64,000 nucleotides of DNA, from positions 54,196,250 to 54,260,249 of the forward strand of contig CM049318.1 of NCBI GenBank assembly GCA_026874595.1. Direction: 5' to 3'. Every line of letters begins with the position of its first letter. Within the stretch, counting starts at the first letter, position 1. Shown piece by piece: positions 1-64,000 of the stretch. This stretch comes from Sipunculus nudus. Its lineage: Eukaryota; Annelida; Sipuncula; Golfingiida; Sipunculidae. The position numbers were made by a program, and so were the translations under genes. The notes beneath the pieces were generated by a model that saw only the letters and a list, made by a program, of their open reading frames with translations, made no database searches and had not been told where the DNA came from.

Positions 1-1236
1 TTTTCGTGGGTCTCGCCGACTCGCTCTCAGCTGGACGGATATCTAATTTCAGTGTGGGCTTGACGTCTCCACCTTCTAATACGCACAACAGTGATACAAT
101 TGTAGCCTGTACGCCTGGACGTCACCTCAGCGGTTGTTGTGGTCACCCTGCTCTTAATTCTATACCAATGCAAGCTTTTCACATCCGCGTGTTTCTCAGT
201 TATGTGTAGCCCCCCACCTAGCGGTCAGTCCGATCATATAAATTACAAATAAATTAATATGTTCTAATATATTATGATACAAGCTGAATTATATGATTCT
301 TGTGAGAAGCACCACACTATCTAATACAATTAGAAAATGCTACATAATAAGGAGGGCGGTGGCCTGGTCAAGAAAAAAATCATTATTTTAAAATGTTTAC
401 TAGGGTACGCGTTCATCCCCATTCGTGTTTTTTTTTGTATATGCGTGTCGTATGTTTGTTCACAACAAATCACGCAAACATGAAACGAATCTCATGAAAT
501 ATTCAGGGAATGGGCTAATAAAGTTTCGATCAGATTTTAGTGTGAATCCGTATAGCAAGACTTGGAGGCAGGAATTTCATCATGGAAAATTCACAAATGT
601 AGGGCCACATATATGCATGAATGAACCGAAGAATATGGGCTGAATAAATGAATGCAAACATGAGTGGGAGAAGCATCCCACAATAGAGACTCCCCCATCC
701 CCACACATTGCGAAGGCTTGCATTCCTTAGAAAGCAGATCTCTAGTTGACACTTAGGTTATAATTTAGGCTATGGGCTAGGAAGGGTCACCATGAACCCA
801 GTCTGGAATTGTACTTGCATAATGCAGGGGAAAACACGATAATATTACATAATTATTTTATCAATATATGTATATTTTTCCCGATATATGTATTTTCCCA
901 GGTCATATAAACAATTCTGAACTTTCTGTTTATATTTACAGGAGTCCTCGTCATTCCTAGCAATATATGGCGGGATAAAACCATTGTTTACTTAACCATC
1001 TTCATGTATAATGAATGACACGCTGTTTATTGTGTTTATGGTATCCTTTGTATATATGGGTAGGGGGCGTTCCTTGTTTCTCTCTGGATGTACTTGATTT
1101 TCAGTGTGATATTTATTTAATAATAGGCATTGTTAGTCTAACGAACCTGAATATGTTCATTGGCTTTTCTAGTAATTAAAACTAAAAGAGAGGAACAAAG
1201 AAATTAACGCCCCATGCCCATATATACAAAGGATAA
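1..1236. other. No gene recognised; contains one copy of a dispersed repeat
   Basis: Short open frames here show no recognisable domain. About 820-1015 resembles 37690-37945 in the same orientation (shared stretches include 'gcaggg(g)aaa-cacgataa', 'attattttatc' and 'ggataaaa-ccattgttta'), so both are copies of an unassigned dispersed repeat. Confidence 0.4.
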
Positions 1237-1237
1237 A

Positions 1238-1478
1238 CAGTTTGTTTGGGGTGTGGACAGTCTAAGGGTAAAACGTTCGGCTTATCTCCGCTGGCCACCC
1301 GGGTTCGATCTCCGGCGTGGCTATAAGAGTGCGCTGTAGTTGGCCGTCCAAGGGCGATGGTTTTCTCCGGGTTCTCCGGTTTCCTCCAACTCTAAAGTCT
1401 ACCGAATGCCACAATCTGAGCCATGGAGAGTGCCGCGATTAGTAATAATAACTATTTGTACAATCAATGTAAAATAAA
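1238..1478 (+). repeat. tRNA-derived SINE, family A copy 1
   Basis: The head looks like a tRNA gene: an A-box-like 'tctaagggtaaaacg' followed by a B box 'gggttcgatctccgg'. The body holds 'ggttttctccgggttctccg', then 'gagccatggagagtgcc', and the tail ends in 'aataaatatg'. The same body occurs at 12593-12838 (+) and 45488-45718 (-). The tRNA-like head is diverged, so this is an RNA polymerase III retroposon and not a functional tRNA. Confidence 0.75.
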
Positions 1479-3696
1479 TATGTTTAAATTTACCGGAGGG
1501 TCTTTCATTACGGATCTTAAAAAACATTAGTCATAAAATCCCAGAGAGGGTGCCTCCTCCTATCCCATTTTAATAATAGTAAAATCGAATTGTATAATGT
1601 ATACAAGACAAAAAAGGTATGGTTCCCAGGCACCGCCCGCATCCATTTGTACCCCCCCCCCCCCTTCCCCGCATCAAAAATTATATTTTTAATTTTCATC
1701 TTTCAAGAAGATAAAATAATACAATTTTGATACGATTTCCTTTGTATGTGGTTCTTTAACATATTTAGCGCAAGTATCCTTTTATTATAATTCCCTGATC
1801 ATATGACATTTTTATCGAAACATACAAATAAAGGAATAAATTTGCGCCTGCCCTCACTGATTTTTTAAAAAAGTGCCTGAAAACCATGCCTAAATTTGGG
1901 CCATAACGCCCGCATTAATCATCCGAAGAAAGGGGATGTAAAAACAACCATATTATATTATGTTTTATATTCGATGCCTGGACAAAACTGAAAGATCTAA
2001 TGATATTTAAAATACCACATGTATAGTATGACTAGCCCCAAACTGCAAATAAAAAACAAAACACACCTTTTGACAGAGGACTACCTTCTACATATTATAT
2101 ATACAATGATGTTTTAATATATATATATATATTATATATTATATTGTGAGAAGTATAGTAATATTATATAATAATAAGTCTTAAAATTTGCGTATCTTAT
2201 TGATAAGCTGTAAATGATAAACATTTAAAATGAAGGCATAAAATCACATAATTTCGAAAATTAAGCCCTGCGTAACCTACGAAATGAAGGGTTGGCATTT
2301 TACAGTGAAAACTTTTTATCAGTCTTATCTTGAATTTAAAAAAAAAATTATACAGTATTTAAAATGTATGTGTATATGTACCTGAACAACTAACTCTGGT
2401 GTTTCCATTAACTGTATTAAAGTATACGACAATAGCACTCTCAAAAGAATACTCTATGAAGACTAGCTTTATGATTTGTTTTGGCATGTTTTTAAAACTT
2501 TTTAAAACCATAATATAAGAATGTGTTTCTGTTATAAAGCCCTCCCTGTGTCAAGTTTTATACTGTAATTGGCTTCATATTCGCATAATAGACCTTTCCC
2601 ACGACGCTTGCGACACCTGTCGGAGGCAATTGACACTGAACGGTCGGGTCCTTTTGTACTTTATTTTATACTATATTATTGTTATATCTCTGAGTAACGG
2701 ACATGCCTTATATTTACTGTTGAGGTTACTTCCGGAGTTTCTGGTTTGTATTTGCTTTTATTTGACAAAAATCTATGATGCTGGTCTACTGGGCCCGAAC
2801 TCTACTGACGGACGTTATGGGCAGTGCGCATGCTCATGGAAAAGGTCATTTGTTTTGTATATATTATTTATATGCGTCCAAAAACTTAACAATCGGACGA
2901 ACACCAAAGGATTAGGAATTCTTGTTCATAATAAACTGTAAATGAGGAATAACTCATATTATTTATTATTCCAGCTTTCTTATTTTTTTATTTGTAATAC
3001 ATTTTTTTGCCTTCCGATGCTGCATACTAAAAAAATATATACATGAGATGCCAAAGAAGCTACAGTATAAAGAAATGTTCACCTGTGTACATGGATGGCT
3101 CGAGGTTTTTTCTTATTTTGCGTCAAATTTCTCTATTTCTAATATCGCGAATTTGAAATCCTAGCGAACAACAAGCCACCCACAGTATGGACTGGGTAAA
3201 GAATTGACCTATCCATGAACTCTATGTGACCTTAATCGCAAATTCATTCAATGAATAATAATTAGCATTGGACTTATGAGCAACCAATCAGGTCACCGTT
3301 GGCATCGTAACCGTTAATCGTCTGACAAGCACAACGTTTGCATAATTTGGCAGAGCTCTGCCATAGAGAACATGTGTAGTCTCTACCGGTACCTATGTCG
3401 GCATGTTTTCGGGATATTTTTTTATACAAAGGAGACAGTATTAAAAGTTCTTGCCAAAGGTTCTATGCCAAAGGTTGCAGGAGCCATTCCTCCGACTACC
3501 GGGTGAATAATAATGTCTTACCTGGCACGTAATTCGTAAGAGACAAATAATCCACAATATGGCAAGACAGTGACTGCTATATATACATTTAATGCGACGT
3601 CATGCGTCATCAAACATTGTGACGTCATTATTGTCTTATAAACAGCTGTTGCAATCATGGACATGTAAGACCATCTGTGTAGGAGCGTTTTAGGGG
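1479..3696. other. No gene recognised
   Basis: AT-rich sequence with short (AT)n tracts near 2120-2150, a G/C-run near 1651-1664 and only short open frames. The longest frame (2630-2941, +) is hydrophobic but has no recognisable motif or conserved context, and I do not call it a gene. Confidence 0.4.
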
Positions 3697-3900
3697 CTCA
3701 TTTTAATAATTAGATTAAACAGGCGGAGCATATCGGTGGATAGGCCAAATTACAGGATACACGCATAACCTTTCGTAAAGACATTAGCTCAAATCGCTGA
3801 TGGTTCGACCGTTTTAGCTTCGAAGCTCTAGCGGGATTCAAAATAGAACATTCAGGCCCGTAGGCCAACGCCATAACCACTAGGCTACTCACTAGTGTAA
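3697..3900 (-). repeat. tRNA-derived SINE, family B copy
   Basis: Read on the - strand it starts with a tRNA-like A box ('gtagcctagtggttatggcg') and continues through 'tttgaatcccgctag' in the B-box position. The body contains 'gctaatgtctttacgaaagg'. A body fragment recurs at 26125-26205 on the + strand. The family is not assigned. Confidence 0.55.
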
Positions 3901-4713
3901 AGTTTTAAGATCATACAGATAATGATTATGTGGGCTCATGATCAAAATAAAAAGTAACGGCTTTATAGTATAATGGCATAAGCATGTGTGTATAAATATA
4001 CAATAATAAATAAATATATATATGAATATAGAACATGAGAAAAAAAGTTTCAATTCTTGCGCAAACATTAAATCAGTAATTATCTGTGGACTGAATGACT
4101 AATTATCTCAATTGCAAGTTTCTTTATTATCTCATGACAAATTAAGAAAAAAAGTGTACCCAGGGTAGATCTGTGTCTATATATTGTTGCATATGAAACA
4201 ATACAATAAAAAAATTGATGCAAACATGATATATTTTTTTCATAAATTGAAAATTACTTTAAGACTCAATTTTTCACTATCAGATATGAAGTGTTTACGG
4301 TATTAGAGAAAATGCTATCAGCAGTGTTGCATTCAAAATTCAAGCGGAAGCCGTGGCCGCCTGCGGTACCTCCCTAGCTACTTCTCCGTAGGCATCGTCG
4401 ATTTGAAGCCCGTATAAGACTAATTTTGAAACAAATTCACGATTAATTTCTGCCATTAATTCTCCATTTCATGAAATTCTGCCATTATAAAGGGAAATAT
4501 TGACAGATGGTCACATACTCATTATGATTATACATAAATTATGATGATATTATGATTATTTATTGTCATGATGACCATGATGAAATAGAGAACATACTCC
4601 AATATACAGTATGTATATAAGTATGTATATGTATGTAAATATATCGGCAAAAGATGCCCTTTAAAAACACAGGGAACTGAGACTGTCGGGGATATTATAA
4701 GATTCCAATTGAC

Positions 4714-4717
<4 letters not shown>
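3901..4717. other. No gene recognised
   Basis: AT-rich DNA without a supported open frame, RNA gene or repeat family that I recognise. Confidence 0.4.
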
Positions 4718-4809
<92 letters not shown>

Positions 4810-4812
4810 TGT
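4718..4812. repeat. (TA)n microsatellite
   Basis: Nearly uninterrupted TA dinucleotides. Any peptides predicted across it are low-complexity Tyr/Ile runs and are not genes. Confidence 0.95.
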
Positions 4813-4934
4813 TTTCAAATGAGCTATACATGAAGAGAAAGAGAAAGAGAAAGAAAGAGAAAAAAGTGGTTTGTGTGCAAAATAATGACACACACAGTGA
4901 CAGAAAAACGTGACGTTGTTGATACAGGCAAATA

Positions 4935-5055
4935 AAGAAATGTGGTGTGGCTAAGAGAGACAGAAAAGGAAATGGGGTGTGGTTGAGATAGACAGATGAA
5001 ATGTGGTGTGATCGAGAGAGACAGAACAAAGAAATGTGGTGTGGGTGAGAGATAC
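4935..5055. repeat. Short minisatellite, ~52 bp unit
   Basis: The phrase 'aaatgtggtgtgg' followed by 'gagagacagaa' recurs about three times with changes. The Ser/His-rich - strand open frame over it is a by-product of the repeat. Confidence 0.6.
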
Positions 5056-5380
5056 ACATCACAAACCGGGGGGGTGTACTTGAGAAAGCCGTTTTAGGTA
5101 TAGCGATTCAGATATCGAGATATACAAAAAAAAGCGATGTGTCACATTGTGTGATGAAACGTTCTGGTGTCACGCAGGGGCATCATAGTACAAAGATGGA
5201 TACATTGTTAATATGATAAAAGCAGAATAAAACCACCATAAACCAAATAAACCATCCGCATTTCATTAAAGCTCCGGTGATGATGCGATAAGTAGCCTGT
5301 TAACGAACAATTAATGGTATAGTGAGGTTTGATGATATTAAAAAGGCAATTAAGGGACTCTCATGGTATTATTATTAATA

Positions 5381-5384
<4 letters not shown>

Positions 5385-5468
<84 letters not shown>

Positions 5469-5514
5469 AAGAGAGAGAGAGACAAACAAGGAGGACCAAA
5501 GTGTGTATGTGTGT

Positions 5515-5569
<55 letters not shown>

Positions 5570-5570
5570 A
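5385..5570. repeat. Compound (TA)n-(GA)n microsatellite
   Basis: (TA)n at about 5385-5427 is followed by (GA)n at 5430-5480 and again at 5518-5567. A (TG)n tract lies at about 6206-6230. Open frames here are simple-sequence artefacts. Confidence 0.95.
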
Positions 5571-6297
5571 TGTGTATGTGTGAGAGAGAAAGTACGATTT
5601 GGAATTAAATGACAAAATAACATTCATTTCATTTGCAAAGAGTGTGTGTGTGTGGGGGGGGGGGGGTCAGATGGTATGTTCCCCCTTTGCTGAAAAAGTT
5701 AAGGGACATGTTCTCCCCCACCTCCACCTCCCACTTTATTGCGCGCATGAACGTTGTCATAATCTTATTCATAATTATTTATATGTATATGAATGGATAG
5801 TTGACAGTGCGTGAGGTATGTATGGACTATTGACAGTATGTAGGGTTTTTATCCTGTATAAAGCCATACTTGTCGGAAAAAATTAATAACCTATCCACCT
5901 TTGCATAAGCTGCGTTCGGCTGGCGAAAGTAGGCAGAAGTACCTAAGTGTAACATAAAAGTCGTGAACTTTCCTTCCGTTTCTAAGCCCCAAAAGTATGG
6001 CATTCGCTTCCTATACTACACTTAGAAAATCTTCAACTCTTGCATCATTTAAAACAAAAAAGGCAAGTTTTTGATCATTTATATGTATCAATTGTTTTTC
6101 TCACGTTAGTTACAATGGATAAACAAGCAATATTAAGTGAGAAAGAAAGTGGGTTTAGCTAGAGGCACAGGGAGGCTTCCCTGAGGCACAGGGAGGAAAT
6201 TGTTTGTGTGTGTGTGTGTGTGTTTGTGTGTAAACTATCGGAGAATTGTTGCTATATTAATTATATGTATTATCATTATTATCATTAGGTTACTAAC

Positions 6298-6351
6298 CTG
6301 AGGTATGTAGCACAAAATCACCGCCAGAAGGGTCAGTCCGTACCGGTCCAT
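6298..6351 (-). CDS. Signal-peptide first exon of a paralogous gene running left out of the window
   Basis: Eighteen codons read MDRYGLTLLAVILCYIPQ, a short charged start followed by a hydrophobic core typical of a secretory signal. A splice donor (cag|gttagt) follows immediately on the - strand. The peptide differs from the + strand exon at 24837-24890 only by Ala for Val at residue 10, and the upstream ~250 bp is also similar. Coding identity with diverged flanks suggests both exons are or were functional. Downstream exons would lie at lower coordinates. None was recognised between 1 and 6290, so intron 1 would exceed 6 kb or this is a stranded exon copy. Confidence 0.5.
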
Positions 6352-6580
6352 GGCCGGAGATGATGTGAGGATGTCAAGGAGATGAAGCTGCTGATGTTTG
6401 TGTGGTCGTGATCAGGATTCAATAAAAGGCTGGTTGTTATACAGCGTTCAGCAGGATGCGACAGCTCATACTTGATGTTATCGTCCGTGGGGGGAGGCTA
6501 ATCTTGGTGTGTATAAATGTAATATAATCAGTATATTGCTTCGCTGGTGATTTTCATGGTTGATATTTGTTTTATATTTA
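6352..6580 (-). promoter_or_regulatory. Probable 5' UTR and promoter of the left signal exon
   Basis: Reverse-complement blocks such as 'cttgacatcctcacatcatc', 'cacacaaacatcag' and 'acgataacat' match the region upstream of the right exon at 24640-24836. Matching upstream sequence on both copies argues that the duplication included the transcription start region. No convincing TATA box was placed. Confidence 0.4.
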
Positions 6581-6769
6581 ACACCAACAACTGATAAAAA
6601 ATATTATCACAGGCTTGTTTATATTTATACCTCCGTCCGTAGTTTTTGTTTCTGCCGCTGTTGGTATGTTGGGTTTTCTGTGACCACATTTACTCAAAAC
6701 GCTATGAACGGATTTTGATGACATTTAATAGAGAGACAGGGCAACACCCGATTCATGGAATTTTGAAGG

Positions 6770-8443
6770 TAATATTGATGAGTATAATATGTTTCTGTTT
6801 AAAGGATTCCTTACCCTTGTGATATAGGGCAGTCGATACCCAATTATAATTGATGGTCAACCCATATTAAGATCGGTCAGACTCCATACCCGATCATGAT
6901 CTACCGATGCATAAATTCACCCTTGAATTAAAAAATAAAGGAAATATAAGTTGATATAAATGCTCCTCTATGATCTCCGTATAATATCTATTGTATATTT
7001 TACCCATGACCTAAACAGACTGTAAATAAAAAACGATTGAAAATGAAAATTTTTGTCTATTCTTGAATCCACTTGTAAGTAAGCTGTTCCAATTTCGACT
7101 TAGACTAGAGCCCATGTTATTGTTAAAGGTTAGAAGTTTAATTTATGCATAAAGTAGTTGATGGGTGGAAAGTCTACAGTGATTTAATTTATTTATTTTT
7201 CAAATTAAATTTATACATTTTATTTTGTTTGTTTGTTGTTATTGTTGATATAATAAAATATTATTATATATAAGTAATATTTAGTAATATCTAACAAATA
7301 AATAATACTTTAATGTATAATTATTATCAATATCAGCATATGAACAACGACAGATGTTAAAATTTAATCTCCACATATTTAGGGTCGGTAAATGGGCCTG
7401 ACCGATCTTAAGATCGGTCTAAACCAATAACCTAAATATGTTATTAGGTCGAACCCACATTAGCAAACCTTGTTCCAAGACACTGGCTTTGACCTACTTA
7501 AATATCGGTTATTGGGTCTGACCCATCTTAAGACTGGCGACTCAATGTGTGTGTGATGGTGTGTGTGTGTAATGGTGGTCATTACCCTACAACAAATAAT
7601 AAACTGGTATTTAAGGTAGGTAGATATGGGACAACTAAAGACACACTTTTCCTGTACAGTGGGTTACCAAGTTTATAGTTAAAAAAACCCTTATCTTACC
7701 CATTTTATTCTCCACTTAGGGGACCACATTTTTTCCTTATATGATATTCAAAAGCTTTCTCATGCCTTGCAGCTAAAAAAAATATCATATCCCACGTGCT
7801 GTCACAATTATAATGGACTGCACGGATGATAATGTAGTAAGCGGAAAATGTTTTTCGGGAAAGAACCTATCCAAACGCTTTCGTTTTCACCAATACTGTT
7901 CATCTGTTTGATTTACTACAAGCGCTACTTGTGTGGCTTCTGTCAGTGTGCCAAGACATTGTATCAATATAATATATGGTTTAAATATAAAGACTTTTTA
8001 TTTAGAGACATTTTTATTATTTTATGTGCCTTATTCCTCGTTGGGTGTTTTTACCTTGTTATTATTTATTACTTGCCGTATAAGAGAAATTAACACAGGT
8101 CAAATGGTCATTTGATCTCGTATCTTGTATACATTTACGATAATTTATCTTCAAGGACGGGAGGATGACTCGCAGGCGTGAGAGGGTTAATTTTTTTTAT
8201 AAAGTTTTATATATTTATATATCTATATTATTTTTTTCATAAATTAATATATACACATACACACCTTTTATTGTCTGTGTGACTCATGTCATATATAATA
8301 CAATTAAGTATATTGTTTTACAAAATAAATTGTTATGTTATGTATAGGCTAATTATAAACCAGGTTTAGATATATAATATATCATGGTAAACCAAAAAAA
8401 AAAAAATGGAAACAAAGTCTGTTATTCTAATTTTAATTTATTT

Positions 8444-8498
<55 letters not shown>

Positions 8499-8514
8499 CA
8501 TAATTTAATTATCT
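6770..8514. other. No gene recognised; (TA)n at the end
   Basis: AT-rich. A short repeated phrase around 'aagatcggtc' with 'gggtctgaccc'-like sequence occurs at about 6860-6890, 7383-7430 and 7505-7540. A (TA)n tract lies at 8453-8495. The overlapping short open frames at 7848-8115 have no recognisable domain. Confidence 0.4.
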
Positions 8515-8690
8515 GAATAGGGGAATGTTTGAATTGACCTTCCACCTTGCTAAACAATAACACCCACCATCCCTTCTGTATTTTTGGTTTTACGAGTATT
8601 AGCTCCCATTTCTATTTACAGCCGCATACCCGCATTGGCCGTCTGCCAGATATCGAACTCCTGTCAAGTTGCTTTTTTACTATGCCCGTA
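8515..8690 (-). repeat. tRNA-like short repeat, family C copy 1
   Basis: Matches 25090-25268 in the same orientation over about 170 bp, including 'gcatacccgca-tggccgtct', 'agatatcg' and 'actatgcccgtacga'. Read on the - strand it has a B-box-like 'gagttcgatatc', which suggests a tRNA-derived SINE. Both copies sit next to AT-rich simple sequence. Confidence 0.5.
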
Positions 8691-9194
8691 CGAACCTTGG
8701 AACCGGTAAAAGGTTGACACAAAATCCGCTTTTCTGGTCGGCAGGTAGAGCACAGGGCTCAGTGAGTTGGACTGATTCATACATCACAAGGATTAATATC
8801 TTTGTACATGTCTCCTTGTGAGACTTCAGAGCTCACTACCACTCATCTTAACTATAAGTGGACTGACCCATCAATAAGTCACCCCTATGGTAAAGTAGGC
8901 TGTCCTAAAACTCTAATCGACATAAAGGGAAATCTTTTGATAATACTCGCCGCGATTGTTATAGCTCCCTAAAATTCACGTTTAAGTAATAGACTGGCAG
9001 TATATGTTTTGGCTCAGCAACAAAAAACAATTTTCAACATCATTTCGGATATTTGGTGGTTTAAAACTTAAATTGCTGTGTTGTTCGATTTTAAATGTGA
9101 AAAGAAATCCTCTCTTTGGCTTAAAGCGGACGAAACGATGGTCAGGGTCAATACGAGGCCCACCAGTAACGTCACTTAGTATGTGGTAGACCTT

Positions 9195-9340
9195 AATGCG
9201 TGTGGGTTGTTAGGCAGATCAACAACCCCTAATTGTTGGCTTGGAAACAGGATTCTTGATGACCACAGAATAAACGTTTGTTTACTTGTTGCAGTTTTAT
9301 GTAGTCTACTCATAAATACATCGTAGAATACGTAAATATA
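9195..9340. repeat. Dispersed repeat fragment shared with ~15890-16030
   Basis: 'ggaaacaggattcttgatga' is followed by '-cgtttgtttact' and 'cta-tcataaatac'. The copy at 15890-16030 has 'tgaaacaggattcctgaagg' with the same order of blocks. Family unknown. Confidence 0.45.
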
Positions 9341-11379
9341 TCGCAATATCATTAGACATCATTATCAATTTTCCGAATAAACATGACTTCAGGTAAATAG
9401 TGTATGGGACATTTCATGGTATTAATTTCTCTATATGTACATGTATTTACGTCATTTCATAGGCGCTGTCTTCGTATTTTGGCATTATAATAAAAAGGAC
9501 TTCTGATTTATTTGAGTGAGTCATTATTTGTACTACGAAGTATTGATCAAGAATAATAAATTCAAAATTTACCCTCGATTTCAGAACAGTTTCTCCTGCT
9601 AATGCAGCTCTTTTTAAAATCAAAATTACAAAGGAAGTCTTCATCATATGGTATATGACGAGAAAATTAGTTCTGAATTTACATGGGCCAGATAGACAGA
9701 CAGACTGACAGACAGATAGCGATAGGCTTCATTCTGGTTCGTCGACATGAAATCATCTGTACGGTAATGGCCCACTATATTTTGCTATGTATATGCTATC
9801 ATCCATTATGACGTCATAGTTTGAATTTGTCGCTCTAATGCTTTGGTATTTTTTTTTTAACATCAAGATTAGACACGACTCAGATTTATATACTTGAGTT
9901 CATAATGGTTTCACAGATGGTTTTCAGTACGCATGTCCATGTAAGAAAACACGGGATAACAACTTGGGTACTAACATTGGGTTTTAATAGATGGTTATCT
10001 CTGTTACATTTGATTTTTCTCTGTGTTTATGGACCAAGATTAGTTGTCAATGACACATTATCAATGTTATAATAATTATTATGATTATAATGAAGCCTTT
10101 CCGATGGAAAGGGTAAGTTTATATGATTGATGAGCGCATTACTATTTCTCAGTTAAGGCCAAATGTTTTCTTGGGGGGGGGGGGGTTATGACACCCAGAG
10201 TACAATACCGTTGATGGGTTGTTTTTTTATCCATTTTTTTTCTTCTGTTGCAGTACAGCTGATTTTCCAAAAAAGATCAGAGTAAATAAGTTATCCTGCA
10301 ATAAGTACAGCTGAAAACTTTGAACCGAATTTTGATTTTTTTTTTATCTGATAAGTCTAGTAATGGAATTCAATAATTATGCAAAGTTATGCAAACTTGT
10401 TCAACATCGCAAAAAAAAAATGCTTCTTCCTCTTTATTTCTTAATCGATTTTGTTTTTGTGTGTTGACCCGATGAGTGAAGTCATGACCTTTAAAACTTT
10501 TCCACTGATTTTGAACCTCATTAATAATGCAAACATATGCAAACTTTTTCAAAATCACAAAAAGTGCTTCTTTTCCTTTAATTCTCGTCCAAATTTGAAT
10601 TTGCTTGTTTTATCTGATTGGACTAAGAGCCGACTTCTGAACTTTTACACAGGATTTGGAATCTGCCGGAGGGCCTCCTGAGATACCAACTTTCAGTGAT
10701 GGAAATTTAATTTTGTTGCGGGGGTTCCGGATTAGCCCTACGTCATTGACGTTCTAGTTTTAAAATACCTTCGGGTTCACTTCATAGTTGTGCTTAGACA
10801 CTCCTGAAGACCGAATGATCTCTTAGAATGTAGTTTTTGGCCATTTTCTTAAGACTTCATTTCACCTGAACACCTTTTCTTTAGAGTGTATTTAATATAT
10901 CAGCTAAAAAGGCGTTTATTTTGTTTAACGCCTAAACTTATTTGGAAGGATTTTATTCAGGAAAACATAAAAAATTAAATACGCTGTTAATCGTAATCTT
11001 TAACATATCTCCCCACTAAAAAACTAGGGATTTTTATTTTTGTTTTCGATTAATTAAAAAATATATTCTGTATCTGCATAGTATGTGCTAGAATAAACTG
11101 TTTGTTTTTAATATTTAAAAACTAAATTAAATCGCCAATAAATTCAAACATATTCTATCACAACAAAGTTTCTATATACCAAAATATAGTAATCTTCTTA
11201 CCTTGCAGAAAATTTATACTTCAATGGGTTCAAAATAAGTAGATTGCTCAATGCAAAGGAAAAAATTAAACCAAGTCATGTCATATTATGGCGATATTTA
11301 CATTTCTACAGTTTCCTGTGACTGCTTGGTAATTTGCACCGCAGACCTTAAAACCAAGGAGGCTCTAGCCTTAAATATA

Positions 11380-13766
11380 ACAAGTGGCCCATGGGCCATG
11401 ACGCTCAGCTAATTTAGACTGGGTGCTCATTTTTTTATTAATGTTATATATTGTCTGTGAGAATAGCCTATGGCTAAAGTTACAGTATTGAAAAAATGGA
11501 CAGAAAATAAAAATTTCAGGATTCATAGGAGACCTACCCAGGACCCCCCTGAATTTCACAATAGAGGGTTCCAAGGAAAATGGATACAATTTGTACCCTG
11601 TCTGTCTGGGTGCTCAAAATCATGTTACTGGTCCATAGCTGGCAGAATATAGGTCACCATGATCCAATTTCAGGTTTCCAAGGAGAATTGCCAAGGATTT
11701 CCCTGAATGTCATGTTAGAAGATTCTAGGGCTAATGTATACAATTTGTGCCTTGTCTGTCTGGGTGCTCAAAACCATTTTTCAGCCCATAGGTCACACAA
11801 TATAGGTCACCATGACCTAATTAAAGGTTTCCAAGGACCCAATTAAGACCTCCCTGAATTTTATATTAAAAGATTCTAGGCCGAATGGATACAATTTGTG
11901 CCCTGTCTGACTGTCTGGGTGCTTATATAACATCTTTTCTGATAGGTTGCAAAATATAGGTCACGGTGACCTATTTTCAGTATTCCAAGGACATTGGCCA
12001 AGGACGTCTCAGAATGTTACATTAGAAGATTCTAGACCTAACAGATACAATGTGTGCCCCGACTGACTGTCTGGGTGCCTTTATGACTTATTTTCCTAAA
12101 GGTTGCAAAATTTAGGTCATGGTGACCTAATTTCAGTTTTCCACAGACATTTGCCAAGGACGTCTCAGAATGTTACATTAGAAGATTCTAGGCCTAACAA
12201 ATACAATGTGTGCCCTGCCTGACTTTCTGGATGCTCAAAATCCTGTTTGGCCTGTAGGTCACAAAATGTAGGTCACCATGACCTAATTTCAGGTTTCAAA
12301 TTAGATTTGCCCAGGACCTCCCAGGATGATGCATTAGAAGATTCTAGGCCTAACAGATACGATTTGTGCCCATCTTACATTAAGGGTACTCAAAATCAGG
12401 TTTTTGTCTCGTAGATCACAAAATATAGGTCACCATGACCTAATTTCAGGTTCTAGGCCTTACAGATATGATTTGTCACCATCTGACATTCAGGGTGTTC
12501 ATACGACATCTTTTTCCTATAGGTCGCAGAATATAGGTCACAGTGACCTAATTTTAGGTTTCAAAGAACATTTGCCTAGGACCTGAATTCCTGGGGACCT
12601 GGATAGCTGAGTGGTAAAACGCTCGGCCTTCTCCGCTGGCGACCCGGGTTCGATTCCCGGCGTGGCTATGAGAATGGGTTGTAGTTTCCCCGTCCAAGGT
12701 CGGTGGTTTTCTCCGGGTCCTACGGTTTCCTCCACCCTTACCAACTACTAAGCGCCAACATCCGAGCCATGGAGAGTGCCTCGTATTAGTTATTATAACT
12801 AGTTGTACAATCCATGTTAAATAAATAAAGTTTATAACAAATGTCATGTTGGAGGAATCTAGGCCTAATGGATACTATTTGTGCCCCATCTGACTGTATG
12901 GGTGCTCAAAATCATGTTTTCGGCCCATAGGTCACAAAATATAGGTCACTATGAACTAATTTCAGGTTTCCAAGGAGATTTGCCTAGAACTCCCAGGATA
13001 CTGAGTTAAAAGATTCTAGGCCTCACATATACGATTTGTCCCTATCTGACATTCAGGGTACACAAAATCATGTTTTCGGCCTGTAGGTCACAAAATATAG
13101 GTCACCATGACCTAATTTCAGGTTTCCAAGTAGAATTGCCTAGGACCACCCTGAAAGTCACATTGGAGGATTCTAGGCCTTATCGATTCAATTTGCGCCC
13201 CTTCTGACTTTCTGGATGCTAAAAATCATATTTTCGGCCCGTAGGTCATGAAATATAGGTCACCATGACCTAATTTTAGGTTTCCAAGGAGATTTGCCTA
13301 AAACTCCCAAGATATTGTGTTAGAAGATTCTAGGCTCTACAGATACGATTTGTCCCCATCTGACATTCAGGGTGCTCATATGACATCTTTTCTCTAAAGA
13401 TCGCAGAATATAGGTCACAGTGACCTAGTTTCAGGTTTCCAAGGACATATACCTAGGATATCCCAAAATGTCAGGTTAGAGGTTTCTAGGCCTAATAGAT
13501 ACAATTTGTGCCCCGTCTGACTATCTTTGTGCTCAAAATCATGTTTTCGGCCTGTAAGTCACAAAATATAGGTCACCATGACCTAATTTCAGGTTTCCAA
13601 GGAGATTTGCCCAGGACCTCCCTGGATGTACAGTTAGAAGTTTCTAGGTCTAACGGTTACGATGTGTGCCCTGTTAACGGACGGACGGCCGGACGGCCAG
13701 ACGGCCGGACGGACGACGGACAAAGGGTGATCGCTATAGCTTACAGTCAGCTGAGCTAAAAAAAAA
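11380..13766 (+). mobile_element. Tandem-repeat mobile element with nuclear-receptor-like palindromes
   Basis: This block interrupts the left duplication arm: 'ccttaaatata' before it and 'acaaaatataatttccgat' after it are contiguous in the right arm as 'gttagatgtaaataacc-aaaacataatctccgat'. It begins 'caagtggcccatgggccatg' and ends with a GGAC/GGCC-rich stretch, 'cagtcagctgagctaaaa' and an A-run. The interior is about twelve units of ~156 bp. Ten units hold a perfect AGGTCA-3-TGACCT palindrome at 11804, 11958, 12114, 12270, 12427, 12535, 13099, 13257, 13412 and 13570; units near 11653 and 12943 have diverged versions. The layout resembles the bivalve 'pearl'-type elements with ~160 bp core repeats and also a common bivalve repeat ending in GTGAGCTAAAA; both comparisons are from memory. 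Confidence 0.7.
12593..12838 (+). repeat. tRNA-derived SINE, family A copy 2
   Basis: This is the best-preserved copy. The A box is 'tagctgagtggtaaaacg' and the B box 'gggttcgattcccgg'. The body has 'ggtggttttctccgggtcct', and the tail ends 'aaataaataaag'. It sits inside the ~156 bp repeat array, so it inserted after that array formed. Confidence 0.8.
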
Positions 13767-13835
13767 ACAAAATATAATTTCCGATGGTTAGCATCCTTCT
13801 TCAAATGTACAAATTTTTCGAAGTCCCGAATATTA

Positions 13836-15000
13836 ATCCGGATCATGGGCCAGACCCAAACCCAAAATACGATCGATTCTTCATAGGCCCAATCCCAAAA
13901 TGCCCTGATTCAATTCATGATTGCATGAATTATGTTAATTGTGAACAAACACACACAATCACACACTCGAACGGGGATGAACGCATACCCTCCTTGGGAA
14001 GGCAACAATTGCCTCTCATAACTGCATCCTTTTTTCATCTGCATGTGTAACACTTTTCACCGCCAAGCGAAAGGGCCTGCCGTGTACATGTCGCAGAAAA
14101 GCAGTTATCGCTTTTCATTTATGATCCCATGGCATAATTAGTATATTGTGTGGCTCATGTCAGCTTGCCAGAAATTATATTAATGCGGGGAGTTAGAAAG
14201 TGACGTTCATGTTTACTTTCTTTCTTGACACACGATATCATACAGATTACTGACATAATTTTTTTTTCGGGATTCCTTTCGTAGGACAGCTACATAGTTA
14301 ATGGTAGAAAGAATGAATTAAGAACACAGTAAAACCCTATTCGCCATGTTGGTATCCGTTCTTAAACTGTTGAATACACACATTGTCAATGCAATTATTC
14401 TGATTAGCTTAAGAAACATGTTTAGTGCCATTCCCTGATTGGTTTAACAAACAGGTTTAACAAACAGGTTTTGTTTCTGTCCATGTGAACACTGTAAAAC
14501 GCTTTGGTATATGTACATTACCTAAAGCACATTGGCTACCAGCAAATTGTTACTCCACCAAAATTATAAAATTTTGTTTTGGTGGTCTACATCGATGGTT
14601 ACCCTGTCACTTCACTTCATGGAGGAAAATAGTTAAATATATAATACCTTATAGTGGCAATCGGTAGAGCGCAAACCTCCGCCAAAGTAAAATTTTTCGT
14701 TAAAATCCGTACCTTTATTAAGATCTGCACCAAAATATATGAGGACTCCCTTGCCCATGTAACATAATGCACACATTTTTGTGGAAACTGATACTGTAGT
14801 TTAACTCTAAACAAACAATTAAAAAAAACACACAAAAGAACCTAGTGCAAAGATGTCCTTCTTGGAGCATGTTAATATTTCAGCCCTTATTGTCGAAACA
14901 CTAAAACATTATACATACTCGGTAAATATATGTATATATATCTTATTCAAATACAGATACTTCATATGTATACCAAAACTCACACACACACATATATAAG
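13836..15000. other. No gene recognised
   Basis: Mixed-composition DNA with no supported coding region. A short duplicated phrase 'ggtttaacaaacagg' lies at about 14439-14469. Confidence 0.4.
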
Positions 15001-15340
15001 TACGTATATATGTATACATTTCTATTTATATATATATATATACAAATATATGTATATATTAAATTCATGAATATATTATTCAAATACATGTATACATATA
15101 TTTGTATATGCCTTTCATATAATATATTATATATATTATATTTTATATTTTATTATATATTATATTATATATTATATTATATTTATTATATTAGGTATAT
15201 AATATGTATATTTATTATATATATATATATATATATCATAAATTATTATATTACATATATTATATATATTTTATATAAACATATTTACATACATATGTTC
15301 AGTATATATATGTATATATAAATGGGAATCGTAAGCGGAT
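15001..15340. repeat. Degenerate AT-rich simple sequence
   Basis: Irregular TA/ATT repeats. Open frames of Tyr and Ile across it are artefacts. Confidence 0.85.
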
Positions 15341-16249
15341 GTATATAAATATATGTGTGAAAAGAGACTAGACCTCTATTCGTTTGTATCGTTGCAACAG
15401 AAATATCAAATATATGAATTGAGCAATGTGGTGCAATATGTGCTAAACAGTGGAATAAGTTTACCTTACATCTGCAAATCATACTACATTTTAAAACCTC
15501 ATGTTCATAATTTGCCAGAAACATGAGAAATAAATAGAAAATAATATTTCAGAATACCCTTTAAAGTTTTGAATTTAATAATAACAATGCTTTTTGGTAG
15601 CAATTAATGTTGTTTTAAATATGATTTTTTCGAGTAAATATTGAGTTTATTATAACGGCAATGTTTCCGTAAAAATAGAAGCATGAAAAATTTATTTTAT
15701 ATAAAACAGATTCCTTCACCGTTTCATTCACAAAACATTTTGTCTTAATTGTATTATATATATTGCACTGATCATATATTGACCTTCTCTGCTGCATGTA
15801 CGCACCAGTTTTGACCACCGCCAAAACACTCTTAATGTGTGACGTCATTATGTTCATTCATTATGCCTGACAATCCGGATTTTACGTGGCTTATCTGCAA
15901 ACAACAGGTCTCTTAATAAATCACCCTGAAACAGGATTCCTGAAGGCCGCAGATAACACGTCTGTTTACTGTATGTCATTCTACACAACACCAATGTTTA
16001 CAAATACTGTGACAATAACACATGGTTACTTGAGGATTTAGACTTATTCAGTTCACGACCGGACTCTAATGGCGTTTCCTGGAGTGTTTTCGTTTTACTG
16101 GTAGTTTATAATAATTGAGAATGTCATCATGGATTGTTCTGAAAGTTGGTGTGCCAATTGACCTAAAGCTGCTGACTTTGTCGTTAAGCAGGGTTTTCTA
16201 CCTTTTTCAATTCAGCGGAATTTGACAGGTGGCGCTTTGGTACACGGTG

Positions 16250-16460
16250 ACAGGATGCGGTGACAGAAATAGGTCTGCCGTAAAAACCTGTCAGTCATGG
16301 ATTGTTATCTTTCACGCAAACGTATGGTATTTGACCTTTCATGGCCTTTATAGCTGAATGGAAAAATAGATAAAGCATATACTGGAATGTCACGAACGTA
16401 TATAGTCCATACTTATCCGGTGCGATGTTTATGTTTTTATAACACGGAGATCCCTGTCGT
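16250..16460. repeat. Dispersed repeat, copy 1 of a direct pair
   Basis: Blocks such as 'ttgttatctttcacgc', 'ggtatttgaccttt' and 'gctgaatggaaaaatagata' recur in the same order at 17400-17570. The copies are ~1.1 kb apart and diverged. No family is assigned. Confidence 0.5.
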
Positions 16461-17399
16461 TTATGTGATACATAACATGGTTTATTTCTGTAATGCCGTT
16501 CATTCATAACTCTCGAATCAAACACATACGGAAATGCTTTTAAATGCGCCATGGTATAAGCAAGACATGAACGAATAAAAGTTTGTAGGCACAAAACGAG
16601 ATAATCAGTTGCTACAATCAATTTTTACATGTATTTATCTACAAAGTGCAAAAATGTTTGATAGCCATGTAGGAAAAAAAAAGTTTATGTAAAATATGAA
16701 CCCCGTTTCCAAACCAACCATGCTTTCGTAACAATAAATAGCTTTATGTATGTACATGTTGTATAAGAAAGTATATAAATAAACTGCACCAAATAAATTT
16801 GTATAAAGTTTTTCATCAACTTTTTTATTTATAGATCAAATTGTAACACCAACATACACAAATAAAATATTAATTTTAACAGTTTTACTGTAAACAAATT
16901 AATAGTCTGTAAATCAGTGTCTATAAAAAGTAATGATAGCATGTAGTTGTCCCTCTTTTGGTGTGGGAGATCGACCCCTCATGCTCAGGGGCGTATACAA
17001 AATCTTAGAAAAAGGGGGCGGCTCCAAGTGTGTACCGATATTCTGGTAACTTTTATATAGAAATCTCGCATGCATAAATATAGGATTTATGAATCCTATG
17101 CGAGGCGCAAAATAAGGCTCTTATGTTCGTTATTACGCGTATATCAATCTAATTCTCACATTGTATAGGTCGAAAATGCCGCAAGTAATACAATGGCCTG
17201 AGGTATACATAACATATACTTAGCATACTTTTTTACTAATCAAAGCTTTATCAAGCTCTCCATGCCGCAATGATTATTTATTTGTAACATATCAGATGTA
17301 AAATATCGAGAACCATCTAGACCCACAGATAACCCACCATCCATCGGGAATTAAACAATCATTAATGCACACGGAGAAGACACACGAAGACAGGCGGCG

Positions 17400-17575
17400 A
17401 CTTGTTACACCATGACCGGATTCAATGACAAAAATTTTTACCGTAAAGACTGTCCTTCTTTGTAACTGACTGTTATCTTTACCGCATATGTCCGGTATTT
17501 GACCTTTTATGACCCTGCGGCTAAATGGAAATAAAGATAAAGTATATAGAAAAAAAAAAAAAAAATACCACATTC
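17400..17575. repeat. Dispersed repeat, copy 2 of a direct pair
   Basis: The partner of 16250-16460 ('ctgttatctttaccgc', 'ggtatttgaccttttatga', 'gctaaatggaaataaagata'). An A-run follows. Confidence 0.5.
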
Positions 17576-17841
17576 CATTCAAATCCGGTAAGTCTGTTTT
17601 TTGAGAAACATACACATGTAATCGAGCACTCCATGAATGGACATGTGATATGGTATCCGCCCAAGCCGTTTTTCCATATACTCCCCCACACAAGGAAATG
17701 CGGTTACTACGAATTTACTACTTATACTCCAGTTAATGGGCGGGGTTTAACCCTGTATCTATGCAGCACCGTATCCTGTGGCTCAGTCTCTGTGTACTGC
17801 AGGCAATGGGCTTCAAGGACTTACCCGTTCATGACTTTCAA

Positions 17842-18038
17842 GAAGCGGATACCGGGGGGGGGGGGGTTCAAGGGGGTCCGGACCACCTTTTCTATCCGCT
17901 GCAACCTTTTTTTAAGGGTTTCGGGCAAAATTTTGCGAACTGGACCCCTCCCCCCTTTTCCGGATGCGGGGACCTTTTCTTTAGTCCCCCTGGGTTGCCC
18001 CCCCCCCCCCACTTTTTTAACTCCTGGATCCGCCTCTG
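17842..18038. mobile_element. Short hAT-like MITE with G- and C-runs
   Basis: The ends are inverted: left 'agaagcggataccggggg' and right 'ctcctggatccgcctctg'. They enclose a G-run near the left end and a C-run near the right. Similar ends (GGCGGATCCA) bound 19725-20735 and 44703-44870, so a non-autonomous family is likely. No transposase is present. Confidence 0.5.
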
Positions 18039-19557
18039 CTTTTCTTTTTGGTCTTTGGCCTACATCAATTCTCGGTAGTTCATGAAATAGTCACCAGGGG
18101 TGGACATGGGTCGGAAACGCGTCCATTAACTTGTTTTATATTTAATAGTCTGACAGGTGCCTTTGAAGTGGTACCAGTCCAAAACACAGTTACACGTGAT
18201 CAAGACATTTCCAAGATCTACACAATGCCTCCTTTCAGGAAATGTTTGGTTGATATTACTGACTTTCATTTTCAAATGGTTCATTTATTTGCACGTAATG
18301 CTTATACACTACATTTAATCACACGTCTCAAATTTTTGTTCGAGTTCCACCATTTGTAAACCAAACATTGCAACTGAATTCACCTGGCAAATACTAGTCA
18401 TGCAGTAAACGAGACCCTCTTAACCATGAATAAGGATTTAAAAAAAAATTCAACAGAGTTATGGCCATATATATAAATACCTTAATATTAATAATGTGAT
18501 TGCATAATCACACAAGGTTGCCAAGGAAATGAACTCATATTTTACAGAATGGTACCACCTTGGTATTTTAATCAAGCGTTTTTCTAATTGAGAGGTCAAT
18601 GCATGATTAAATATCATCCTCGACAGCATTTGTCCATCTGCTTTTGCTGACCGGTCATTTTTCTAGTAATGTTTAATTGAAAATTAGTATCGTATATGTG
18701 CAGAAATGCATATTTGGCGGCCATATTTAAAATCAAGATGGCGTGAATGTTTTGGGTCTATTTTTTTTTTAAAGACGCCTATGGGCAGTAATATCTCTGG
18801 GCAAAGTTTCATGCGTTTTGCAAAATTGCAATTCTGGTGAAAAAGATGCCTTAAATGCTGCTAGTAGTTATAGAAAGCTAAACAAAACTGAAATGTGTTA
18901 CAGTCCACCAGCAAATGATGACTTGTGCTGACCCCTAGTGGTCACTTGCAATGCTAAAGAGATTCAAGTCTGACCTGACATATAATTAACATGATAATAG
19001 TGTTGTACCCTCACACTTATGTTATCAATAACATAAATAACAAGTAATAATGAAATTAATAAATTATAAGCTGTAGTATCACTTACACTCTTTTAAAACT
19101 GAGTGACATCCTACTGTTGCACCTGCACAGAGGGAAAGTAAATGTCAGCTCAGATCTCCGATGTTAAGAATGTTTAAAAAGTAATCCTTTCCTGAATTAA
19201 TAAGACATCATGTGAATTACTTTATACCTTACCAAATAATCTTACACTGTTTAATAAAAAAATACAGAGTCTTGATATAAAATATTTGGTGCTTGGACTA
19301 AGGCATGATCCAAATATGCGGTACATATTGAACATTATCGTATTAGCTTTCATTAGTGCTTCGAACGGAGTTAACACAATGTGAAGGTTATCATGACAGC
19401 TCTACATTAGTGCATTAAACAGTCGACAGGTGTCGCCACATAACTGCAGGTTTTTTACCCATTGTAAACTAAGTTCCACAAAAACCCAGCGACTTTGGTC
19501 AAAACATAATTAGATAAGCTATAAAACATGACTAGAGCGGATTAATCGACTGGTACC
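18039..19557. other. No gene recognised
   Basis: No supported gene. A short stretch at 18929-18950 reads 'tgacccctagtggtca', whose reverse complement resembles the core of a CTCF-type site; a single short match is weak. Confidence 0.35.
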
Positions 19558-19724
19558 CTGCAACGATCCCTATTAACGCCCGCTTTTTCCAGTTCTGACA
19601 GCGATCATATCAGAGCGGGGTCCCAGTCTAAATCCTGTTTCAAAGGACTGTGGGACTAAACATGTGACATGGCCGCTTCTTCTCTTTCTAAATGTTAGAG
19701 TTCTTGGTAAAATTATTGATGTGA

Positions 19725-20735
19725 CAGTGGCGGATCCAAGAAGGGGCGGGGGGGGGGGGGGGCGATCCCCCCCCTAGAATTTTTTCAGGCTTATGAAAAT
19801 TGCAAATTTTATCAAGGTTTTGTGGGAAAAGGTACTTTTTTACCTTGCCTTTATTAACTTCTTGACAGTGAAATATTACATCAAGAATTCAGGATAATCA
19901 GCACTGCATTAAACACACACGGAACAAACAGTACCAGAAATAACAACTTGTCACATGAGTAAATGCCCAAGGAATAAAGTCTTATATCTCCGATACTGTG
20001 TCCACTTAAAGCTTATCCTTGTACTGGCAGCGCTGGAAGATAAAGTCCAATACACCAGTGTCAGGACCATTTGTATACCAGCAAGTCACTAGGTATTACA
20101 AGGTGAAAAATGGTTAACTTTTAGAACTTTTCAGACAAACTGAAGTGATTAAGGCCTATATTCTTAAACTTCTGCTTTGTTTCCAATTTATCAGAAACCA
20201 AAAAGTCTGGTTCAAGTGCCCGAAAATGCTCAAATTTGATTTCTTAATCATCATGTCTTCAAAAAAAAAATTCTCACTGCATGTGTTAGGGAATAACCCC
20301 TCCCACACCCTCAATACAAGAAGCAGAAGTGCCCGAAAATGCTCAAATTTGACTTCTTAATCATCATATCTTCAAAAAATTTTCTCACTGCATGTTTGAG
20401 GGGATAACCCCGCCCACACCCTCAATACAACAAGCAGGAGTGCCCGAAAATGCTCAAATTTGACTTCTTAATCATCATATCTTCAAAAAATTTTCTCACT
20501 GCATGTTTGAGGGGATAACCCCTCCAACACCCTCAATACAACAAACAGAAGTGCCCAAAAATGCTCAAATTTGACTTCTTAATTATCATATCTTCAAAAC
20601 ATTTCCTCACCGTGTGAGGGGGACACACCCTCCTCCCTAGGGCGTTACGCGCCCTCGTACACCATGCAAGCTAGAATCTGACCCGTTGCCCCCCCCCCCC
20701 CCCCCCCCTAACAGTTTGTTCTTGATCCGCCACTG
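19725..20735. mobile_element. Non-autonomous hAT-like element nested in the ~390 bp repeat
   Basis: The terminal inverted repeats are 'cagtggcggatccaagaa' at the left and, reverse complemented from the right, 'cagtggcggatcaagaac'. A G-run follows the left end and a C-run precedes the right end. No clean target duplication remains. Flanks 'attgatgtga' and 'cattgtgtag' may be a decayed 8 bp duplication. No transposase frame was seen. Confidence 0.7.
20210..20640. repeat. Tandem repeat, ~113 bp unit, about four copies
   Basis: Copies begin with 'agtgcccgaaaatgctcaaa' at about 20213, 20327, 20441 and 20551 (the last as 'agtgcccaaaaatgc'). Each continues with 'ttcttaatcatcatatcttc' and 'ataacccc-cccacaccctc'. 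They fill the interior of the hAT-like element. Confidence 0.85.
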
Positions 20736-22849
20736 CATTGTGTAGGGCATTTGAGCATCACATTGATGCTACAACCTTTCAGAAGTTTCATCAAACATAC
20801 TAAGACAACTAAAAGGAGATTATTTTATGTTGACACCGGATCAAAAGTCACTTATACGATTCCAAAGAGGTCTCCTATTTGGAAACTTACGAGGCGCGTT
20901 CATAGGGGTCAGTCTCAAGACTTTGATGGAGAGGAGCAAAGATAAGTCGAAATAAAGCGTCTTGGGACGGACAAGTAGAATAAATACATATATACAAAAC
21001 TCATGGTGTAACACATTAACATGCAAGGCTTAACAACAGTCATTACAATTTATATGTGCATTTTATCATGAAATATATTTCATTGTATGTTAAAGACAAG
21101 ATTTGTGAAACAAATCGCTCGATACAGGCATATGGTGGTCCATTATGAATCAGAGTCATTTTATCATTTCAATTAACCTTATATTCATCAATATAGTTAT
21201 TGAATTTAGTTTTCACAAACCATTTGGCTATAACTGGAACCTTCCTCTGGTGATGGTGTCCTGTTTGCGTAGTTGCGGTTTTTCCCGTGAGGAAGGGTTC
21301 TTTGAAGAACCTTTGTCGGGATGCTCAGTATCGGAGATTATGTTTTGGTTATTTACATCTAACGCTGGAGGCTCCTTATTGTAAAGGTCTGCAAATTGCC
21401 AAGCAGTCACAGGACACTGTCAGTTGGGTTATTCCACATAAAGGTAGAAGTTTGACCTTCCCATATGACTCCTTGAAGTATACATTTTCTACAAGGTCAG
21501 AAGATTCTCTACATTTTTGTACATAAAAACTTTTTTTTGACAGAACATGTTTGAATTTATACGAGTTTGAATTTAGATTTAAATATTAAAAAAAAAGTTT
21601 ATTCCGGCACATAAAATACAGATACAGAATATTTTTTTATATTAATAAAAATTTAAGATAAAAATCCCTAGTTTTTTTGTGAGTTATGTTAAAAACTTAA
21701 TTTTTTACAGCGTATTTAATTTTGAAACCTTCACTTAAATCTTTATTTCTTACGTTTTTTAGAATAAAATGGTTCCAGTCAGGTTTAGGTGTATAATAAA
21801 ATAAATGCTATTTAGTTGATTTATCAACAGCAACATATATCAAAGATTGTATGTTTCGGACAAGTAATTACTGAGAAATGACGGTCAGGTGAAATAAAGT
21901 TTTGAGAAAATTTCTAAAAACTACATTATAAGAGATCATTCGGTCTTCAGGAGTATCTAAGCATGCACGCAGTGACCCTGAATGTATTTTTCAATCAGAA
22001 CGTCAATGACGTAGGGCTCGTCCGGCACCCCCGCAACAAAAATTAAATGTCATCACTTAATGTTGGTATCCCAGGAGGCAATCCTGCAGGTTCCAAATCC
22101 TGTGTAAAAGTTAGAAGTCGGCTCTAAGTCCAATCAGATAAAACAAGCAAATTCAAAATTGGTCGAGAATTAAAGGAGACGAAGCACTTTTTTGTGATTT
22201 TGAAAAAGTTTGCATACATTTGCATTTTTAATGAGCTTCAAATTCAGTGTATAAGATTAAAAGGTCATGACTACACCTATCGGGTACACACAAAAACAAA
22301 ATCGTTTTAGAAATAAAAAAGAAGAAGCTTTTTTCTGTCATGTTGAACAAGTTTGCATAATTTTACATAATTATTGAGTGTATAGTCCATACCTAGACTT
22401 GTCAGATAAAAAAAAATAAAATAAAAAAATTCGGTCCGAAATTTTCACCTGTACTTATTGCAGGTAAACTTATTTACTCTGATCTTTTTTTGTAAAAAAT
22501 TCAGCTGTACTGGAACAGAAGAAAAAAATGGACAAAACATCAACAATTTTGTACTCTGGGTGTCATATTTTCCGTGAAACAATCCTTATACCAATGTATC
22601 TGAATGAACTACATTTTCCTCTTCACTACATATATACCTTTGTCATCTCTGTATGTAGAAACCCTGGTGCATTATGGGCCGTAGATTCTAAAGCCCAATA
22701 ACTATTAACAGCAGAGTTGTACTCTTATGAGTCCGATTCTGCGCAGTACATGACCCTCTGACAATGCAAAGACCATTGACACTTGTTTATACCCGATGTC
22801 AAACGTGATAAATGTTTTATTCGTATCACTTGGTAGCAGTTTTGTAGCT

Positions 22850-23400
22850 TTAATAATACATCGTAACTGTTTCGTCAGTACTTCTCACTGTAGAGTAAGA
22901 ACTTTGAGTTATTTCGTAAAACGTCTTTATAATTGTTAGTTATTTCGAGTTACTGTTAGGTTTTGCTTAGGTACTTATTAGCTATGTCACAGCCACTTCT
23001 TAAAAGTTCGTAGTAGCTCGTTGCATTTACGTAGAGATACGTACTGGTTAAGCGCCCACGCAGCGTTACGATTTGCTCCGATATAGTCCGAGTAATTGAC
23101 CTAAAGCTTACAATCTACCACGAAGTACCTACCACGGGTTACGAAGTGCTTCTAGAGGTAACATATGACCTACGAAATTTGTCAAATCGTAGCAGCGCCT
23201 AAAAAGTTTTGAGTAAACTCAAAACTAAAATCAAGGGATACGTTCAGTCACGTTAAGCCAATTATCGGCACGTAACTGGTACGATTTACGATTTACGCAG
23301 AAGCGCTTCTCAAACTCCGACGAAGAGCCAAGAAACCAAAAAGATGTTCAATTCGTAGAGCATCGGGGGCCGATTTCGTGAAACGCCTTAATCTTATATT
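22850..23400. other. Segment rich in TACG/CGTA motifs, function unknown
   Basis: Phrases such as 'tacgatttacgatttacgc', 'ttcgtagtagctcg' and 'acgtagagatacgtac' recur without a fixed period. The CpG content is visibly higher than in neighbouring DNA. No open frame or family is recognised. Confidence 0.3.
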
Positions 23401-23635
23401 TAAACAATGCCTTGGCACACTGAAAGAAGCCACACAAACAGTGCTCGTAGAATGCGAAACAAATTTATCAAAGGATGGATGAAAACGAAGCGTTCCGTGC
23501 AGGTTCTCTCCAGAAAGACACTGCTTTTAGTCCTCCCTGCTCATTACTCTATCATTCGTACGGTCAAATTATGACAGCAACTGGGATATGATATTTCTGG
23601 GGAGCTGCCAGGCATGAGGAAGCTTTTGAATATTA

Positions 23636-23637
<2 letters not shown>

Positions 23638-23734
<97 letters not shown>

Positions 23735-23749
23735 TGAGAGAGAGAGAGA
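23638..23749. repeat. (TA)n-(GA)n compound microsatellite
   Basis: (TA)n runs from 23638 to 23702, followed by (GA)n with one 'gtgtga' break. Further (TA)n tracts lie at 23958-24005 and 24189-24231, on either side of the small MITE. Confidence 0.95.
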
Positions 23750-23922
23750 GATAACAGAATGAAGACGCCTTAGTGTTGACTAACTGTTTAATTCAACCAC
23801 GAGCTTTCAAAGCTTATAGCTTCTTCATCAGGTGTCATTATTAATGAAAAAGCTATAAGCTTCGAAAGCTCGTAGTTGAATTAAACAGTTAGTCAACACT
23901 AAGGCGTCTTCATTCTGTTATC
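23750..23922. mobile_element. Foldback (hairpin) element, ~70 bp arms
   Basis: The left arm begins 'gataacagaatgaagacgcc'; the right arm ends with the reverse complement 'ggcgtcttcattctgttatc'. Pairing continues almost perfectly inward to about 23820 and 23850, leaving a ~30 nt loop that contains 'catcaggtgtcattatt'. Arm identity is very high, so it is recent or maintained. No coding capacity. Confidence 0.85.
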
Positions 23923-23952
23923 TATACACTGAGGGACTAACACGGCTACACG

Positions 23953-24007
<55 letters not shown>

Positions 24008-24010
<3 letters not shown>

Positions 24011-24183
24011 TAAGATTTCGCCTAACTACCACCCCAGTTTAGCGAGCTTCTCAAGATAACAACCACTTGTCCAAGGTCTCGAATCTTTTTTGCCTTTTAT
24101 ATAATAACTCGCTTGAGACGAACACCTCGAAAATGCGACAACTTTATCGAGGTCCCGTTGTTAGTCGTAATATCGAGGTTTTA

Positions 24184-24186
<3 letters not shown>
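24008..24186. mobile_element. Small pogo/Tc1-type MITE at a TA target
   Basis: It begins 'cagtaagatttcgcctaac' and ends 'atatcgaggttttactg', with TA on both sides. The terminal inverted repeat (CAGTAAnA-TTCG) is short and imperfect. At 179 bp it is non-autonomous, and it sits inside (TA)n sequence, the favoured target of this superfamily. Confidence 0.6.
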
Positions 24187-24239
<53 letters not shown>

Positions 24240-24599
24240 CCAAAACTAAAATCAGAGTGGATCATCTGACTGCAGGTGTGACAGGTTCTTTGCGATAGCA
24301 GCCTGGATTTAAACCAATTTAGAGGTTGTTACATTACCACGCTTTATATCTTTTAATCGTTTAACGCTTAAATAATCCAATATTCCAACAGTAAGTAACG
24401 ATGAATGTTTAAACAAGAATAAGACTATCTAAAAATCCCATGAATGAGGTGTTATCCTGTCTCTCTATAAAATGCCATCAAAATCCGTTCATTTTAGTAA
24501 AGATGTTCCCAGAAAATCAAACCGACCAACAGCGGCAGAAACATAATACCCACTGGCGGAGATATAAATATAAACACAGCTGTGAATTCTCCTTTTTTA

Positions 24600-24836
24600 T
24601 CAGTTGTTGGTGTTAAATATAAAAAAGAATTATCAGTGAAGCAACCACCAGTGAAGCAAAATAGTGATTAAATTACATGTATACACACAAAGATTACGCC
24701 CTTTCCGCGGGCGATAACATTCTGTTCACTGTTGCACGCTGTGTAACATAATCAGCAGCCAATGCTGAATCCTAATCACCACCACCCAAACATCAGTTGC
24801 GTCATCTCCTTGACATCCTCACATCATCTCCCGGCC
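24600..24836 (+). promoter_or_regulatory. Probable promoter and 5' UTR of the right signal exon
   Basis: Matches the region upstream of the left signal exon. Landmarks include 'tcagttgttggtgttaaata', 'gggcgataacatt' and 'cttgacatcctcacatcatc' just before the ATG. Preservation across two diverged copies suggests functional constraint, but no core promoter element is certain. Confidence 0.4.
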
Positions 24837-24890
24837 ATGGACCGGTACGGACTGACCCTGCTGGTGGTGATTTTGTGCTACATACCTCAG
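24837..24890 (+). CDS. Signal-peptide first exon, probably exon 1 of the DSL-EGF-C1q gene
   Basis: Codes MDRYGLTLLVVILCYIPQ: a short N-terminus with Asp/Arg, then a hydrophobic core, typical of a cleaved secretory signal. The donor cag|gttagt leaves phase 0. The next exon recognised on this strand (41892) needs an upstream exon ending with two bases of a codon. Exon 1 therefore cannot splice to it directly, and at least one exon is missing. Assignment to that gene rests on strand, order and the need for a signal peptide. Alternatively it belongs to a different, unrecognised gene. Confidence 0.5.
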
Positions 24891-25089
24891 GTTAGTTACA
24901 TCATGCAAGGAAATCATACATACAGGAGGATGCGTCAATTTATCTTCGGGTGGGGGGGGGGGGGGGGGGAGGGGGGTTGACTGGTAGCAATCATGGGAAC
25001 TTAATCCAAGACAACTGTTTTCGAAACACGCACACACACACATAAAAATATATATTATATTATATATATACATGTATATGTATATCTTA

Positions 25090-25268
25090 TTATCTGAATA
25101 GCAGGAGGATTATTGCATTGGCCACCCTCCTTGCTAAAAAGTATACCCCCATCCCCCTGTTTTGTTGGTTTTAAGAGTACCCGTTTCCAATTGCTGCATA
25201 CCCGCAATGGCCGTCTGTCAGATATCGGGCCAAAGCCAAATCACTTTCTTACTATGCCCGTACGATAG
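25090..25268 (-). repeat. tRNA-like short repeat, family C copy 2
   Basis: The second copy of the repeat at 8515-8690, in the same orientation, with 'gcatacccgcaatggccgtc' and 'actatgcccgtacga'. It follows an AT-rich tract, as copy 1 does. Confidence 0.5.
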
Positions 25269-25299
25269 TCCACGCTTGTGGACGTAACCGCCTCATTTG

Positions 25300-25640
25300 T
25301 TTAATGCTTCCTTAACTCTAAGTATATGCTCATCTGCAGAATTTCATTCCAGTTTCGGACCATATGACAGGGCAGTGTGACATGCTCCTCTAACCAAGCC
25401 CGGTCACTACTGCACCTGTGGGCGCTAGGTGTGTAATATTCGTACTGCCGAGGAACCCACGAAAGGTGCACTCGTTTGTGAGTGAATGAAACACGGTCGT
25501 TTGGCACGGCCTACTCACTGAGCCTGCAGAACGCTGACCCTGACTAGAGTCCACCGTGAAAAAAATCAAACTGCCTCGGCTGACATTCGAATTCACGATC
25601 TCCCCGCTTACGTGGTTTACCCGTTAACACATAGGCCAGT
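25300..25640 (-). repeat. Possible tRNA-derived SINE
   Basis: On the - strand the region starts with 'tggcctatgtgttaacgggt', followed by 'gaattcgaatgtc' at B-box spacing. A ~250 bp body follows. No second copy was seen in the window, so the call is tentative. Confidence 0.3.
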
Positions 25641-25969
25641 TTTATGGGTTCCTTTTGCAAAAAGTTATAGAGAAAGATCTATTCTCAGGACACTTTTTCC
25701 TAATTAGTCATAAGATAATTAAGAAACTTGCAATTAAGAAAATAAGTCATGCATTCCACACAGGATTATTGAATTACTGTTTGTGAAATAAATGAAACTT
25801 TTTCGTTAATTCTCAATGTTCCTGGTTTCTTTTAATTTAAATATTCAAAGTGAAACAAACTCTAGTGAGATTCGAGAAAAATAATAAAAAGCTACGATTC
25901 ATTTGTTGAATTTAACAAGATCATACATCCGCAAGTTTATGTATATATGTGTATATATATAAATATATA

Positions 25970-26029
<60 letters not shown>

Positions 26030-26124
26030 ACATGTTTGGCCTGTCTCTCGTACATGCCGGTACTACTTATATAAGTGTACTTTTTTATTTTTAATAATGA
26101 AGACTAGATATTCACTGTCTTTAT

Positions 26125-26205
26125 TATCAGAGATTAGCCCTAATGTCTTTGCGAAAGGTTATGCGGGTCTTCTGGATTAATCATTGGCCATTACATACTG
26201 AGGTT
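26125..26205 (+). repeat. SINE family B fragment
   Basis: 'ctaatgtctttgcgaaaggt' and 'tatgcgggt' match the body of the - strand SINE at 3697-3900. The tRNA-like head is missing. Confidence 0.45.
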
Positions 26206-27024
26206 GATTTGTAGTTTAATGATATTTTGATATATTGACATTTAGATAGTTTTCTGTCAAAAGCTCTGTTTTTTTTCAATTTGGTCTGAGTAGTAACAAG
26301 GAGTTTATACTCCATATGAACTCCTTGGTCGTACTGTACATGTGGTATCTTCAATATCTTCTTTATTTTATCTCGTAGCTCTATATCTATGCAGGCATCA
26401 AATATAAACGAAATATAAGGTCAAAAAAAAAGGATGGTTCTCAGGCATTTTTTTAATCAGTGAGGGAGAGCGATTTTTTTTTACCTTTATTTTGTATGTT
26501 TCGATAAAAATGTCATAGGATTCGGGAAATCAAGATAATATCAGAATATTTTTTTTTGCTAGACATGTAAAAACCCAACACAACAAAGGAAATCTTATCA
26601 ATATTGAATTCTGTTCCTCCCCATGATAAATGCAGGCGTAATTGCGATGAACATCAACTGACTTATATGCTACCTCGATTGTATACGGACAGGGCCGTCA
26701 ATAGGGGGGGGGGAGAAAAGGTATATATCCCTCCCCCCCCCCCCCATTTTTTTTAAAAGGGGATGGTAAATGTAATAACCCCCAACCTCACACCTCTTCA
26801 GAGAATCATATTTATATATTGCAAAGGAAATATATGAATTAATAGAATTATAGAGTTTGGTTCCTTTAATGAGTTTATTATGATATATCATATCTAAACC
26901 TTGTTTAGAATTAACTCATAGGGGGGGGGGGGGGCTACTTAAAACGTAATACCATGCTTCTTATAACCATAACCTTATCCTTAATCGTTATATATTTGAA
27001 ATGCGATTAAGTATATATATATAT

Positions 27025-29430
27025 GGGGCATTTCACGGTATTTGCGACACAAAAGTAGGGAAAATATTCGTGAGAATCGTTCAAAAATTTGATCCAACTG
27101 AACAAAAAGCTTTAATATTTTAACACAGTACAAATTTCAAGAGACTTATTTTGGATTTCATTATTTTTTAACCAGACCTTTTAAAAAATTTGAAATTTCA
27201 CGTCAAGGACGGGACATATTTAAAATTGAATTAATTATCCAACCTAAACTCCCATTTATTTTGGCATCATACTGACAAAGTGACACAAGGTACTTAAATA
27301 TTTTTGCCATGTTAATGATAAATAATTATCTCTTATAATGCTGATTTTTTCTGTCATTACGGTATTTGTTTTTATTTTCAATATTGTTTTAAAAAAGCTT
27401 TCTTGACACAAAATCTTAGTTATTCCTCTTTGGACTGACGTACAAAATAACTGCAGGCTTATGTTATAAAATGTTGTTATATTAACAGAATAGTGATAAA
27501 TTTAAATTTGTCACGGACAGGACACAAAGTCACAGACGGGACATGAAGGTATAAAAAATTAAGTGTTTATGAAATAGAACATAATACAAATACTGCAATA
27601 TCAAAATAGCTTTAAAGACAAGTTTGACAAAGAACATTAACTCTTTGCATTGGCATATAAGTTAAACTTTGTAAAAATAACTTTTATCATAGATGGCACA
27701 GGACGTCACGGACAGGACAAACATATATAAATCCTACCCATGGCATGACATATTTAAGAAACATGCAAACATACACTACATGGTCAATATTGCTTTCATG
27801 GCTGAGCTTGGCTAAGATTTAGGACTCTTCACAGTCAATACAATTATTAAACAAACAGCAGCAAAATTACATTTTCATGGTCAAAGCCTCAATATATTTA
27901 TCGTTTATGGGTTATGTTTTTTTTTTTTGCACACAAAAATCCAAACGTTTACTGAACTAGACTATTTAGATTTTAATTTTTTTTTTGGGTGGGGGGGGGG
28001 AATATACCTTTTAAATTTAAACGATTTGTACATTAACACCTCTTTTGGTCTTTTTTCATCAGGAAGGAGACCCAGACGGCATTAAAAAACTGAATTAATT
28101 CTGTTTATGAAAATAACTTATTTAACAACTTATTGTTTCCATATAATCATATTTTTTTTAAAATCCATAATGCAAAATTTTGCAAACATAAAGTAGGGAA
28201 AAAATCACTCTGCTTAAAAGTGACAATAAATGGTTTTATTAGTACTACATCCTACAAGAAGTTACAGTATTCCACAACTTGGACATTCATTCATCAGAGA
28301 CGAACACATCTCTTTCTCCAACATAGAGAAGAACGAACATGAATGAAATACTTTGGGGAATGACTGTAAGAAGCAAAGAATTATCTAGGCTAGCATAAAA
28401 TAAAATTTTAATACTTCAATGCTGATCCATTATACAAACTATAATTAAACCGTGGGAGATGTGTTGACGCGGATTAAGAAAAGGGGGCATATCGAACTAA
28501 ACTGTTTTGCCTCATAGGAGAAACACATTCAATATATATCTGCTTATTTTCTTCCTACAGTACAGTGATGGTAATCATTTTAGGGACATGTGAAATTGAT
28601 ATATCCATTCAAAACAGTGTTTAAAGTCTGCCAGGAGAGGGGCATAGTCTTCTGACACAACTGACTAAAAATTTCTTAAGTCATCCAAGCTAAAAAAAAT
28701 GGTAGCTCATATTCAGTTTTTTTTTTTTTTTATGTTTTGCTCTTGTTTCCAGTCAATAACCATCTAATCTTTAAAAAATAAAGAATTGGTCCCAATTTAA
28801 CTATCATTTACCACTGGGAAGTGGAGTGCATGACTTATATATTCAGTATATATGAATGATATATTACTTTCTGTTTAATTTATTTAATATAGACTGATTA
28901 TCTCTATTAAAATGAGCGAATAAGTGAATCTTGGATTAAAATTGAAAGATATGCTGTCAACTGGTTTAAAATTCCCCTTAAAAAGATGTTTTTTGCCCAA
29001 ACCTGTCCCGTCCATGATAAAATTTTTGTCCCGTCCGTGACGCCACTTAATTAGCAATTTGATAAATCATTTCACAGGAATAAGAATAACTCCTTATTTG
29101 TTACGAAACTGGCTCTTAAGGCCAACATATGATAAGAACAAATAAACTTGACTTATCTTAGATGAGCAGGAAATTAATGTTACAACATTAACCATAACCA
29201 TAAATGTATGTCGAAAAAGTGTCTCGTCCGTGACGCTTTATTAGAAATATATAATAACCAAGTGATGCAGGTGAGCCGATGTCTGATTCTTTTAGCAGAC
29301 GTCCTTAGGGTAATGTACCTCTGTCAATTGGTCCTTATTCATGAAGTCACTTGCCAGTTAGTTTTGAACTATGAACCCAAAACTATCCATGTCTGTCCCG
29401 TCCGTGACAAAAAATACCGTGAAATGCCCC
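27025..29430. mobile_element. 2.4 kb TIR transposon with subterminal inverted motifs, non-autonomous
   Basis: The ends are 'ggggcatttcacggtattt' and its reverse complement 'aaataccgtgaaatgcccc', between AT flanks that hide any target duplication. A 'gtcacggac(a/g)ggac' motif occurs in the left part near 27203, 27512, 27530 and 27706. Its inverse 'gtcccgtccgtgac' occurs in the right part near 29004, 29028, 29223 and 29396. Symmetric subterminal motifs usually serve transposase binding. Only short frames are present and no transposase was recognised. Superfamily unassigned. Confidence 0.75.
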
Positions 29431-29438
29431 ATATATAT

Positions 29439-30249
29439 TGTTACGGAACCTAATATAAATAGATCAAGTATGCGTGATGAACACAAATTTTGTAAAGGAG
29501 ATAAAAAAATCAGATTCTGTAACACTAGGCAACGTGAAACGTCTAGTGAAACAAACAAAGAGGTCAGTGGTTTTTTGTTAACAAATAACTATAATTTATT
29601 CTTAAAACAACCCTAACATTACAATACACTATATCAATACAATTATACAGTAAAAGAGCGATATAACAACAAATCAATACAATCACACAGAATGATAAAC
29701 AATGTGCACAGTACCTGGATACCAACATCGTCTCAACGATAAGTTCTTTAAATGTATACTCTCGGAGAATGACTGTCCAGCGTAAAGTTCTTGAAACAAA
29801 ACAGATAGTAAACTGAAGTCCAAATGCATAAAATCCAGGAGAAAGTCTTAGAAAATCTATAATAGCCGCACAGGTCGGATAAGCTAGGTCCCAGAAACTG
29901 ACACACGCTTCTGCGTCCGCTGGAATTTTCTCTGCTCTCTGCCCCGGCTCCAAAAAACAGACCCTTTATATACTCTTCACCCCGAGCAAAGAATTTTCCA
30001 CTTCTCGAACAGTCTAAGGATAATACATTATACACGGTAAGCACGCGTCACAGGAATCCTCTAGAAAAACATCGCTGCGTGTATCTCTACATACCAGGAT
30101 TATCACGTGACCTCGGCCAGGCGTGAAAACCCCCAGACAACGAGAGTTCAACCAGTACGGATAAAACATTAAATGCAACAAGCGGCCCGGCGAGGGTGTC
30201 ACCATACGGGTTACGCCCGTGTCACACAATAAAAAGAGCACCTGTAACA
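29439..30249 (-). repeat. 3' LTR of the gypsy-like element
   Basis: 811 bp, with + strand ends 'tgttacggaacc' and 'gcacctgtaaca', i.e. a TGTTAC...GTAACA terminal inverted repeat. It matches 36419-37219 throughout with scattered differences. It lies eight bases from the end of the neighbouring TIR element. Confidence 0.9.
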
Positions 30250-30264
30250 CTCTCCCTCCTCTAA
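30250..30264 (-). other. Polypurine tract next to the 3' LTR
   Basis: On the - strand 'agaggagggagag' directly precedes the LTR start TGTTACAGG, the position of the plus-strand primer in LTR retrotransposons. This supports the element's orientation. Confidence 0.7.
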
Positions 30265-30397
30265 GAAAAAAGAAAGTTTTCACGGAATTGCGATGAAAAT
30301 CACTAATTTTTGCATTAAACTTTGTTAGAAATAACAAATTGGATGATCTATGCCATCATTGCCTTCTTGTAACAACACAGCACCAGCAACAGTATCA

Positions 30398-31150
30398 CTA
30401 GCATCTACAGCTAAAAGGTACAGAAAAGTCTGGAGCTGCTAAAACTGGTGAACTTTGCAGGATTGCTTTCAAATTCTGAAATGCATTTTCACACTGAACA
30501 TTCCATACATACTTTTGTTTCTTCTTTAACAAATTAGTCAAAGGTTCAGCTACAGCAGCAAAATTTTGACAAAACTTCCTGTTGTATCCAACCATACCAA
30601 GAAAACGCATTATTTGCTTTTTGTTTTCTGGTCTAGGAAATGCAGAAATAGCACTTTTCTTAGCATCAACAGGTTTTACCTGACCCTGCCCTACAATATG
30701 ACCCAAAAATGTTACTTGTGCATGTCAAAACTCAGATTTTACTAAGTTGATGGTCAGACGTGCTTCACTGAGTCTTTCGAAATGGTCGCGAAATATTTGC
30801 ATATGTTTCTCTAAGGTGTCGCTGTACACGATAAGGTCATCAATATATGCGTCGCAGCCATGAATGTCCTTGACAACCATATGGATGAGGCGCTGGATCG
30901 TGACTGGCGAGTTCTACATGCCAAACGTCACAAATGCGGACACTTCTTTCGTTCGTTCTGTCAGCGGAACTTGCCAGAAGCCTTTTAGCAAGTCAAACTT
31001 GGAAACATACCTGGAGCTACCGACTCTATCAATACAATCATCGATCTTCGGAATCGGGAACGTGTCAGTCTTGGTGACAGAGTTCAGTTTCGATAATCTG
31101 TGCACATACGGTAACTTCCATCAGGTTTTGGCACAAGAATACATGGTGAA
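30398..31150 (-). pseudogene. Reverse transcriptase and RNase H remnant
   Basis: The frame at 31105-30914 contains 'KLNSVTKTDTFPIPKIDD', 'FDLLKGFWQVPL' and 'AFVTFGM', core RT motifs of Ty3/gypsy elements. After a shift, a YIDD catalytic box is encoded around 30837-30848. The frame at 30706-30398 has 'FLGHIV'-type sequence, 'IMRFLGMVGYNRKFCQNFA' and 'AFQNLKAIL', the RT-RNase H connection and RNase H start. Stops and shifts separate the blocks, so no full enzyme is encoded. It lies downstream of the integrase in transcription order. Confidence 0.85.
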
Positions 31151-32560
31151 CTAGTAACTGTTACTAGGTTCAATTAGATCATTGTCCAGCAAATAATGAA
31201 TCTTATCCTGTAAATACTTTTGCTTTTCTGGATTCAGTCTATATGGATGTTGCATGACTGCGCTTGCCTCGCCAACATCGACGTCTTGGCACAACATGTT
31301 AGTTCGCGTTGGAATGTCACTAAATAAATGTTCATAATTCCGCGGCAGGTTCTTGAGGTCTTGTTGTTTTTGTGCGGTAAGGTGTGACAGTTTGGCATGC
31401 AGGTTGTTAAGCACGTCTGAGTTTTTTAATGGTACTGTACCACACTTAATTTCCACATCACACTTACAATCAGTATCTACTTTAACTGGGTCAGGGTCAG
31501 TGTTTACACAATTTACAGCAGTAACAGTATGTACAACATCTGATGTGCTATTTCTGTCATAATATGGTTTCAACATGTTAACATGGCACAGTTGTTTCTT
31601 CTTACGTCTATCTGGTGTCAACAGTATGTAATTTAAATCACTGACTTTCTTGTCAACGATAAAAGGACCAAAATACCTAGCTTGGAGAGGTCTTCCAGGG
31701 ATGGGAAGTAAGTCAAGGACTTTTTCACCAGGCTCAAACGTCCTATTTAGAGTGTGCTTGTCATACTTTGTTTTCATTTTACTTTGTGCAGATTTTAGAA
31801 TTTGACTTTGCAATCTCACAAGCATTGTGTAGTTTAGTGCGAAAGTCTGAGACATACTGCAGTAAACTAAGAGAATTAGGATTTTCACACAAGAGTTTTT
31901 CTTTAAGCAGTTTCAATGGACCTCGAACTGAGTGTCCAAAAACTAGTTCAAATGGACTGAACCAAGGACTCTTGAAAGGATTCAACAATAGATGGATTCC
32001 TTCATCCCAGTCTTTCTGTGTGTCATAGCAATAAGTCCTGATCATGTTTTTTAATGTCTGGTGAAAACACTCGAGGGCGCCCTGACTTTCAGGATGGTAT
32101 GGCGAAAAGCTGTACTGTTTTATACTTAGCTCAAGTATAACTTGTTGGAATAAGCCAGACATAAAATTAGACCCTTGGTCAGACTGGACGGATTTTGGTA
32201 ATCCAAAAGTTGTAAGAAACTCGGTCAGAGCTTTGACAACACTTTTGGTATTAATTTTGCGCAATGGTATTGCCTCAGGGAACTTGGTAGATGTGCACAT
32301 AATTGTCAGCAAGTATTCATGTCCAGATTTTGTTTTGGGCAGTGGTCCAACATAATCAACAATAATCCTACTGAATGGTTCCTCGAAAGCAGGAATAGGC
32401 CTAAGTGGGGCCTAGGAGGATTCTGATTGGGCTTGCCTACCATCTGGCATATATGGCATGATTTACAATATTGTACAACATCTTTCCTGAGGTTAGGCCA
32501 ATAGAAGTGTGTACTAATTTTTGGAAAGTTTTATTTATACCTAAATGGCCAATTTCCTGA
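31151..32560 (-). pseudogene. Integrase remnant running into the start of RT
   Basis: A zinc-binding HHCC module is encoded at about 32560-32440 ('GHLG', 'HFYWPNLRKDVV', 'CKSCHIC') with a frame change. The catalytic core follows: the first Asp in VDYVGP (~32350), the second in SDQGSNF and the Glu in GALECFHQ (frame 32312-31779). The frame 31888-31151 holds the C-terminal 'ARYFGPFIV' and 'LCHVNMLKPYY' region. It then continues without a stop into 'HPYRLNP' and 'LLDNDLIEPSNS', the N-terminal edge of RT. That unbroken passage is the direct evidence for integrase-first order. Confidence 0.85.
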
Positions 32561-32689
32561 CTTTCCGGATCAGTGTCCTGATCAAGTGACGGCTTTTCTG
32601 TCACTATTGGTACAGGCTGTACTTTATCACCTTTAAATGAATGCTGTGAAGCGGAACTGAAGTGTGCCTGTCTGAAAACACACCATTAA
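32561..32689 (-). pseudogene. Residual pol sequence between transposon insertion and integrase
   Basis: Retrotransposon sequence between the TTAA insertion and the integrase zinc finger. It joins 34598-34740 on the other side of the inserted element and would be the protease to integrase interval. No protease active-site triplet (DTG/DSG) was confidently read. Confidence 0.4.
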
Positions 32690-34593
32690 GGTCTAATCAT
32701 CATCAAATATCATGAAAATTACATTTTTCTGAAAAACATCTGGTTTTATAGATGTTTGCTATATCTATCTTTTCACAAAAACACGTTCCTGGGGTTATAT
32801 TGTATCAATTAGAAAAATAAGTATTTTAATTCAGATGTCAACCCCACGTGGGGTGCAAACAGGAGAGAGTTAGCAGTGTGTAAGTTGTTTATTGGTTAAA
32901 CACGCCCTCGCGGTATTAGGCAAATGGTTGATTGACAGGCGTGGGGAAGCCGCGGTCAGTCAGCCGGGAAAGAGCTTATCTTTATTACCGGCACTTACTA
33001 ATTGGCACTAATTAATACAAACACTTCCTCCCAGTACGCTTAACCCAGAAGTAAACTGTACATCGCACTCGTCCAGTCGCCGAATAATGTCTATGTCACT
33101 GCCCTAAAATATGTTAGTGTCACCCAATAAGGGTCCTGGCACCAAGAATATACCCAGAAATATGAATTTACCGATTGTTATTTCTGTAATATTTACCTTG
33201 TTATACACTATAACATTTTCTCCCAGGGTCCATCATTACATCGCCAAAACCATTACCGAATACATCGTTCCTTCTTCTATAATATACAATATCTTCAAAC
33301 TGAACGTCATGGATCGAAGAAAATAGAGTAGAATGAGCGAAGATTAAATTCGCTATTTGAACGAGAGACAGTCACATACTGCTGATCACAAGGTTCCCGT
33401 GTCGTTAGTGGAGGATGTAGATAAACGCCGAGGGTGGTGCAGCAATATGGGACTGCGTTGCACGAATAAATTTTGTGAGAGGAACGCGGCACCAAGTTAC
33501 ACCACCACGTCGCCTGCTAACAAATTTTGCGAAGTGAACCGCGCCGGAGTCTTAGCTATGAGAGCGATCGGTAAAGGAAGAGCGGTCGCAGCACGATTTA
33601 GCGCGTATATGACCGGTGTTAATAAATCTAATGAGAGAGGGAGATATGTGTTGCTGCTAGCTATGTAGTGTCTCATATATAATTGTGAGAGGGAGAGACA
33701 AGCTGTTAATTGGATTAGGGTATATGGTGGTCTGAATGAGAGCGCAGAGTAAACAGAGTGATCGTTCTTATCAGTCACTTCACACCTGACGCGTGCCCCG
33801 GCGCGGTAGGCCATGACCTGATTACCGATGACCGATCCCTCGGACCAGTAAGCTCCGCCTTCTTTAGTTTGACAGTTCTCCAGTTGTCATGATGCCTAAT
33901 AAAATCCTTTTTTTTAACATTGATAAACCATTAAATTTTATTATTTATATATTGAAACCGATTCTCATCGGAACATTTAGTGAAAAACTACAACTGTCAC
34001 TTGCGCTTATATCCCTGTTTTCCACTCAAAACGAAATTTCTCTTCCCAAACAGTTTTTGGCCGTTTTCTCAAAACAGAATTTCATGAGACTGTATGGTCT
34101 TCAGAGCGATATTTCTCAAAAACGATCGAATATAGAGTATTCAAATTTTGCATATTGATAAATCAACAAGTATTCTAAAATGCGTTTTTTTTTCATATAT
34201 CGTTTTTAGTGTAGTAGAAATACGTTATTTAAACGAAATAAGTATTGTTAACATCACACATTTTTTTTAAATTTAAAATTCATTATAAAAAAAGACAATA
34301 AATATATAACAAAAAATAACGCCTGGAGATATTTCTATGTAGTTTCAAATGATACTATTTCAACATACATACCCTATGCTAATTTTTAGATATATCCAAT
34401 AAAAAAAAATAATTTTAAATCATTTCAAGTTTTAAATTTTCAAAGTGGACACTGTTACACTTTTTTAATATGTTTCATCTGATAGAGAATATTCTAAGGA
34501 TTCTAAATATATATACATCACTGTGTCTAAAATTATTATTAATATGAATTCTAAAGCTAAATTAAACCAAGGTTGTTTGAAGGTGATTAGACC
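32690..34593. mobile_element. TTAA-flanked DNA transposon (Kolobok-like) inserted in the retrotransposon
   Basis: TTAA stands at 32686-32689 and 34594-34597, a 4 bp target duplication. The inner ends are inverted: 'ggtctaatcatcatcaaa' and, from the right, 'ggtctaatcaccttcaaa'. Length is 1904 bp. TTAA targets are typical of piggyBac and Kolobok. The ends do not start CCC as in piggyBac, and the internal frame (33357-33668) suggests Kolobok. It is younger than the retrotransposon it interrupts. Confidence 0.75.
33357..33668 (+). pseudogene. Fragment of a Mutator-like/Kolobok transposase
   Basis: A 103-residue frame with paired cysteines (CTNKFCERN) and then 'FCEVNRAGVLAMRAIGKGRA'. It resembles the E-x-NRR-x-V-x-AMR-x-IG-x-G motif of the Mutator-like transposase domain found in many invertebrate transposon proteins; this is recalled, not searched. 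It ends soon after with a stop, so the enzyme is truncated. The TTAA-flanked ends fit the assignment. Confidence 0.4.
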
Positions 34594-34739
34594 TTAACAA
34601 GTGCATGTGCACCAGTAAAAGACCTATTAGAAAATGGCAAAGTGTTTGCTTACATAAGAGTCTGGCCTGAACCAGTGTCCCTCAAAATTCTAATAGGGGT
34701 AGAATCTGAAAATTCACTTGAAAGTGATACAAAACCATC

Positions 34740-36364
34740 ATGTATGAATGGCTCAAATAAACTCAGTTTCAGAGTCAAGAGAGGAATCTACCACCTCAGC
34801 ATCACCAAATAAAAAACTGACATTGACAGTGTCAGTCAAAAACTCTGTTTCAGTGTCATTCAAGGAATCTTCATCCTTTTTATTACCAAACTCCTCATGG
34901 GAGTCAACAGAGAAATTTTCCTCAGCAGAAACAAACTTCTGTTTGTCATAAGAGGACCTGGCCTCATTTGAAATACTCTCGCAAGAGTCATAAAAGGACA
35001 GCCTTATCCAGAGAATACTCCTCGCTGGAGTCTTGAAAGGACCTAGCCTTATTAAATTCCTCGCAGGAATCAACTGAGGTTTTTACCCCGCAAGCTACGG
35101 ATTCTTCTTTGGATTAAGAAGGCACGTGGGACTCCGTAGCATCAAACTCTTTACTAGGGTCAATAAAGGAGTTGTACCCCTTATTTACATGAAAAGAGCT
35201 TGGCTCTTGTACTATGCTATGCATAGATTTTGAAACAAAACCAGAAGGTTTGCTATTTGGTTTATTCGCAAGTTTTCAGCAGTCAGATCTTAGGTGAGTT
35301 TCCTTCTTGCAGTAATTACAGATTTTCTTTGAAAATGACTGGTCTTTGTTGGACGTGGACTGAGGTGTAGCAATGGACCTTGCTGAACTATCAGGACTAC
35401 TAGTACTGGATGGCTGCGCTTTAAACTTCTTCTTACCATACTGATTTACATTCTTGTTTGTGAATGACTTGTTTGATTTGCTAGTAAAGGACATTTTGTG
35501 TGTTAATGAATAATCATCAGCTAATTGAGAAGCAATGTAAAGTGTATCAGGACTTTTCTCATCAAGAAAAGTTTAACATCTGCTTTAATGCAGCGCTTAA
35601 ATTCTTCAAGCAAAATCAACTGGCGCAAATTGTCATAATCTTTCATTACATTTTTAGAACTACACCAGCGATCGAAGAACTGCTCATTTGTCCTAACAAA
35701 TTCGACGTAGGTCTGTTCTTTGCGCTTTTCCCAATTTCTGAATTTCTAGTGGTAAAACTCCGGAACTAATTCATAACCTTTTAGGACTAACCGTTTTACC
35801 AGGTTATTAGCAGCTTCTACTGAAAGCTCTGTATAAATTTCTCTGGCCTTGCCAGTCATTACACCCTGTAACAGCATAGTCCAATTTTCCTTAGGCCATT
35901 TTCAATTTTCAACTACCTTCTCAAAGTGTAAGAAATATTTATCAACCGCTTTTTCTTGAAAAGGTGGGACAAGTCTAATGTGTTTAGATACATCAAAACT
36001 GTGAGTTAGGGCAGCACGTAGACTATGTTATAGTTTAAGTCTTTCTAACTCGAGTCGTGTTAACTCAATTTCTTTTTTCTTTTTTTTTTGCATTCCTAAC
36101 TTCTTTAATTCCAATTGCATAGCAAGGCTACCATTTTTTGATGTTTCAACTTAAATTTCCTTCTTTCAAACAACAACTGTTCTTTTGACAACTGTTCAAG
36201 ATGATCAGGGTCAGGATCGTCAACAAATGTCTCGGGTTTAAAATCTGCCAAGTTAAGATGTTAAAACAGTAACAAAAAAACACTGAGATAAATCCTGTAA
36301 ACAATGTACTGTAAAGAATATGTAATCTTGTAAACAATTTATGATAAAACAATGTCCAGTTCAA
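34740..36364 (-). pseudogene. gag-like region of the LTR retrotransposon
   Basis: The - strand frame 35494-35276 ends with the zinc knuckle CNYCKKETHLRSDC (C-x2-C-x4-H-x4-C), the nucleocapsid signature. Before it lies a Ser/Lys-rich stretch. Frames 35073-34753 (acidic, Ser-rich) and 36364-36146 are further pieces. Shifts and stops prevent a single reading. The position next to the 5' LTR fits gag. Confidence 0.6.
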
Positions 36365-36418
36365 GGCCTAATAAATTTTCAAAACTATTTAGCCATCCCG
36401 GGAGAGCCCCTAATTTTA

Positions 36419-37219
36419 TGTTACGGAACCTAATATAAACAGATCACGTATGCGTGATGAACACAAATTTTGTAATGAAGATAAAAAAAAACAGATTCTG
36501 TAACCCTAGGCAGCGTGAAACGTCTATGGAAACGAATAAAGAAGTCAGTGGTTTTTTGTTAACAAATAACTATAATTTATTCTTAAAACAACCTTTACAT
36601 TACAATACACTATATCAATACAATTATACAGTAAAACAGCGATATAACAACAAATCAATACAATCACACAGAAAGATAAAAAATGTGCACAGCACCTGGA
36701 TACCACCACCGCCACAACGATAAGTTCTTTAAATGTATACTCTCGGAGAATGACAGTCCAGTGTAAAGCTCCTGTAACAAACCAGAAAGTACAGTCCAAA
36801 TGCATAAAATCCAGGAGAAAGTCTTAAAAAATCTATAATGGCCGCACACGTCGGATAAGGTCCCAGAAACTGACACACGCTTCTGTGTCCGCTTGAATCA
36901 TCTCTGCTCTCTGCCCCGGCTCTAAAACACAGCCCCATTATATACTCTTCACCCCAAGCCGAGAATTTTCCACTTCTCGAACAGTCTAAGAATAATACAT
37001 TATACACAGTAAGCACGCGTCACAGGAATCCTCTAGAAAAACATTGCTGCGTGTATCTCTTCAAACCAGGGTCATCACGTGACCTCGGCCAGGCGTGAAA
37101 ATCCCCAGCCAGCATGACAACGTGAGTTCAACCAGTCTGGATTAAACATAAAGTGCAACAAGCGGCCCGGCGAGAGTGTCACCATACGAGTTACGCCCGT
37201 GTCACACAGTAAAAGGAGT
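36419..37219 (-). repeat. 5' LTR of the gypsy-like element, outer end lost
   Basis: Matches the 3' LTR from 'tgttacggaacc' to 'gtgtcacacagtaaaaggag'. The last ~30 bp, including the terminal 'cctgtaaca', are replaced by AT-rich sequence. Its inner side continues 'taaaattaggggctctcccg' on the - strand, where a primer-binding site would lie. Confidence 0.9.
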
Positions 37220-37689
37220 AATATATATATGAAATGTGTCATACAGATGCTAATATAATTGAAATATGTCATACAGACGCTTAAAATGTATATATATTTA
37301 TATATGAGTGTGTGATGGTGGTTGTGTGTCTGCGAGTTATTCCCCTCCCCTGAAGGATAAATTGACGCCACTAAACACGGATATATCTTATCTTCCTCAT
37401 AAACATAAATTACTAGTCGATTTTACAACTGCTTGTATTATAACAGCCATGCACCAGGAGGGGACACCGGGCACCCCTCTAGGATTTTAGGACATAGGTA
37501 TTTTCATCTCCGTATGTATGTCCAATTTATGAATTAAATGTAAACAATAAATATTTTTTGAGACACTACCATTTTAAGCCATTTAAATGACAATCGTCTC
37601 ACAGCGCAGGTAAAATTGATAAAGAGGTAGGGGTATGTAAATGCATATATCTTGCTTAATATTATATTAATTAACTTTAAATAATCTAT

Positions 37690-37945
37690 TGTATTTTCAT
37701 AGTGCAGGGAAACCACGATAAAATACATAATTATTTTAAGCAATTATTTTCGATATTAGTCAAATATCCTGAAAGAGTACAGATTGACACTTCTCTTTAC
37801 GAATCTTTTCCCATTTTATGTATTTCTCGGGTCAGCTGAGATTTTTTTAACTTTCATTTTATTTTTACAGCATTTCCCGACACTCCTAGAAATAAGCTGG
37901 ATAAAAACCATTATTTATTCAACCATCCACCTGTATAATGTGACT
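37690..37945. repeat. Dispersed repeat, second copy of ~820-1015
   Basis: Similar over a few hundred bases, including 'gcagggaaaccacgata', the spacing to 'tttttacag' and 'ggataaaaaccattatttat'. It contains an open frame with intron-like borders, but the diverged copy at 950 carries stops, so it is not called an exon. Confidence 0.45.
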
Positions 37946-38444
37946 GGTATTGAGTCTGGTAAGGCGTTTAATGTAGCCCTGTTGTTCTTGGTGCCGTTGG
38001 CCAAATCTTTCTGTCAAGAAAAAAAAACTACCCAGACCGAGGCAGATTTCGTGATTTTGCGGTTCATTGTTATGGTGTAGAATGGCCTACGTCTCCTTTG
38101 TCGCACAAAGCTCCACCCTCCAGCGAAAAGTTAAGATCTATTTTGCATATCCTTGACAGTCATAGATAATCTTCTTTGTGGAGAATGGCAAAGCACCAGC
38201 GTTAATTCGGCGGTCTGACATCAAAGAGTCAACGACCAGCTTACTCAGCGCCCAGTAAAGCTTACCAGCCAAACATAAAACCTGCTGAGTCGGGTGTTCC
38301 CAGCTGGCATAGCACGGCAGTACAGAGGCTATTCTTGAAGTAGTCTATGAGTGCCATGTCTCGTCAGGCAAGAGACCTGGAATCATAAAAGGGTATATCG
38401 TGAACATGGGCTTCTGTTTAAATATAAATATATATAAATGTGAT

Positions 38445-38446
<2 letters not shown>
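37946..38446. other. No gene recognised
   Basis: Mixed-composition DNA with no supported feature. A (TA)n tract follows at 38447-38501. Confidence 0.35.
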
Positions 38447-38504
<58 letters not shown>

Positions 38505-38523
38505 CAGGTATTGCGCGCAGGAG

Positions 38524-39222
38524 TGTTACAGGCGTCTGTTTTATTGTGCGCAGGAGTGTCACGTGTCTGATGACATTCTGATTCGTGTAGCGCAGACATA
38601 ATTCGTTGCTATGGGAACCTCGCTTGTTGGGCGCAGGCTCGCGTGTGGGGTCTGAAGCGTAGAGACACAGCGTTCTTTGTTTTAGATGTTTCAGGTCTGA
38701 TCATGTGCGTGTATATTGTTCTTTGGGAATTTTCAATTAATAGAATTTTCGGGTGAGAAGCAATATGTTAGGGTCTGCGTTTAGAGTAGGCAGCAAGGAA
38801 AATATCAGCGAGCACTAAGAGTGTTACTTTCTCGTCAGTTTTGGGACCTTACCGATAATTGCAGTAGTGTCAGATATTTAACGGACTTAATACAGATTTA
38901 ATACGTACATTGCCTTTGGATTATAACTATTTACGTGGATTATTGATTTTAAAGGACTCTTGTTGAGCTGTGACAGTGGTGGTACCCAGAATCAAAGCCT
39001 AGGATCCGGACACTCCGGTCCATTGTATTGATTTAGTGTATTGTAATGTTAGGATTGTTCTTAGAATTAATTATAATTATTTGTTTACAAAAAACACTGA
39101 CTTCTTTATTCATTCCCCTAGACATTTCACGCTGCCTAATGTAACAGAATCTGATTTGTTTTATCTCTGTAACAAAATTTGTGCTCGTCACGATTTCGCG
39201 ATCTGTTGTGGTTCCGTAATAA
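38524..39222 (+). repeat. Solo LTR related to the gypsy-like element
   Basis: Starts 'tgttacaggcgtctg' and ends near 'gtggttccgtaat', matching the reverse complement of the LTRs at 29439 and 36419. The best match is the last ~220 bp ('ttgtattgatttagtgtatt', 'acatttcacgctgcctaatg'). The middle is diverged. No internal retrotransposon sequence adjoins, so it is a solo LTR of a related subfamily. Confidence 0.65.
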
Positions 39223-39563
39223 TATATATTATTAAATATTCAAAAAAACTTTTAAATAAGCAGTTGAAACCTGCATAGCATGAACTCAGTACTGATTCAG
39301 TGTGGTCAGTACATGAGTACATAAGAGTACATTGAAGGTTACATTATTAAGTTATTATTGGGCAATCCATAAGTATCAGATAAATGAAACTTACCAATAC
39401 CAATTACTCACATTTCATGATTCTATAATGTTTAATGTAATTAGTTATAAATAAATAATATAATATTTAGATTAATAATTATTATGTACATTAATATATT
39501 TATAATTGAAAAAATGGATTAATTATATATACATATAGCTATACCAGTAGAGAATATACGCTG

Positions 39564-39617
<54 letters not shown>

Positions 39618-39620
<3 letters not shown>

Positions 39621-41841
39621 TAGAGCGCCGTTTTTCCGAAAGCGTCGGGGGACAAGCTTTTTGTTCGTAAAAACGAACATTCCGAAATGCGGACAAGTGT
39701 CTAGCGGCTAGTTAGTACGAAGTTAATGATTAAGTTATTGTCATTTTACCCGAGGAACACGGTGTTTCTTTCGATATTCGTAATTGACGACCTGGACTTT
39801 GGATTATGCCCAATATTGGATTATTGCTGAGCATAATTGGCAAAGATCAGTCTAACCTGCTTTAAGGAAATGAGCGTGCTCTTTTTTTCATCAAATTCAC
39901 TGGAGGGAAAGGTCAAATGACATCGCCAAGGAACACGGTGTTTCAAATCGATCTACGTAACTGAAGACCGGTACATATAAAAGCTGCTCAAGCACAAACG
40001 TTTAATAAATTATAGCTCACCAATGCTCATGCGAGTAAACTGCTCAGTTATTTGGCATGACATCCTGTCACCAGCCGACGAACTACGCCTGCTTGAGTAC
40101 AAACGAGATGTGGTTGATAACACACAAGTGCTCTGGGATACACTGCTCAGTCGCTTGCTAGGGGTACAGGGGGCCGAGCGTTGCGCGTCCCATCCTCCAT
40201 TCTGCATTGTGTCGTGCATTAGAAGTGTCTTAAACTTTTGACCAAGAACCCACAAACAAGCTTGCTCAGGTCACATGTAAGATGTTGTTAAATTATGTCT
40301 CATTAACTTATGTCTCATATTGTGTTATCTTATTAAAATTTGGAAGAATAATCGATAAATTTCAGTTGTCACCTACTGATGGAATAGACTTCAGTAATAA
40401 ACAAAATACCTACTGTATTAATATTATGCTAATCTGAATTAATCACATTTTGTAGGTATGTCGTTGTTCTGGCCGACTTCAAGTCAAAATGATTACATAC
40501 ACCCTCAAAAAGCCGGGTGAACTTTAAGACGGCCGATGCTGCAAGGATGACGCTTTGCCAAGTTGTGCGCAGGACAGCTGCTCTTATAAGTTCCAGGTCT
40601 GTCTAAAGATTACGAGAAGGTAGGAAGCATATATCATACTTCCACTAAAGGATGTAATTCACCTGTGTCTGTTGTACGCTTGTTCGTATGCAGATCAATT
40701 AAAATGAAAATAAATATGACGCGTATCCGGAAAAGGGGATTTCCAATAGGTTGTTTTACCTTGATGACCATATATGCTTTGTTGAGTTTTCTTCTAGTTT
40801 ACGTAATTTTTTTTTTATGAACAAGAGGACTTATGTATATCATACAGTACTTAATTGAAAGAGAATATTGAAACGCACACTCTGGTAAAAGTAAATTCGA
40901 TTATGTTTAAAACTTCTTATACCCATCTACGGTTTTAGCTGATATTCATCTTAGTGTCGTTTTTTCCATGTAAATTTTAGCTATTAGTAAAGACCCATGC
41001 GGTCATTAGATATATTTGTTTCCATATTTAGTATATATATATAAATCTTATGGATATACAACTGGACTGTCAAATAAGTCACGTATCCTCATGTTGTACT
41101 CTTGCTGTTATGTCATTATTATTTGCTTTATCTCATGTTTTAATTTGTAGCAAGACCTCGTTGAAAACATCACTTGCTAAATGAGCTATTCTGTTGAAAT
41201 ATTTTGAAATAAATAAATAAAGCAGATTTAGAAGACGCAGGTTAGGTGATGCAGTTTAGGTGACGCAGTTAATATGACGTAGGTAAGGTGACGCAGTTTA
41301 GATGACGTAGGTTGGGAGACGCAGTTTAGATGACGTAGGTTGGGTGACGCAGTTTAGATGACGTAGGTTGGGTGACGCAGTTTAGATGACTTAGTTTAGG
41401 TGACGCAGTTAAGATGACGTAGGTTAAGCGACGCAGAATCAGGTTCGTGATTCATACATTACTACCAGGTCGTCGGGATGATTAAAAAAACATATTTAAT
41501 CAAACAGGATTAAATTATAGTTTGATCCGAACACCGATTATCCGAAAAATCGTTTATGCGTAATTGAAAAATGAAAATCTAATTTTTGATCAATGAAAAT
41601 TAAATATTCAACCCTATATTGAATTCAGATTTTCCATGGCCAATAAGCAATAATTAAAATGTATTTTACATGATAGCTGTTGCCAACGTTTATATTGGAA
41701 TTGCTTCATTTATTCATGTCTGTCAATCCCTGTTCTTCTCCGGTGCTCGGCTGCAGGTTTCTGAATCGTGTGGAATCGTTTATTCGAACGATCGTTCATG
41801 AGAACTAAAACCCTGTCCTCCGGATAAACGAAACTCTACTG
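39618..41841. mobile_element. pogo/Tigger-like TIR element, non-autonomous
   Basis: It starts 'cagtagagcgccgtttttcc' and ends 'ggataaacgaaactctactg', with TA on each side. The ends therefore form a CAGTAGAG...CTCTACTG inverted repeat with further weak pairing inward. 'ggaacacggtgtttc' is duplicated internally (~39754 and ~39931). A 28 bp tandem array lies at 41226-41440. No transposase was recognised. Its right end is 50 bp from the MNNL exon acceptor. Confidence 0.65.
41226..41440. repeat. 28 bp minisatellite of GACGCAG/GACGTAGG units
   Basis: Units of the type 'gatgacgtaggttgggtgac' followed by 'gcagttta' repeat about seven times with small changes, and 'gacg' recurs every ~14 bp. Confidence 0.85.
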
Positions 41842-41891
41842 TATGTATCATTCCATAACGTTATTTCGTGTGTGTGTTTTATTTTTTATAG

Positions 41892-42003
41892 AGGAACTAA
41901 TTGTTCAACCTCTGGTGTGGCTGGTTATTCCCCAAACATCATCTTTGGGCCTCTTATCGGGAAAAGTGATAACCCAGTCTCAGTGACGTTTGCAACATGG
42001 AGC
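41892..42003 (+). CDS. Exon: MNNL domain, middle/C-terminal part
   Basis: The acceptor ttttttatag is followed by one base completing a codon, then GTNCSTSGVAGYSP and continuing to NPVSVTFATWS; donor agc|gtaagt, phase 0. The pattern of a Cys, Gly-rich turn, N-P and F-x-TW matches the later MNNL region of Delta/Jagged proteins, where NP-x4-F-x-FTWPG is usual. The next exon continues the match. Similarity is modest for this exon alone; phase and position raise confidence. An overlapping - strand frame (42169-41954) is treated as a shadow. Confidence 0.65.
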
Positions 42004-42265
42004 GTAAGTCTGCATTTTCCCAAGGATATGACACGTTCATAATTTTCCACTGGGAGACGAGTTCATTTTCATTCCAAATACGACGGATATCTGGATCTAA
42101 AATGTTAAACTCTTCAAGATTTAAGGGAATATTTGGCCGAAAGACACCCATTAAGGACATACTTGACATCGTGCCAAATAGTTCAAGACCTCAAACGGGC
42201 ATTTCTGAGGCATGGCCACATGGATGTTCCGTGACAACAACAATTACACTTTGAATATAAGGTCG

Positions 42266-42314
<49 letters not shown>

Positions 42315-45001
42315 AAAAAGAAAGAAAGACTATGTCCTTTTTTGAAGTGAGTACTTTAAACTTGATTAGGAGTAATCCGTGACTGTTCAAATAATGTTTT
42401 ATTTAAATCAATTCATTCGATTTTTGTAAACACTCGCATATTCTGAAAGGGACCTAATGCTTTCCTACACGATAATGTTATATGGACATTGTAATGCACT
42501 GCTTTAATGCAGGATATTAAAAAAAAAGTTTAATACCTCTTGTATTCTGTTTATCTGTAAATAAGTAGCAGAAATAAGATGTGAAAAGAATGCAAATGAA
42601 TTAATTATAATTTATCGTTTTTTAGTTCAGCTGACTGAAAGTTATCTGAGATTAAGTAATCGCTTTTTGTGAGTCGTCTTTCCGTCCATCCATCTGTCCG
42701 TTAACAAGGCACCAATAGTAACCAGAAACTGCTAAATGATAACCCCGGGAGTTCAATAATAAATCTCCTTAGATGCCTAAATTTAAGTCACTGCTAAATA
42801 TATTTCCTCTGAGTTCTGGGGCATGTTTCTACTCCCAAAAAAGATATAAAATTTGTTACAAAAGCTCTAGTTTTTGAACAAGTAATGTTTTGATTGCCAT
42901 GATTCATTCTATGGATATGTATATTGAACATGCAAGGGTGAACAGTTTCTTCAGTTCGCTGTAACCTATTTTAAGGCTTATAAATGAACAAAAAGCATGA
43001 ATTTCAGTTAGCAGATTGAAAGTCATTTTATCCATCGTTCAAGGTTCCTTAAAAAAAATTTTTAATAAGATATTTTAATTACTAGAAATCTGCATACCCA
43101 TGGATACATGCAACCGCCATGTTAGCATAAGTTTCAAAAAACGTTTGAAGGTGTTTGTTGGTCACCGTCACTCCGAGGTATTGGCCCGCTCGACCGTGAA
43201 CCTAATAGGTACCCGGCCGCACTGATCAGACGGGAACTTATGTATCATTCTCTTAATTTTTGGGTCATATTCTTAGGTTCATTCGTGCATAAGTGACCGT
43301 ACATTTTATGAATATTCCTTTATGAGGCTCCAGAATCCAATTGTTACAATTGTAATAATAGGTAATTGTAATAATTGTTACAATTGTAATAATAGGTACC
43401 CGGCCGCACTGATCAGATGAATATTCCTTTATGAGGCTCCAGAATCCAATTGTTACAATTGTAATAATAGGTAATTGTAATAATTGTTACTATTGTAATA
43501 ATAGGTACCCGGCCGCACTGATCAGACGGGAACTTATGTATCATTCTCTTAATTTTTGGGTCATATTCTTAGGTTCATTCGTGCTTAAGTGACCGTACAT
43601 TTTATGAATATTCCTTTATGAGGCTCCAGAATCCAATTGTTACAATTGTAATAATAGGTAATTGTAATAATTGTTACAATTGTAATAATAGGTACCCGGC
43701 CGCACTGATCAGATGAATATTCCTTTATGAGGCTCCAGAATCCAATTGTTACAATTGTAATAATAGGTAATTGTAATAATTGTTACAATTGTAATAATAG
43801 GTACCCGGCCGCACTGATCAGACGGGAACTTATGTATCATTCTCTTAATTTTTGGGTCATATTCTTAGGTTCATTCGTGCAAAAGTGACCGTACATTTTA
43901 TGAATATTCCTTTATGAGGCTCCAGAATCCAAAGAAGCAGTTGCAGCAACAACAAAATCTAATTGGATCAATTATTCGATGCATTGTTACCGCTCTGATG
44001 ATTAGTTCACAAGATCGCGGTATCACTGTCAAAATTTCCTGATGATATAATCAAGTATTATTACTCTCTTTACAGAGGAGGAATAGCTTTTGGGTGGCCG
44101 TTCTTAACGGAACTAATATGATCGATGACAGTCCTTCACTGAAAGTCAGAAGGAGCAACCCGAGTAAAGAATGGCTGCCTATCAGTCTGTCTTCACTACG
44201 GTCCAGGTAACCATGGTGATAACATACAAGAGACGTGTGCAAAGAAACATTAAATAAAAACTTTAACACTAAAGCTATTTTAAAGATATCTACTTAGGAA
44301 ATACCGGACGGAATGATTCATATAGAGGAAGGGATTTTAATATGAGGGCTGCATAGATGCACGGGCATATATAGTAAGAGGAAATGCATTAAAAATAAAA
44401 TTAAGCCGTTTGACAAGTCGTTTCGCGATCGTTTGTTTTAGATACAAAAATAGTCTTCCATTGTCTGGACGTCTTTCACGCTAATAATCACATTTCAAAC
44501 AATCATAAAAAATAATGTATTGCCCTATATTGTCTCTTAGAAAACAGACTGATATTTTTCCAACAACCGCAACAAATCCAGACTTTTTCATTTTCTAAAT
44601 ATGAATATTACAACAGTCATTGAGGAAGCGCCTGTTGCCTCTATCATAATCTCGCATTATTAAACTATTTTTATAAATGAGATATTTTTTATATACTTCC
44701 AAAAACGGATCCAGGGGGGGCAGGGGGTACTGATCCCCTTTTCAGGCGACGCAAACTGTTTTTAAGGATTTCAGACCCATTTTTGCATTCTGGACGCCCT
44801 TTCCATGATTTGGGGAACTTTCTTTAGGTGTTATCATTGATCCCTGGATCCGCCCCTGGGTTTGGGCAGGTTCAACCTCAAATGTCTTATATCTGTATCC
44901 CATGAAACGCACGGTAATAGCATTTTTCCCGATATTTTGGAAACAGAACATGTGCAGCTCTAATTCTTGCTGGGTTATATATATATATATATATATATAT
45001 A

Positions 45002-45044
<43 letters not shown>

Positions 45045-48000
45045 CATTTCGATTACCTTGCAGCGTGAAACTTGAATACAGAGTTGAGTGCAACCGGGAC
45101 TTTTACGGGCCGTACTGTGACAGACACTGCATCGTGAATGAACTCACAGAACATAACTTTGAATGCAACCCCAATAGTGGACACAAACAATGCAAGCAAG
45201 GTAAGCAGAAAGATTACACCAATAGTAACATATACAGAACAACTTGAAAAATTATGGTACTATACTATACATAATTCATTTTTACTGCATGTCACTATAT
45301 TATGAATTCTTGTTTACAACACAAGTGATGGAGGACTCGAGCCCGGACATGGATTCTAATCAGGACTCGAGTCCACATTTTTTTAACTCGGACTTGGATT
45401 CAAATTCGAAAGTAAAGACTTGAGAAATAAGGCCGAGTCTATATCGAGTTCAGAAGAAGGAAAGCTCTGTCACATAAATATAAACTTATTTATTTTACAT
45501 GGATTGTACAAATAGTTATTATAACTAATCGAGGCACTCTCCATGGCTCCGGTGATGGCGTTCGGTAGTCTGCAGAGGTGGAGAAAACCGGAGTACCCGG
45601 GGAAAACCACCGGCCTTGGACGGGCAACTACAACCCACTCTCATAGCCACGCCGAGGATCGAACCCGGGTCGCCAGCGGAGATAGCCAAGCGTTTTAACA
45701 CTCAGCTGTCCAGGCCCCTAAATTTATATATATACATATTATAAAGCTATTATTATAAAGCAAATTACTAACAAAATATTTTACAAAAGACTATTTTCTA
45801 AGCTTTAGGGCGCTAAAATTTAATTAAACATCTGAGTAGAAAGCATGTGAAACTAACATTAAAATAGTTATGGTAATCTAAAATTTCCATTTTGAAATTC
45901 TTTTCATAAGGTAGTCTTGATTCGACTCGGACTTGGATTCGGGTTCATAATGATGCCGATTTGAACAAGGTGGACATTTACTCGAACCTCAAGGACTCCG
46001 ACTTAGACTCGGACTTGCGTAGTGTAGTCTCGGACATGCACTTGGACTCGAATAGTGTATACTCGACTACATCACTGCACAGAACGCAACCTTCTGGGAA
46101 AACTAGCTGCCTCCTTGAGGTCTGAAGGGAAGTATTTAAGCAAATTTTTCAGATAGCTCTGTTCCATGCGTCTTCCCGGTCACTCTATCCTGTGGCAGTC
46201 TGCAACGTCTGTTTATATGGGGCCAAATGGGTCAAATGACCATTGGAAAACGACTACCAAGCTTTCACTACTCACTTCTGAAGGCTCTAGGGTGTTTGTA
46301 TCAGTCCAAGTGCAACCAACGCGGATTTAAAAAAAAATGACTCCTCCCATATGGTTTCTTTCTGTTTGTCTACTGGGAAGGGTTGATGCCGTCCTGGCTG
46401 CGTGTTTATGGTTGCAAGAGCTGTATATATGACAATATTACGTCACTAAGACGTGACAAATGTCGGGGGCGTATGACGTCACATTTACTGAAGTCAACAG
46501 GTGCAATTGCTACACCTGCTCTCCAGTTACGAAATTGTGAAATTTTCCCTTATCTTTTGAAGGATAGGGTAAACAAGTTCCATGATAAAAGTTATACTGA
46601 TGAGAATATGATGATTTTGTATTTAGGATGGGCTGGCATTGACTGTAATTTCAACATCCAGGAATGTGTGTCTGATCCATGTGTGAACGGCGGAAGGTGT
46701 GAGGACCTCATCAACGAGTACAGGTGCATTTGTCCGGCCGGCTACACAGGTATGTCAGTTAGTACAGCGAATCGACTATGTAAGACATTTTATAGTTTAA
46801 AACCAGGATCGCGAGTGTATGCCTGATGAAAACATAATGAAAATATGGTAAATTATGGAGAAGTAGTTACTCTATCATTAGCGCATGGGTAAGTGAATCA
46901 GACCAGGAAGACCAAAGGGTATATCAAATTACAGAAACTATAGGGCAGAGTAAATCGTGATCGTAAAGATATTGTTCTTCTTATGTACGACGATGTACGA
47001 ATTAAAGACCATGAGGGTAAGGTTAATCCGGAGGATGAGGGTATGAACAAGTACTGCTATTGAATTATAAAAGAATAACTCCAGGGTGATCATCAAACAA
47101 CCAGGCGGATTTGTGAAGAAGGCAGGAGTTATATCATTCGTTCACACAAGCAAAGCATGTAAAATCAAGTAACCTCTACCCACATTTTTACTTTGTTCAA
47201 ATAACCTCCGTCATATGTTATATATATGTCGGTGTGAAAGAATTTAACTATTTTTTTTTCTTTTCAGGTATACACTGTGAAACGCTCAAAGATCTTTGCC
47301 GAGAAAGCCCTTGTCAAAACGGCGGCACCTGTAGACAGATAGAAAACACATATACGTGCACCTGCCTCGACGGTTACAATGGGACAAACTGTGAAAACGA
47401 TATGAATGAATGTTTGAGCCAACCTTGCCGACATGGTACTTGCACTGACTTGGTAAACGGTTTCAGTTGTACCTGCGCATCCGGTTACACGGGTATGACA
47501 TGTGACACAGAGATTAACTTCTGTTCTTCTGACCCCTGCAGCCATGGAGCCACGTGCCTGACGTTAGTTGGAGGCTACCAGTGTCAATGTCCTCCAGGTT
47601 TCAACGGTAGCCATTGTGAAGATGAAATAAACTGGTGCGCTAGCAGTCCTTGTACTGGGGACGCCACATGTATATCAAACGTGACTAGTTATGCATGTTT
47701 GTGTCCTGATGGAAGAACTGGAGTCACCTGTGAGCAATATTTGCCGTTGTGTAGCGTAAATCCATGTCAGAATGGTGGAAACTGCTTCCAGACAGAGGAC
47801 AAAGTTATCTGCTCTTGTGTTCATGGTTTTACGGGTCCAAAGTGCGAAATTGATGTAGATGATTGTGAAAACGGGCCATGCGTAAACGGTACATGTGAAG
47901 ACCTGGTCGGTAATTACAAATGTCACTGCGGTGAAGGGTTCACTGGGAGAAACTGTGAGAGTCGAATTTTGTCCTGCCCTGAGGTCAAATGTAATTGTCC

Positions 48001-49790
48001 CGTTGGATTCAATGGTACCCGTTGTGAGAATAAGGTAAACAGAATACTTCTTTTGAGTATAAACGCAACGAACAACAACCGCATGATTTCTTGCGGAATC
48101 CACAACTGTGATACAATCACAGTTGTAGGAATGACGTGTACAATTAGGCCTTGTTATGGTGAAACGGTAAAAGGCACCAAGAACCATAAAAGTGCTAAAT
48201 ATACACATCAAAATACATCTGTTCGTGTCTTTGGTAGTGAATGAGTCTTTCTGGCAACATTTCAACGTTCCTACATTAATATATTAATGAAACATTATCT
48301 CCTACAGAACCTTGTAAGCCCGCCGTGATTTAAACGTAAACCTGTTGAACTTGTGGGCGGATGTTGAACGACTGGTACTCTGCACACACCCCTATTAACG
48401 CCCGCTTTTTCCAGTTCCAACAGCAATCATATCAGAGCGGGGTCCAAGTCTAAATTCCATTGCAAAGGACATTGGGGCACTTCAAATTCCATGGCCGCTT
48501 CTTCTCTATGTAAACATTAGGGTTCTTGGTAGATTTAAGGATATGTAGGGCATTTAAGCATCACATTGATGCTTCGACCTTTCAGAAGTTTCATAAAACA
48601 TCCAAAGACAGCGCAAAGGTAATTATTTTATGTTTACACGAAAAAGTCACTTATAAAATTCCAAAGGGGTCTCCTATTAGGAACCTAACAAGGCGTTATC
48701 ATAACTGTCACTCCCAAGACGTAGTTGAAGTGCAGCAGATATAATCGTAATAAAGCGTCTTGGGACGAGACAACCGCATGATGTACATTGATATACTGAC
48801 ACCTTTCAGGGACACGGCACGTGGAGTGACGTAATTGTCCTCTGTGACGTAACGACTCTCACGATTTAAACTTATTTAAATTTTTTTAATGATTTACATT
48901 TTGAGGCCGAACATCCCCCGCCATCTTCGTTAGTGTTTGCATTTTGGAAGGGGGGGGGGGGGGGGGGGGGGCAGCGAAACAATATAACATTTTCGTTAAA
49001 TATGAAGTGAACAGTTGGTTTTCTGGAATTTACTCAATGAAATAAATTTTCTTTTTCAACAGGATGTACAGACACGATGTCAGGATTTGGGAAAGCGGCC
49101 TGTACCAGGTAGGCCTATAGCATCTCGTCCTCTGTTCCCAGAATGAACGTAATCGGACATATGTTTGTCTTAATAATGAAAACAAGTTGTTATATCACTT
49201 TCAATTATGAAACAAAGGACCCTTTTGGAATAGAGTTATATGTTGTATTTGTAACATAGATATATTTTTAGAAGTCCTGAACATATCAATAAAGCGAATT
49301 AGCGAAAAATAAAAGTAAATAAGTAAACGATGATGAAGAACATTAAGAACGTTTATCCCACCAGGTTATTATTAACTGCATCTTATTAACGCACATTATC
49401 TGTTTTTCAGTAGTGGCCTTTCATGTCTCATACGAAGGAAAGCCCATCCAGTACGGAAATCTTCCTATACGAGTACCGTACAATACAGTGAAGCTCAACC
49501 AAGGAAATGGGTATAAGCAATCCATCCATGTATTTATCGCTCCGAGGGCTGGATTCTATATGTTCCAGGTGACTGGACTGAGCGGCAAACAGAGGGGGTG
49601 CCTACGCATGAAGAAAAATGCGGCCTTGGAAGGAATCCGCTATGGTCACGGAACATGGGAAACCATGGCCATGACTTTATTCATGATGCTGAATAAAGGG
49701 GACTCTGTTAAAGTTTTAACATGTCAGAATGTCCCTGGGAGTCTGTGTCCCTACTCCTTTAACACATTCAGTGGGTTCCTGATTCACTAA
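41892..49790 (+). CDS. Gene for a secreted MNNL-DSL-EGF-C1q protein (seven exons, 564 residues seen)
   Basis: Exons 41892-42003, 44076-44206, 45064-45200, 46627-46749, 47268-48034, 49063-49108 and 49411-49790 all have AG/GT borders and fit together in phase to one frame ending in TAA. Numbering from the first complete codon: MNNL C-terminal part ~1-80, DSL ~82-133, EGF 1-7 ~140-400, half EGF 404-420, linker 424-439, C1q 440-564. MNNL plus DSL defines the Delta/Jagged Notch-ligand family. Those proteins normally end with a membrane segment and short tail, and here C1q takes that place. A secreted, possibly trimeric, ligand or antagonist is inferred. In immunity-rich molluscs a recognition role for C1q is also possible. 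The first half of MNNL is not found. Confidence 0.85.
42004..44075. other. Intron with (GA)n, a repeat-element fragment and a satellite block
   Basis: (GA)n lies at 42265-42310. 42623-42725 on the - strand matches the end of the 11380-13766 element ('ttagttcagctgactg' and the Ttccgtcc-rich part with 'ccgttaac'), so a fragment of that family without the palindromic repeats is present, perhaps to ~43130. The satellite is listed separately. Confidence 0.5.
43205..43935. repeat. Higher-order tandem repeat, ~296 bp period
   Basis: The phrase 'ggtacccggccgcactgatc' occurs at about 43209, 43396, 43505, 43691 and 43801. The spacing alternates between ~187 and ~109 bp, so two related sub-units alternate to give a ~296 bp period. 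The short sub-unit carries inverted 'ttgttacaattgtaataata' blocks. Copies are nearly identical, indicating recent amplification. Confidence 0.9.
44076..44206 (+). CDS. Exon: end of MNNL and linker to DSL
   Basis: Acceptor tctttacag; reads RRNSFWVAVLNGTNM, then SLKVRRSNPSKEWLPISL; donor ccag|gtaacc with two bases left over. In Delta/Jagged proteins this place holds the 'F-x-L-I-V-E-A' strand followed by a variable loop and a W before the DSL domain. Here FWVAVLNG and EWLP fit that layout. An N-glycosylation sequon (NGT) is visible. Confidence 0.7.
44703..44870. mobile_element. Small hAT-like MITE in intron
   Basis: The inverted ends 'aaacggatccaggggggg' and 'ccctggatccgcccctgg' enclose ~150 bp, with the same end type as 19725-20735 and 17842-18038. 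A (TA)n tract follows at 44977-45042, just before the DSL exon. Confidence 0.55.
45064..45200 (+). CDS. Exon: DSL domain
   Basis: Acceptor ccttgcag, donor caag|gtaagc. It codes VKLEYRVECNRDFYGPYC, then DRHC and onward to HKQCKQG. Cysteine spacing is C-x8-C-x3-C-x11-C-x8-C, and the sixth Cys comes x8 later in the next exon (GWAGIDC): the DSL pattern of Delta, Serrate/Jagged and LAG-2. The aromatic 'FYG' after the first Cys is conserved. The loop that in canonical ligands reads R-x-R-D-D-x-F-G-H and contacts Notch is replaced by IVNELTEHN. Notch binding is therefore uncertain even though the fold is clear. Confidence 0.93.
45345..46070. repeat. Imperfect GGACTCGGACTTGG-type repeat split by a SINE
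   Basis: Phrases like 'ggactcgag', 'actcggacttgga' and 'gactcggacttg' recur at 45336-45440 and 45905-46055. They flank the SINE at 45488-45718. A low-copy simple repeat of about 12-18 bp, probably one block before interruption. Confidence 0.6.
45488..45718 (-). repeat. tRNA-derived SINE, family A copy 3
   Basis: The reverse complement carries 'gggttcgatcctcggcgtgg' (B box), 'ggtggttttccccgggtact' and the common tail. It lies in the intron between the DSL exon and the first EGF exon. Confidence 0.8.
46627..46749 (+). CDS. Exon: DSL sixth cysteine and EGF repeat 1
   Basis: Acceptor gtatttag, donor acag|gtatgt; phase 1 at both ends, as usual for shuffled EGF exons. GWAGIDC supplies the last DSL cysteine. 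EGF 1 follows, with CVSDPC, VNGGRC and ICPAGYTG, and its last Cys lies in the next exon. The open frame extends upstream of the acceptor without meaning. Confidence 0.92.
47268..48034 (+). CDS. Exon: EGF repeats 2-7 and a half EGF
   Basis: Acceptor cttttcag, donor ataag|gtaaac. It completes EGF 1 (GIHC) and codes six full EGF modules starting LCRESPC, NECLSQPC, NFCSSDPC, NWCASSPC, LCSVNPC and DDCENGPC. Those with NDMNEC, EDEINWC and DVDDC have calcium-binding-type starts. A final truncated module keeps four cysteines (SCPEVKCNCPVGFNGTRC). Six EGFs in one exon, without the usual one-exon-one-module layout, suggests intron loss or a retained ancestral fusion. The antisense open frames are shadows. 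Confidence 0.95.
48035..49062. other. Intron; holds a ~390 bp repeat and a G-run
   Basis: The reading frame stays open for 70 codons past the donor to a stop at 48242-48244, so intron retention would give a C1q-less form with an unrelated tail. A stem-forming pair 'acaactgtgat' / 'atcacagttgt' lies at 48103-48128. A G-run lies at 48950-48971. Confidence 0.5.
48372..48770 (+). repeat. ~390 bp dispersed repeat (copy 2), intact
   Basis: Uninterrupted counterpart of 19558-19724 + 20736-20975. It starts around 'ggtactctgcacacacccct' and ends 'aataaagcgtcttgggacga'. The AATAAA near the end could act as a poly(A) signal, but the repeat's nature is unknown. Confidence 0.7.
49063..49108 (+). CDS. 46-nt microexon linking EGF array to C1q
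   Basis: The acceptor tttcaacag and donor ccag|gtaggc fit exactly: 46 nt enter in phase 0 and leave one base, and the next exon supplies two. It codes DVQTRCQDLGKRPVP, a short linker with one cysteine. The phase agreement is the main evidence. The other frames do not join the flanking exons. Confidence 0.75.
49411..49790 (+). CDS. Last exon: C1q domain
   Basis: The acceptor ctgtttttcag is followed by V-VAFHVSYEGKPI. C1q hallmarks are seen in order: VAF start, LNQGNGY, FIAPRAGFYMFQV, the LNKGDSVKV strand and a terminal FSGFLI, then H and TAA. Length (~125 residues) is normal for C1q, a beta-sandwich that forms trimers and binds diverse ligands outside the cell. There is no collagen stretch before it, as in many mollusc C1q-domain proteins. 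The protein ends here, so it has no membrane anchor. Confidence 0.95.
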
Positions 49791-50175
49791 AAAATCACAG
49801 GAATTATCGATACCGACCCATGCCTTACTCAAAGATAAAATGTAGAATACAGTTAACCGTTAGCATCCTTACATCAAATAATCTAGAATAATATACACCT
49901 CCATATTCCTTTGTATGCTAAGAACAAGTGAAATATTCTATGTTGTTTTCTAACATTTCGGCCAGTCTAAGATTCTTGCGGTTATTTATGAAATACACTA
50001 AGACGTCAAAAAACTTAATGCAATTGCTAATTTGACATGACAGTAATAATTCTCTGCAGAATATTTTCATATTCAAGTATATAGACAGACAGGCAAACCG
50101 AATTCCCCTTCTATGCTTATGTTTATGTTAGAATTAGTCAACTGATGTATCTTAATAAAGTGCTTTGCCTCTCTA
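49791..50175 (+). other. 3' UTR with poly(A) signal
   Basis: AATAAA occurs at 50154-50159, followed by a T/G-rich stretch ('tgtgtgtgtgtgc' near 50204). A ~390 nt 3' UTR is plausible. Confidence 0.55.
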
Positions 50176-51480
50176 TAACATGAGTATGTGAACTTATCCT
50201 TTGATGTGTGTGTGTGCATCTCTTAGTATTGCACAGTTATCGATGGCTTAATATCTAAATGTAATTACCGCATTTAGTGAATAGTTTGAAACTTGACCCT
50301 ATCAGCCCATTACGTATTATGGCTTGTATTAAATCAAGATTAATTATTTGACCTTTTATAAATGTAAGTCCAATGTGCATAGGTTATCCGGTTTTTTTTA
50401 TATACCCATGAGTTGATATTGTGGATGGGGTTAGGGGCTATAATGGTCGCCAATCGTAATCTAAACGTGTCTAACCATGACATCAGGTGGTAAATCAGAC
50501 GGACCAGTTTTTGACAAAAGAACTAAATATGAAGGCCATCAAATGCATGCTCTCATCAACAGGACCTAGTGACCCTTAAACTTCTGGTCACATGTTTGTA
50601 AACACGGGTAGGTGTATCGTGTTTATTGACATTTTGTTGATAAACAAATCTATACAATCATCACAGGGCCTTGTAAAGTACTTTTCATAGCAGGAATTAA
50701 CAAACTTCATTAATGTGTGCCAAGAGCAAGCAAAACACCCCATAAATATTCAGAATTAGTAATTTAAATGTCTGGTTTAAACTACTTTAATTTAATATCA
50801 TATTAGATTTATTCAAGAGAAGATAAATAGAAGAGGATGAAATATGCATCCCAATCCATCAAGATATTAACCCATAAGTTTACATAAAATAATGACTGAA
50901 AAGGTGTCGTTTACAACACTTTTCATCTCATGATTAGTTTAGACACAAGGGATTTAAAATAGAGCATTATATACAAGTAAATCCGTCTACCTGCTTCTAT
51001 GCGCCTGAAACTGGATATCATAGGGTACTATTTGTTCCCTGCTTATTCTCTTCAACGGCGCTTTTTTTGTAGGTTTTATTTTAAAAAAATAAACACATTG
51101 TGAAGTATACAGTTACGTTTTGTAGACACAGTATCGAAAGTACATTGTAGACACGATGTTGGTATTATTTTCTAATTGTTCCCTGTGTCTGTCACGACGG
51201 TCAGACGTGGACATCTTTCTTGAGTGACAGACCACCTTAAATCGGGATAGACTCAGGACAAACACGGGACCACCTTTGTTTTTAAGTACCGGCATCAATG
51301 GTCATGACTCTTTTATATGAACATTTATTTAAAAATGTGATCAAGTTGTCAGTTATTGGAACCATTTTTCAAATATCAATTCATCAGAAAATAACTTTTT
51401 TTTTGCAATATTTATTCCATTAATATTTCAAAATATAGACAGCATAATTTAACAACAATATGACATTGTTTATTTGTAAA
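50176..51480. other. No gene recognised
   Basis: Intergenic AT-rich DNA. The short - strand frame at 51298-51113 has no recognised motif. Confidence 0.4.
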
Positions 51481-51484
51481 AGAT

Positions 51485-51827
51485 ATGGGCACTTGAAAAA
51501 AAATGTAAGCACACCATATGTGACATTTTAGTATATATATATATATACATCAGAATATATGCCTTATTTTTTGGCAATCTTTCATTATTTTTATAGAGAC
51601 CACGTTTTAAAAAAGTGTATATATACAATATCATTAACTTAAAAGGCTGGTCAAATAAAATGTGGTTACACCTTGTGGCCATATTTCATAATGTTATATG
51701 TCTTATTTTTGTCAATATATAACCCCCAAAAATGTGGTCACATCAAACATGACCACATTTCAAAATACAAATATATCATATATGCTTAATTGTTGTCAAT
51801 TTTTTAGTGACCACATTTTAAAATGTG

Positions 51828-51870
<43 letters not shown>

Positions 51871-51965
51871 TACAAATTTAAAAGGATGGTCAAATAAAAT
51901 GTGGTCACACCATGTGACCTTATTTCAAAATATAAATACATCAGAATATGCCTAATTTTTACATT
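51485..51965. repeat. Direct repeats with GTGGTCACA-type motifs
   Basis: 'ggtcaaataaaatgtggt' occurs at about 51649 and 51888. 'gaccaca(t/c)tttaaaa' and 'catcagaatat' blocks recur two or three times with a (TA)n tract between. A degenerate tandem duplication of ~240 bp. Confidence 0.65.
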
Positions 51966-52196
51966 ATTCATTCCCAAAAATTGTTGTCACACCATAATGA
52001 CGTCACGTCATGTTGATGTCCGATGAAAGCGGCTGTAATGACAAAAACAGATTAAGCGTTGTTACCATATTTTGACATGTAATAAACAAAATCTTAAAAA
52101 AGAAGAGCTGAATAAATTTCATTTGATTCGAATAACCTGAACGTCAACTTTATCTTAAAAAGAATTTCAGTGAAATGTGGTCACACTATATTTAAA

Positions 52197-52910
52197 AGAT
52201 AAAGCACTGAATAGAGGTCCTCTAATCTGCACTTTGACCCATTGCAGATGAACAGAGGTCCCCTTATCTGCACTTTGACCCATTGCAGATGAATAGAGGT
52301 CCCCCAGTCTGCACTTTGACCCATTGCAGATGAAGAGAGGTCCACTACTCTGCACTTTGACCCATTGCAGATGAATAGGGGTCGCCTAATCTGCACTTTC
52401 ACCCCTTGCAGATGAAAAGAGATCCCCTTATCTGCTCTTTAACCAATTAAAGATGAATAGAGGTCCCTGAATCTGCACATTTACCCATTGCAGATGAATA
52501 GTCCCCTAATCTGCACTTTTACCTATTGAAGATGAACGGGGTCCCCTAATCTGCACTTTTACCCATTGCAGATGAATAGAGGGCCCCCAGTCTGCACTTT
52601 GACCCATTGCAGATGAATAGAGGTCCCCTACTCTGCACTTTGACCCATTAAAGATGAATAGAGGTCCCTTAATCTGCACATTTACCCATTGCAGATGAAT
52701 AGAGGTCCCCTTATCTGCACTTTTACCCATTGCAGATAGATAAAGGTCCCCTAATTTGCAGTTTTTTTCCATTGCAGATAGATAGAGGTCCCCTAATCTG
52801 CACTTTTACCCTTTGTAGATGAATAGAGGTCCCCTAATCTGCACTTTTACCTATTGAAGATGAATAGAGGTCCCCTAATTTGCAGTTTTACCCATTGCAG
52901 ATGTTACTGT
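52197..52910. repeat. 41 bp satellite, about 17 copies
   Basis: The unit reads 'gcagatgaatagaggtcccc' then 'taatctgcactttgacccat' plus one t. Each unit carries 'atctgca' and 'tgcagat', which can pair as a 7 bp stem. Since 41 is not a multiple of 3, the repetitive - strand frames change phase and are not genes. Confidence 0.92.
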
Positions 52911-53660
52911 CACATTGCGACAAAGGGACTTCAACATCGCAGTCAGTTCATATGATGATAACACTAGAAATTTAGTATCCCCAGACATTAATGTATACCC
53001 CATCAAATATTGGCCCCGATTAACAGAAGCATATATTAACACTTGACAAGCCACCACCGTTTCTTCAGGTGAGACCTTCAAAACCAAGGTCAAGGTTATG
53101 AGGTTTACAAAAATCCTATATATCGACAGATTTGACCTTGATTGTGGAGGTCAAGGTCACAGGTTTTCAAACTCTATCAACAACTTTTCATCTGATGTCT
53201 TTCATTTTGATTTTCAAATTGATACAGCTTTCCAGTTGAGAAAAAATAGTTTTCACCAGATATGGAAACATTCAAGGCGAAGGCCACTCTCATGACCCCA
53301 ATTTATAAATTCCTCATCCCATAACCCATATCTATGCATATGCATAATACGAAAGAAATTTGTCCATTGGTTTTTTACTTATTATACTCACAGTAATGTC
53401 AAATGGCATGATGGGGGAATTAAACGGCGTGAAAACAAGGAAAAGACATAAGATGGCATCACCTGTCTCCCGCATAAGAAAAAGCTATCCAAGATGTTCG
53501 AAATATTTGATTTTTGGACCATTCCATGCATCCCTTATTGAGATATTTAAGATTTTGTGTGATTTTCTAGAAATATTGGTCCGAAAAAGGTTAGGACTCA
53601 AGTTTAAATATACCTCATTTCATAACCAATACCTATGTTTATGCATAATATGAAAGAAAT
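52911..53660. repeat. ~750 bp segment, first copy
   Basis: Starts 'atgttactgtcacattgcga' and matches 53895-54670 at high identity. It contains 'ggaggtcaaggtcacaggtt' near 53145, with a TCAAGGTCA half-site. Function unknown; no coding evidence. Confidence 0.85.
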
Positions 53661-53894
53661 CCCCTAATCTGCACTTTTACCTATTGAAGATGAACAGAGG
53701 TCCCCTAAACTGCACTTTTACCTATTGCAGATGAACAGAGGTCCCCTAAACTGCACTTTGACCCTTTGCAGATGAATAGAAGTCCCTTTATATGCACTTT
53801 GACCCATTAAAGATGAATAGAGGTCCCCTAATCTGCACTTTTACCCATTGCAGATGAATAGAGGTCCCCTAATCTGCACTTTTACCCATTGCAG
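53661..53894. repeat. 41 bp satellite, second block
   Basis: About six units of the same satellite as 52197-52910, placed between the two ~750 bp copies. Satellite plus segment therefore form a duplicated ~990 bp unit. Confidence 0.9.
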
Positions 53895-54732
53895 ATGTTA
53901 CTGTCACATCGCGACAAAGGGACTTCAACATCGCAGTCAGTTCATATGATGATAACACTAGAAATTTAGTATCCCCAGACAGTTATTGTATACCCCATCA
54001 AATATTGGCCCCGATTAACAGAAGCATATGTTGACACTTGACAAGCCGCCACGGTTTCTTCAGGTGTGACCTTCAAAACCAGGGTCAAGGTTATGAGGTT
54101 TACAAAAATCCTATATATCGACAGATTTGACCTTGATGGTGGAGGTCAAGGTCACAGGTTTTCAAACTCTATCAACAACTTTTCATCTGATACCCCCTTT
54201 TGATTTTCAAATTGATACAGCTTTCCAGTTGAGAAAAAATAGTTTTCACCAAATATGGAAACATTCAAGGCGAAGGCCACTCTCATGACCCCAATTTATA
54301 AATTCCTCATCCCATAACCAATATCTATGCATATGCATAATACGAAAGAAATTTGTCCATTGGTTTTTTTACTTATGATGCTCACAGTAATGTCAAATGG
54401 CATGATAGGGGAATTAAACGGCGTGAAAACAAGGAAAGGACATAGGATGGCAACACCTGTCTCAAGAATAAGAAACAGCTATCTAAGATGTTTGGTATAT
54501 TTGATTTTTGGACCATTCCATGCATCCCTTATTCAGATATTTAAGGTTTTGTGTGATTTTCACAAAAAAATTGAAATATTCAGGGTCAAGGCTACTCTCA
54601 TAGTAAAGGTAATGACTCCAGTTTTAATATATCTCATTTCATAACCAATATCTAGGTTTTTGCATAATATGAAAGAAATCTGTCCATTAGTTTTTGAGTT
54701 TGTTACTTATAATGCTCACAGTACTGTCAAAT
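53895..54732. repeat. ~750 bp segment, second copy
   Basis: Repeats 52911-53660 with small indels ('atgttactgtcacatcgcga', 'ggaggtcaaggtcacaggtt') and ends shortly before the LINE tail. Confidence 0.85.
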
Positions 54733-57060
54733 GGGTAGAACAGAACAGAACAGAAATTTATTCAAAAAAGCGTCCCAAACTTGGGAATGGAGTGATTACA
54801 AGCATGTCATGTTTGTATTGTAGAAAAGATGGCGCTGTGTACTGACTCATACAGATACAGCGATAGCATGGAGTGCAGAAGTGGTTCTAGGCTGTACATA
54901 AGTGCAGTGTTATAAGTACAGTATACATACATACAAGTATATATTTAACTACAGGAATATGATTAATCATGATTGTGAAGAATGGTATATTGGTTTTACT
55001 AGGGTGTGCTACTGTGCCTAGCAGTGAATAATGAATACTGATCCAGATAACTAAGTACAAGGACAATCAAGTGTAGGTGTATTTACGGATAGCTAAGGGA
55101 TATAAAAGAGATATGAACAAGGTTTTAGTATGGAGAAAGGGAACTTGATAAGCACCAAATGCTAAAGCCCTCTGGGTATTCATTTACAAAAAATATATTA
55201 AACCACTGTGGGACCAATTTAATTATCTAAACAAGTGCTACAATACAAGGTCAACCTAAAGTTGTCATGGTAAAGACTAGAGACCAGAGAATGCATTAAA
55301 CATGTGCAAACAACATTTATCGTATTTACATAGATAAATAACACAGAAGAAGAAAACTCACTGAATAAACAATGTGTGAAACTCTAAAGTTTCCCAATTA
55401 TTATCTTACTCAGTCTGCTGTCACTGTTCATAAGGTACATGTACCTCATTTTTAATACATTTGGCTGAGCATAAATGTCTTTAGGTAGGATTTTGTGTCT
55501 AGCTTGTGTAAAATCTCTGCAGTAAAACAGGTAGATGAATTCATCACCAATATAATTTTCTGGGAACAACTTGCAACATTGAGAATTTATGTTTTCATTT
55601 TCCTTATGCCAGTAAGCAACTTGCAATCTACATTTTTTTTTCTCAGTTTACACAGGCTGATCGCAAGACATTTAGGTGGGCTGGTAAGGTAGTTTTCTAA
55701 ATCAAATTGGAATTTACAAATTTTGAAGTCAGAGCAGAAAACAGAGTTATCAACTGTTGAATTCCACTCCGGATAGTAGATATCCATCTGCCTGAAGGCA
55801 CTTGGGTTATGCCACAAGTTGGACATGCCATGAGTATGCAGGGTCTGTTTTATGTGCATAATCCATTGTCTCTCCAAGCTAAGTAGTGTATTAATTTATA
55901 TATGGTGTTGCTATACTTTCTTTCGCGACTCTCAATAGTTCTATAATAGTAATTTTTAAAATCTTAAATGTACAGTTTTCGATAAGCTCTAATAATTTCT
56001 TGTTATATCCCCATATTTCACATCCGTATATTAATATAGACAGTATTAGTGAGTCAAATAATTTAAGCATCACTTCTAGGGACAGATGTCTCTTTTTACC
56101 TTTGCACTGTAGTGCGAACATGGCTTGATTTGCCTTCTCTATCTGAATGTTTACCGCAACCTTCAAATTGCGATTAAAATTTATTTTCAGTCCAAGGTGG
56201 CAGTAACTGTCTTGAACCTCCACGCAGTTGTTATTGTATGTGAATTATGGAATGTTTCTTATTTTACCCTCGGGGAAGATAACAATTTTGGTTTTTGAAA
56301 CATTAACATCTAGGTTCCCGTACCTGCAGTATTGGTACGTACTGTCAAGGGCTATCGGTAGGTCTTCTTCACTTTCTGACAGGATTATTATATCATCAGC
56401 GTAGAACATTATGTACATTTTCAGATTGATTTCTATGTCGTCATCAGACAAATTATCTCTAATCATTTATTGAGGTCATTAAGAACATTTTCTGCTAAGC
56501 TGCTTTCAAGTTCTGCTAGGAATATCAAAACAAAAGGATAGGTGATATATTTTCACCCTGGCGTACGCCAAAGTCACATGTAAAAAGCTCTGACATATAA
56601 ATCACAATTCTTACACACGATTTAGCATTTCAGATGTATGTTGCATACTCTGAATACTTTGACATAAATGCCATTTGCAAGGATTTTCGGCACAGGGTAT
56701 TCCTACACACTGAATCAAATGCTTTCTTGTAGTTAACGAATGCATATTATACAGCTCAAAGTAAATATATAGTCTATTGTTAAATATTTACTTCTAAAGC
56801 CTGTATTAAGCCGACTGACCAGCTACCGAGAATGACTCCTGAGTCCAAGATAGGGTTGAATAGTTTGGTTTAGAAGTTATGTAATTTATTCCTCCCAAAT
56901 TTTAGATATTCATTCAATATCCTATCCATGCTACAAACTCTGTTGTTTTTCATTTTTGTTTTATTTCTACAACAATATCTGCCTCAGTGAATAGAGAGTT
57001 GATTTCTGAGTTGAGCTCAGTAATATTACTGTCTGAGAAACTATATCTATCATGAGCATT
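54733..57060 (-). pseudogene. Decayed LINE (non-LTR retrotransposon), RT to 3' tail
   Basis: On the - strand the order is LFN-x-ILDSG (~56.85 kb), VNYKKAFDSVCRNTL (~56.75), GVRQGENISP (~56.56), FYADDIIIL (56389-56406), YLGL/HLGLKINFNR (~56.2), KLFDSLILSILIYGCEIWG (~56.0), then GDEFIYLFYC (~55.53), typical of LINE RT and post-RT regions. Stops and frame changes interrupt it. It ends at 54738 with 'aataaatttctgttctgttc'. The 5' part is missing. The clade is not assigned, perhaps CR1- or RTE-like. Confidence 0.8.
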
Positions 57061-57650
57061 GTCTTTATTCATTTTCTAAAAATGCTTTGCAAACATTGAA
57101 AATTCATGATTTTTTTTCTTTTTTTTTTTGGGGGGGGGGGGGGTTTCTTTTTGCCTTTATTAGGTTTTTCGAATGCTTGGACTTTTTTTAAGTATAATAA
57201 GTTGCGCCACCAGTTTCTGGTACAACACAAAGCTATCCAAGATCTTTGGTCAACTTGATTTTTTTTATCATTCCATGCAAAATTTCTTGATATATTTGAG
57301 AATTTGTTCCATAAAAAAAATAGATTATTCAAAGTCATGGTCACTCTCTTAACAAAGGTCATGTCCCCATTTTATATAGAATCCTTCCTCTCAGCCATAT
57401 CTATGAACATGTCAAGTTTGACATGTCGGTAAAGATCAATGAAATATTTTTTTGGAGTTATCACGCAGACAAGATTTATCTGTGGCGGCGACAACTTCGG
57501 CGGCGGGGCCGACCGTCATCGACTTTGTCTTGGGATTCAATAAAACCACACATCCTAATTCTCATGGATCCTAATAAACCTATCATTACTGTAAGTCATC
57601 ATCTTCATTTTCCTCTGTCAATCTAACCAACGTTGTCCTTCAGCTCAACA
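57061..57650. other. No gene recognised
   Basis: Has a G-run at 57131-57143. Phrases near 57230-57360 ('tatccaagatctttgg', 'accattcca'-like) resemble the ~750 bp segment at 53485-53560, so a third diverged fragment may lie here. Confidence 0.4.
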
Positions 57651-58860
57651 ACTCCATGTACATTGTACGTCATCGTCCCTCTTGGTCGGGCATCCAAAGC
57701 ACTGACATTGCCCCCTTAAAACGTCATTTTCACTATCTGGCACGGTAACATCATCATCGCCGTCTCTGAGCAACAAAATCGTCACTGCAAATCAATATCT
57801 TCATCATCGCCTCTCAATGACAGCACTGCCATTGTCGGTATTCATTAGTTTCGTCTGTCATCGAAAGAACTGCTAAGTCCTATTCTCAGTCATCACCGTT
57901 GCTGCCCGTAATCATCCTCCTCATTGTCACTCTCTGTCGTCAACTCTGTTATCGCTGTCAATATCACTGTCACCGTTTGTCATCAACATCACTGTCACTG
58001 TCTATGATAAACATTACCGTCCGTCACTGACATCAATGCCACTGTCCGTTATAAACATAACTTTCTCACGCCATCTTTAAAATCACTGTCACTATCCACC
58101 ATCAACAGCACTGTCACTGTCCGTCTTCAACATTGTCACCAACGTCAGTCATCGACACCACTGTCACACTCAGTCATCAACATCACTGTATTGTCAGTCA
58201 TCTACATCACTTTAAGTGTCCGTAATCGACATTACTGCCACAGTACATCATCAACATTGTCACAGTTGTCTGTCATCGAAATCACAGTTGCTGTTTGTTA
58301 TCAAAATCAAAATCACTGTCCGTCACTGAAAGCACTGTCACTGCCAGTCACCAACATCACTGTCATTGTCCGTCATCGATATCACTGTCACTGTTTTTAT
58401 CAAAATCAAAATCACTGTTCATCATCAACGTTGTCATCACCGTCAGTCATCGACATCACTGTCACTCTCCTTCCTCGACGTCTCTGTCACTGTCTGACAT
58501 CAACATCGTTGTCATTGTCCGTCATCAACATCACTGTCACTGTCAGACATCAACATTACTGTCACTGTTTTTCATCAAAATCACTGTATGTCACTGATAG
58601 CGCTGTTTCTGTCAGTCATCAAGATCACCGTCACTGTCCGTCATCAACAGCACTGTCACTTTACGTCAGAAACATCACTGTCACTGTGTGTAATCGACAC
58701 CACTCTCACTGTCCGTCTCCAGCATTGTCACGACAGTCTGCCATCGACATCAAGGTATTGTCCGTCGACATCAACATCACGGTCACTTTGTGTCATCGAC
58801 ACCACTGTCAGTCTCCGTCATCAACATTGTCACCACCGTTTGTCATTGACATATTAGTAC
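57651..58860. repeat. Minisatellite of CACTGTCACTGTCCGTCATC units
   Basis: Units of ~24 bp and their multiples ('catcaacatcactgtcactg', 'tccgtcat') run for over 1 kb with changes. Three overlapping Ser/His/Thr-rich + strand frames up to 236 residues are generated by the repeat. No start context or domain supports a gene. Confidence 0.85.
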
Positions 58861-60620
58861 CATCGGCTTATAGCATATTCATTGTCGCTATTTTTCTATA
58901 ACTTCAAATAGTATAAAATTGACCATCAAAATGATTAATCGTAATATTCAATTTCTATATTACAATACTTTACCAGCTGACACTTTCAGTCAATCCCAGT
59001 CTAATTTATGTATCTTTATTTGTTCTATGGCCACTGTTAAATGGTTGTACTTGTAGACCTATTTTGTCAATATATATATGTTGGGGTGAAATATGGAATT
59101 GTAAAAAAAATAAGTCTTTCCATATTTAATCTGCCTTCCTCGTGATCTTCATTTTTGGTGAAGTATTTTTTTTTATATCAGAATATGTAGATCTATGCTT
59201 GTGTATATGAGTGTGTGTACAATAAATTTTAGTTAAGAGGAATCATAGAGACCGACAAAAATACCTCGACACTTCGACACACGCGGGTTTTATTTTATAA
59301 ATTTGCAGGAATTCGCGGTCTGTTCAACTTGATCAGGTTTTAGTAAACATACTGACATTGGTAGAAAACATACAATTATTTTCTAAATATATCTACAAAT
59401 GTTGTCTACTGTTCCAATATGTGAATGATGTGTATTTTTTATAAATATAACAAATTAAACATGAAAGAAGATGGGACAATGTCATAGCACGCTTTCTCGT
59501 GAGAAAACGAATATGTGAAATCTACAATTGTGAAATACATGCTTTACAATTTTTGGTAATTTTATTTGCATTTTAATTTTTTTATCATATCGATCGGTCG
59601 ACGTGTCATTTTCAGATAGTTTACTGTTTATTCACAGCATGGGTTTGGGAGTTTGATTAAACCGAAGTATATACATATAGCATTTCGAGCGCCTGTGGCC
59701 ATTATCAAAAGTAATCAAGACGCATTTTAGGAGCTGAGTGCGTTAGTGTGATGTTTATTGTATATACCTATATATCTGACGTAATGCTTTAAAGTGATAT
59801 ATATCTTATATACCTGTATATATAAAGCTGACGACGGTGTTACAACTCCATCAGATATTTAATCACGTGACCTATTATAATAAACATAAACGTAGGGGTT
59901 GCAAATACATTTTAAATAAACCCTATTGTAATAGCGTGCGCTATTGTAATAATCGTCACATTAAGTCAAACTTTGCATTACCTACCCCTGCTGTAATACT
60001 TTGTTTCATTTACATAGGGGACACTGTTACCAAAGTCCATGTAGGGCCGTAAAAATGGCCGAGCCATTCTTTTTATTCAAGATATTGCTTGTAAATAAAC
60101 ATTAATAAACTCATCATTCAACCCTTGTTATCACTGTTCACACAACTGTGCACTTAATGACCCGAAGACCTGTTTTTCCTGGGGTGGTTTAGTGACCTTT
60201 GGATGAGAGTTAATTGTTACAAATTGTTCAGACAAACACTGAAGGGTTTCACTGGTGGGTTACATTACCACGACTCGCTCATGTGATGCTGTTGGCGTGC
60301 GTATGATGTCAATTATATACAGGATTTTTAATGGCTTAGGTTACAATACTATAAAACTATGCCAAAGGTAATGACCCCAGTGTAAAATTACGAAATTATG
60401 TTATTGGATAAGCCAGCGACGCTAAACTGATTTTATATAGGGCCTTTACTGGTACACATTAAAATTATCGTGAATTAAAATTGTCTCTGTTTATCCTCTC
60501 CCTTCCTGTTTACTCCCGCCCCCTCTGCTCCTCTTGACAATAAGGAATTACTAATGTACCCACGTGGGTAGAGTTAACGTCACACGGTAATATAAAATTG
60601 AAGCTTTAAAAAATTTTTAT
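58861..60620. other. No gene recognised
   Basis: AT-rich intergenic DNA. The small perfect palindrome 'atagcgtgcgctat' near 59930 lies in a locally repetitive stretch. Confidence 0.4.
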
Positions 60621-60624
60621 TTTT

Positions 60625-60703
60625 GACAACGAGAGTTCAACCAGTACGGAATGTAACAACAACACGAGTTACGCCCGTGTCACATAATAGAGCACCTGTA
60701 ACA
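60625..60703 (-). repeat. Fragment of the gypsy-like LTR
   Basis: 'acgagagttcaaccagtacg' and 'acgcccgtgtcaca', then 'agagcacctgtaaca', match 30137-30249 in the same orientation. An internal piece is deleted. Confidence 0.8.
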
Positions 60704-60712
60704 CAATACCTA

Positions 60713-60895
60713 ATGCCTGCGATTCAATTTATCCAAATTCCGAGCTTTCTTAAGTTTTGTTTGGCGGTCATGCTGAATTTAAGATATATGATAATCTTTG
60801 CTGGTATCTCTGCCGGGGAGACCTATAACGAAGCATCAAAGTCTATAAATGATGCCAAAGTCGATATCGTAAATCATTTTAAGAATCGTGATTAA
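60713..60895 (+). CDS. Hypothetical 60-residue open frame, doubtful
   Basis: From an ATG at 60713 the frame gives a hydrophobic start and then AGISAGETYNEASKSINDAK to HFKNRD and TAA. Composition of the second half is protein-like, but no family is recognised and the start abuts an LTR fragment. It may be a remnant of an exon or a chance frame. Confidence 0.12.
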   Translation: MPAIQFIQIPSFLKFCLAVMLNLRYMIIFAGISAGETYNEASKSINDAKVDIVNHFKNRD

Positions 60896-61024
60896 ATGTG
60901 ATTTACCAGCATTTTGTCACAATTTCCTCACATTATATGCAAATAAAATAAACTGTATGAAAATTAATGTCAATAATATCAACCAAACATTTCCTGAAAG
61001 GAGACATTAGAGTTTGGTCCAAAT

Positions 61025-61105
61025 ACTTTGCAAGTAATCAATTACAAATACAATTTCTTTTAAAAGTAATCGATTAAAATTACAATTACTTCTAAAGTAA
61101 TCGCA
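61025..61105. repeat. GTAATCGATTAC-type short repeat
   Basis: 'agtaatcaattacaaatac', 'agtaatcgattaaaattac' and 'aaagtaatcg' recur over ~80 bp, a degenerate simple repeat. Confidence 0.6.
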
Positions 61106-63913
61106 GGACCATGTACCACATGCAAGAAAAGCAATTGAGTTAGAGATTGGTTTGAGCTCCAAACATTTTTTAGCTGTCTCAACAAATTTATAAAGCCTCA
61201 ATCTACACAATATACATTATCAATTTTAGTAGGATATGTACAAAGAGTCATTGTTAAGTGTTAATGTGATATTAAATCAAACATTTCAAAGTCGCCACAA
61301 AACGGATGTAGATTTTGGTAAATCAATGAAGCTTGTTGTAAAGAAAGAAAAAAAAATCAACATAACATAATTATAGGAACACATACCTGTGTATGTGGGT
61401 TTCGGTAACCACTTAAATATGATTGGGTCACTTCAATGAAGGTGTGGTTAAAAAAAGGAGAGAAATCAGTTAAACATTATCAAAAAAGAAAAATTTGGGC
61501 GTGTGGCTTTCGGTAACCACTAAACAGATCGAAACCGTGACATTTCAAAACAGCTGTTTCCGTATGTTTATTTACATAAAATTCATAAACTTCTTCTTGA
61601 TTTCCCTAATAAATGTGAATCTTTGCATATCCTTTGTATGCAAGTAATTTGTCATGCGCTTTGCGAAATTTACGAGTCAATTAAAATATACTTTATAATG
61701 TTATTAACAATATGCGACAACTTTTGTCAGACTGATTCATCCTTTAAAATCTTGTCTTTCATGGGGTTTATTGAAATAATATATCACTGGTTAAAAGCAT
61801 TAAAATGTATCATTGAATTAAATCAACAAGATGGTTATCTAACCAGTGTGGGGTTAACTTGAAATTAGGTTCATTCGATGTGACTAGCGCCATCTACCAG
61901 ACTTCCTATCACCATATATATCTGTTAGAGGAGTTAAACGACAGATGGCGAAGGGAGTCAATCAATTCCTTTTATGGGCCTTGAGTCCCTGTATTAAATT
62001 AATGCCCTCATATTTCCATATTCCGTGAAGTCCTAACGGCAAAAACACCTATGTTTATGTGCTTGCGTATACTTGAAAATTTTACTTATTCCGAGAAGTT
62101 ACTATACCACAAAAACGTCAATGATTATGAAATTTGCCTTGACACAATTTTATTCAACACACTTTGACGGACTACATTTAAACAACCATTGTATTGGAGG
62201 TGGGGGGGGGGGGGGCTCAGATTTTGACTTCAACAAACCCTAAAAAGCAGCTTGTCGTATTCTTGTGAGTCCGAGTCATGCGCAGCGTGGTCCCATGTGC
62301 GTGTCCAACAATCAGTGCAGTGTACCCTCGTTCCTTGCCATTGACGCGGGTCAGGGACTTGCCTTATACAAGTAAGTTAAGTTCTTACGATCGTCAAACT
62401 ATTTGGTTTAATTTAGCTTTAAAATCTAAATTAAAATGAATTTGAGCCAGAATGATATATACATATTTGAAATCCTTAGAATCCTGGACAGTCTGCTGGA
62501 TTCCTGTTTTGAGAAAAATTGAGGAAAAGGTGTACCATGCATTGCCGGTTAATGCTTAACCGGTTGAATACTGATACACTTTAACGTCAGAAACGTGTTT
62601 TTGTGACTAGATAGCTATAACAAACAACTAGTCGGTCACGGACAATAGAAATGTCCATTTTACGATTTTTGACGATGATTAGCCGGAAGAATTGCAGAAG
62701 ATTGGGAATTTTAGCAGATTGTATGAATTCAATTTTGGATACTTTAAATACAACGGCAGTGGTTTTTTGATCATACATTGTTAAGCTATCAATTGACTTG
62801 TCATTTCAGGAATGTTATGTTTAGGTGTCAGTCACCTATTTGCTATTATAATGGGTTGCAATTTTACATGGTACTGATCGCTCGGGCTTTTTCACGGTTA
62901 TCGGTAGGTCCATAAGTATACATTTCACGCTGGTTAAGAACGTTTCGTGTCCTGACCATTGATATTCGGCATATTGTTTCTTCAATATGGTTACGATGTC
63001 CGTGTTGATAATTATATCATTATTATGTAATTTATAGAAGAAACAGGAACAGTAGAGACAATACGTATAAAGAAAACTTAGAAAGACCAAATATTATCTG
63101 TGAAAATTAGAATGTTCTATTTACTTCGGTGATGTATATAAATGTATACTCTTGAAACAAGTTCCCATTTATATAAATTCTTTATGTTCTAAATATTGAT
63201 TAAATATCTATATATAATCTCTTTGTGGATGTGAATACATCTGGCCAATCTTATGTAAATAGTGCAAAAAAATGCTAAACAGTACTTAATATTTAATGGG
63301 TATATAAGACAACTCATCTCCAATTTCTGTTCTGTCAGGCTTCCCAAATGATGTCGAGGATGATGTCACATCACTTCTGGTTGTTTTTATATAAAGTTAA
63401 ATTGTGAAATTTAACAAAATACAAATGTTCCCCTATTATAAGGTATTATATATCACACATATTAATGAAAAAAGTAACGATTCGTATAGTTATTCCAAGT
63501 TGAATAATGTTCACGTCTTGAATCAACAAAATGTTTCGATATTCGAAGTTTACATGTATAAACAAATAAAAAATTTAAGCTCCTCTGAAAAATAGGATTA
63601 TTATATAAATCAGTGATATTGGAAGATGTAATAATGTACTTTATTAATGACATACAGGCGGCTGTTTGGTTAATAGCATGTTTAGGATGTTCAGCATGCA
63701 AGTTGTATTTTATCAATTTATAGGTGATCTGTCATGGTATTTCGATTAATTATATTTTTTTTTATATTTGATAAATGTATATATATATATTTAAATATTA
63801 CATATAACATACATCTTACATATTAAATATAACACATTGCATATTTCATGTACAACATATTACATATTGCACATTACATATAACATATTAGACATAACAT
63901 ATTCTTATTGCAG
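61106..63913. other. No gene recognised
   Basis: AT-rich. 'tttcggtaaccact' is duplicated at ~61399 and ~61509, and a G-run lies at 62200-62215. Short frames lack recognisable domains. Confidence 0.4.
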
Positions 63914-64000
63914 ATCCTGGTGAATGTTTAACAGCTGAATGGCTGTCATTAACATGTATTTGCGGACGACAGAGCACACATATGATTTATACTGCACGTT
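63914..64000 (+). CDS. Possible start of an exon, cut by the window edge
   Basis: The pyrimidine-rich acceptor 'tattcttattgcag' is followed by an uninterrupted frame in phase 1: PGECLTAEWLSLTC, then ICGRQSTHMIYTAR to the edge. Cys/Trp spacing is like an extracellular module, but only 29 codons are visible and no family is assigned. Confidence 0.25.

Follow-up and report, generated by a model that had tools for sequence, protein, structure and literature searches.

Given its exon structure and its homologies, the DSL-EGF-C1q locus of Sipunculus nudus described here is probably a chimeric gene, composed of a duplicate of a DSL-EGF gene and of exons of a C1q gene, that either was recently disabled or is represented in the reference individual by a null allele. 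The locus, copy B, lies on CM049318.1 in a stretch of 64,000 nucleotides (the window, whose numbering is used for all positions); the neighbouring DSL-EGF gene is copy A. We envision a scenario whereby copy A was duplicated in inverted orientation and truncated at its 3' end, leaving a signal peptide, MNNL, DSL and seven EGF modules, and whereby this truncated duplicate became joined to the final two exons of a C1q gene, present here without its own signal-peptide exon. A cryptic donor inside the EGF array would then have been spliced to the C1q linker exon, so that a single frame resulted. The predicted product would be secreted, would carry an EGF stalk, would probably be trimerised by its C1q head, and might have a role in adhesion or recognition instead of acting as a canonical Notch ligand. 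A TAA codon in the first MNNL exon would either have disabled this copy recently or mark a null allele.

Copy B is composed of nine candidate exons on the forward strand. The signal-peptide exon (24837-24890; MDRYGLTLLVVILCYIPQ) ends in a phase-0 donor, CAG|GTTAGT, as the first MNNL exon requires, differs from its counterpart in copy A by one amino acid, and sits within a block that is conserved and collinear between the arms of the inverted duplication. It is followed by the first MNNL (C2-like) exon at 40456-40619, by the second and third MNNL exons at 41892-42003 and 44076-44206, each matched by an exon of copy A, and by the DSL exon at 45064-45200, whose domain is 85% identical to the DSL domain of copy A. 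The first EGF exon (46627-46749), recognised by Pfam and likewise present in copy A, precedes the main EGF exon at 47268-48034, which completes EGF1, encodes EGF2-7 and ends in an eighth EGF remnant with four cysteines, reduced because of a 45-nt deletion relative to copy A. A linker exon of 46 nt (49063-49108; DVQTRCQDLGKRPVP; phase 0 to 1), derived from the C1q gene, and the C1q exon with the stop codon (49411-49790) complete the chain. Spliced in this way, copy B comprises 638 codons including the final stop (637 aa), and its frame is interrupted at codon 42 by the TAA at 40525-40527, where copy A has a serine codon. The earlier note had joined the seven exons between 41892 and 49790 in one frame; all seven are present, they are phase-compatible and bear splice-site motifs, and the frame closes with TAA after FSGFLIH, but as a description of the gene this chain missed the two coding exons further upstream.

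The domain order MNNL-DSL-EGF-C1q proposed in that note is correct. In the Pfam search that it had called for, the DSL domain (PF01414; 28.3 bits, cut-off 24.2) and the C-terminal C1q domain (PF00386; 30.5 bits, cut-off 23.7) exceed their thresholds, as do seven EGF stretches with respect to the curated cut-off. The MNNL profile (PF07657; cut-off 22.5) is matched along its full length (157/157 positions) with 28.7 bits, a score that applies to an isolated 181-aa fragment with X at the stop only; the isolated fragment of copy A scores 36.4 bits. Pfam did not list MNNL for the 637-aa product of copy B, for the longer copy A sequence or for the 181-aa fragment of copy A, and the missing listing in the long product is taken to be due to HMMER filtering of cysteine-rich sequence. 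Among PDB sequences, the C1q part matches cerebellin-1 chains. We consider that the exon chain is real and not a product of chance, judging from homology: copy A shares its exon boundaries and phases until homology ends within the EGF exon, and a 46-nt linker exon precedes the C1q exon in three genes on contig C8 too.

By the same type of evidence, the 5' part of copy B is an inverted, 3'-truncated duplicate of copy A, which is encoded on the minus strand of C13 at about 54.17-54.21 Mb, immediately upstream of the window. The duplication extends in separate blocks from 21473 to 48043, where A-B homology ends; its other arm is copy A. Over 478 codons the two copies share 91.2% amino-acid identity (dS 0.148, dN 0.041, dN/dS 0.277, bootstrap 0.17-0.43), and the MNNL-DSL protein, searched against the genome, hit eight places, of which four are exon pieces of A and four are exon pieces of B. 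Despite this likeness, copy A differs in that it is free of a stop at the place of the TAA and of any C1q match in the ~44 kb fetched on its 3' side. Its main EGF exon is embedded in an open frame of 1787 aa that continues into a Ser/Thr-rich stretch, and a simple scan detected no clear transmembrane segment in copy A or in a third DSL copy nearby, copy C.

Where did the C1q head come from? The C1q protein of copy B matches at least 94 places in the genome, itself included, and its nearest other matches are located on contig C8, with 80% and 79% identity. The segment 48992-50464 is homologous (73%) to a C1q locus at C8:24.405 Mb and contains an AATAAA at 50154. The aligned C8 gene appears to be composed of three exons, one for the signal peptide (its splice inferred), a linker of 46 nt in phase 0 to 1, and one for C1q. 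Three C8 loci (L020, L023 and L025) carry a linker of identical length before the C1q exon, and one of them, L020, has its own signal-peptide exon and looks like a gene for a short secreted protein. Homology in the window begins inside the first intron of the C8 gene, so the signal-peptide exon of the C8 family is absent at copy B. These paralogues resemble bivalve-type C1q-domain proteins and share with copy B the linker and C1q exon structure at no more than 80% identity; unlike copy B, L020 starts with a signal-peptide exon of its own, and no MNNL, DSL or EGF matches occur in the 17-29 kb upstream of four C8 C1q loci or in the 17 kb upstream of one C9 C1q locus. Database searches yielded 32 candidate proteins for the C1q part, none at E 0.001, and 87 candidates for the MNNL-DSL part, none of which matched; phage records gave no match.

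The two homologies are separated by a junction stretch at 48044-48991, which, among the loci fetched, is matched at 48789-48862 alone; this short piece recurs in L031 and L029. The linker exon requires a phase-0 donor, and the donor that ends the main EGF exon at 48034, AAG|GTAAAC, is in phase 0 and corresponds to coding sequence in copy A; we infer a splice from 48034 to 49063. A direct splice from the EGF exon to the C1q exon had also been considered and was dropped, as the linker exon is shared with the C8 genes. The C1q part separated from C8 (dS 0.32) before A and B separated from each other, so that more than one order of events is conceivable.

Among at least 16 DSL places in the genome (13 in addition to A, B and C), copy B is the only one with a C1q match directly 3' on its own strand. 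Copies A and C lie next to it, and the ~25 kb fetched on the 3' side of copy C contain no C1q match; the other 13 places are at least 1.4 Mb away from any of the at least 94 C1q matches on their contig, or have none there. The frame of copy B ends in the C1q exon without a transmembrane anchor or cytoplasmic tail, and a hydrophobicity scan of 48035-49062, between the EGF and linker exons, detected no transmembrane-like stretch. What the earlier wording, a C1q domain in place of the membrane anchor, describes, given the single occurrence among the DSL places, is the fusion of a truncated duplicate rather than an established class of ligands. Multimerin and other EGF-C1q proteins also combine EGF modules with a C-terminal C1q domain, and are not known to contain the MNNL-DSL part seen in copy B. 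A DSL-C1q protein was not found in the literature searched, a scope that leaves most subscription journals outside; the word DSL is absent from a study of bivalve C1q proteins with an alignment of 1,589 sequences from two species, seeds included (PMC5499747), a figure that illustrates how numerous C1q genes are in bivalves. Expanded bivalve C1q genes are described as encoding a signal peptide and C1q, or these two with an added coiled coil (PMC8878817).

How long did copy B remain coding? If it had been neutral throughout, an A-B dN/dS of about 0.5 or more would be expected. The observed values are 0.28 (0.10-0.63) for the MNNL part and 0.24 (0.14-0.41) for the EGF part; for the DSL part the value is 1.29 (0.20-2.18) from only 7 differences, and hence offers no support for constraint on the DSL exon. 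The introns of the two copies diverge at 16.8% of aligned sites and, across 5098 aligned bases, contain 42 short gaps whose length is not a multiple of three. Neutral evolution since the duplication would have left ~5.9 frameshifts and 4.7 stops in the coding part of copy B, compared to none (P 0.003) and one (P 0.046), respectively. The overall dN/dS of 0.28 and the lack of frameshifts indicate that copy B probably remained a coding gene during much of its history after the duplication. On the C1q branch, 14 synonymous and 19 nonsynonymous changes are unique (P 0.012 for neutrality), and the pairwise dN/dS of the C1q exon is 0.35 (0.18-0.65) with L020, 0.41 with L025 and 0.59 (0.36-1.03) with L023. 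Constraint on the DSL-EGF part may, however, predate the fusion. Conversion by copy A could also have preserved the clean frame in the absence of selection: synonymous divergence is uneven along the EGF part (dS 0.06 in the first half, 0.27 in the second), which slightly lowers our confidence in the preferred explanation. Two neighbouring bases of the TAA itself are different in copy A. The substitution and frameshift results suggest that the TAA is recent, polymorphic, skipped or an error, and an assembly error could account for it. Because the reference sequence has this stop in the first MNNL exon, the allele seen here most likely makes no full-length protein.

Could copy B act on Notch? 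The earlier note had suggested a soluble Notch modulator, and a canonical ligand or antagonist of Notch, rendered soluble by its C1q domain, would fit the general plan of the locus, since the Delta/Serrate/Jagged ligands also combine a signal peptide, a C2-like MNNL domain, a DSL domain and an EGF array, and the best PDB sequence match of the MNNL-DSL part is Jagged-1 (E 5e-9). Nor would the loss of an anchor be prohibitive in itself, as C. elegans DSL-1 is a secreted DSL ligand and an anchor is not strictly required (PMC3415683). The same source places five residues of the Jagged-1 DSL domain on the Notch-binding face; in our own alignment we compared F199, R201, R203, D205 and F207 (Jagged-1 numbering) in A, B and nine other DSL places of the genome. 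Neither copy B nor copy A retains any of the five, as opposed to 4/5 in L001, 3/5 in L002, 2/5 in L003 and L006, and 1/5 in L004, L005, L007, L008 and copy C. With none of these five contact residues in its DSL domain, canonical Notch binding by copy B is unlikely. Copy B further departs from the DSL ligands in that its frame ends in C1q and is broken inside MNNL. This stop and the missing contact face both weaken the suggestion of a soluble modulator, and we regard a canonical Notch role of either kind as highly improbable. For any product, analogy with the C1q family (PMC8878817) would suggest a secreted protein that acts in recognition or adhesion by means of its C1q head.

This raises the question of whether such a product is made at all. 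Conceivably, copy B is a working chimera whose TAA is avoided, because an isoform joins the exon at 24837-24890 to that at 44076, because the stop is an assembly error, or because it belongs to a minor allele, so that a secreted DSL-EGF-C1q protein is produced and used in recognition or adhesion. The signal-peptide exon is intact, and skipping the first two MNNL exons would keep the frame, as the end at 24890 and the start at 44076 are both in phase 0. The low A-B dN/dS, the absence of frameshifts, the open linker and C1q exons and the departure of the C1q branch from neutrality point in the same direction. Against it stands the in-frame TAA in the sole first MNNL exon that was detected. A young chimeric immune or adhesion protein with the order signal peptide-(partial MNNL)-DSL-EGF7-C1q, made in stop-free animals or from MNNL-skipping transcripts, thus appears to us a minority possibility, one that we would rate as rather unlikely. 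The locus might instead consist of two units that are phase-compatible by accident, a truncated DSL-EGF duplicate that is dead and, behind it, a separate short gene for a secreted C1q protein with a first exon of its own. Such a gene has a precedent in the related locus L020, which apparently encodes a short secreted protein and starts with a signal-peptide exon, and the break in homology at 48044-48991 would also favour this arrangement. A first exon of this sort is, however, hard to place. A search of the window with the C8 signal peptide gave nothing significant (best E 2); a relaxed signal-peptide scan, sensitive enough to pick up the known exon at 24837, yielded a single candidate within 48035-49062, at position 48083, about as frequent as background and not signal-peptide-like, and none in 45201-46626 or 46751-47267. 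A stricter scan of 44001-49062 was also negative, and carries little weight as it missed the known exon at 24837 too. We consider the two-unit arrangement unlikely, and return to a chimeric gene that was recently disabled, or is null in the reference individual, as the probable explanation.

If copy B is not expressed, it advises caution with domain lists that are compiled from exons alone, since a stop may hide in an exon that went unnoticed. If it is expressed in some animals, these would possess a DSL-C1q protein, and a young functional chimera would represent a secreted EGF protein, oligomerised through C1q, that arose when an inverted duplicate captured C1q exons. More generally, the locus may illustrate a route by which a C1q head can acquire a new stalk, through inverted duplication, truncation within an EGF array, the absence of the signal-peptide exon of the C1q gene and the recruitment of a splice donor from coding sequence.

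The probable chimeric MNNL-DSL-EGF-C1q gene has close company on its chromosome, where a large inverted duplication, formed by window positions 21473-48043 and contig C13 54.170-54.207 Mb, carries two DSL-EGF genes arranged head-to-head. Copy A, the neighbouring DSL-EGF gene, contains a single open frame of 1787 amino acids on the minus strand (4392-9755 of the fetched locus L031), which consists mostly of EGF modules that form a higher-order repeat with a unit of about 453 nt. Downstream of the window lies a third DSL-EGF gene, copy C, on the plus strand (507-6027 of locus L034), and this gene contains a long Ser/Thr-rich stretch. Elsewhere in the genome, further DSL exons are clustered on C4 (62.88 Mb), C5 (12.9 and 25.4 Mb) and C17 (53.5 Mb); the six compared from the C4 and C5 clusters all keep GHY and lack phenylalanine at the position of Jagged-1 F207, on the Notch-binding face.

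What repetitive material accompanies the chimeric gene? The intron between its second and third MNNL exons holds a near-identical 296-nt tandem repeat (43203-43932), and tandem arrays of 41-nt and 25-nt units are found at 52208-52903 and 57958-58827. Judged by eye, two minus-strand open frames (31151-32411 and 55891-56244) look like fragments of retroelement integrase and reverse transcriptase. Within the junction stretch, which separates the end of the homology with copy A from the segment homologous to a C1q locus, 29-nt inverted arms of 72% identity delimit positions 48128-48714; together with these arms, this segment is possibly a small mobile element.
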